Assembly: GCA_035528375.1 (NCBI GenBank) | Contig: DATKYS010000100.1 | Location: 1-33,705 of the forward strand | Reading direction: 5' to 3' | DNA length: 33,705 nt | Source of the DNA: a bacterium | GTDB taxonomy: Bacteria > RBG-13-66-14 | Part shown: piece after piece, positions 1 to 33,705 of the stretch | How positions within the stretch are numbered: the first letter of the stretch is position 1 | Layout of the letters: the number at the start of each line of letters is the position of its first letter | Position numbers and translations under genes: made by a program | Notes under the pieces: generated by a model | What the model was told of the DNA's origin: nothing | The model's input: the letters and a program-made list of their open reading frames with translations, nothing else | Databases searched by the model: none

Positions 1-1
1 T

Positions 2-283
2 GAGACCCTGATGTTCACCGCGGGCGGCGTTTTCCAGTGGGTTGATTGCGATCCCTACATCTATGTGACCACCGGCGTCTTCTACATCGCCTTCCAGCAG
101 GTCGGGAACTACCCGCAGGCCGACTCGGTAGGCGTGGACGCGGTGGCCGGGACGCACGACTGGACCGGCTACCAGGGCTCCTGGGCCCCCTCGACCGCCT
201 TCGGCGACTTCATGATCCGCTGCTACTGGGGTGAGGATTCCGTCACCGAGACCACCTGGGGCGCCGTCAAGGCGTTGTATTAG
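2..283 (+). CDS. WDDG/KALY family secreted protein, C-terminal part (copy A, truncated by window edge)
   Basis: The reading frame is open from the window edge to TAG at 281-283, so only the last 93 codons are visible and the start lies outside. The segment matches the C-terminal half of the complete gene at 529-1143: FYIAFQQ, GVDAVAGTHDWTGYQGSW, FGDFMIRCYW and the terminal TWGAVKALY. Bases 41-100 are identical to 901-960, so the two copies duplicated or converted recently. No Ig-like module lies between the domain and the KALY tail. The function is unknown. By analogy with the complete copies it is a secreted or surface protein. Confidence 0.85.
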   Translation, partial: ETLMFTAGGVFQWVDCDPYIYVTTGVFYIAFQQVGNYPQADSVGVDAVAGTHDWTGYQGSWAPSTAFGDFMIRCYWGEDSVTETTWGAVKALY

Positions 284-528
284 TGAAAGCGGCGGGGATG
301 GGTATCTGCGACCGAAGGTAATCCCCGCCCTACATTTTGAAGAAGGCCGGGGTAAGGGCTGCCATAAACTCCCTCTCCCTTCTGGGGAGAGGGTAGGGGT
401 GAGGGGCGGGCGGGTCAAGAGACCCGCCCCTACGTCATCGCAATAACTGCCGGTCCGCCCTTGGCGTGACCTATAATGTGTGCTATCTTTAAATGTGGTA
501 TTGAAATCAGTAGTAAAAGGAGGAGAAC
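284..528. repeat. Intergenic region with two dispersed repeat motifs and a hairpin
   Basis: No gene is seen between copies A and B. The spacer holds a copy of an AATGTAGGGCGG-type motif (reverse orientation, 325-336) and a copy of a motif related to CCCTCACCCTAGCCCTCTCC (reverse orientation, 386-405). It also holds a GC-rich hairpin around 404-431. The same two motifs occur twice each in 31085-31238, also between genes, so they are dispersed intergenic repeats rather than coding DNA. The distal end (461-528) carries the promoter and ribosome binding site of the next gene. Confidence 0.6.
461..489 (+). promoter_or_regulatory. Predicted promoter of WDDG/KALY copy B
   Basis: A -35 TTGGCG (461-466) is followed by a 17-bp spacer and a -10 TATCTT (484-489) preceded by TGC, an extended -10 arrangement. 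The same layout precedes several other family members. A competing TATAAT at 472-477 lacks a good -35 at the right distance. The ribosome binding site is AGGAGG at 518-523, five bases before the GTG start at 529. Confidence 0.5.
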
Positions 529-1143
529 GTGAAAAAACTGATGTTGCTCATTCTCGTCGCCGCCGCCTTCGCCGCCAACAGCCTGGTTACCTCCGGCATC
601 CCGTTAAACACTCATCCTCAGCCGTCGCCCGAGTATGACTTCTACTGGGATGACGGGATCATGTCCAGCGGTTGGATCTGGTTCACCGGCGGCAACTACT
701 GGGGCGTGCAGTTCGACGAGGTCAAGACCGGCGGCTATCCCGTTTTAGTAGCCACTTATGGCGCAGCCACCTACCCGGACTGGCCGGATTCGACCTTCCA
801 GGGATGCTATATGCACACCTTCTCGGACCTGGGCGGCTACCCCGGCACCGACCTGGGGTATAATTTCCTGCAGTTCACCGAGGGCGGCGTATTCCAGTGG
901 GTTGATTGCGATCCCTACATCTATGTGACCACCGGCGTCTTCTACATCGCCTTCCAGCAGATCGGGAACTACCAGCAGGCCGACTCGATAGGCGTGGACG
1001 CCGTGGCCGGGACGCACGACTGGACCGGCTACCAGGGCTCCTGGGCCCCGACGACCGCTTTCGGCGACTTCATGCTCCGTTGCTACTGTGATGAGGATGC
1101 CGTCACCGAGACCACCTGGGGCGCCGTCAAGGCCCTGTACTAG
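529..1143 (+). CDS. WDDG/KALY family secreted protein (copy B, 204 aa, no Ig module)
   Basis: The GTG start is set by AGGAGG five bases upstream and by the signal peptide that follows (MKKLMLLILVAAAFAANS). The mature part opens with NTHPQPSPEYDFYWDDG and then has WIWFTGGNYWGVQFDEVKTG, a QGCYMHTFSDLGGYPG block and FYIAFQQIGNY. It ends with FGDFMLRCY and the tail TTWGAVKALY. Two Cys (QGC and RCY) are shared by most paralogs and could form a disulfide. Here the usual CYW reads CYC, giving an extra Cys. The domain looks like an all-beta jelly-roll-type domain of secreted proteins (inference from pattern, not a confirmed family). The gene converges with the kinase gene across a shared terminator. 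The function is unknown. Confidence 0.9.
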   Translation: MKKLMLLILVAAAFAANSLVTSGIPLNTHPQPSPEYDFYWDDGIMSSGWIWFTGGNYWGVQFDEVKTGGYPVLVATYGAATYPDWPDSTFQGCYMHTFSDLGGYPGTDLGYNFLQFTEGGVFQWVDCDPYIYVTTGVFYIAFQQIGNYQQADSIGVDAVAGTHDWTGYQGSWAPTTAFGDFMLRCYCDEDAVTETTWGAVKALY

Positions 1144-1163
1144 CAAATCGAGACACCGACGGG

Positions 1164-1186
1164 AAAGGGCCCTCCGGGGCCCTTTT
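1164..1186 (+). terminator. Rho-independent terminator after copy B
   Basis: A stem AAAGGGCCC (1164-1172) with loop TCCG pairs with GGGCCCTTT (1177-1185) and ends in a T run. The A/T-flanked stem can also act for the converging kinase gene that ends at 1223. Confidence 0.85.
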
Positions 1187-1222
1187 CGCACGGCGAAACC
1201 TCCTCCGCCCGCGGTTCGACCC

Positions 1223-4200
1223 TCAGGGCTTCTCCGCCCGCAGGCCGGCCGGTTCGTGGCGGGCGAGGAAGCCGTTCCGCGCGCCCCGCGGGAGACGGTG
1301 CACCATCCAGCGCAGCAGCCGCCGGGCCTCCTTGAGCAACAGGGAACGGGAACCGGCGTCGCCCTGACGCTCGGCCAGCCGCGCGGCCAGGTGCAAACTA
1401 CGGCGCAGCTGATCCACGAAACCGCCCCGGCCGCTGGCCCTCACGGCGCCCCGGAGGAGCTGCACCGCGTAATCCGTCTCGTTCTGGTTGAAGTAGAACT
1501 CGACCAGGGCGAGACGCCCCTCGAGCTGGCCCAGGTCCGTCGGCGTACCCTCGTCCACCGGTTCCAGAAGCTCCTCGGCTGGACCCAGGTTGCCCGCCTC
1601 CATCTCCACCCGGGCCAGGTAGCCCCTGGCCGTGTCCCATTCGGGCAGCGCCACGGGCAGCGGCGAATCGCCCAGGGCCTTCAACAGCTCGGACCGCGCC
1701 GTGCCGAAATCCCCCCGCTCCCAGGCGAGACGCCCCCCGAGCAGGGCGCCGAGGTGCTCCGGGGCGCCCTCCAAACGGTCGAGCATCTCCTCCACCCCGC
1801 CCCAATCCCCCAGTTCGAGCCGGGCCATTCCCCGAGTAAAGAAGGCCGACCAGCGCAGGCGGACCGACTCGGAACCCTCGGCGAGCTCTACGGCCCTACC
1901 CGCGTAGTGGGCGGCGCGACCCAGATCCCCCCGGTAGCGGTAGGCGGTGGCGAGACCGGTATAGAGCTCGACCTGCAACGGAGGGAGCGGCCGGTGCTCG
2001 ATCTCGTCCCGACCCAGTTTCAGCGCCGCTATGGCCCGGCGGGGTCGGAGGTTCACCAGATACCCCACCGCCAGGGGCACGACGCTCTGGACGGTACCGA
2101 GGGCGTCGGCGCGCTGGAGCGCCAGCCAGCAGGAGTTGCGCAGCAGCACCAGCCCGCGCCGGTTGCGGCCGAGGGAGAGCTGGGTCAGCCCCCGTCCCCG
2201 CCCCGCGCTCCACAGACCGGGGAAGTCCCCCGCTCCCAGGGCCTGACGGTAGAGAGCTCGGTAGGCGTGTTCCGCCTCGGCCAGCCTCCCGGCGAGGAAG
2301 AGGGTCCTCGCGTGGACCTCGCGGACGAACCAGCTCTCGGGGTACTCGAGGCTCCCCGCGCGTTTCACGAGCGCCCCGCCGAGCTCCAGGGCCTCACCGA
2401 ACCGCCCCAGCTCGAGGAGGACCTTCACCCGCTCGGCGCCGGTCCCCAGGGTGAACAGGGGGTCGTCGGTACAGCTTAGCGCCGCGTCGTAGTAACCCAG
2501 AGCCTGCTCGTACCGCCCCTGGTGCGCCGTGGCCCGGCCCAGTTCGAGGTACGCCTCGCCCCGTTCCCGCCCGCGGCTCCCCTCGAGGGCGTGGAAGGCC
2601 GCGGCCGCCGCCCGACCGGTCTCCCCCAGACGGCGGTGCACCTTCGACGTCAACAGCTCCACCCGCACCAGGTCCGCTCCCCTGGCGACGGTGCGTAGAC
2701 GGGTCAACGCCCCCCGGGCCTCGGTGAAGCCGCCCAGCTCCACCAGGCGGTTGACGTAATCCAGGCCCCCCCGCACCGCCTTCCCCCGGTCGCTGCCGTA
2801 GAGACGGTGGTAGCCGTGGGGGGCGTACATCCGGTTCCCGGACTCCAGGAAATCGGCGAGGCGGTCGTGCAGCAGGGTGGCGCGGTTGCGGTTATCGCTC
2901 AACGTCCGGGCCAGGGAGGTGGTCACGAGGGCGGGACGGTTCCCCGACCGCATCTGCAGCAGACCCTTCGAACCCAGCTCGCGGAGCGAACCGGCCAGTT
3001 GCCCCGGATCGTCCACCAGGGCCCCCAGCTCCTCGAGGGTCGGCTTCCACGCGGCCAGGGCCAGTATCTCCGCGGTGGTCCGCGCCGCCGGGCTCAAGCT
3101 CTGCAGGCGCCGGAGGATTAGCCCCTTTATCTCCCGGGGCACACCGGCCGCCGCGGCTCCGAGGAGGTCCACCTCCCAGGACCCGTGCCACCGACGGAGC
3201 TCTCCCGAGTCTATGAGCTGGCGGAGGGTTTCGGCGATAAAAAGGGGATTGCCGCCGGCCGTCCGGTGGACGAAATCCGCCAGCCCGCGCGGCGGCGTCT
3301 CGCCGAGCATGGACTCGATGAGCTCCGCGACCCGCGCCTCGTCCAGAGGGGCGAGGTGGTACACCCTGCCCGGCGGATTTTCCTCCTCGGTGGAGACGAT
3401 GACCGGAATCCGTTGGCAGAGCTGCCCGAGCCTCCTCGCCGTCTCCAGGGCGCCCTCGGTGTCGCCGTCGAAGACCACGGCCCGGCCGAGGTGATCCAAC
3501 AGGCCGGCGGTCGTCCGCAGTAGCCGCTCGACCTCGCCGTCGGGACCCAGGGCGGGGGCGGACTCCACCCCCCACAGCCCGGCCAGGGGCGGCCAGGACC
3601 GCGCCAGCACCGATCCGGCCTCCCGGCGGAGGTCCGGCCCCACGGCGGTGGAGTGGGCGATACGGCGGATGAGCTCGCCCAGGGGGTCGCTCGAGGCACC
3701 CAACTCGACGAACCAGAGGTCGGCGCCGGCCAGTTGACAACGGTAGCGCAGTTCGCGCAGGAGCCTGCTCTTGCCGGACCCGGCCTCCCCCTGGATGACG
3801 ACGAGCCCGCCCAGCGGCTCGGTCACCTCGCGGAGCACCTCCTCGAACAGGGCGTCGTGACCGACGATCCGGGGCGCCAGGAGGAAGCTCTCGGCGGTGG
3901 AGGGCGTCTGGTACTCGAAGGACCGCCCGGCCCAGGCGTTGATGGCCCGGATGACCGTGTTCGCGTCCCTGAAGCGCTTATCCGGCCTCTTCGCCAGCAG
4001 GCGGAGTATCAGGTGCTCCAGCGGCTCCGGCAGGGTGGGGTTCAGCTCGCTGGGCGGCGGCGGGGGAAGGGTCAGGTGGCGGCGGATGACCTCCCGGCCG
4101 TCGGCGGCGTCGAAGGGGTAGGCGCCGGTGGCCGCGAAGTAGAGGCTCACTCCGAGGGCGTAGAGGTCCACGCGGTGGTCGTAGGCGGCTCCCGAGAGGA

Positions 4201-4759
4201 TTTCCGGCGCCAGGCAGTTGACCGTCCCCGGCGCCGTGCGGCGGAGCTCCGGCTCGTCGCCCTCCTCGCGGTCCGCCAGGCCGAAATCGGTGAGCACCAC
4301 ACCCTCCGCCCCCTCGACTCCCCGGCGCAGCATGATGTTCTCGGGCTTCAGGTCGTGGTGGATGTACCCCCGGGTGTGGATGTAGTCCAGCGCGCGCAGG
4401 ACGCCGACGGCTATCTCGTAGATGCGGGCCGGGTCGAGCCTGCCGCCCGTTTCGAACAGATCGGTCCCCTCGACGAGTTCCATGGTGAAGAACGCCCGGC
4501 CGTCTTCGTCCACCCCGAACTCGTACACCCGGCAGAGGTTGGGGTGGCGCAGGTGGGCCAGGGCGGCGAACTCACCGCGCAGGCTCGACCGCAGGCGGGG
4601 CTTCTCGGCGACCTTGTCGGCGCGCAGGAGCTTGAGTGCCCGAGGCTGGCGGTTCTCCACGAGATCCAAAACCGCAAAGACGCGGCCCATACCCCCCCGG
4701 CCGAGCTCGCGCTGGACCTGGTACCGTCGGGCGATGACCCAGGGTGACGGGTCGGTCAT
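1223..4759 (-). CDS. Large Ser/Thr protein kinase with AAA-type ATPase and TPR-like repeats
   Basis: The predicted protein is 1178 aa. Residues about 12-280 form a Hanks-type kinase: glycine loop GRGGMG (20-25), Lys43 in ALKLL, catalytic loop HHDLKPEN (134-141, Asp136), DFG (158-160) and APE (184-186). The HRD arginine is His, so it is a non-RD kinase and may not need activation-loop phosphorylation. A P-loop ATPase follows, with Walker A GEAGSGKS at 324-331 and a probable Walker B at AVVFDGD. The C-terminal half is rich in Ala/Leu/Arg helical repeats of TPR type. The layout resembles PknK-like and other kinase-STAND regulators, which sense signals through the repeat region (family knowledge). 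No transmembrane segment is evident, so it is probably cytoplasmic. It is transcribed alone. The ATG is not preceded by a clear Shine-Dalgarno sequence. The substrate is unknown. Confidence 0.93.
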   Translation of the reverse strand: MTDPSPWVIARRYQVQRELGRGGMGRVFAVLDLVENRQPRALKLLRADKVAEKPRLRSSLRGEFAALAHLRHPNLCRVYEFGVDEDGRAFFTMELVEGTDLFETGGRLDPARIYEIAVGVLRALDYIHTRGYIHHDLKPENIMLRRGVEGAEGVVLTDFGLADREEGDEPELRRTAPGTVNCLAPEILSGAAYDHRVDLYALGVSLYFAATGAYPFDAADGREVIRRHLTLPPPPPSELNPTLPEPLEHLILRLLAKRPDKRFRDANTVIRAINAWAGRSFEYQTPSTAESFLLAPRIVGHDALFEEVLREVTEPLGGLVVIQGEAGSGKSRLLRELRYRCQLAGADLWFVELGASSDPLGELIRRIAHSTAVGPDLRREAGSVLARSWPPLAGLWGVESAPALGPDGEVERLLRTTAGLLDHLGRAVVFDGDTEGALETARRLGQLCQRIPVIVSTEEENPPGRVYHLAPLDEARVAELIESMLGETPPRGLADFVHRTAGGNPLFIAETLRQLIDSGELRRWHGSWEVDLLGAAAAGVPREIKGLILRRLQSLSPAARTTAEILALAAWKPTLEELGALVDDPGQLAGSLRELGSKGLLQMRSGNRPALVTTSLARTLSDNRNRATLLHDRLADFLESGNRMYAPHGYHRLYGSDRGKAVRGGLDYVNRLVELGGFTEARGALTRLRTVARGADLVRVELLTSKVHRRLGETGRAAAAAFHALEGSRGRERGEAYLELGRATAHQGRYEQALGYYDAALSCTDDPLFTLGTGAERVKVLLELGRFGEALELGGALVKRAGSLEYPESWFVREVHARTLFLAGRLAEAEHAYRALYRQALGAGDFPGLWSAGRGRGLTQLSLGRNRRGLVLLRNSCWLALQRADALGTVQSVVPLAVGYLVNLRPRRAIAALKLGRDEIEHRPLPPLQVELYTGLATAYRYRGDLGRAAHYAGRAVELAEGSESVRLRWSAFFTRGMARLELGDWGGVEEMLDRLEGAPEHLGALLGGRLAWERGDFGTARSELLKALGDSPLPVALPEWDTARGYLARVEMEAGNLGPAEELLEPVDEGTPTDLGQLEGRLALVEFYFNQNETDYAVQLLRGAVRASGRGGFVDQLRRSLHLAARLAERQGDAGSRSLLLKEARRLLRWMVHRLPRGARNGFLARHEPAGLRAEKP

Positions 4760-4785
4760 GGGTCGGGGGGTGTAGGGGCGGGACT

Positions 4786-4814
4786 AAGTTAGCAGAGAAC
4801 TTTACCTTATTCAA
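4786..4814 (-). promoter_or_regulatory. Predicted promoter of the kinase gene
   Basis: Read on the minus strand, TTGAAT (-35, 4809-4814) lies 17 bp from TAACTT (-10, 4786-4791), about 27 bp upstream of the ATG. This is an A/T-rich patch in an otherwise GC-rich spacer. Confidence 0.45.
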
Positions 4815-4891
4815 GTAATTACGCGGCGCTGAACCGCCCTCAAGACCGGTCCGGGAACGGCGCGGCTGGTAGCGGTGGAGGGACGTCGGCC

Positions 4892-4920
4892 TTGCCGGTC
4901 ACGGGTCGTTCTGCTATCAT
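4892..4920 (+). promoter_or_regulatory. Predicted promoter of the sulfatase-like gene pair
   Basis: TTGCCG (-35, 4892-4897) and TATCAT (-10, 4915-4920) are separated by 17 bp. Transcription would begin near 4927, leaving a leader of roughly 180 nt before the ATG at 5105. Confidence 0.4.
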
Positions 4921-5104
4921 TTTTTAACAAGCTGCGATGCGCATCCGGCCCCGTCCGCACGGCCGGAGAGGGGATAATACCCGTCCCGTCACTGCCGGCC
5001 GGCGCGCGGGAGCGGGTATCCCGGCGCGAAGCCCGCGGCCTGCCGGAGATTGAGACGCCGACCCGCGCGGGAGCGGGAATTTCCGGTAAAACAACCACAC
5101 CACG

Positions 5105-7018
5105 ATGCCCACGCCCGCCCCGAAGCCTGTTTTTTTCCGGGAGACCCTGCGGCTGGCGCTCCTCGGCGCCCTGGCCGCCTACGTCCACGTAGCATTCTTC
5201 TACGTCGCGAACTGGGTTTCCACCGGCTCCACCCCCGGGTGGGAGCCCATCGTGGGCGGCTTCTGGGGCGTCCTGCGCAACCTGTCGGCCGCGCTCTTCT
5301 TCCACCCCGCCCTGGGATTCGTCGCGGGCCTGGTCGTCGGCGCCCTGTGCACGCTCGCCGCCGGGCTCCTCCGCCTGGACTCCGACCGCCGGAGGACGGC
5401 GGGCGTCGTCGCCGTGGCGGTCACCGCCTTCGCCGTACTGGGGCTCCCCTGGCCCCCGTCGGAGATATTCACCCGCAACCTCTTGGCCGTGGGTTACGCG
5501 GTGAAGCTCCTCCTGGGCGTCGGCTTCGTCTGGGCCGCCCTCCGGGCGGAGAGAGTCGTCGGCGCCGTCGCCCGTATCGCCGGATTCGCGCTCTCCGGCT
5601 CCGCCCTCCTGTGGGTCCTCTTCGCCCTCGTCTTCCAGGGCCTCTTTACCTCGAACGAGACGAAAACCGCCGTCCCGCCCGGCCCCAACGTGGTGCTCAT
5701 CCTGTCCGACGCCCTGCGGGCCGACGTCACCTCGCTCTACGGCGGGAAGGTGCCGACGCCGAACCTGGAGCGGCTGGCCGCGCGCGGGGTGACCTTCGAG
5801 CGGTGCTTCTCGACTTCGTGCTGGACCATCCCCGCCGTGACAGCCATGTTCACCGGCCTGGCCCCCGAGGTGACCGGCATGGACTCCTTCATTTCCCGCC
5901 TGCCCCGGCTCCCGTACCTGCCGGAACGGCTGGCGGACGCCGGTTACCGCACCTGGGCCATGATGGGTAACCCGCTCCTCTCTCCCAAGGCCGGCTTCGA
6001 CCGAGGGTTCGACCGGTACCTCTCCTACGACGAGAACTTCTACGGCCAGGGCTTCCTCGGTGATTCCGGGGACTCCATATACAACGAGGTCGCCCTCGCT
6101 GTGAACCGGTTGCTGACGGACCTCGACCCCGAGGGCACCGTCGCCCTGGGGCCCCGCGACGCCCTCGAGATGCTCCGCTCCCTCGACCCCGCCGGCGGCG
6201 CGTTCCTCTACGTCCACCTCTTCGACCCCCACGCCCCCTACCGCCCGCCGGAGCGTTTACTCCCGGAAACGGGCTACGAGGGGCGATACGAAGAGGAGAG
6301 CCTGGACTTCCGCGACCACGCCGATGAGCTGACCGGGGAGGACCTGGCCCAGCTCAAGCGGCTCTACGAGGGCGAGGTGCGGCTGGTGGACGAGTTCCTC
6401 GGGCGGGCGCTGGACATCGCCGACGACCGGGGGCTGTGGGAGAACACCGCGTTCATTTTCCTTTCCGACCACGGGGAGGAGTTCATGGAGCACGGCGGGC
6501 TGACGCACTCAGGGGTAAACCTCCAGCACGAGCTGACCCACGTGCCGCTGGTCGTGTACTGGCCCGGCAGGCTCGATGGCGGGGGAAGGGTCACCGGGAC
6601 GGTCTCGCTCTGCGACCTTTTCCCCACCGTCTTAGATGGTCTGGGCCTGGAAGGCGAGATGGAACCGGGCGACGGCCGGAGCCTCTTCGAGCCCGTCCCG
6701 CGGGACCGCGCGGTTTTCGCCCAGCGCTGCCTGGACGAATGCGGCCGGTCCTTCGATTCCGACTTCGTGGTTCGCGGGGGGGTCGCGCTCTTCGTCAACC
6801 GGACGTCGGGCGTCCGCGAGCTGTACCTGGACTACCCCGACCACACCGGGAACGCGCTGATCGGGCACCGGGAGCTGGCGGAGCGGATGGAGCTTCTGTT
6901 GGACGAGTGGCACTCCGAGAATGACGCGCTCTCCGAGCGCCTCGGCGCGGTGAGGGCCGGGGGGACCGTGGACCCCGCCCAATTGGAGAAGCTGCGCTCC
7001 CTGGGCTATCTACAGTAG
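5105..7018 (+). CDS. Membrane-anchored sulfatase-fold hydrolase/phosphotransferase (paralog 1)
   Basis: The 637-aa protein has an N-terminal membrane region (several hydrophobic segments between residues 15 and 182) and a C-terminal alkaline-phosphatase/sulfatase-superfamily domain from about 195. Metal-ligand motifs are visible: NVVLILSDALRAD (Asp202, Asp207), HLFDPHAPYRPP (371-382), FLSDHGEEF (Asp455, His456) and HELTHVPL. The nucleophile segment reads CWTIPAVTAMFTG. Aligned on the TG, Thr241 takes the place of the Cys/Ser that becomes formylglycine in true sulfatases, and the CxPxR motif is absent. This resembles Thr-nucleophile relatives such as lipoteichoic acid synthase and phosphoethanolamine transferases, so transfer of a phospho-alcohol to an envelope glycan or lipid is more likely than sulfate hydrolysis (inference). 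It probably forms an operon with the paralog downstream. No strong Shine-Dalgarno precedes the ATG. Confidence 0.9.
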   Translation: MPTPAPKPVFFRETLRLALLGALAAYVHVAFFYVANWVSTGSTPGWEPIVGGFWGVLRNLSAALFFHPALGFVAGLVVGALCTLAAGLLRLDSDRRRTAGVVAVAVTAFAVLGLPWPPSEIFTRNLLAVGYAVKLLLGVGFVWAALRAERVVGAVARIAGFALSGSALLWVLFALVFQGLFTSNETKTAVPPGPNVVLILSDALRADVTSLYGGKVPTPNLERLAARGVTFERCFSTSCWTIPAVTAMFTGLAPEVTGMDSFISRLPRLPYLPERLADAGYRTWAMMGNPLLSPKAGFDRGFDRYLSYDENFYGQGFLGDSGDSIYNEVALAVNRLLTDLDPEGTVALGPRDALEMLRSLDPAGGAFLYVHLFDPHAPYRPPERLLPETGYEGRYEEESLDFRDHADELTGEDLAQLKRLYEGEVRLVDEFLGRALDIADDRGLWENTAFIFLSDHGEEFMEHGGLTHSGVNLQHELTHVPLVVYWPGRLDGGGRVTGTVSLCDLFPTVLDGLGLEGEMEPGDGRSLFEPVPRDRAVFAQRCLDECGRSFDSDFVVRGGVALFVNRTSGVRELYLDYPDHTGNALIGHRELAERMELLLDEWHSENDALSERLGAVRAGGTVDPAQLEKLRSLGYLQ

Positions 7019-7026
7019 AGGTTGCC

Positions 7027-8937
7027 GTGGAAAAAAGGATACGGTTCGACAAGGTTTTGCACGGAAGTTGGCGCATGGCGCTTCTGGGTGCGTTGGGCGG
7101 TTACATCTTCCTGGTCTACTTCTACGTTTCCGACTGGGTCGCCACCGGTACACTCCAGGGCTGGAATCCTATCGTCAACGGCTTCTGGGGCGTTCTGCGG
7201 AACCTTTCCGCCGCGCTCTTCTTCTACCCGGCGGTCGGCCTCGCCGTCAACCTCGTCCTCGGCGCTCTGATGACGCTCGTTACCGGCCTCATCGGCCTCG
7301 ACGAGAAAAATCGGCGTCGAGTCGGCGTGATCGCGGTGGGCGTCGTCGCCTTCGCCGTTCTGGGCCTGCCCGTATTTTGGGAACGGGACCACCTTCAGTG
7401 TATTTTCACCGTCGGTTACGTCGTCAATCTGGCGATGGGAGCCGGCTTCGTTTATTTCGCACTGCGACTGCCCGAGCTCGTAGAGGGTATTTCCCGGTGG
7501 GCCGGTTGGGTCCTGGCCACCTCGGCAGTCCTCTGGTTCGCCTTCTGCTTTATCTTTCCTTCCACCTTCTTCCCGGCGGATCGCGATAACCGCACACCGC
7601 CCGGCCCCAATGTGGTCGTCTTCCTCTCCGACGCCCTCCGGGCCGACGTCAGTTCGCTCTACGGAGGCGCCGTACCGATGCCCAACCTGGAGCGGCTCGC
7701 CGCCCGCGGGGTCACCTTCGACCGCTGCTTCGCCCCCTCGAGCTGGACCATCCCCGGTGTCGTCGCGCTCTTCACCGGCCTGGCGCCCGAGGTGAGCGGG
7801 ATGGATTCCGTCGGAGCATTCCCCCCGAGTCTGCCCTACCTGCCCGAGCAGCTCTCCCGCCGCGGCTACCGCACGTGGTGCATGATGGCCAACCCCCTGT
7901 TGACGCCGGAACTGGGCATCAGCAGGGGTTTCGACCACTACGGCCTCCAAACTTTGTACTTTTACGGGCAGGGCTTCCTGGAGCACGGTCGGTCCCTCTA
8001 CGATTCGGCCGCCTTCGGATTGAATCGTATTCTGTGTGCGCTCGACTATGAGCGCCTGACCAACCTGGGTTTCGAGGCCTCCCTGGACTTGCTCCGCTCG
8101 CTCGATTCGCGGGGCGGAGACTTCGTCTACCTCCACCTATACGACCCCCATGCGCCCTACCGCCCCCCGAAGCGTTTCCTGCCGAAGGATGGTTACGAGG
8201 GTCCGTACGCTGAGAACAGCGGGGACTTCCTCGATCACAGGGACGAGCTGACCGAAGAGGACGTGGCGCGGCTCAAGCAACTGTACGAGGCCGAGGTGCG
8301 GATGGTGGACGAGGTCCTGGGCCGGGCGTTGGATGTCCTCGACGACCGGGGCTCGTGGGAAAACACGGTCTTCATCTTCCTGGCCGACCACGGGGAGGAG
8401 TTCGCCGAACACGGCATGATCGAGCACTTCAACGTCAACCTGCAACACGAACTTACCCACGTACCCCTGGTCATTTACTGGCCCGGCAGGTTCGAGGGCG
8501 GGGGACACTTCACCCGACCGGTGGGGCTGGCCGACGTCTACGCTACTCTCGCCAACGGCTTAGGGGTCGCGTACGACGAGACGACGATCAACGGCCGATC
8601 GCTCATCACCTCTTCTTTCGAGGAACGGCCCGTCTTCGCCCAGCGATGTATGAACGAGGAGGACGAACACGTCCGCTCCGACTTCGTCGTCCGCGATGAA
8701 GCCGCGCTCTTCGTGAACTATGATGACGACATTGAGGAGCTCTACCTGGACTACTACTCAAACCGGGAGAATGTGGCCGATGATAACCCGGATCTGGTGG
8801 CCGAACTCAAGGCGCTCATCAGCGGATGGCATGAGCGCAACGCGGAATTGATCGAACACTACGGGACGGGGGGCGACGTGGGGCCGGTGGATCCGGAACA
8901 CTTGGAGCAGTTGCGGGCGGTGGGGTACATCCAATGA
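7027..8937 (+). CDS. Membrane-anchored sulfatase-fold hydrolase/phosphotransferase (paralog 2)
   Basis: The 636-aa protein is collinear with its upstream neighbour over its whole length. It shares the membrane part (GFWGVLRNLSAALFF), VFLSDALRAD (Asp202, Asp207), the nucleophile segment SWTIPGVVALFTG with Thr241, HLYDPHAPYRPP, FLADHGEEFAEHG and a closing LRAVGYIQ. The GTG start at 7027 lies 8 bases after the upstream stop, and a GAGG ribosome binding site overlaps that stop, so the two are probably co-translated. The membrane region is better conserved than expected for a simple anchor (GNPIV/GFWG area), hinting at a shared membrane-bound substrate or partner. The 3' end converges on the deacetylase gene with only 5 bp between them. 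The exact substrate is unknown. Confidence 0.9.
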   Translation: MEKRIRFDKVLHGSWRMALLGALGGYIFLVYFYVSDWVATGTLQGWNPIVNGFWGVLRNLSAALFFYPAVGLAVNLVLGALMTLVTGLIGLDEKNRRRVGVIAVGVVAFAVLGLPVFWERDHLQCIFTVGYVVNLAMGAGFVYFALRLPELVEGISRWAGWVLATSAVLWFAFCFIFPSTFFPADRDNRTPPGPNVVVFLSDALRADVSSLYGGAVPMPNLERLAARGVTFDRCFAPSSWTIPGVVALFTGLAPEVSGMDSVGAFPPSLPYLPEQLSRRGYRTWCMMANPLLTPELGISRGFDHYGLQTLYFYGQGFLEHGRSLYDSAAFGLNRILCALDYERLTNLGFEASLDLLRSLDSRGGDFVYLHLYDPHAPYRPPKRFLPKDGYEGPYAENSGDFLDHRDELTEEDVARLKQLYEAEVRMVDEVLGRALDVLDDRGSWENTVFIFLADHGEEFAEHGMIEHFNVNLQHELTHVPLVIYWPGRFEGGGHFTRPVGLADVYATLANGLGVAYDETTINGRSLITSSFEERPVFAQRCMNEEDEHVRSDFVVRDEAALFVNYDDDIEELYLDYYSNRENVADDNPDLVAELKALISGWHERNAELIEHYGTGGDVGPVDPEHLEQLRAVGYIQ

Positions 8938-8942
8938 GGGGC

Positions 8943-9845
8943 TCACTCCGGGAGGCTGCCCGGGATGCCGTCGGAGACGTAGAGGCCTTCGTGGTTCGCC
9001 AGCCAGCGCGGGGTGTGGCCGTTGCCGCCCTCGCGCGTGTGCATCTCGATGCGGGGCATTGAGAGGCGCTGCTGCAGGAAGGTCGGGTCGGCGGGGCTGG
9101 GCGCCGGGTTGTCCCAAGTCACGAAGGCGAGGTCCATCCGATAGTCCACCCCGTCGAAGCTGCCGGCCTCGACGGCCTCGAAGCTCCCGGGTTCCCTGGG
9201 CGTCCGGCCGTAGGGGTAGGCGAAGAAGCGGACACGCCCCTCGAGCTCGGGGCACAGGTCGTAGAGCGCCGCCTGGCAGAGGCCGATCTGCCGCCGCACC
9301 TGGTAAGAATCACAGTGGCGCAGGTTCACGTGGTCCGAGGTGTGGTTGCCGACCTCGTAACCGTTCTCCACGAGCCACAGGAGCTTCTCCCCCGCCGTGG
9401 CCGCGTCGCCGAAGGGGACGACCCACACGCCGGCGTTGAGGAAGAATAGCGCGGTGTGCCCGAAGTCGGGGTGCTCCCGGGCGAAACCCTCGATGACGCC
9501 CACGGCGCAGTCGGGGTCTATCGAGCCGTCCGGGAGGAGGCGGAAGTTATCGGGAAAACCGTCGTCGAAGGTGAGGATGAGCGGCTTGCGACCGGCGGGG
9601 ACCAGGAACGCGTCCTCGTAGTAATCCGAGAGCGAGATAAGGACGAAGCCCGCCTCGTAGAGCTGGAGGAGCTGGTTAAAAAAAACCGCCGGCGGCACGT
9701 TGTAGATCGTGTCCAGCGCGGCGGAGACGTGGTGGTACATGAGGATGGGGACACCCCCGGACTCGTCGGGCTCGCAGGTAAGCGGGGCCTCCGCGGCCGG
9801 CGCGGCGGCGACGAGAATCAAAAGAGCGAGGAGCGCGAGGGGCAT
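8943..9845 (-). CDS. Secreted polysaccharide deacetylase (NodB/CE4 type)
   Basis: The 300-aa protein starts with a signal peptide (MPLALLALLILVAAAPAAEA). The ATG at 9845 is chosen because the frame extends upstream only through a TTG and a non-signal-like stretch that overlaps the promoter. Motifs of the CE4 family are present: GVPILMYHHV (31-40), the metal-binding TFDDG (92-96) and HTSDH (168-172), which supplies the two metal His. Such enzymes remove N- or O-acetyl groups from chitin-like, peptidoglycan or exopolysaccharide chains using a divalent metal (family knowledge). The protein is probably periplasmic or exported. It is divergent from a glycosyltransferase gene, which fits a role in polysaccharide maturation. 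Confidence 0.9.
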   Translation of the reverse strand: MPLALLALLILVAAAPAAEAPLTCEPDESGGVPILMYHHVSAALDTIYNVPPAVFFNQLLQLYEAGFVLISLSDYYEDAFLVPAGRKPLILTFDDGFPDNFRLLPDGSIDPDCAVGVIEGFAREHPDFGHTALFFLNAGVWVVPFGDAATAGEKLLWLVENGYEVGNHTSDHVNLRHCDSYQVRRQIGLCQAALYDLCPELEGRVRFFAYPYGRTPREPGSFEAVEAGSFDGVDYRMDLAFVTWDNPAPSPADPTFLQQRLSMPRIEMHTREGGNGHTPRWLANHEGLYVSDGIPGSLPE

Positions 9846-9872
9846 CGTCCGCCGGGGCTCTGGGGCGCCCCA

Positions 9873-9902
9873 AGTATAGCTTCCCGGGACGGTCCGGGAC
9901 AA
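9873..9902 (-). promoter_or_regulatory. Predicted promoter of the deacetylase gene
   Basis: On the minus strand, TTGTCC (-35, 9897-9902) lies 18 bp from TATACT (-10, 9873-9878). It sits back to back with the glycosyltransferase promoter, so the two genes may be controlled together. Confidence 0.45.
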
Positions 9903-9913
9903 ACCCCCAAAGC

Positions 9914-9942
9914 TTTACCTCGGGACCCCGGTCCGCTATAAT
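9914..9942 (+). promoter_or_regulatory. Predicted promoter of the glycosyltransferase gene
   Basis: TTTACC (-35, 9914-9919), a 17-bp spacer and a perfect TATAAT (-10, 9937-9942) lie 38 bp upstream of the ATG at 9980. Confidence 0.65.
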
Positions 9943-9979
9943 CCCACTCCCGACGTTTCTCCGAACGGGGATTAAAGCG

Positions 9980-11164
9980 ATGCCGGCGGCGATAATCATC
10001 TTCTGGGTAGCCTTCGGGGTGATGGCTTTTATCTACTTCGCCTACCCCCTCCTCCTGGCTTTCCTCGCGAAAATCATCCGCCGCCTCCCCAAGGGCGACC
10101 CGGATTACCGGCCCACCTTCACCGTCTTCATCCCCTGCCACAACGAGGCGGGCAACATCCGGGCGAAGATCGAAAACATCCTCGCCCTGGATTACCCGGC
10201 GGACAAGCTCGAGGTTCTCATCGCCGACGACGGTTCCGGCGACGGCACCGCGGAAGTCGCCCTCGCCTGCCTGGAGGAGAAGGGCATAGTCGAGCCGAGG
10301 CCGGGATACCCGTGCTTCAGAATCGAGATTTTTCCCGAGAACCGGGGCAAGACCTACGTGATGAACGCGCTCTCGCCGACCTGCCGGGGCGAGATAATCG
10401 TTTACTCCGACGCCAACGTGCGCTTAGAGCGCGACTCGCTGAAGGGTTTTGCGGAGCTCTTCGCCGACCCCGAGGTGGGGTGCGTGGGCGGCGACCTGGT
10501 CCAGCGGCCGCCCGAGGGCGAGGAAACCGGCATCGCCTTCGGCAACAGCTTCCTGCGGCGCTTCGAGGACCGGGTCAAGGTGTGGGAGGGGCAGATCAAG
10601 ACCTGCCTCTTCGTCCAGGGTGGACACATGGCACTGCGGCGTGAGCTTTACCGGCCGTCGCCGCCCGAGGTCTCGCCGGACATGCTCCTCACCGTGGCCG
10701 CCTGGGCCCAGGGCAGGCGCACCCTGGAAAACCCGAGGGTCAAGGGCTGGGAGTACACCCAGACCCGGCTGGAGAACGAGTTCAAGCGCGACGTGCGGTT
10801 GACCGTGCTGCGGATGAGCGTCTTCCGGTACATCCCTCGCGTCCTGCCGCGCCGGGGGCATTTCTTCTACCACCTGCACGTCTTTTTACGGAAAAAGCTG
10901 CGCGAGGCGACACCCTTCGCGGTGCTGGCCATGCTGGGGGCGGGGATCGCAGCGGCCTTCGCCGGGGGGTTCTACCTCTGGCTGGCCCTGGCCCAGGCGC
11001 TTTTCTACCTCCTGGTCCTGGTGGGGTGGATCGGCCGCAACCGGCTGCCGGGGATAATCTGTGCGCCTTTTTTCGCGGTGAACCTCTTCGCGGCGCAGCT
11101 CGTCGGGGTGCTGAGGTATTGGACGGGCCGGCGGGCGGTCACCTGGAAGCCGCGCGGCGACTAG
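9980..11164 (+). CDS. Membrane glycosyltransferase, family 2 (cellulose-synthase-like)
   Basis: The 394-aa protein has one N-terminal transmembrane helix (about 4-32), a GT-A domain and two to three C-terminal helices (about 312-380). The GT2 signature is complete: VFIPCHNEAGNI (49-60), LIADDGSGDGT (80-90), the DxD-type YSDANV (142-147) and FVQGGH before the acceptor region. The segment near 264-273 corresponds to the Q/RxxRW area but is poorly conserved. Such enzymes transfer a sugar from a nucleotide donor to a lipid or growing polysaccharide at the inner face of the membrane. The divergent deacetylase suggests an N-acetylated exopolysaccharide of the poly-GlcNAc type as one possibility (inference). 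Confidence 0.9.
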   Translation: MPAAIIIFWVAFGVMAFIYFAYPLLLAFLAKIIRRLPKGDPDYRPTFTVFIPCHNEAGNIRAKIENILALDYPADKLEVLIADDGSGDGTAEVALACLEEKGIVEPRPGYPCFRIEIFPENRGKTYVMNALSPTCRGEIIVYSDANVRLERDSLKGFAELFADPEVGCVGGDLVQRPPEGEETGIAFGNSFLRRFEDRVKVWEGQIKTCLFVQGGHMALRRELYRPSPPEVSPDMLLTVAAWAQGRRTLENPRVKGWEYTQTRLENEFKRDVRLTVLRMSVFRYIPRVLPRRGHFFYHLHVFLRKKLREATPFAVLAMLGAGIAAAFAGGFYLWLALAQALFYLLVLVGWIGRNRLPGIICAPFFAVNLFAAQLVGVLRYWTGRRAVTWKPRGD

Positions 11165-11166
11165 GG

Positions 11167-11196
11167 TTGCCTTGGGGGCGGATTTGGCGGTATAAT
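11167..11196 (+). promoter_or_regulatory. Predicted promoter of the tRNA transcript
   Basis: TTGCCT (-35, 11167-11172), an 18-bp spacer and TATAAT (-10, 11191-11196). Transcription from here would cross the tandem repeat and the tRNA and stop at 11539. Confidence 0.6.
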
Positions 11197-11215
11197 GCCG
11201 CCTGCTGCGGGGCGG

Positions 11216-11428
11216 TGTCGAGCTTCAAGCTCAATCAATAACGTGGGTTAGTGTAAAGGGTATTGCTCGCGGGAACGGACGAACGAAGTCTAGAAACCTC
11301 TCCCCGCGGTACTGTGTCAAGCTTCAAGCTTAAATATACTTCAATCAGTTTACCGGGGTTCGCTCGCGGGAACAGGTAAAAGGAGTCCAGCAACCTCTAT
11401 CCGCGGAATTGTGTCAAGCTTCAAGCTT
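11216..11428 (+). repeat. Tandem repeat of about 98 bp in the tRNA leader (two full units and the start of a third)
   Basis: The word TGTC(A/G)AGCTTCAAGCT recurs at 11216, 11315 and 11412, giving periods of 99 and 97 bp. Within each unit a GCTCGCGGGAAC word (near 11265 and 11362) is followed about 30 bases later by CCGCGG, so each unit can fold into a CGCGG/CCGCG hairpin. AAGCTTCAAGCTT is itself nearly palindromic. The third unit ends two bases before the tRNA. No open reading frame of note is present. The repeat lies between a promoter and a tRNA, so it is probably transcribed as the tRNA leader. Its function is unknown. Confidence 0.75.
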
Positions 11429-11430
11429 GG

Positions 11431-11507
11431 GGCGGAGTAGCTCAGCCGGTTAGAGCACACGGCTCATATCCGTGGAGTCAAGGGTTCGAGTCCCTTCTCC
11501 GCCACCA
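11431..11507 (+). tRNA. tRNA with CAT anticodon, probably elongator tRNA-Met
   Basis: The cloverleaf is complete: acceptor GGCGGAG/CTCCGCC (11431-11437 and 11497-11503), D stem GCTC/GAGC, anticodon stem CACGG/CCGTG with loop CTCATAT (anticodon CAT at 11465-11467), T stem AAGGG/CCCTT with TTCGAGT, and an encoded ACCA. It is not the initiator: the 1-72 pair is G-C and the anticodon stem lacks the three G-C pairs. A tRNA-Ile decoding AUA through lysidine also has CAT and cannot be fully excluded, but the overall sequence looks like elongator Met. Confidence 0.93.
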
Positions 11508-11512
11508 AACCG

Positions 11513-11539
11513 AAAGCATCCCCGGAAGGGATGCTTTTT
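11513..11539 (+). terminator. Terminator of the tRNA transcript
   Basis: A stem AAAGCATCCC (11513-11522), loop CGGAA and GGGATGCTTT (11528-11537) run into a T tract. It also lies just downstream of the converging copy C (ends 11556). Confidence 0.85.
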
Positions 11540-11555
11540 CGACGCGTTCCGCGGG

Positions 11556-12566
11556 TCAGTACAGCGCCTTGATTTCGCCCCAGGTGCAGTTCTCCACTCC
11601 CGGATTGTCCTCGGTTCCGAAGCTCCAAACGATGTCGTGGCGGGTTTCGTTGCCAAACGCGTCGGCCAGGCCGGCGGCCACGGTGCAGGTGATGACGTCG
11701 GCGTAGGGCAGGTCCACATCGGGCATGAAGGTGCAGACAACGTCGAGGGGGTCCGTGTCGTCAATGTACAGGTCCCCCGATATCACGCCGGTCGGCGAGG
11801 GGCCGTCGGTACTGAAGGCCAGGGCGAAGCCGTGGACTTTCTTCGAGGTGTCCTCGACGGTGAACTCGATGGTCGCCACGTCCACCCCGGAGATGTCGTC
11901 CACCACGTGGAATGTGATTATCATGCCCACGGGCACGCCCTCGGCGCCGTCCTCGGGGTCCATGTCGGTCACCTCGGGCGGACGGAAGTCCTCGCCGGGG
12001 TCGTCCTCCCAGTAGCAACGGAGCATGAAGTCGCCGAAGAGTGTGGTTCTGCCCCAGGAGCCCTGGTAACCCGTCCAGTCATGCGTACCGGATACCGCGT
12101 CCACGCCCATCGAATCACAATTTGGATAGTCGCCGAACTGCTCGAAGGCGACGTAGAAGGTGCTGGTGGACAGGGGGACGGCGGTGTCGAGCCACTCCAT
12201 GTAGCCCGGCTCATCGAATCCCATATAAGTCCGGTCGAGGTCCACGCCGGGATACCCCCCGTCGTCGTCGAAGACATGCATGTAGCAGCCCTGGTAGGTG
12301 CCGTCGGGCCAGTTCGGGTATGTCACGGCCCCGTAGGCGGTGACCAGGGCGTCGGCGACACCGCCGGTCTTCTGGTCGTCGAACTGGACGGCCCACATGT
12401 CGCCGCCGGTCCACCAGCACCACCCGCTGGTCAGGATGCCGTCGTCCCAGTAGAACTCGTATTCCGTCGGCGGGCCGGGGTGGGCGTTACAGGCGGGTCC
12501 GGTGGTGGTTAAGGCGTTGAAGGCCAGGCATGGCGCTACGACGAACAACAAAAGCAGTCGTTTCAT
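11556..12566 (-). CDS. WDDG/KALY family secreted protein with one Ig-like module (copy C, 336 aa)
   Basis: The ATG at 12566 starts a signal peptide (MKRLLLLFVVAPCLAFNA) and has GGGGG a few bases upstream. The longer frame would need a TTG inside the promoter-proximal leader. Residues about 28-188 are the WDDG domain (EYEFYWDDG 35-43, QGCYMHVFDDDGGYPG, FYVAFEQFGDY, FGDFMLRCYW). Residues about 197-319 form an Ig-like/Big_5-type module (PPEVTDMDPEDGAEGVPV, FHVVDDISGVDVATIEFTVE, GLADAFGNET). The protein closes with CTWGEIKALY. It is the first gene of the tandem cluster, tail to tail with the tRNA. The function is unknown. Big_5-like modules are common in surface and adhesion proteins. Confidence 0.9.
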   Translation of the reverse strand: MKRLLLLFVVAPCLAFNALTTTGPACNAHPGPPTEYEFYWDDGILTSGWCWWTGGDMWAVQFDDQKTGGVADALVTAYGAVTYPNWPDGTYQGCYMHVFDDDGGYPGVDLDRTYMGFDEPGYMEWLDTAVPLSTSTFYVAFEQFGDYPNCDSMGVDAVSGTHDWTGYQGSWGRTTLFGDFMLRCYWEDDPGEDFRPPEVTDMDPEDGAEGVPVGMIITFHVVDDISGVDVATIEFTVEDTSKKVHGFALAFSTDGPSPTGVISGDLYIDDTDPLDVVCTFMPDVDLPYADVITCTVAAGLADAFGNETRHDIVWSFGTEDNPGVENCTWGEIKALY

Positions 12567-12594
12567 GTGCCCCCACTTTCCCAACACGACTTAT

Positions 12595-12623
12595 AAAATA
12601 CTACATTTTCTCTCCGGGTGCAA
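12595..12623 (-). promoter_or_regulatory. Predicted promoter of copy C
   Basis: On the minus strand, TTGCAC (-35, 12618-12623), a 17-bp spacer and TATTTT (-10, 12595-12600). The spacing matches the other family promoters, but this one lacks their TGC before the -10. Confidence 0.5.
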
Positions 12624-12669
12624 GAAGAGGGACGACCGCGGCCGCTCCTCATCCAGTTTGAAAAATCTT

Positions 12670-13299
12670 CTAGTACAACGCCTTAACCCGCCCCCAGGTG
12701 ATCTCCTCGACGGCGGGCAGCCCGTCCTCCCAGTAGCAGCGGAGCATGAAGTCACCGAACATGGTGGTGGGGGCCCAGGAGTCCTGGTAGCCGGTCCAGT
12801 TGTGCGTACCGGCCGCGCCGTCCACGTAGATTGAATCGCAGTTCGAGTAGCTACCTATCTGCTCGAAGGCGATGTAGAAGGTGCCGGTGGTCACGTTGAG
12901 GGGATCGGTCTCCGGGGGTGTCCACTCGAATCCGCTGATCTCGAGCGGGCAGTAGGTGCGGTCCAGCTCGCCGCCCGGATAGCCGCCCAGGTCCCCGAAG
13001 GTGTGCATGTAGCAGCCCTGGCCCGACCCATCCGGCCAGCCCGACGAATAGGAGTAAACACCGTAGAGGTTGATCACGCCGGGCTCGCCGCCGGTTTTGA
13101 CATCGTCGAACTGCACGGCCCAGTAGTTGCCGCCGCCGGTGTACCAGCACCAGCCGCTGCTCATAATGCCGTCGTCCCAGTAGAACTCGTACTCCGTGGG
13201 GGGCTGGGGATGGGCGTTCGGGGGGGCGCTGACGGTCTGCACGGCGTTGGCGGCCAGGGTCGCCGCGGCGAGAAACAGTATCCAGAAAAGCTTTTTCAT
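12670..13299 (-). CDS. WDDG/KALY family secreted protein (copy D, 209 aa, no Ig module)
   Basis: The ATG at 13299 is preferred over two GTG codons just upstream, because GAGGAG then lies at a normal distance. The signal peptide is MKKLFWILFLAAATLAANA. The domain runs from EYEFYWDDGIMSSGW through FDDVKTGG, QGCYMHTFGDLGGYPG, FYIAFEQIGSY and FGDFMLRCYWEDG. The tail ITWGRVKALY follows directly, with no Ig-like module. Compared with copies B and I the loop after the YGPG block is longer (TPPETDPLNVTTGT). The genes on either side contain Ig modules, so module content varies from neighbour to neighbour. The function is unknown; it is presumably exported. Confidence 0.9.
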   Translation of the reverse strand: MKKLFWILFLAAATLAANAVQTVSAPPNAHPQPPTEYEFYWDDGIMSSGWCWYTGGGNYWAVQFDDVKTGGEPGVINLYGVYSYSSGWPDGSGQGCYMHTFGDLGGYPGGELDRTYCPLEISGFEWTPPETDPLNVTTGTFYIAFEQIGSYSNCDSIYVDGAAGTHNWTGYQDSWAPTTMFGDFMLRCYWEDGLPAVEEITWGRVKALY

Positions 13300-13358
13300 C
13301 ACCACTCCTCGTCAATCAGTAGTTCGAAGGATACTAGCCTAAGGATATCCTCATTTAT

Positions 13359-13388
13359 AGTATAACGTCCCGGCGTTCAATTTTCCAA
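13359..13388 (-). promoter_or_regulatory. Predicted promoter of copy D
   Basis: On the minus strand, TTGGAA (-35, 13383-13388) lies 18 bp from TATACT (-10, 13359-13364). An alternative reading is TTGAAC with TATAAA at 15 bp. The region is A/T-rich and lies just after the terminator of copy E. Confidence 0.4.
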
Positions 13389-13394
13389 GCAATA

Positions 13395-13426
13395 AAAAAG
13401 GCGGCCGCTCGGCCGCCCGTTTTTTT
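13395..13426 (-). terminator. Terminator downstream of copy E
   Basis: GCGGCCG (13401-13407), two-base loop and CGGCCGC (13410-13416), flanked by A6 on one side and T7 on the other, form a strong hairpin. The A run on the plus strand gives the T tract for minus-strand transcripts coming from copy E. Confidence 0.85.
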
Positions 13427-13440
13427 ATCCAACGAGAATC

Positions 13441-13475
13441 GGTACAGCGCCTTCACACACCCCAGTTCGTCAAAA
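13441..13475 (-). pseudogene. 3'-end relic of a WDDG/KALY gene
   Basis: On the minus strand this stretch reads LGCVKALY and is then followed by an Arg codon instead of a stop. On the plus strand, GTACAGCGCCTTCAC is identical to the 3' end of copy G (near 16217), and the next bases differ at only a few positions. Nothing upstream of it is recognisable; it abuts the spacer behind copy E. It is best explained as the leftover end of a deleted paralog. Confidence 0.6.
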
Positions 13476-13499
13476 CCGCCCCCGCCCCGCCCGCGGGTG

Positions 13500-14912
13500 C
13501 TAGTAGAGCGCCTTGATCTCGCCCCAGGTGCTGTTTTTCACCCCGACGTCCTCGGTCGAGAAATCCCAGACGATGTCATTGTGGGTTTCGTTGCCCAGCG
13601 CGTCGGCCAGGCCGGCGGCCACGGTGCAGGTGATGGTGTCGGTATAGGGCAGGTCGTCGTCGGGAGTGAATTTGCAGACGACGTCGAGGGGGTCTATGTC
13701 GTCAACGTGCAGGACCCCCGATATCACGCCGGTCGGGGAAAGGCCGCCGACGCTGAAGGTCGGGGCGAAACTGTGGATGTTCCTCGATGTGTCCTCCACG
13801 GTGAACTCGATGGTCGCGACGTCCACCCCGGAAAAGTCGTCCCACACGTGAAAGACGATCGTCGTCTCCACGGGCACGTCCTCGGCGCCGTCGGCGGGGT
13901 TCATGCCGGTCACCTCGGGCGGGCTGAAGTCCTCGACGGGTTCGCCCTCGGTCGTGAAATCCCAGACTACGTCATGGTCTGTTTCGTTGCCAAGTATGTC
14001 GGCCAGACCGGCGGCCACGGTGCAGGTGATGACGTCGGCGTAGGGCAGGTCCGAGTCGGGGGTGAAGGTGCAGGCGACGTCGAGGGGGTCCGTATCGTCA
14101 ATGTACAGGACCCCCGATATTAAGCCGGTCGGGGAGAGGCCTCCGACGCTGAAGGCCAGGGCGAAACTGTGGATGTTCCTCGATGTGTCCTCCACGGTGA
14201 ACTCGATGGTCGCCACGTCCACCCCGGAGATGTCGTCCACCACGTGAAAGGTGATCGTCGTTTCCGCGGGCACGTCCCCGGCGCCGTCGGCGGGATTCAT
14301 GCCGGTCACCTCTGGCGGGAGGTAGTCCTCGACGGTGTCGTCCTCCCAGTAGCAGCGGAGCATGAAGTCGCCGAAGAGGTCCATCGGGGACCAGTCTCCC
14401 AGGTAGCCGGTCCAGTTGTGCGTGCCGGCCTCGGCGTCCACGCCCACCGAGTCGCAATACGGGTAATCGCCGAACTGCTCGAAGGCGATGTAGAAGATAC
14501 TGGTGGACAGGGCGACGGCGGCGTCAATCCACTCGAAGGAGCCTGGATCGGTGAACCCGAGATAGGCGTGGTCGAGGTCCGCGCCGGGATAGCCGCTCAC
14601 GTCATCGAAGACGTGCATGTAGCAGCCCTGGTAGGTGCTGTCGGGCCAATCGGGGTAAGTCGCGGCTCCGTACGCGGTGACCGTGCCGTCGGCGACCCCG
14701 CCGGTCTTCTCGTCGTCGAACTGAACGGCCCAGTAGTTGCCGCCGGTGTACCAGCACCAAAAATAGCTTAAGGTGCCGTCGTCCCAGTAGAACTCGTACT
14801 CCGCCGGCGGATCGGGGTGGGAGTTGACGGGCGGCCCGGTGGCGGACACGGCCAGCCACGAAGCCGCGACTCCCGTGACTAACACGAAGATGAAAAGAAA
14901 CATCTTTCGCAT
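13500..14912 (-). CDS. WDDG/KALY family secreted protein with two Ig-like modules (copy E, 470 aa)
   Basis: The longest family member. The ATG follows GGGGGAGGAT and begins a signal peptide (about 1-25). Residues about 36-192 are the WDDG domain (FYWDDG 41-46, QGCYMHVFDDVSGYPG, FYIAFEQFGDY, FGDFMLRCYWEDD). Two Ig-like/Big_5-type modules follow at 199-322 and 331-454. They are a tandem duplication with a 132-residue period and both contain EVTGMNPADG, SGVDVATIEFTVEDTSRN and ISGVL. The protein ends STWGEIKALY. The second module plus tail matches copy F almost exactly (TEDVGVKNSTWGEIKALY), so it may have come from a neighbour by recombination. An extended rod-like surface protein is plausible (inference). 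Confidence 0.9.
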   Translation of the reverse strand: MRKMFLFIFVLVTGVAASWLAVSATGPPVNSHPDPPAEYEFYWDDGTLSYFWCWYTGGNYWAVQFDDEKTGGVADGTVTAYGAATYPDWPDSTYQGCYMHVFDDVSGYPGADLDHAYLGFTDPGSFEWIDAAVALSTSIFYIAFEQFGDYPYCDSVGVDAEAGTHNWTGYLGDWSPMDLFGDFMLRCYWEDDTVEDYLPPEVTGMNPADGAGDVPAETTITFHVVDDISGVDVATIEFTVEDTSRNIHSFALAFSVGGLSPTGLISGVLYIDDTDPLDVACTFTPDSDLPYADVITCTVAAGLADILGNETDHDVVWDFTTEGEPVEDFSPPEVTGMNPADGAEDVPVETTIVFHVWDDFSGVDVATIEFTVEDTSRNIHSFAPTFSVGGLSPTGVISGVLHVDDIDPLDVVCKFTPDDDLPYTDTITCTVAAGLADALGNETHNDIVWDFSTEDVGVKNSTWGEIKALY

Positions 14913-14962
14913 GACATCCTCCCCCGTGTCTGAAATCGAAAGTTTTATGAAAATGCACGTTA

Positions 14963-14991
14963 TTTATAGCATAAAAAAAGAAGTCGGGCAA
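14963..14991 (-). promoter_or_regulatory. Predicted promoter of copy E
   Basis: On the minus strand, TTGCCC (-35, 14986-14991), a 17-bp spacer ending in TGC, and TATAAA (-10, 14963-14968). The same elements precede copies F and G. Confidence 0.65.
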
Positions 14992-15054
14992 GGTGTGCCA
15001 TCCAGGACGTAGTTAGGGGCGGTTTGGCAACCGCCCCCGTCCCGCCAGCGGGTG

Positions 15055-16071
15055 CTAGTAGAGCGCCTTGATCTCGCCCCAGGTGCTGTTTTTCACTCCG
15101 ACGTCCTCGGTCGAGAAATCCCAGACGACGTCCTGGCTGGTTTCGTTGCCCCGTTCGTCGGCCAGGCCGGCGGCCACGGTGCAGGTGATGGTGTCGGTAT
15201 AGGGCAGGTCGTCGTCGGGGGTGAAGGTGCAGACGACGTCGAGGGGGTCCGTGTCGTCAATGTACATGACCCCCGATATCACGCCGGCCGGGGAGAGACC
15301 GCCGGCGCTCAAGGCCACTGCGAAGCTGTGGATGTTCAACGAGGTGTCCTCCACGGTGAGCTCGATGGTCGCCACGTCCACCCCGGAGATGTCGTCCACC
15401 ACGTGGAAGACGATCGTCGTCTCCACGGACACGCCAACCTCGCCGTCATCGGGGTCCATGCCGGTCACCTCGGGCGGCTGGAAGTCCTCGATGGGTTCGC
15501 CATCCCAGTAGCAGCGGAGCATGAAGTCACCGAAAGACGTGCTGTTACCCCAGGAGCCCTGGTAACCGGTCCAGTTGTGCGAGCCGCTGGACGCGTCAAC
15601 GCCCATCGAGTCGCAGTTCGGGTAACCGCCGACCTGTTCGAAGGCGATGTAGAAGGTGCTGGTGGTCAGGGCGACGCCGGCGTCAAGCCACTCGAAGGAG
15701 CCTGGATTGGTGAACCCGAGGTAGGTGCGGTCGAGGTCCGCGCCGGGATACCCCCCGTCGTCGCCGAGCACGTGCATGTAGCAGCCCTGGTAGGTGCTGT
15801 CGGGCCAGCCGGGGTAGGTCGCGGCCCCGTAGGTGTTGACCACACCGTCGGTGATCCCGCCGGTCTTCTCGTCGTCGAAATCCACCGCCCAGTAGTTCCC
15901 GGCGGTCATCCAAACCCAGCCGCTGCTCAAAGTGCCGTCGTCCCAGTAGAACTCGTACTCCGCCGGCGGACCTGGGTGGGCGTTAAAGGCCGGTCCGGTG
16001 GTGGACAGCGTCAGGGGATACGCCGCGGCACCCATGACCAGCACGACGATGGCAATGAACACCTTTCGCAT
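15055..16071 (-). CDS. WDDG/KALY family secreted protein with one Ig-like module (copy F, 338 aa)
   Basis: The ATG at 16071 is preceded by AGGAGGATCTC, and a signal peptide follows (MRKVFIAIVVLVMGAAA). A longer open frame upstream runs through the promoter and is rejected. The WDDG domain has EYEFYWDDGTLSSGW, WAVDFDDEKTGG, QGCYMHVLGDDGGYPG, FYIAFEQVGGY and FGDFMLRCYWDG. One Ig-like module follows (PPEVTGMDPDDGEVGV, SGVDVATIELTVEDTS, GLADERGNET), then STWGEIKALY. The signal peptide and 5' flank are nearly identical to those of copy G, showing that gene and spacer were duplicated together. The function is unknown. Confidence 0.9.
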   Translation of the reverse strand: MRKVFIAIVVLVMGAAAYPLTLSTTGPAFNAHPGPPAEYEFYWDDGTLSSGWVWMTAGNYWAVDFDDEKTGGITDGVVNTYGAATYPGWPDSTYQGCYMHVLGDDGGYPGADLDRTYLGFTNPGSFEWLDAGVALTTSTFYIAFEQVGGYPNCDSMGVDASSGSHNWTGYQGSWGNSTSFGDFMLRCYWDGEPIEDFQPPEVTGMDPDDGEVGVSVETTIVFHVVDDISGVDVATIELTVEDTSLNIHSFAVALSAGGLSPAGVISGVMYIDDTDPLDVVCTFTPDDDLPYTDTITCTVAAGLADERGNETSQDVVWDFSTEDVGVKNSTWGEIKALY

Positions 16072-16123
16072 GAGATCCTCCTCCTGTAGTTGAAAGGACA
16101 AATTTATTCCCTTCCGACATACT

Positions 16124-16152
16124 TTTATAGCACATAAAATGGACACTGGCAA
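16124..16152 (-). promoter_or_regulatory. Predicted promoter of copy F
   Basis: On the minus strand, TTGCCA (-35, 16147-16152), a 17-bp spacer ending in TGC, and TATAAA (-10, 16124-16129). It lies about 52 bp upstream of the start codon. Confidence 0.65.
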
Positions 16153-16215
16153 GATGTTTTGTCCAAGGCGCAGCCGGGAAGGCGGTTTGGCGACCGCCCC
16201 CGATCTCCACGCGCC

Positions 16216-17238
16216 CTAGTACAGCGCCTTCACCCGCCCCCAGGTGGTGTCTTCCACCGACTGGTAATCCTTGGTAGTAAAGGTCCAGACGAAATCCTCA
16301 CCCATCCTATTACCACAACAATCAGCCAGTGTACCATCCACGGTGCAAGTAATAGTTTCACCTTCAGGCAGGTCGTCGTCAGGGAAAAAGATACAAACCA
16401 CGTCGTTGAGGTCGTCATCGTCTATGTATAGAGTTCCCGATATCACACGGATCGGGGAGAGGCCACCGATGTTGAAGGCCAGGGCGAAGCTGTGGACGTT
16501 CTTCGAGGCGTCCTCCACGGTGAACTCGATGGTCGCCACGTCCACCCCGGAGATGTCGTCCACCACGTGGAAGACGATCGTCGTGTCCACGGGCACGTCC
16601 TCGGCGCCGTCGGCGGGATCCATGCCGGTCACATATGGTGAGCTGTCATCTTCTGGTATCTCATCGTTCCAGTAGCAACGGATCATGAAATCACTGAAGG
16701 CGGTTGACGGGGCCCAGGAGCCCTGGTAGCCGGTCCAGTTGTGCGTCCCGGCCACGGCGTCCACACCAATGGCGTCTGTATACGGGTAATTCCCAAACTG
16801 CCGGAAGGCGATGTAGAAGACACCACCATCCACAAAGACCGGGCTGCCGGGATAAACCCACTCGAAGACTCCACCCTGGGTGAACCCCAGGTATTCGTTG
16901 TCGAGGCTGCTCCCCGGATAGCCGCCCACGTCCTCAAAGGTGTGCATGTAGCAACCCTGATACGTCGAGTCCGGCCAGTCTGGATAGGCCACAGCGCCAT
17001 ATTTAGTGACGTAGCCATCAGCGCCGCCGGTCTTCGCCTGGTCGAATTTAACGGCCCAGTAGTTCCCGGCGGTGAACCAGACCCAGCAGCTACTCACGAT
17101 GCCGTCGTCCCAGTAGAACTCGTACTCCGTCGGCGGGCCTGGGTGGGCGTTAAAGGCCGGTCCGGTAGTGGACAGCGCCGGGGGATATGCCGAGGCGCCC
17201 ATGACCAGCACGACGATGGCAATGAACACCTTTCGCAT
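16216..17238 (-). CDS. WDDG/KALY family secreted protein with one Ig-like module (copy G, 340 aa, mosaic)
   Basis: The ATG is preceded by GAGGAGGATGTC; a signal peptide follows (MRKVFIAIVVLVMGASA). The WDDG domain contains EYEFYWDDGIVSSCW, WAVKFDQAKTGG, QGCYMHTFEDVGGYPG, FYIAFRQFGNY and FSDFMIRCYWND. The first half of its Ig-like module (DPADGAEDVPVDTTIVFHVV) is almost identical in DNA to copies C, E and F. The second half (about 16262-16440) is clearly different (DDDLNDVVCIFFPDDDLP, GTLADCCGNRMGED) and is visibly A/T-richer, as are parts of the WDDG domain. The gene looks like a mosaic of a divergent allele and a converted central segment. It closes TTWGRVKALY. The function is unknown. Confidence 0.9.
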   Translation of the reverse strand: MRKVFIAIVVLVMGASAYPPALSTTGPAFNAHPGPPTEYEFYWDDGIVSSCWVWFTAGNYWAVKFDQAKTGGADGYVTKYGAVAYPDWPDSTYQGCYMHTFEDVGGYPGSSLDNEYLGFTQGGVFEWVYPGSPVFVDGGVFYIAFRQFGNYPYTDAIGVDAVAGTHNWTGYQGSWAPSTAFSDFMIRCYWNDEIPEDDSSPYVTGMDPADGAEDVPVDTTIVFHVVDDISGVDVATIEFTVEDASKNVHSFALAFNIGGLSPIRVISGTLYIDDDDLNDVVCIFFPDDDLPEGETITCTVDGTLADCCGNRMGEDFVWTFTTKDYQSVEDTTWGRVKALY

Positions 17239-17290
17239 GACATCCTCCTCCTGTAGTTGATATTACAAGTTTATTCCTTTCCGACACAGT

Positions 17291-17319
17291 TTCATAGCAC
17301 ATAAAATGGACACCGGCAA
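17291..17319 (-). promoter_or_regulatory. Predicted promoter of copy G
   Basis: On the minus strand, TTGCCG (-35, 17314-17319), a 17-bp spacer ending in TGC, and TATGAA (-10, 17291-17296). The spacer bases are identical to those of the copy F promoter. Confidence 0.6.
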
Positions 17320-17382
17320 GATGTTCCGTCCAAGATGCAGCCGGGGGGGCGGTTTGCGACCGCTCCCCGTTCTCGCCAAGAC

Positions 17383-18000
17383 TCAGTACAGAGCCTTCCC
17401 CCGACCGCAAATAATGTCCTCGACGTTCGGATTTTCATCGTCGGAGCAGCAGCGCAGCAGGAAGTCCCCGAAGAGGGTCGTCGGGGACAGGAGCCCCGGC
17501 AGCCGGTCCAGTTGTGCGTCCCGGCCACGGAGTCCACGACCATCGCGTCGGTCGAAGGGTAGTTGCCTATCTGCTGGGAGATGTAGAAAACACCTGGTAC
17601 CGACTGCGGTGGGATTACATCCACACACTGGTACACGCCGCCCTGGGTGAACTGGAGAAGACCCCACCACGGGTCATCACCGGGATAGCCGCCGAGGTCA
17701 TCGAAGGTGTGCATGTCAACGCCCTGGGAGGAACCGTCGGGTCAACCGGTGTAGGTGCATGCACCGTAGAGAGTGACCACGCCGGGTCTCCCGTCGTTCT
17801 TAACATCGTCGAACTGCACGGCCCGGTAGTCGCCGCCGGTGAACCGGACCCAACCGCTGGACATGATGCCGTCGTCTCGGTAGAACTCGAACTCCTCCGG
17901 CGGCTGGGAATGGGCGTTGAGGCAGATGCCGGTGGTCGCCACGGTGTTGGCGGTCAGGGCCGCCGTGGCGAGAAAAAATGAGCCAAAACGCCTTTCTCAT
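17383..18000 (-). pseudogene. WDDG/KALY family pseudogene (copy H)
   Basis: A family-length gene without Ig module is readable only by changing frame. It starts MRKAFWLIFS at ATG 18000 with a GGGGG ribosome binding site. It shifts frame at an A6 run (17973-17978) and continues as TTGICLNAHSQPPEEFEFYRDDG. It meets an in-frame TGA at 17742-17744 where paralogs have Trp (WPDGS). It then continues as MHTFDDLGGYPG to AGTHNWTG. A one-base loss near 17486 shifts it again to LSPTTLFGDFLLRCCSDD. The end reads ICGRGKALY instead of TWGRVKALY, YW of WDDG is YR, and a residue is missing in FYIAFQQ. Several independent lesions mean it is not expressed as a full protein. It could still donate sequence to its neighbours. 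Confidence 0.85.
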
Positions 18001-18247
18001 TGTTCCCCCTTGGTGTGTGACAAGAATCTTGAACAGGGTAAAAGAACACCCTCACCTATAATATTTAACACGTTCTGACTCCCGTTTCAGAATAAAAAAG
18101 GCCTTGCTCCGATTCCGAGCCAACCGGTGAATCGTCCACCGCCTGGAGCGGTATGACCCGCCTCCCCGACTCTCCGCTCACCGTACCCGGCCCGCTATCC
18201 ATAAAAAAAGGGCGGCTCCGAGAGCCGCCCGTAGGTACCGGATGTGT
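18001..18247. other. Intergenic region upstream of pseudogene H
   Basis: No gene is seen. The part next to H is A/T-rich (18057-18070) and may hold its old promoter. A second A-run near 18092-18099 followed by a weak GC hairpin may be a decayed terminator. The functional terminator of copy I is at 18203-18230. Confidence 0.4.
18203..18230 (-). terminator. Terminator of copy I
   Basis: On the minus strand the stem GGGCGGCT/AGCCGCCC (18223-18230 with 18210-18217) has a five-base loop and runs into T7 (A run at 18203-18209). It lies 18 bp after the stop codon. Confidence 0.88.
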
Positions 18248-18865
18248 CTAGTACAGGGCCTTGACGGCGCCCCAGGTGGTCTCATTGACGGCAACCTCAT
18301 CCCAGTAGCAACGGAGCATGAAGTCGCCGAAGGCGGTCGAAGGGGCCCAGGAGCCCTGGTAGCCGGTCCAGTCGTGCGTCCCGGCCACGGCGTCCACGCC
18401 TATCGAGTCGGCCTGCGGGTAGTTCCCGACCTGCTGGAAGGCGATGTAGAAGACGGCGTCGGTCACATCAATGACGGGATCGGAATCTATCCACTGGAAA
18501 ACGCCGCCCGCGGTGAACATCAAGTTCTCAAACCCCAGGTCTGTGCCCGGGTAGCCGCCCAGGTCCGAGAAGGTGTGGAGGTTGGTGCCCTGGAAGGGGG
18601 TGTCCGGCCAACCAGGATAGGTCACGGCACCGTAAGTGTTTACCGTACCGGTAGATCCGCCGGTCTTGACCTCGTCGAACTGCACGCCCCAGTAGTTGCC
18701 GCCGGTGAACCAGATCCAACCGCTGGACATAATCCCGTCATCCCAGTAGAACTCATACTCGGCCGGGGGCTGAGGATGAGTGTTGAACGGGATGCCGGAG
18801 GTAACCAGGCTGTTGGCGGCGAAGGCCGCAACGGCAACAAGCAGCAATAGCACGAGCTTCTTCAT
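18248..18865 (-). CDS. WDDG/KALY family secreted protein (copy I, 205 aa, no Ig module)
   Basis: The ATG at 18865 lies after GGAGGAAATGT and begins a signal peptide (MKKLVLLLLVAVAAFAANS). The longer frame overlaps the promoter and is rejected. The protein is closest to copies A and B at the other end of the window, sharing NSLVTSGIP, WIWFTGGNYWGVQFDEVKTGG, FYIAFQQVGNYPQADSIGVD and TTWGAVKALY. The otherwise conserved QGCYMHTF block reads QGTNLHTF, so the first of the two shared Cys is lost. It is the promoter-distal end of the cluster and is followed upstream by the DUF2723 gene in the same direction. The function is unknown; presumably exported. Confidence 0.9.
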   Translation of the reverse strand: MKKLVLLLLVAVAAFAANSLVTSGIPFNTHPQPPAEYEFYWDDGIMSSGWIWFTGGNYWGVQFDEVKTGGSTGTVNTYGAVTYPGWPDTPFQGTNLHTFSDLGGYPGTDLGFENLMFTAGGVFQWIDSDPVIDVTDAVFYIAFQQVGNYPQADSIGVDAVAGTHDWTGYQGSWAPSTAFGDFMLRCYWDEVAVNETTWGAVKALY

Positions 18866-18938
18866 ACATTTCCTCCGGATGTTGTTGGTTCGCAAAATCG
18901 TTAGCCCCGTCGGAGAAGCCGACAGGTAACACAAGGAA

Positions 18939-18967
18939 AATCTAGCACCCCGTCTGGTGAATGTCAA
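18939..18967 (-). promoter_or_regulatory. Predicted promoter of copy I
   Basis: On the minus strand, a consensus TTGACA (-35, 18962-18967), a 17-bp spacer ending in TGC, and TAGATT (-10, 18939-18944). It overlaps nothing; the DUF2723 stop codon is just 10 bp away. Confidence 0.7.
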
Positions 18968-18976
18968 GAACTATTC

Positions 18977-21499
18977 TTATTGAATGTCAGTCTCATTAAA
19001 ATACGCCAGACGCGCCTCGGCGAACGCCTTCTGATCACCGGGGGTCCGAGGTCCGGCCAGGCGGAGGAACTCCCGGTACAGAATCGCCGCGTCCGCCGCC
19101 CCCATCGGCGAGAGCTCGACGAGCCTGGCGAAGTGAAAGTAAACCTCCGGCTCGTCGGGCATGAGGACCAGGCAGCGATGGTACAGCTCCTCGGCCTCGT
19201 CGTAGCGACCGGCCTCGTGGGTGCAGACGGCCTGGTTTAAAAGCGCCTGAGTCATGGAGGGATCGGCGCGGAACGCGTCGGCGAAGCGGGCCGCCGCGAG
19301 GTCCAGCTCGCCCCTCGCCTGGTGGAGGAGCCCCAGATCGTATCCGACCACCGCCGCCCCCGGGGCGATGCGCCGCGCCTCGTTCAGCGGCGTTTCGGCC
19401 TCGTCGAGACGACCCTCGCTCAAGAGAATGGCGGCCAGGCCGGTCAGCGCCTCGAGGTGGGCGGGATCGAGCTCCAGAGCCCGGCGGTAGGCGGTCTCCG
19501 CCTCGCCCATCCGCTCCTGCCGCACGAGGTTCGCGGCCAGGTTGGAGTGGACCCCGGCCTCATCGGGCATCCGCTCCACGAGCCACCGCCAGGCGCGCTC
19601 CGCCTCGCCCAGGTATCCCTTCGATTCGTAGAAGAGGGCCAGGTTCTCCCCGGCCGCGAGGGCCGACGGACCGGAGAGCTCCCGCGCCCGCTTCAGGAAA
19701 TCCACGGCCCGCTCGTCGTCGCCCAGCTCCGCCGCCAGGGCACCGGCGTTGGCCAGGAGCGCCGCGTCGTCGGCGGAGAGCGAAACCGCCGCCTCATAGT
19801 GACCGAGGGCCAGACGGTCCAACCCCAGCGCGTCGAGGGTTTCGGCCAGCCTGGCCCGCGGTTGCCAGTTCTTTCCGGCGACGAGGTCGGCTAGGGCCAG
19901 TTGACCCGCGGCGCACCCCGGGAAACCGGCGCCCAGCGCGTGGGACAGCCGCGAGAGCGGGTACTGGAGGGCCAGGTTCCGCGAGGCAACGTCGGGGTAA
20001 ACCCCGGGACGCCGTTCCAGATACTCGAGGGCGCTCACCGTCGCCCCCTCGACGACGGATGGGTAACGGTACCCCAGGCCGGTCGGCTGTAGCCCTCTGT
20101 CCGGCAGCCCCTCGGGCACGAGCCCGGTTACCGGGCGGTGCGCCCGGAGTGCGGGGATGAGAAAATCGTCCCCGTACTCCGCCTGCGTCCGACGGAGGAA
20201 GCGGAAGAGTGGCTCCACGTCTGGGCGGAGGTCGGCGGTTTCGTGCAGGGCCAGGGCGCCGAAGAGGTCGTCGGTGCGGGCCAGGAGCTGGGAACCGGGG
20301 GGGGCGACGCGGAGGACATCGGCGGCGAACCGCTCCGCCAGCCTGTCTCCCGCGCGCGCGTGCCCCGCGTGGTAGGCAAACAGAACCCCGGCCACGGCGA
20401 CGGGCAAGAGCGGCATGGACCGGCCCAGCCAGCGGTCCTTGAACCGCCTCTGGGCCCGGGCGAGACCGAGCCCGGCCAGAAGGGCCAGGGCCGCCGCGGG
20501 TCCCAGAAGGTAGGCGTCAACGTCCGGTTTGGCGTACCCGGCGGTGAGAAAGAGGCCCACCGCAACCCAGGAGATTAGGGCCGCGGCCCAGCGCGGGCGC
20601 TCCACGAAACAGAAGACCAGCCCGAGGAGGATGGGGACCAGAATCAGCCAGCCCCGCTCCATCACCAACAGCAGGGCCAGGCGGCCGAGGCGCGCCAGAT
20701 AACCGGTCGCCGTGCCGCTGAAGAGGGCCGTCCCGTAATCGCCGCCCCGCAGGTGCGCAAGGAGCGCCCCCAGTGTCCGCGGATCCCCCCAGTTCACCGC
20801 GGAGGTAGACGCCGCCCGGAGCGGCAGGTAGAGATAGGCCGAGAGCCCGAGGAGAAAGGCGGCGGCCGCCAGGGCCCCCGAACGTGGCTCCAGGTCCCGC
20901 CACGGTACGAGGACCAGGAGGGCGGGCAGGAGGAACAGGGCCGACAGGTGATGGGCCAGCGACAGGCCGTAGGCCAGCGCCAGGAGCGGGAAGAAGCGGG
21001 AGTCAGGCTTCGAATCCCCCTTTACCGTTCCGGCGGACCCCGCCGCCCCGCGCAGCTCGAGGGCCAGGTTCAGACAGACGAGCTGGAGAGCGAGGGAGAG
21101 GGCGTACACCTCGGCGGAGAGCGCCTCGAGCCAGGCCTGCTGGCCGAAAATCACCAGCACGCCGACGAAGACCGCGGCGACCGCGGACCCGGTCAGGCGG
21201 AGGCCCAGGCGCACGGCCAGCCCCGCGGCCAGAGCCATGGCCAACGCCGAGAAAAGGTTGAGCCCCCACGCCCCGCCCAGGGCGAGGAAAAGGAGGCCCG
21301 TCTGGAGGTACAGGGGGTAGCCGGTGGGGTGGGCCACGCCGAGGCTCGCCACGGCGGTCTGCAGCTCTCCGGCGTCTCCGGCGACCAGCCCGGGGGCCAG
21401 AGTGACGAGGTAGAGAACCAGCGCGACCGACGCCGCGAGCCACGGGAGCAGCCGTTCGATGCCGCGTGCGCTTTGTCTCGGAACCGCGTCGGTCGTCAC
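18977..21499 (-). CDS. DUF2723-type membrane glycosyltransferase-like protein with C-terminal TPRs
   Basis: The GTG at 21499, two bases after the upstream stop and behind GGCGGA, gives 840 aa. A longer frame to 21736 is only the shadow of the asparaginase gene. About ten hydrophobic helices fill residues 15-350. Near the N-terminus are GDAGELQTA (41-49) and HPTGYPLY (57-64), the acidic and aromatic motifs of DUF2723 proteins, which belong to the GT-C/O-mannosyltransferase-like group (family knowledge). The last 330 residues carry about seven TPRs (LAETLDALGLDRLALGHY to AILYREFLRLAG). It probably transfers a lipid-linked sugar to an exported protein or glycan, with the TPRs binding the partner (inference). 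It is last in a run starting with the wza-like gene. Confidence 0.85.
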   Translation of the reverse strand: MTTDAVPRQSARGIERLLPWLAASVALVLYLVTLAPGLVAGDAGELQTAVASLGVAHPTGYPLYLQTGLLFLALGGAWGLNLFSALAMALAAGLAVRLGLRLTGSAVAAVFVGVLVIFGQQAWLEALSAEVYALSLALQLVCLNLALELRGAAGSAGTVKGDSKPDSRFFPLLALAYGLSLAHHLSALFLLPALLVLVPWRDLEPRSGALAAAAFLLGLSAYLYLPLRAASTSAVNWGDPRTLGALLAHLRGGDYGTALFSGTATGYLARLGRLALLLVMERGWLILVPILLGLVFCFVERPRWAAALISWVAVGLFLTAGYAKPDVDAYLLGPAAALALLAGLGLARAQRRFKDRWLGRSMPLLPVAVAGVLFAYHAGHARAGDRLAERFAADVLRVAPPGSQLLARTDDLFGALALHETADLRPDVEPLFRFLRRTQAEYGDDFLIPALRAHRPVTGLVPEGLPDRGLQPTGLGYRYPSVVEGATVSALEYLERRPGVYPDVASRNLALQYPLSRLSHALGAGFPGCAAGQLALADLVAGKNWQPRARLAETLDALGLDRLALGHYEAAVSLSADDAALLANAGALAAELGDDERAVDFLKRARELSGPSALAAGENLALFYESKGYLGEAERAWRWLVERMPDEAGVHSNLAANLVRQERMGEAETAYRRALELDPAHLEALTGLAAILLSEGRLDEAETPLNEARRIAPGAAVVGYDLGLLHQARGELDLAAARFADAFRADPSMTQALLNQAVCTHEAGRYDEAEELYHRCLVLMPDEPEVYFHFARLVELSPMGAADAAILYREFLRLAGPRTPGDQKAFAEARLAYFNETDIQ

Positions 21500-21501
21500 G
21501 G

Positions 21502-22392
21502 CTATTCCGCCGTCCGCTCGCCCCGGGGTCCGACCGAGGCCCAGGCCATGCGGGGCGTGTTGAAGAGGGCCGCGGTCCCGCCGTCCGGGGCGAGGACGAT
21601 CAGGCCGCCTCGACCGCGCTCGAATCGGCTCAGCCTGTCCAGGGCGGAACGGGCGGCCTCCTCGGGCGCCAGACCCCGTCCGAGGTCGTCCACCGCCCCC
21701 TTGGCCAGGACCAGGCGCATTATCTGCTCCCCCCAACCGGTGCAGCAGCAGGCGCCGTACCGGTTGTCGGCGTAAAGACCGCAGCCGGGCAGGGCCGAAT
21801 CACCGATTCTCCCCGGGTGTTTGAAAGAGACGCCGCCCGTCGAATTGCCCACCGCCAGGTCGCCCCTCGAGTCCAGGACGACGGCCCCCGCCGTGTCCTT
21901 CGGCTTCTCGAACTTCTCGGCGAGGTCGAATCCCTCGGACCGGTACCGGTTCCAATTGATCCGCTCACGGTCCAGGATGAGGGCCTCGGGTTCGCACTCC
22001 GGGAAGCCCAGCTCCCGGGCGAAGAGCTCGGCCCCCTCGCCGGCCAGAAGGCAGTGCTTCCCGTTCTCCAGCACGGCCCTGGCGATGCGGATGGGGTTGG
22101 CGAACCGGCGGACGCCCACCACCCCGCCGAAGCGGAGAGTGGACCCGTCCATGATTCCCGAATCCAGCTCGGGGTAGCCGTCCCGTCCCAGGACCGATCC
22201 CACCCCGGCGTCGAAAGTCGGATCGTCCTCCAGCACGCACACCGCCGCCACCACGGCGTCCAGGGCGCAGGCGCCGCGGCTCAGCTCGGCGTACCCGGTC
22301 CGGGCGGCCCGCAGGCAGCCCTCGCGGTGGGCCGGCCACTGGTCCGGAGGGATGCTCCAGGCGCCCCCGTTAACGACGATGACCGGTTCCAC
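21502..22392 (-). CDS. Isoaspartyl peptidase / type-2 L-asparaginase (Ntn hydrolase)
   Basis: The 296-aa protein has the features of this self-processing family. It opens VIVVNGGAWSIP with GACALDAVVAAV following, then FDAGVGSVLGRDG. The autocleavage site is KPKDTAGAVVLD with Thr167 as the new N-terminal nucleophile, followed by GNSTGG (183-187) and the substrate-loop GRIGDSAL (194-201). The enzyme would cleave itself into alpha and beta chains and hydrolyse beta-aspartyl dipeptides or asparagine. No signal peptide is visible, so it is cytoplasmic. It lies 6 bp after the zinc-ribbon gene and 2 bp before the DUF2723 gene. A catabolic or repair enzyme inside an envelope-polysaccharide run is unexpected and may simply reflect shared transcription. 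Confidence 0.92.
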   Translation of the reverse strand: MEPVIVVNGGAWSIPPDQWPAHREGCLRAARTGYAELSRGACALDAVVAAVCVLEDDPTFDAGVGSVLGRDGYPELDSGIMDGSTLRFGGVVGVRRFANPIRIARAVLENGKHCLLAGEGAELFARELGFPECEPEALILDRERINWNRYRSEGFDLAEKFEKPKDTAGAVVLDSRGDLAVGNSTGGVSFKHPGRIGDSALPGCGLYADNRYGACCCTGWGEQIMRLVLAKGAVDDLGRGLAPEEAARSALDRLSRFERGRGGLIVLAPDGGTAALFNTPRMAWASVGPRGERTAE

Positions 22393-22398
22393 GTCGGT

Positions 22399-23172
22399 TT
22401 ATCCTCGTCCGTCGTCGGGCGTGAACCCGAGGTTGCGGGCCATGGTCCGGGCCACCGAGGCCTGCTCCTCGGTGAAAAGGACGGCGGAGCAGGACTCGCA
22501 GCTCTTCAGGCTGCCAGAGCGTATCTCGCTCTGCGTCTGAGTCGGCACCTCCATGTGGCAGGAGGCGCAGATGGCGCCGTCCACCAGGGCACAGACGTGC
22601 GGTTGGGCGGAGAGCTTGTCGAAAATGCGCCGACCGACGGGGTTCAGGCGCTCGACCAGGGCCGTCCTCTCCTTCCCGAGCTTGGCCAAACGTTTCCTGA
22701 GGTTCTCCCCCTCGACGGCTACGGCCGCCAGGGCGCTTTGCGCCTCGGACACCGTTCGCTCACTCTCGGCGCGGGCCTCCCGCACCCGGGGGAACAGCTC
22801 CTCGATACCCTCCATCAGCTCCAGAATGCGGTCCTCCACCTCTGACTGCCGCCCCTTCTCCAGTTCGATCTCCTCCAGGAGGGTCTTGTACTCCCGGTTG
22901 TCCTTGGCCGTAAGGAGCTGCTGCTGATGTCGCGTCCGTCTCTCCTTGACGCCGTCCGCGTCCATCTCCAGGTGCTTCTGCTCCATCTGTTTCGTCTTGA
23001 GCTCCCCCTCGAGGTCTTTCAGGCCCTTCTCCGACTCCTCGAGCCGCCGCCGGAGCGACGATTCCTCCTCCGGCAGCTCCCGGAGACGCCGGGTCGTCCG
23101 CAGGAGTTGCCTCTGGTAGAGCTCGAGCGCCCAAAGCTGTGCCCGGGTCAGGTCCTCTTCCACCTTGTCCAT
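22399..23172 (-). CDS. Coiled-coil protein with C4-type zinc ribbon (COG1579/HP0958-like)
   Basis: The 257-aa protein is a long coiled coil (about 1-180; rich in E, K, R, L heptads) with the family motif NREYKTLLEEIELEKG (92-107). It ends in a zinc ribbon with Cys202, Cys205, Cys225 and Cys228 (ICASCHMEVP and LKSCESCSAV). This is the layout of the HP0958 family, whose characterised member is a chaperone/RNA-binding factor in flagellar regulation. In non-flagellated bacteria the role is unknown. Only GGGG serves as a ribosome binding site. It sits 94 bp downstream of the wzz-like gene and 6 bp before the asparaginase gene. Confidence 0.9.
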   Translation of the reverse strand: MDKVEEDLTRAQLWALELYQRQLLRTTRRLRELPEEESSLRRRLEESEKGLKDLEGELKTKQMEQKHLEMDADGVKERRTRHQQQLLTAKDNREYKTLLEEIELEKGRQSEVEDRILELMEGIEELFPRVREARAESERTVSEAQSALAAVAVEGENLRKRLAKLGKERTALVERLNPVGRRIFDKLSAQPHVCALVDGAICASCHMEVPTQTQSEIRSGSLKSCESCSAVLFTEEQASVARTMARNLGFTPDDGRG

Positions 23173-23266
23173 CGGTTATCCCCAGTCGAACGAGAAGGGC
23201 TCGGAGGTCTCCACGGGGGGCGTGGCGGGTGTTAAAAACGGCCGCCCCGCGGGCGACCATTACGCG

Positions 23267-24910
23267 CTAATCATCCTCACCGCGACCACGGCGTCCCTTC
23301 TTTCTGCGCCGAGGCGCCCGTTCGGACGCCTCCGCCTTCAGACGGTCCACGAACTCGGTGCGCCGCAGATAGTGGCGGCCGAGGACGAGGCCGATGCCGA
23401 TCAAACCGCCGATGAAACCGACGATGAGCGTGTAGATGACCTTCCGCGGCCGCGCAGGCCTCGAGTCGTAGCTCGCCGCGGAGACGATACGCGGGACGTC
23501 GCGGTTGGCCAGGGTGCGCTGCTCCTCGAGACGGGCCTGCTCGAACTGGGCCAAGAGGTACTTGTAGAGCTCGCCGTACCCCGCTATCTCCAGCTTGAGC
23601 TGCGCGTACTCGACGAACTTCGGGGGTTGATTGCGCAAAAAGTCCTTGATGTTGTCAATCTCCCGTTGGAGTGAAAGCTCCGTGGTGCGCAGCTCGTCGA
23701 GCTGTTTGTTCATGTTGCGCAGCCTCTTGTCCCGCAGCTCCTCCTCCGCCGTGCGCAGGGACGCCTCGGCTTCCTTGACCAGGGGGTGCTCCTCGGTGTA
23801 GTGGGTCTGAAGCTGGGCAAGGTGTAACCGCAGATTGTCCACCTGGGTCTCGAGGGCGGAGGTGGCGACGTCGTAGGTCGCCGTGGTTCCGGGAAAGCCC
23901 ATGGCCGCCGCGGCCGCGGCCTCCGCCGAGATCGTAGTGCCCGAAGTCTGGGCGCTTTCCATCAGCCTTTCGGCCACCTGGCGCTGGACCTTGACCATGA
24001 GGCGCTGCTGCTCGAGGACCGATATCTCTCCGATGAGGGTGGACACCTCGACATCGGGTGCATAGACCATCTGCTCCACACTGTAGGCGGCCAGGCTGCG
24101 GGCGTCGTTCTCGAGCTTGGCCCGCACCTCGTTCACCTGGTTCTCCAGGAAGGAGCGGAGCTGGCCCGAGGTGCCCGAGTAGTAGGTCTCGGTGCGCTCG
24201 ATGTACTTGTTGACGATGGCGGTGATGATGTTCTGCGCCATCACCGGCGTGTAGCTCTCGGCGGTCACGATGATGGTGTCGCCGGTCGAGGGCGTGACGT
24301 CTATCATGTCTCTGAGCAGGGCGGCGGCCTCTTCCGGCGTGTTTATCGTCACGGTGAAGGTCTCACCCTCCTCGGGGGTGTGGCAGACCATGACGAAGTT
24401 CAGCCCTTCGGCCTCGAAGCGGTCGAAATTCTTGCCGGAACCGATGTAGCGGCCTTTGCCGGTGTAGACGATGTAATCACCTTCATCGGAGGTGAACTCG
24501 AAGGTGTAGTCGTTGCCGCCGGCCGTCTCGTTGGCCTTGAAATCGGAGAGGTAGGGGGTTTTGTCGTCGTTTGAGGGAACCTCGGAGTAATCGGGCAAAA
24601 GACCGTACTCGACGACCACCTCCTCCAGCACCGACCGCGAGGCCATCAGCTCGGCCTGGAGGTCCACGGTCGTGGGCACCAGCCCGCCGATACTCATCCC
24701 GCCGAAAGCGGAAAGAAGCGAGGTCATCGTCTGCGCCTTCTCGGGGAGGAGGATCGTCATCTCCGAGGAGTAGATGGGCGTGAGGAAGAGGCAGATGACC
24801 AGCGTGACGATCCCGGTAAAGAGACCGCAGAAGACGATGATCCACTTCCCTGCCCACAGGAGGGCCAGGAAACGGATGAGAAAATTGTCGCCCCTGGGCT
24901 CGTCCCCCAT
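23267..24910 (-). CDS. Wzz/GumC-type polysaccharide co-polymerase (chain-length determinant)
   Basis: The 547-aa protein has a first transmembrane helix at about 22-45 followed by TPIYSSEMTILLPEKAQ, the usual Wzz N-terminus. A long periplasmic coiled-coil region includes FLENQVNEVRAKLENDARSL and EEHPLVKEAEASLRTAEEEL. The C-terminal PRKVIYTLIVGFIGGLIGIG (about 488-507) is the proline/glycine-rich second helix of the family. The cytoplasmic end is a very basic tail (RRRKKGRRGRG) with no tyrosine-kinase domain. Such proteins set the length of exported polysaccharide and partner with an outer-membrane export protein, here the gene just upstream. Polymerase and flippase genes are not in this window. 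Confidence 0.9.
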   Translation of the reverse strand: MGDEPRGDNFLIRFLALLWAGKWIIVFCGLFTGIVTLVICLFLTPIYSSEMTILLPEKAQTMTSLLSAFGGMSIGGLVPTTVDLQAELMASRSVLEEVVVEYGLLPDYSEVPSNDDKTPYLSDFKANETAGGNDYTFEFTSDEGDYIVYTGKGRYIGSGKNFDRFEAEGLNFVMVCHTPEEGETFTVTINTPEEAAALLRDMIDVTPSTGDTIIVTAESYTPVMAQNIITAIVNKYIERTETYYSGTSGQLRSFLENQVNEVRAKLENDARSLAAYSVEQMVYAPDVEVSTLIGEISVLEQQRLMVKVQRQVAERLMESAQTSGTTISAEAAAAAAMGFPGTTATYDVATSALETQVDNLRLHLAQLQTHYTEEHPLVKEAEASLRTAEEELRDKRLRNMNKQLDELRTTELSLQREIDNIKDFLRNQPPKFVEYAQLKLEIAGYGELYKYLLAQFEQARLEEQRTLANRDVPRIVSAASYDSRPARPRKVIYTLIVGFIGGLIGIGLVLGRHYLRRTEFVDRLKAEASERAPRRRKKGRRGRGEDD

Positions 24911-24980
24911 GGGTCTGGCTACTCCGTGAAAAAGTGTCGGTCCGGAATTTTAAAAAAAACCCCGTCCCGCCAACCGCCCT

Positions 24981-25649
24981 CTATGGGTTGAGATCCTGGT
25001 AGTCCAAAAGTATCTGCTGGGTCCGATCAACCAGCGACAGCGACGGGAAGATGCGGGAGAGTATTTCGTTCCACTCGTAGAGGGCGGTCTTCGGCACGTA
25101 GATGATGTCCCCGGTCTGGACGGCGATGTTCTGGCTGAAATCGCCCTCGTGGATGACGGCGTAGAGGTCCACCGTGATGATTTCGGGGCTCGAGAGCCCG
25201 CCGCGGATGACCTTGACCGCGTCGAGCCTGGCGTCGTAGAGCTCCCCACCGCAGCGGGCGATGCAGTCCAGGACGGTGTCCCGGGTGCCGATCTGCATCA
25301 TGCGTTGCCCGACGACGTAACCCAGCACGTACACGAAGCGCGGGGTGGCGGAGTTCAGCGTTACGGTGACGTCGGGGGAGATCATGTAGGGCGCCATCTC
25401 CTCCATGAAGAGTTCCCGGACCTCTTTCAGGGTCTTTCCCTCGACGTGGAGGCTGCCCAGGATGTGGACCTGGATGTTGCCGTCGGGATCCACCGCGTAC
25501 ACCCCGGAGAAGGGCTTGTCGGTGCTGACCTCGGATGTGACCTCGGAGAAAACCGAGACGGTGAATTTGTCGCCGGGGGCTAGGGCGAACTGCTCGCCCA
25601 CCGCGACAGTGCATAAAAGGACGAAAACGATTGTTATCCGGCGGAACAT
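24981..25649 (-). CDS. Wza-like polysaccharide export protein (SLBB)
   Basis: The ATG at 25649 follows GAGGTGGCG and begins a signal peptide (MFRRITIVFVLLCTVAVG). A much longer open frame to 26540 is rejected because it is antisense to the flavoprotein gene. The 222-aa protein has a polysaccharide-export domain (FALAPGDKFTVSVF, 21-34; VDPDGNIQVHILGSLHVEG, 53-71) and an SLBB domain (FVYVLGYVVGQRMM, DTVLDCIARCGG, GDIIYVP). It is shorter than E. coli Wza and lacks a clear lipobox, because the Cys13 context (VLLC) is not typical. It would form the outer-membrane part of the exporter together with the Wzz-like protein encoded 70 bp downstream. Confidence 0.92.
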   Translation of the reverse strand: MFRRITIVFVLLCTVAVGEQFALAPGDKFTVSVFSEVTSEVSTDKPFSGVYAVDPDGNIQVHILGSLHVEGKTLKEVRELFMEEMAPYMISPDVTVTLNSATPRFVYVLGYVVGQRMMQIGTRDTVLDCIARCGGELYDARLDAVKVIRGGLSSPEIITVDLYAVIHEGDFSQNIAVQTGDIIYVPKTALYEWNEILSRIFPSLSLVDRTQQILLDYQDLNP

Positions 25650-25695
25650 CGCCACCTCGGAGCCCGACACCGTCGGCGACCGTAGCTGGCCCCCT

Positions 25696-25724
25696 ATTTT
25701 ACAGACAATACCTTCGGTTGTAAA
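25696..25724 (-). promoter_or_regulatory. Predicted promoter of the wza-wzz run
   Basis: On the minus strand, TTTACA (-35, 25719-25724), a 17-bp spacer and TAAAAT (-10, 25696-25701), in the A/T-rich gap between the flavoprotein stop and the wza-like start. It could drive the wza-like gene and the genes down to 18977. Confidence 0.6.
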
Positions 25725-25741
25725 CCCGGTCGCCCGTGAAT

Positions 25742-26935
25742 TCAGAGCAGAAAACGCAGCTTGGCCAGAAGCCGGGGTGAGCGGGTCACCACACCCCCGA
25801 GCAGGGAAACCATCGAGGTCCGCTTCCCCTCGCGCCACCGCTCCAACTGCCCGTTCATGATACGCAACAGCTCGGTGAAATCGGCGTCGTTGAGCCGGAG
25901 GTAGAGCCGGCGGAGCCTGGCGTATCGCCGCAGACTGCGGCCCACCGTGGCCGCCCAGCGTCGAGCGTACTCCTCCAGCCGTCCGGCCGAGACGTCGCCC
26001 GCGGCCAGGGAGGCGGACAGGACCTCGGCCGCCAGCTCGGCCCCCTGGAGGGCGTTGGCGATGCCGCCTCCGGAGAGCGGCTCGGTATGGCCCGCCGCGT
26101 CCCCCACGGCCAGAAAGCCGTCGGCGACCAGCTTCCGCGGCTTCGTCGGCGCGGGGATGGAGCCGGCCGCGAGCTCCACCACCCCGGCCTCCGGCATCCT
26201 CCGGGCGAGGAACCGCTCCAGGTGCAGCCTCGCGCCCTCGGCGCCCCCGCGCGACGGGTCGGTGGAAACCCCGACGTTGGCCCGGCCGCCGCCCAGGGGG
26301 AAGCACCAGGCGTACCCCCCCGGCGCGACGGCCTCGCCGAGGTGGAACTCCACCAGCGGCTTCGGCTCCGTCTCGAGGCCGATCACCCGGGCCTGGGCGC
26401 CGCTGTGCAGCTCCGTGAGCGGCCAGGGCCTGCCGATCCCCGCCCAGCGGGAGACCAGCCCCTCGACGCCGTCGGCGGCCGCCAACCCCCGGCACCGAAC
26501 GTCCGTCAGTCCACCGTCCCCGCGGAGGGTGACCAACCACGAATCGCCCTCGCGCCGGACCGCCGTCGCCTGTGTCCGGGCCGAGACCCGGGCGCCGGCC
26601 TCCACCGCCAGCCGGGCCAGCCCCCGGTCGAAGAGCCGCCGGTTGAGCACGTACCCGACCACATCTTCGCCCTCGTAGCGGACCTCGTCGCCGTCGGGAC
26701 CCACGCCCCGGCCGCCGTAGATTTCCTGGGCGATCCAGGCCGGTTCGAGATCGCCCAAGGTTACACGCAGCGGTTCCGCCTCCACCGCCTCGGCGCAGCG
26801 CACCGGGTTGCCTATCTCGGGCCGCTTCTCGACGAGGAGGACATCGCGGCCGGTATCGGCCAGCCGCCGGGCCAGATGGCTCCCCGCCGGACCGGCCCCG
26901 ACGACCAGGACCTCGACTTCTCCTGGGAGAGACAT
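25742..26935 (-). CDS. Geranylgeranyl-reductase-family FAD-dependent oxidoreductase
   Basis: The 397-aa protein has the Rossmann FAD motif VVGAGPAGSH (11-20) with the ribose-binding Glu in LLVEKRPEIG. It has the family signature RCAEAV (46-51), GYAWCFPLGGGRANVG (207-222) and the second FAD motif FLAVGDAAGHTEPLSGGG (274-291). Family members reduce the double bonds of geranylgeranyl chains in archaeal lipids, chlorophyll or quinones. Bacterial homologs are often of unknown substrate. No membrane helix is evident; it probably works at the membrane surface. It is preceded by ThyX, from which it is separated by a 170-bp spacer with a large inverted repeat. A weak AAGG serves as ribosome binding site. 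Confidence 0.87.
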   Translation of the reverse strand: MSLPGEVEVLVVGAGPAGSHLARRLADTGRDVLLVEKRPEIGNPVRCAEAVEAEPLRVTLGDLEPAWIAQEIYGGRGVGPDGDEVRYEGEDVVGYVLNRRLFDRGLARLAVEAGARVSARTQATAVRREGDSWLVTLRGDGGLTDVRCRGLAAADGVEGLVSRWAGIGRPWPLTELHSGAQARVIGLETEPKPLVEFHLGEAVAPGGYAWCFPLGGGRANVGVSTDPSRGGAEGARLHLERFLARRMPEAGVVELAAGSIPAPTKPRKLVADGFLAVGDAAGHTEPLSGGGIANALQGAELAAEVLSASLAAGDVSAGRLEEYARRWAATVGRSLRRYARLRRLYLRLNDADFTELLRIMNGQLERWREGKRTSMVSLLGGVVTRSPRLLAKLRFLL

Positions 26936-26989
26936 TTATAGAGACCTTTGAATAACCCGATAAACAGCCTATAGGGAGTCAACCCAGGC

Positions 26990-27065
26990 GGCGGCGCGAT
27001 TATTGCCCACGGTTGAGCGCGGTGCGAAAAACGGCCGGCGAAACCGCAATAATCGTGACGCCGCC
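26990..27065. repeat. 76-bp inverted repeat between flavoprotein and thyX genes
   Basis: GGCGGCG plus CGATTATTGC (26990-27006) are matched by GCAATAATCG (27046-27055), three unpaired bases and CGCCGCC (27059-27065). Inner bases GGTT (27011-27014) and AACC (27042-27045) extend the pairing. The 10-bp A/T-rich arm is unusual for this GC-rich spacer. There is no T tract, so it is not a standard terminator. It could be a small non-autonomous mobile element, a protein-binding cruciform or an RNA structure in the leader of the flavoprotein gene. Confidence 0.7.
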
Positions 27066-27106
27066 GGGCGAAACACGGGCGACGCTTTTACAAAGACCTC
27101 ATCTAA

Positions 27107-27811
27107 TTAATCGTCTCCGGGTGAATCCCGCCGTAATTTTCCTTTTCGGGTACGACGTTCATGTTGAGCGATAAGGTCCACTTTCTCCAAACACATACCG
27201 TCGCCGGACAGGCGGAAATCGCCGAAGACGTTCGGCGCGTGCCCGACCAGAACCTTGAAAACTTCAACGGCGAACCGCCGGATCTCCCACTGGGCCGCGT
27301 GGTCGCCCCGAAGCTCCAGGATGTACCGCCATTCGCGGAAATTCGCCGTGATGACTATTTCGCTTTCCGCGGCATTGGGCAGCACGAAGCGCGCGTCCTC
27401 CTTGGGGATGCCGCAGAGCCTACGCAATCTGTCGTAAGCCTCATGACTGTGCGCGATGTGCTCGTTGAAGATTTTTTCCGCCTCGGGATTCCCGGCGATG
27501 GAATCGGGCTTGACCACTCCGAAGCCGCGCTCGTCCACGTAGCGCTGGCTCTGCTGGCTGAAGGCGCACAGGCGGTGGCGCACGAGCTGGTGGGTGAAGG
27601 CCCGGGAACCGCCCCGGACGCGGAAGGTGGCCGAGGCGTGCTCGAAGACCGAGTGGTGGCCGGAACGCAGCAGCATCCGGGAAAAACGCGCCGCCGTGTC
27701 CTCCCCCGTTTTGTCCAGAGAGAGGTAGCAGGTCCGCCCGGCGGCCTCGATCAGCCGCTCCGGCTCCGGCGTGACCGCCAGCAGCTCCACCGTCGGTCCG
27801 TCGCTCATCAT
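27107..27811 (-). CDS. thyX: Flavin-dependent thymidylate synthase ThyX
   Basis: The 234-aa protein contains the ThyX signature RHRLCAFSQQS (78-88), with Ser88 at the conserved position. It also has the His-rich RSGHHSVFEHASATFRV (49-65) and NFREWRYILELRGDHAAQWEIR, the helices that bind FAD and dUMP. It makes dTMP from dUMP using methylene-tetrahydrofolate and NADPH, replacing ThyA. The first of two adjacent ATG codons (27811 and 27808) is annotated; AAGG is four or seven bases upstream. It lies 45 bp downstream of a secreted-protein gene on the same strand and may be co-transcribed. The C-terminus is basic (RRTRKGKLRRD). Confidence 0.95.
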   Translation of the reverse strand: MMSDGPTVELLAVTPEPERLIEAAGRTCYLSLDKTGEDTAARFSRMLLRSGHHSVFEHASATFRVRGGSRAFTHQLVRHRLCAFSQQSQRYVDERGFGVVKPDSIAGNPEAEKIFNEHIAHSHEAYDRLRRLCGIPKEDARFVLPNAAESEIVITANFREWRYILELRGDHAAQWEIRRFAVEVFKVLVGHAPNVFGDFRLSGDGMCLEKVDLIAQHERRTRKGKLRRDSPGDD

Positions 27812-27856
27812 CAGACCTTCTTGGGAATTAAACCTCGTTCACAATCAATCCGCCGC

Positions 27857-29215
27857 TTAGCGGATGTAGATGTTCTCCACACCGGTTTCCGGGTCCCGGT
27901 AGCGCCAGCGGACCCAGCCGAGGTAGTAGCGGGTCTCGGAGGAGTAAACGGGGTATATGACCCGCAGCCAATCCCCCCGTCTCTCGATGAAATACAGATA
28001 AGCACGGGGCTGAACCGTCGGGCATCCCGATACCTGTGGAGCACCGTGATCCGGGTCGGTGCGGAAGTTTATCGGGTTGTGCCAAATCACCTCGAGCTCG
28101 CCGCCCACATCATCCCCGCAAAGCTGAACCAAGTCATAGTGGTTACCCGGTTCCAACTGCAGGGGCGCCCAGCCGCGCACCTCCTCACCCTCGAGCCGGG
28201 CCGAAAACTCAATCCAATCACCCTCAATCCGTATGGGGTCCAGGTCGCGGTACAGGTACGGCGATTCGACCTCGGCAACCAGCGGAGAATCCAGACTGGG
28301 AATCGACCACAAACCCTTATCGGGTAGCTTGAAAACGGATTTGGTCACGATTGCGGCGGATACGGAATCGTACCGGTCCGGTTCATAATTCTCAAATCGG
28401 AAAACGTACCCGTCACCGGTGATCTCAACCTCAACGCCCTCCGGAGCGGAAAACCCGAAAAGGTCATCCACGGTGAGCCCTTCCACCGCTTTATACTCCA
28501 CCAGACCCGTTCCGATTGGGTCGCTCCAACCGGCCCCGCTCCACAACGGGTAATCCACAGGCGAGAATACAGACATAACGCTGCCGCCCGGCCTGCCGAG
28601 GTAGTGGAACTCGAGGGCGGATTCGCCGGGCGGAAATTCCGCAGTGGTCAGGGCCCAGATCCACCAGGGGTCGCCGGGACTAATTTCGACGAAATCGCTG
28701 TCCTCAATTCTCTCCAGAGGCCAGAGGGCGAACTCACGACCGTCGCCGGACCTGAAGAGATGCCCGTCGCCCGGATCGTCCCCCTCGTGCAGCCCCCTCA
28801 CGATGTAGAGGAGGTGGGTTAATTTCTCGCCGTTGACCTTCATCCAGGCGTCCGTGCCCGCGAGCATCCCCGTCAGGCCGCCCTCGTAATCCTCCGGCAT
28901 GACGATGGGATCGTGGTAATCAACCTGATGGAGGGGCAGGAAGAGGATGATTTTCTGCGCGGCGCATTCGTTGACCAGGGAGAACGTGCCCGTGACTTCG
29001 TAGAAATAATCATCGTAAGTAAAGCCATCGCCCCGTACCGGCTCCGAACCCAGCTCCACCGTCACCCATTCCCGAGCTAGGTGGATTTTAGGATCCTCCG
29101 CCGACACGACGCCCACCGAACCGCCGGAGGGCCACTGGCCAACACCGGCGTCGGCCCAAACCGGCAACGCCGACGAAAGGAAAACCCAAAGGACGATTGC
29201 CGATTTCAACATCAC
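27857..29215 (-). CDS. Secreted protein of unknown function with a possible C-terminal SH3-like region
   Basis: The 452-aa protein has a signal peptide (MMLKSAIVLWVFLSSALPVWA) and no further membrane helix. The N-terminal part (FTYDDYFYEVTGTFSLVN, QKIILFLPLHQVDYHD) looks like a beta-sandwich of the kind found in uncharacterised DUF4424-like surface proteins, but the match is only by pattern. The C-terminal 60 residues (AYLYFIERRGDWLRVIYPV, YYLGWVRWRY) resemble a bacterial SH3 fold: a variable loop with GDW followed by GWV. No catalytic motif is recognised. Codon use and GC are lower than in the neighbouring kinase or envelope genes. It precedes thyX by 45 bp on the same strand. Confidence 0.75.
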   Translation of the reverse strand: MMLKSAIVLWVFLSSALPVWADAGVGQWPSGGSVGVVSAEDPKIHLAREWVTVELGSEPVRGDGFTYDDYFYEVTGTFSLVNECAAQKIILFLPLHQVDYHDPIVMPEDYEGGLTGMLAGTDAWMKVNGEKLTHLLYIVRGLHEGDDPGDGHLFRSGDGREFALWPLERIEDSDFVEISPGDPWWIWALTTAEFPPGESALEFHYLGRPGGSVMSVFSPVDYPLWSGAGWSDPIGTGLVEYKAVEGLTVDDLFGFSAPEGVEVEITGDGYVFRFENYEPDRYDSVSAAIVTKSVFKLPDKGLWSIPSLDSPLVAEVESPYLYRDLDPIRIEGDWIEFSARLEGEEVRGWAPLQLEPGNHYDLVQLCGDDVGGELEVIWHNPINFRTDPDHGAPQVSGCPTVQPRAYLYFIERRGDWLRVIYPVYSSETRYYLGWVRWRYRDPETGVENIYIR

Positions 29216-29244
29216 GCCCTCACTGAATGCGGTCCCTGCGTCCG

Positions 29245-29250
29245 ATTATA
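29245..29250 (-). promoter_or_regulatory. Possible -10 box upstream of the secreted-protein gene
   Basis: On the minus strand a perfect TATAAT lies about 30 bp before the ATG at 29215. No convincing -35 is found at the right distance, so the call is tentative. Confidence 0.35.
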
Positions 29251-29276
29251 CACCAAGGACCGGCGGGCGTAGGAGG

Positions 29277-30038
29277 CTAGAAGAGAAAGGGCAACAGCGC
29301 CCGGCGCTCCGGGGGGTAGTCGGGAAAGTTGTCCCGGTACCAGCGGTGGTTGGAGCGGGCGCGGGGTACGAGGTTCGCCGCCGTCCAGAGGAAGAAGGCC
29401 AGCCTCGCGAGGGACCAGGTCGCCAGGGCCCAGCCGCCCCACTGGACGAGCTCGCCCAGGTAGTTGGGGCAGGAGACCCAGCGGAAGAGCCCGCCGCGCG
29501 GTATTTTATAATCCGTTTCACCGGGTGAGCGCAGGCGGATGAGCGCCCCATCAGCCCGAGTGTGGATGGCGAAGCCGACGAGAAACAGCGCCGCCCCGAC
29601 GATGAAACGGGGATCGGCGAACCAGCCGGTGCCGTACGCCGGACCGAAGAGGTTCAGCCAACGGCCGTTCAGGTAGGCGTTGCCCAGGTTGAAAAGGGCG
29701 CCGAGGGAAACGACCGCCGCCGGCATGCGCTTGCCCCCCTCGCGAAGGCCGAGGGGGAAGAGGAAGGCGCGGTAGAGGTAGTGGGTGAGCCAGAGGGCGA
29801 GGAAGGCGCAGTTGACGGGGTTCGCCGTCCGGTCACCCAGGAGGAAGAGCGCGGCGAAGATCAGCGGCGACGGCGCCTCCATCAGCATCCAGCCCAGGCG
29901 GCTGGCGATCGTCGGCCCCCAGCCCCGGCGCAGGTGGCGGCCGTAGGGGGCGGTGACGAAAAAGAGCAGGACGCAGACGGCGGCGGCCACCCCAAGCCAC
30001 GCCCAGAGCAGGATGTGGTAGAACCCGCGCTCCGTCAT
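29277..30038 (-). CDS. Steroid 5-alpha-reductase-like membrane enone reductase
   Basis: The 253-aa protein has about six transmembrane helices and the length of human SRD5A1/2. The C-terminal block is a close match to that family: YKIPRGGLFRWVSCPNYLGE (177-196), GGWALATWSLARLAFF (201-216), HRWYRDNFPDYPPERRALLP and a final FLF. Upstream, WMLMEAPSPL holds Glu54 and THYLYRAF holds Tyr87. These align with what I recall as the catalytic Glu57 and Tyr91 of human SRD5A2. The enzyme would reduce the 4,5 double bond of a 3-oxo steroid-like or isoprenoid enone with NADPH. Its ATG overlaps the stop of the upstream dehydrogenase by 4 bp, so the two are translationally coupled. The true substrate is unknown, because no sterol or hopanoid cyclase is in view. 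Confidence 0.85.
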   Translation of the reverse strand: MTERGFYHILLWAWLGVAAAVCVLLFFVTAPYGRHLRRGWGPTIASRLGWMLMEAPSPLIFAALFLLGDRTANPVNCAFLALWLTHYLYRAFLFPLGLREGGKRMPAAVVSLGALFNLGNAYLNGRWLNLFGPAYGTGWFADPRFIVGAALFLVGFAIHTRADGALIRLRSPGETDYKIPRGGLFRWVSCPNYLGELVQWGGWALATWSLARLAFFLWTAANLVPRARSNHRWYRDNFPDYPPERRALLPFLF

Positions 30039-31033
30039 GCGGGTTTCTCCTCGGTGATCCCCGCCCCGACGAACCAGGCGTAGGTGTCGGTCAGGGTCTC
30101 CTCCAGGGGGCGCGGCGAGTAGCCCAGCTCGCGCTCCGCCTTATCCCGGACGTAAGCCCGGTTCCCCCGCAGGGCGTGGAGCGCCTCGGTGGTGAAGAGC
30201 GGCTCGGCCCCGAAAATTTTTGCATACATCCCGACGAAGGGCGCACCCAGGCGAGCCAGCCACATGGGGGAGGTCCAGCCCGGCATCCGCGCCCCGGAAA
30301 TTTTTCCCCAAAACTCCACCAGCTCGCCAACCGTGGCGTAATGCCCCGAGAGGATGTAGCGTTCCCCGGTCCGGCCCCGCTCCTCGGCGGCCAGGGCGCC
30401 CGCGGCCACGTCCCGGGCGTCCACCCAATCGAATCCCCCGGCCACCGCGGCGGGAACCCGCCCCCGTAAGAGACCCAGAAGAAAGCGACCGATCCGCGAA
30501 GGCTTGTAATCCCACGGGCCGATGACGCCCGAGGGGTGGAGGATGACCGCGTCCAGCCCGCGCTCCACACCGGCGAGAACCTCGCGCACCCCGGCGGCCT
30601 TCGAGCGGTCGTAAACCGGGTTCCGACGGTCGTCCGCCGGACCCCGCGCCTCGTCCACCGGCTCGTCCAGTGGGCGCTGGTCGAAGGCGTGGACGGAGCT
30701 GAAGTGCACCAGCCGCCGGACGCCGCACGCCAGACAGGCCTCCACCACGCGGCGCACCCCCGCCACGTTCGTCTCCCACACCCGCCCGCGCTCGCCGCCG
30801 AGGATGGAGATGCGCGCGGCGAGGTGGTGGACGACGTCGGCCCCGGCGAAGGCCCGCCTCAACGATTCCGGCTCCAGGACGTCGCCCCGGACGCGCTCGA
30901 CGTCCAGGCCGTCCAGCGCCCGGGTGTCGTCGCGGACGATGCAGCGCACGCGCCGCCCTTTTTCCAAAAGCGCGCGGACGAGGTTGGCGCCCACGTGCCC
31001 CGCGGCGCCGGTTACTACGGTGAGATTCGACAA
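30035..31033 (-). CDS. NAD(P)-dependent 3-beta-hydroxysteroid dehydrogenase / sugar-epimerase family protein
   Basis: The extended SDR fold is clear: VVTGAAGHVG near the N-terminus, GDVLEP, HLAARISILGG, FSSVHAF and the catalytic YDRSK (141-145 from this start). The start is set at TTG 31033: GGGAG precedes it, and it gives an MSNLTVVTG start. A TTG at 31048 would leave almost no leader after the TATAAT at 31062-31067. The protein is about 332 aa. Among extended SDRs the layout resembles 3-beta-HSD and the hopanoid-associated epimerase HpnA. Coupling to a steroid-5-alpha-reductase-like gene favours a 3-hydroxysteroid or related cyclic-isoprenoid alcohol as substrate (inference). A nucleotide-sugar epimerase remains possible. 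Confidence 0.82.
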   Translation of the reverse strand: MSNLTVVTGAAGHVGANLVRALLEKGRRVRCIVRDDTRALDGLDVERVRGDVLEPESLRRAFAGADVVHHLAARISILGGERGRVWETNVAGVRRVVEACLACGVRRLVHFSSVHAFDQRPLDEPVDEARGPADDRRNPVYDRSKAAGVREVLAGVERGLDAVILHPSGVIGPWDYKPSRIGRFLLGLLRGRVPAAVAGGFDWVDARDVAAGALAAEERGRTGERYILSGHYATVGELVEFWGKISGARMPGWTSPMWLARLGAPFVGMYAKIFGAEPLFTTEALHALRGNRAYVRDKAERELGYSPRPLEETLTDTYAWFVGAGITEEKPA

Positions 31034-31061
31034 TTCGCTCCCGTGCAAAATGCAGGGAGCG

Positions 31062-31067
31062 ATTATA
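31062..31067 (-). promoter_or_regulatory. Predicted -10 box of the dehydrogenase/reductase pair
   Basis: On the minus strand TATAAT lies about 29 bp before the chosen TTG start. The -35 position reads TACATT, a poor match, and overlaps a copy of the AATGTAGGGCGG repeat. Confidence 0.4.
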
Positions 31068-31084
31068 CAAAAACACCTCTCTGT

Positions 31085-31256
31085 AATGTAGGGCGGGGAT
31101 TTTAATCCCCGCCGCCGTTACGCTCCCTACCTCGACCCTCACCCCGGCCCTCTCCGTTAATGTAGGGCGGCTCCGTAGGACGAGTCCTCTGCGGGCCGCC
31201 GCGTTTTTTCTAAGGCAGCCCTCACCCTAGCCCTCTCCCACAGGGAGAGGGGGGCC
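31085..31256. repeat. Intergenic block with two copies each of two dispersed repeat motifs
   Basis: AATGTAGGGCGG occurs at 31085 and 31159, each time opening a GC-rich hairpin (31091-31114 and 31165-31200). CCCTCACCC(T/C)(A/G)GCCCTCTCC occurs at 31136 and 31219; the second copy is followed by a CTCTCCC/GGGAGAG hairpin. Both motifs also occur in inverted orientation in 325-405. The second AATGTAGGGCGG hairpin ends in T6 (31204-31209), which resembles a terminator on the plus strand, although no plus-strand gene precedes it. The block has no coding potential. Confidence 0.65.
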
Positions 31257-31273
31257 GGGAAGGGCACCCGGTC

Positions 31274-32515
31274 CTAGAACGCCGCGTCGAAGCGGGCGTA
31301 GGCCACGTGCGGGAAGGCGGGAATGGCGTACATCCCGAAATCTATCTCCCCGTGGCCGTACTCGCTCTTCTCCCCGCCCAGGAACAAAAACCCGCCCAGC
31401 GTCAGCCCCACGTTGTCCGAGAGGTTGAACCGCAGCCCCGGCCCGGCGACCAGGCTCCTGTCGTGCAGGTTCGCCAGGCCCATCGCCGTCAGAGTGACCA
31501 GCGAGGCCAGATCGTATTCCAGGTTGGCGAAGAGGTAGTCCCGACCGAGGACGAAGCGACCCCCGGTCAGGAGCGAGGCCCAGTCGTAGTCGTTGAACTC
31601 CCGCGCCCCGGCGTCGTCGTGGTAGTACTCCACCAGGGCGGAAAAATCCCCGGTGAATGTGTAGGAGAGCCCGGCGGATGCGCGCCAGGTCGTTTCGGGG
31701 TCGTCGGCGCCCTCGGGCCGCGCGCTCCAGTAAGGTAAATCTATACCCGCCTCGGCCCAAATCCCCGGCCCGTCCCAGTCCCCGATGGTGATTTCGCCGG
31801 TCGCGGAGAGGCCGACGAAGTGCGCCCGCCGGTCCGCGGCGAAGGAGCCCCGGTGGTAGTAGGACGCCGCCAGGTCGAAGCCGCCCAGATTGGTGAAGAG
31901 CCGCGCCCCGTAATCCCCGTCCGCCGCCACGCGCGAGGGCACGGCGACGAGCTGCGCCCCGGACAACCGGCCGATGTAGAACGTGGTCAACAGCGAATCC
32001 TGCCCCAGGTCCTCACGGGTGGGGTCGGTGAAGCTGGGCTGGACGTAGAGGTCCGAGGGGTTGAAGACGTATCCGGGGCCGAAGGCCAGCCGCTGCCGCC
32101 CCAGCTTGATTTCGAGCCAGTCTGTGAACCAGCTCACGTTGGCCCGGTCCAGCCGCCAGTCGAACTCCTTCCCCCCGGAGAACTGGGCGTCGTAGCCGGC
32201 CCAGCCGTAGAGAATCAGGAGCAGGTCCACCTTGGTCGGCCCCGAGCGCGAGGTGAGCTCGAAGCGCCCCTCGTCGTAGTTGCCGAGCTCCCGGTCCGCG
32301 GTGTCGTAGTACCGCGCCCAGAGGTCCAGCCGCCCGACGAAGTCCAGCCCCTCGCCGAAGAGCTCGGCCAGATCGAACTCCCCCGACTCGGGTTCGGTCG
32401 CGAGGACCGGCCCGGCGTCCTCCCCGTCCGCATCGTCGGTGAAAACCGGCGGCGGGTCGTCGTCTCCGGCGAAAACCGGGACGAGCACGAGCAGAAGAAA
32501 AAGAATCGGACGCAT
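31274..32515 (-). CDS. Outer-membrane beta-barrel protein
   Basis: The ATG at 32515 is preceded by GGGGGAAGG; a signal peptide follows (MRPILFLLLVLVPVFA). The longer frame upstream overlaps the LolA-like gene. The 413-aa protein has an acidic N-terminal linker (DDDPPPVFTDDADGEDAG) and then many alternating hydrophobic/aromatic strands (VGRLDLWARYYD, DFSALVEYYHDD, GPGLRFNLSDNVGLTLGGFL). It ends in ARFDAAF, a C-terminal Phe as required for BAM recognition. Regions such as LEIKLGRQRLAFGPGYVF resemble DUF1302-like or alginate-export-like barrels, though the assignment is uncertain. It starts 8 bp after the LolA-like gene, so the two form an operon. Confidence 0.85.
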   Translation of the reverse strand: MRPILFLLLVLVPVFAGDDDPPPVFTDDADGEDAGPVLATEPESGEFDLAELFGEGLDFVGRLDLWARYYDTADRELGNYDEGRFELTSRSGPTKVDLLLILYGWAGYDAQFSGGKEFDWRLDRANVSWFTDWLEIKLGRQRLAFGPGYVFNPSDLYVQPSFTDPTREDLGQDSLLTTFYIGRLSGAQLVAVPSRVAADGDYGARLFTNLGGFDLAASYYHRGSFAADRRAHFVGLSATGEITIGDWDGPGIWAEAGIDLPYWSARPEGADDPETTWRASAGLSYTFTGDFSALVEYYHDDAGAREFNDYDWASLLTGGRFVLGRDYLFANLEYDLASLVTLTAMGLANLHDRSLVAGPGLRFNLSDNVGLTLGGFLFLGGEKSEYGHGEIDFGMYAIPAFPHVAYARFDAAF

Positions 32516-32523
32516 CCTTCCCC

Positions 32524-33270
32524 CTATTTGCCCAGGCTGGAAACGCTGAAGAGCGAGTCGGGGATGTCCAGGTCGTAGCGCACCTTGAGGATGGTCATCT
32601 CCGTCACCGAGCCGTCCTGGAGCCCCGTCATCTCGTAGCGGTAGGGGGTCGCCACGCCGTCCACGGTGCGGACGTCGCTCAGGATGAAGCGCTTCAAGAG
32701 CTCGCCCGAGGAGTCGTAGTAATCCGTCCTCAGGGGCAGCCAGTCGCCCGAATCCACCCAGCACTCCAGCCTGGAGTAGGCGCTCGAGGAGCCGAGGGGC
32801 TCGAGCTCCAGGAGGCGGCACTCAGCCCCGGCGTAGGTCACGGTGCGCAGGAGCGAGGCGGAGTAGCTGTCGGCATAGTTGGCGCTCACCGCCAGGTCCT
32901 CGTAGGTCATGTTGGAGCCCATGACGCTGCGGTGGCGGGCGTTGGCGGCTATCTGCCGCGTCCGGTCGGTGTCGGCGAAGTAGGCCCAGATGTCGTCGCC
33001 GTAGTCCAGCATGAGGTACGTCGTCCCGGCCACACTCGCGGGCTTCAGGTAGCGCATGAGCTGCAGCTCGTTGCCGTTCTTGGAATAACTCTCGATGGTG
33101 AAGGTGCGCGTCTCGCCCTCGGGCGTGGTGATGACCTCCTGGGCCACGCTCCACATGGCGTCCACGCTGAACGCCTCGTCTATATTGCCCAGGATTTCCG
33201 CGCCGGTGAGCTCCGCCGCCGCGGGGACGACGAGGACGAGCGCGAGAACGAGCGGGATGAGCCGGTGCAT
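32524..33270 (-). CDS. LolA-like outer-membrane lipoprotein-sorting protein
   Basis: The 248-aa protein has a signal peptide (MHRLIPLVLALVLVVPAAAE). A LolA/LolB-like half-barrel follows, of the COG2834 type, with FTIESYSKNGNELQLMRY, LDYGDDIWAYFADTDRTR and GSNMTYEDL as characteristic blocks. The C-terminus is LKVRYDLDIPDSLFSVSSLGK. Proteins of this group bind a lipid or lipoprotein in the periplasm and often neighbour RND/MMPL-type exporters or outer-membrane proteins. Here the partner is the beta-barrel gene 8 bp downstream. A role in delivering a lipid or hydrophobic cargo to the outer membrane is likely (inference). It need not be the general housekeeping LolA. Confidence 0.9.
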   Translation of the reverse strand: MHRLIPLVLALVLVVPAAAELTGAEILGNIDEAFSVDAMWSVAQEVITTPEGETRTFTIESYSKNGNELQLMRYLKPASVAGTTYLMLDYGDDIWAYFADTDRTRQIAANARHRSVMGSNMTYEDLAVSANYADSYSASLLRTVTYAGAECRLLELEPLGSSSAYSRLECWVDSGDWLPLRTDYYDSSGELLKRFILSDVRTVDGVATPYRYEMTGLQDGSVTEMTILKVRYDLDIPDSLFSVSSLGK

Positions 33271-33297
33271 GGCGATTCCCCCGTGGTGGTTTCCCAG

Positions 33298-33326
33298 ATT
33301 ATAGCAGGAACGCGGCCGCCGGTCAT
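33298..33326 (-). promoter_or_regulatory. Predicted promoter of the LolA-like/barrel operon
   Basis: On the minus strand, ATGACC (-35, 33321-33326), a 17-bp spacer ending in TGC, and TATAAT (-10, 33298-33303), close to the ATG at 33270. Confidence 0.65.
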
Positions 33327-33404
33327 TTTCGAACGGTGAAACCGACCCCGCGCCGGGGGTATCAAAGGGGGTGAAAGGCAGAACGAGAAATTAGAGGAGG
33401 GAAA

Positions 33405-33470
33405 ATGAAAAGTCTGTTCATCATGCTGGCGATAGAGCCCCGCGAGCGCAGATTCCGCATCCGTCGTTAA
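33405..33470 (+). CDS. Small ORF of 21 codons (hydrophobic start, Arg-rich end)
   Basis: An ATG at 33405 follows a strong ribosome binding site (GAGGAGGGAAA, 33394-33404) and encodes 21 residues: a short hydrophobic start (MKSLFIMLAI) and a basic tail (RERRFRIRR). A TAA at 33468-33470 is followed 20 bp later by a rho-independent terminator. Ribosome binding site, ORF and terminator together suggest a genuine tiny gene or leader peptide. Chance is possible because the frame is so short. No family is recognised. Confidence 0.4.
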   Translation: MKSLFIMLAIEPRERRFRIRR

Positions 33471-33490
33471 GGCTCCCCGGCGGAAATACA

Positions 33491-33516
33491 AAAGAGCGGT
33501 CGCCGGACCGCTTTTG
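33491..33516 (+). terminator. Terminator after the small ORF
   Basis: AGCGGTC (33495-33501), loop GCCG and GACCGCT (33506-33512), flanked by an A run and a T run, give a strong hairpin terminator that could work in both directions. On the plus strand it ends the small-ORF transcript. Confidence 0.8.
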
Positions 33517-33518
33517 TC

Positions 33519-33546
33519 TTGCCTTCGCGCCGGAAGGGTGTATATT
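33519..33546 (+). promoter_or_regulatory. Predicted promoter of the last, truncated gene
   Basis: TTGCCT (-35, 33519-33524), a 16-bp spacer and TATATT (-10, 33541-33546), about 77 bp upstream of the ATG at 33623. Confidence 0.45.
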
Positions 33547-33622
33547 AAGTGCGTGCTGATTCCCCTTCCCAGGTTTAACCGTTCAAGTGGATTGAAACGT
33601 ATTTAAGTGAAATGAGGCTACG

Positions 33623-33705
33623 ATGAAGAGGCTTTTTTGCGTGGTTTTCGCGCTGGCGCTGGCCGGGGCGGCCTCCGCCGGCGAGTGGCACTTCGAGATT
33701 GTGGA
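33623..33705 (+). CDS. Secreted protein, N-terminal part (truncated by window edge)
   Basis: The ATG at 33623 follows TGAGG with normal spacing. The visible 27 codons encode a typical signal peptide (MKRLFCVVFALALAGAASAG) with a likely cleavage after ASA, then EWHFEIV. The rest lies outside the window, so the family cannot be named. A promoter and a terminator immediately upstream show that this is the first gene of its transcript. Confidence 0.75.
   Translation, partial: MKRLFCVVFALALAGAASAGEWHFEIV

Follow-up and report, generated by a model that had tools for sequence, protein, structure and literature searches.

The LPXTG and PEP-CTERM tags and the C-terminal domain (CTD) of the type IX secretion system (T9SS) each signal the presence of a protein sorting machine. 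T9SS signals of 43–55 residues work in Prevotella intermedia; with HBP35, secretion of GFP needs the final 22 residues (PMC11969387). CTD classes differ in the shuttle barrel that they use (PMC12618676). Our literature search found no paper on secretion in Coatesbacteria or on the C-terminal tail of about 13 residues described here, which may, on a slight balance of the evidence, be a new sorting signal used across the Coatesbacteria, read by a putative envelope machine in parallel to the T9SS CTD route and carried by tens to more than 100 exported proteins per genome. The window, i.e., the whole stretch of DNA analysed (33,705 nt), is contig C100 of a Candidatus Coatesbacteria MAG (144 contigs, 2.63 Mb).

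Array genes and the WDDG family

The minus strand at 11556–18967 holds a head-to-tail series of six intact genes from one family, the last two separated by a pseudogene (Table 1). Family profile E-values range from ~1e-42 (contig-cut copy) and ~1e-56 (pseudogene) down to 1e-102, showing that the array is not a chance finding. Contigs C1 and C88 terminate in copies near-identical to the contig-cut copy at the start of the window. The initial annotation had listed six intact genes, one pseudogene, one relic and two further copies at the window start; our census agrees, one of the window-start copies being cut by the contig end, except that a sensitive six-frame profile scan of the window recovered no separate relic. 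The 3' end of the pseudogene (17386–17490, '...VEDIICGRGKALY') sits in a different frame from the rest, and this piece is probably what had been taken for the relic.

All complete copies begin with a signal peptide, contain E-Y-[ED]-F-Y-W-D-D-G and end in KALY, which bears out the description of an exported, tandemly expanded paralog family. The proposed family signature holds for the signal peptide and the WDDG-type motif, but KALY is not specific to the family, since the same kind of ending closes 66 ORFs of this genome (see below).

Table 1 Features of the WDDG family in the window
Feature	Position	Strand	Content
Contig-cut family copy	2..283	+	C-terminal half; tail WGAVKALY
Complete family copy	529..1143	+	Tail WGAVKALY 1117-1140; no Ig domain
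Array gene A	11556..12587 (likely start 12566)	-	Signal peptide; WDDG domain; Big_5 ~11613-11984; tail WGEIKALY 11559-11582
Array gene B	12670..13305	-	Signal peptide; WDDG domain; tail WGRVKALY 12673-12696; no Ig domain
Array gene C	13500..14912	-	Signal peptide; WDDG domain; two Big_5 (~13950-14318, ~13548-13919); tail WGEIKALY 13503-13526
Array gene D	15055..16152 (likely start 16071)	-	Signal peptide; WDDG domain; Big_5 ~15109-15480; tail WGEIKALY 15058-15081
Array gene E	16216..17238	-	Signal peptide; WDDG domain; Big_5 ~16273-16650; tail WGRVKALY 16219-16242
Family pseudogene	17386..17975	-	Profile match with in-frame TGA; frame change ~17490; 3' end reads ICGRGKALY
Array gene F	18248..18967 (likely start 18865)	-	Signal peptide; WDDG domain; tail WGAVKALY 18251-18274

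One Big_5 Ig domain (PF13205) separates the WDDG domain from the tail in each of array genes A, D and E, and two do so in gene C, with 29.1–63.6 bits against a Pfam gathering cut-off of 23.6; the Pfam search placed none in genes B and F or in the window-start copies. Big_5 is one body module of four array genes and of others rather than a common feature, and the WDDG domain itself is not Big_5. The initial annotation mentioned neither these domains, present in four of the six genes, nor that the tail extends beyond KALY and recurs throughout the genome.

The WDDG domain gave no significant match in Pfam or NCBIfam and nothing at E < 0.001 in the PDB, in line with the earlier statement that no characterised full-length homolog could be recognised. 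Likewise, neither profile nor structure comparison linked it significantly to a characterised carbohydrate-binding family, and a match to the PDB lectin 6gxr (31 bits) was not used because it held no single significant stretch. The domain is predicted to be a jelly roll: the model computed from array gene F, with 52 relatives in the alignment, shows a jelly-roll beta sandwich with a mean pLDDT of 86 and a core above 90, and replaces an earlier model built on seven sequences (pLDDT 50). This is the fold that the initial annotation had named as support for a lineage-specific surface family. The general beta-sandwich class is common to the Lmo2445-like C-terminal domain (PF22416) and discoidin/CBM-type jelly rolls, although the profile similarity to these domains is weak and partial (40–50 residues, E 0.003–0.1; PDB 5hzl, E 0.0015) and falls under the curated cut-off.

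A profile search recovered the family in 13 of 14 Coatesbacteria genomes (1–20 matches each), and the nearest relatives in a GTDB scan, which reaches close relatives only, were all Candidatus Coatesbacteria. One further GTDB match, from a 'Chlorobaculum' MAG (L111), fell in an MscS-like channel by chance and was set aside, and IMG/VR yielded no relative. Tandem arrays also occur in G011 (L108), G012 (C65), G005 (a cluster at ~1.817–1.825 Mb) and G006, and Ig and WDDG domains recur in further arrays of the own genome (C20, C33, C51, C130). Both further expectations of the initial annotation, restriction to one phylum and repeated copies in relatives, are therefore borne out within this sampling. 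As far as tested, the WDDG family is exported and phylum-specific, and the array is its tandem expansion. The surface location and the diversifying or dosage selection proposed in the initial annotation are conjectural.

A C-terminal tail on unrelated exported proteins

A pattern search of the own genome found 66 ORFs ending in WGx[ILV]K plus 3–6 residues, with the consensus V-x-x-[TSA]-[ST]-W-G-x-[IV]-K-A-x-[FY]-stop. Positions outside the search pattern are also fixed, namely V at -5 (60/66), S/T at -1 (66/66), A at +5 (55/66) and F/Y at +7 (50/66). A signal peptide is detectable in 56 of the 66. Of the other ten, five are truncated where a contig ends; in three more, an upstream signal peptide lies in frame but is separated from the ORF by a single TGA. 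The bodies fall into 13 unlinked groups even under single linkage, which joins 50 of the 66 through common Ig and other domains, so that the count of body families also draws on Pfam/NCBIfam and on inspection of the sequences. They include WDDG jelly rolls, Big_5 Ig domains, DNRLRE/CBM96, a right-handed beta helix and an Omp28-like thioredoxin fold, along with NTF2-like lipoproteins and ThuA/GATase-like domains assigned by reading the sequences. Terminal KALY is hence part of a tail common to dozens of unrelated exported proteins, and not a family signature. At least three tail proteins have a lipobox, which means that the tail is not their sole anchor signal. In the structure model the tail forms a short helix of low confidence; hydrophobic moments gave no support to an amphipathic helix.

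The form of the tail shifts between lineages. The strict pattern WGx[hydrophobic]KAx[FY]-stop matched 28, 26, 26 and 13 times in four genomes of the same genus, 4, 2 and 1 times in other genera of the family and never in other families; its reversed control had no match in any genome searched. Other families carry a similar tail in which W is replaced by I, L or V, with 21 (f4), 16 (f3) and 20 (f2) matches vs 0, 1 and 2 for the reversed patterns. In family f5, where the form is [LI]GRVKAL[FY]x, two genomes gave 142 and 118 matches vs 0 reversed; inspection of the f5 proteins yields V-x-P-[TS]-S-[LI]-G-R-V-K-A-L-[FY]-[RKY], on NHL-like propellers and the WDDG family both. Genome G008 has its own genus form, WGQIKA[LM], often IEETTWGQIKA[LM], and many of its tails end in L or M without a terminal aromatic. 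In all, the tail was found across five families of Coatesbacteria. A lineage-wide shift on different bodies is the pattern expected from a shared receptor. Tail subtypes also partly track the body family, as vertical inheritance would give, which counts against a sorting tag.

Taken together, we consider it fairly probable that the tail is a body-independent C-terminal sorting tag of exported proteins, a reading built on sequence patterns. Tail proteins, whose signal peptides are shown by composition, would be exported by Sec; a phylum-specific envelope receptor would then read the last ~13 residues, V-x-x-[TS]-[ST]-W-G-x-[IV]-K-A-L-Y, and route or anchor the protein, most likely, we infer, at the cell surface. 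In the array, a single cargo family of the route, made up of small exported jelly-roll and Ig proteins, would have expanded. No dedicated machinery was identified adjoining tail genes. Many predicted exported proteins can be recognised by the tail, which also offers a concrete bait in the search for the receptor.

Relation to type IX secretion and alternative readings

T9SS components are encoded in the same genomes. Type-A CTDs (TIGR04183) occur in 14/14 genomes (23–67 matches each, 48 in the own genome), as do PorV-family proteins (6–14 matches each) and C25 peptidases, the latter a family-level match not assigned to PorU. SprA was detected in 11/14 genomes, PF14349 giving no match in G003, G005 and G008; in three genomes checked, it reached 323–336 bits with the TIGR04189 equivalog model (cut-off 200) and 6e-23 against SprA in the PDB. 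Peptidase_C25 adjoins PorV-family genes in several genomes (e.g., G000, C104).

The two sets of proteins do not overlap. None of the 66 tail proteins of the own genome matched TIGR04183 (NCBIfam, E <= 0.01) or the type-B CTD (TIGR04131), and a purpose-built CTD profile found no type-A CTD on any of 160 distinct tail ORFs. These 160 share no body with the CTD ORFs, of which the sample is small (33), and tail proteins are shorter (median 263 aa vs ~670 for the CTD ORFs listed). The absence of CTDs from tail ORFs, the lack of common bodies and the shorter tail proteins together indicate, at the level of sequence, that these genomes use two separate C-terminal tags.

A tail route through the T9SS is nevertheless plausible. 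The full form of this idea, a special case of the sorting tag to which we give tentative weight, takes the tail as a minimal T9SS signal whose bearer would pass SprA and be collected by a PorV-family barrel as for the type-A CTD. The T9SS proteins encoded in the same genomes would fit, as would the position of tail genes immediately 5' of sprA in G004 and G006, the functional shortened signals of P. intermedia and the need for the 22-residue end of HBP35 (PMC11969387). Both tags are present in every genome examined, however, so that co-occurrence cannot discriminate this route. The tail also lacks the G-containing motifs B and D, is about one quarter as long as the shortest natural signal known, shares no cargo bodies with the CTD and sits on some lipoproteins. 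Given short published T9SS signals and class-specific shuttle barrels, a PorV-like barrel is, by analogy, a reasonable guess for the tail receptor. Should tail proteins use the T9SS, this system would gain its shortest natural signal by a wide margin.

Rather than a transport signal, the tail might be a docking peptide that assembles small surface proteins mutually or onto a scaffold such as an S-layer or fibre. We find this unlikely, although the cargo, mainly small, non-enzymatic, beta-rich domains and often in paralog arrays, would suit it: no scaffold protein was identified, and the tail is also on lipoproteins. Still less probable is a functionless 3' gene end, inherited or recombined and spread by duplication and gene-end exchange. 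Many carriers do lie in tandem arrays, and the chaining of 50 of the 66 bodies by common domains would agree with such a spread, but the tail occurs in five families of the phylum on unrelated bodies, shifts across whole lineages and, in the array, keeps its residues despite differing synonymous codons. PDZ-type and tail-specific proteases typically bind hydrophobic C-termini that end in an aromatic residue, but a turnover or maturation signal for an envelope protease is highly improbable, because signals of this kind are not usually conserved over 13 residues in dozens of proteins and many G008 tails lack the aromatic.

Comparison with known tag systems

As a sorting tag, the tail would resemble the T9SS type-A CTD, which is likewise a body-independent C-terminal tag on Sec-exported proteins of the same genomes. 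In contrast to the tail, the type-A CTD is an Ig-like beta sandwich of 70–80 residues with motifs B, D and E, on a disjoint protein set. The short CTDs of P. intermedia offer a parallel in that shortened signals exist beside long ones in one organism, yet they span three strands and keep motifs B, D and E, features that the tail appears to lack (PMC11969387). A BAM beta-signal was considered and rejected: the bodies are jelly rolls, Ig domains, propellers and NTF2-like domains, not barrels, structure prediction gives a soluble jelly roll for the array domain, and the L/M endings in G008 do not fit.

Like the tail, PEP-CTERM, LPXTG and related tags place a short, conserved motif at the C-terminal end of many exported proteins that are unrelated to one another. 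They combine the motif with a transmembrane segment and a basic end, whereas the tail itself is the C-terminus, stopping 0–3 residues past the conserved aromatic position with no hydrophobic segment; none of the NCBIfam sorting/CTERM models matched any of the 66 tail proteins. In its hallmarks, namely presence on dozens of unrelated exported proteins, a strict C-terminal position, lineage-wide shifts and separation from a known tag, the tail matches the known sorting tags.

Tail-bearing exported proteins

A single in-frame TGA splits several exported proteins that carry the conserved C-terminal tail, and the context of this TGA is itself conserved: P-x-GG-TGA occurs twice in the genome of the window (G000) and also in another genus, PF-x-GC-TGA in family f5, and W-TGA-GYC in an Omp28-like protein. 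Stem-loops lie 3' of the TGA in some of the split proteins. These proteins look like candidate exported selenoproteins. The tail, as SLGRVKALF[RK], is also carried by NHL-repeat-like proteins encoded in large arrays in another Coatesbacteria genome (G004 C47 and C43; L149-L151).

Features and their coordinates (L, loci; C, contigs)
Feature	Location	Remark
Tail-bearing protein split by in-frame TGA	L085:3396-3899, with the frame upstream of it	minus strand
Tail-bearing proteins split by in-frame TGA	L093:3051-3503 and 3842-4297	minus strand
Tail-bearing protein split by in-frame TGA	L190:4570-5025	minus strand
Tail-bearing proteins split by in-frame TGA, other loci	L154; L051:6647	
Paralogous adjacent pair, membrane sulfatase or LTA-synthase-like, ~637 aa each	window 5105-7018, 7027-8937	ORF reading
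tRNA-Met gene	window 11431-11507	directly adjoins WDDG array
WDDG genes at contig breaks	window 1-283; G000 C1:1-579; G000 C88:9443-9721	
PorV-family loci, examples	G000 C104, C74, C143, C2, C88	
sprA locus, f5	L145:5123-12570	
sprA locus, f5	L147:5797-14259	

WDDG copy number and secretion genes

Because three contigs end within near-identical genes of the exported WDDG family, the assembly probably understates their number and the length of the array. PorV-family matches were found in all 14 genomes (6-14 per genome), and some of these proteins may be shuttles dedicated to separate cargo classes. At both f5 loci, sprA, encoding the translocon, is followed by two MotA/TolQ/ExbB-type genes, after which two ExbD-type genes come at L147. 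These genes, with the ExbD-type ones where present, could possibly encode a type IX secretion motor that replaces GldL/GldM.
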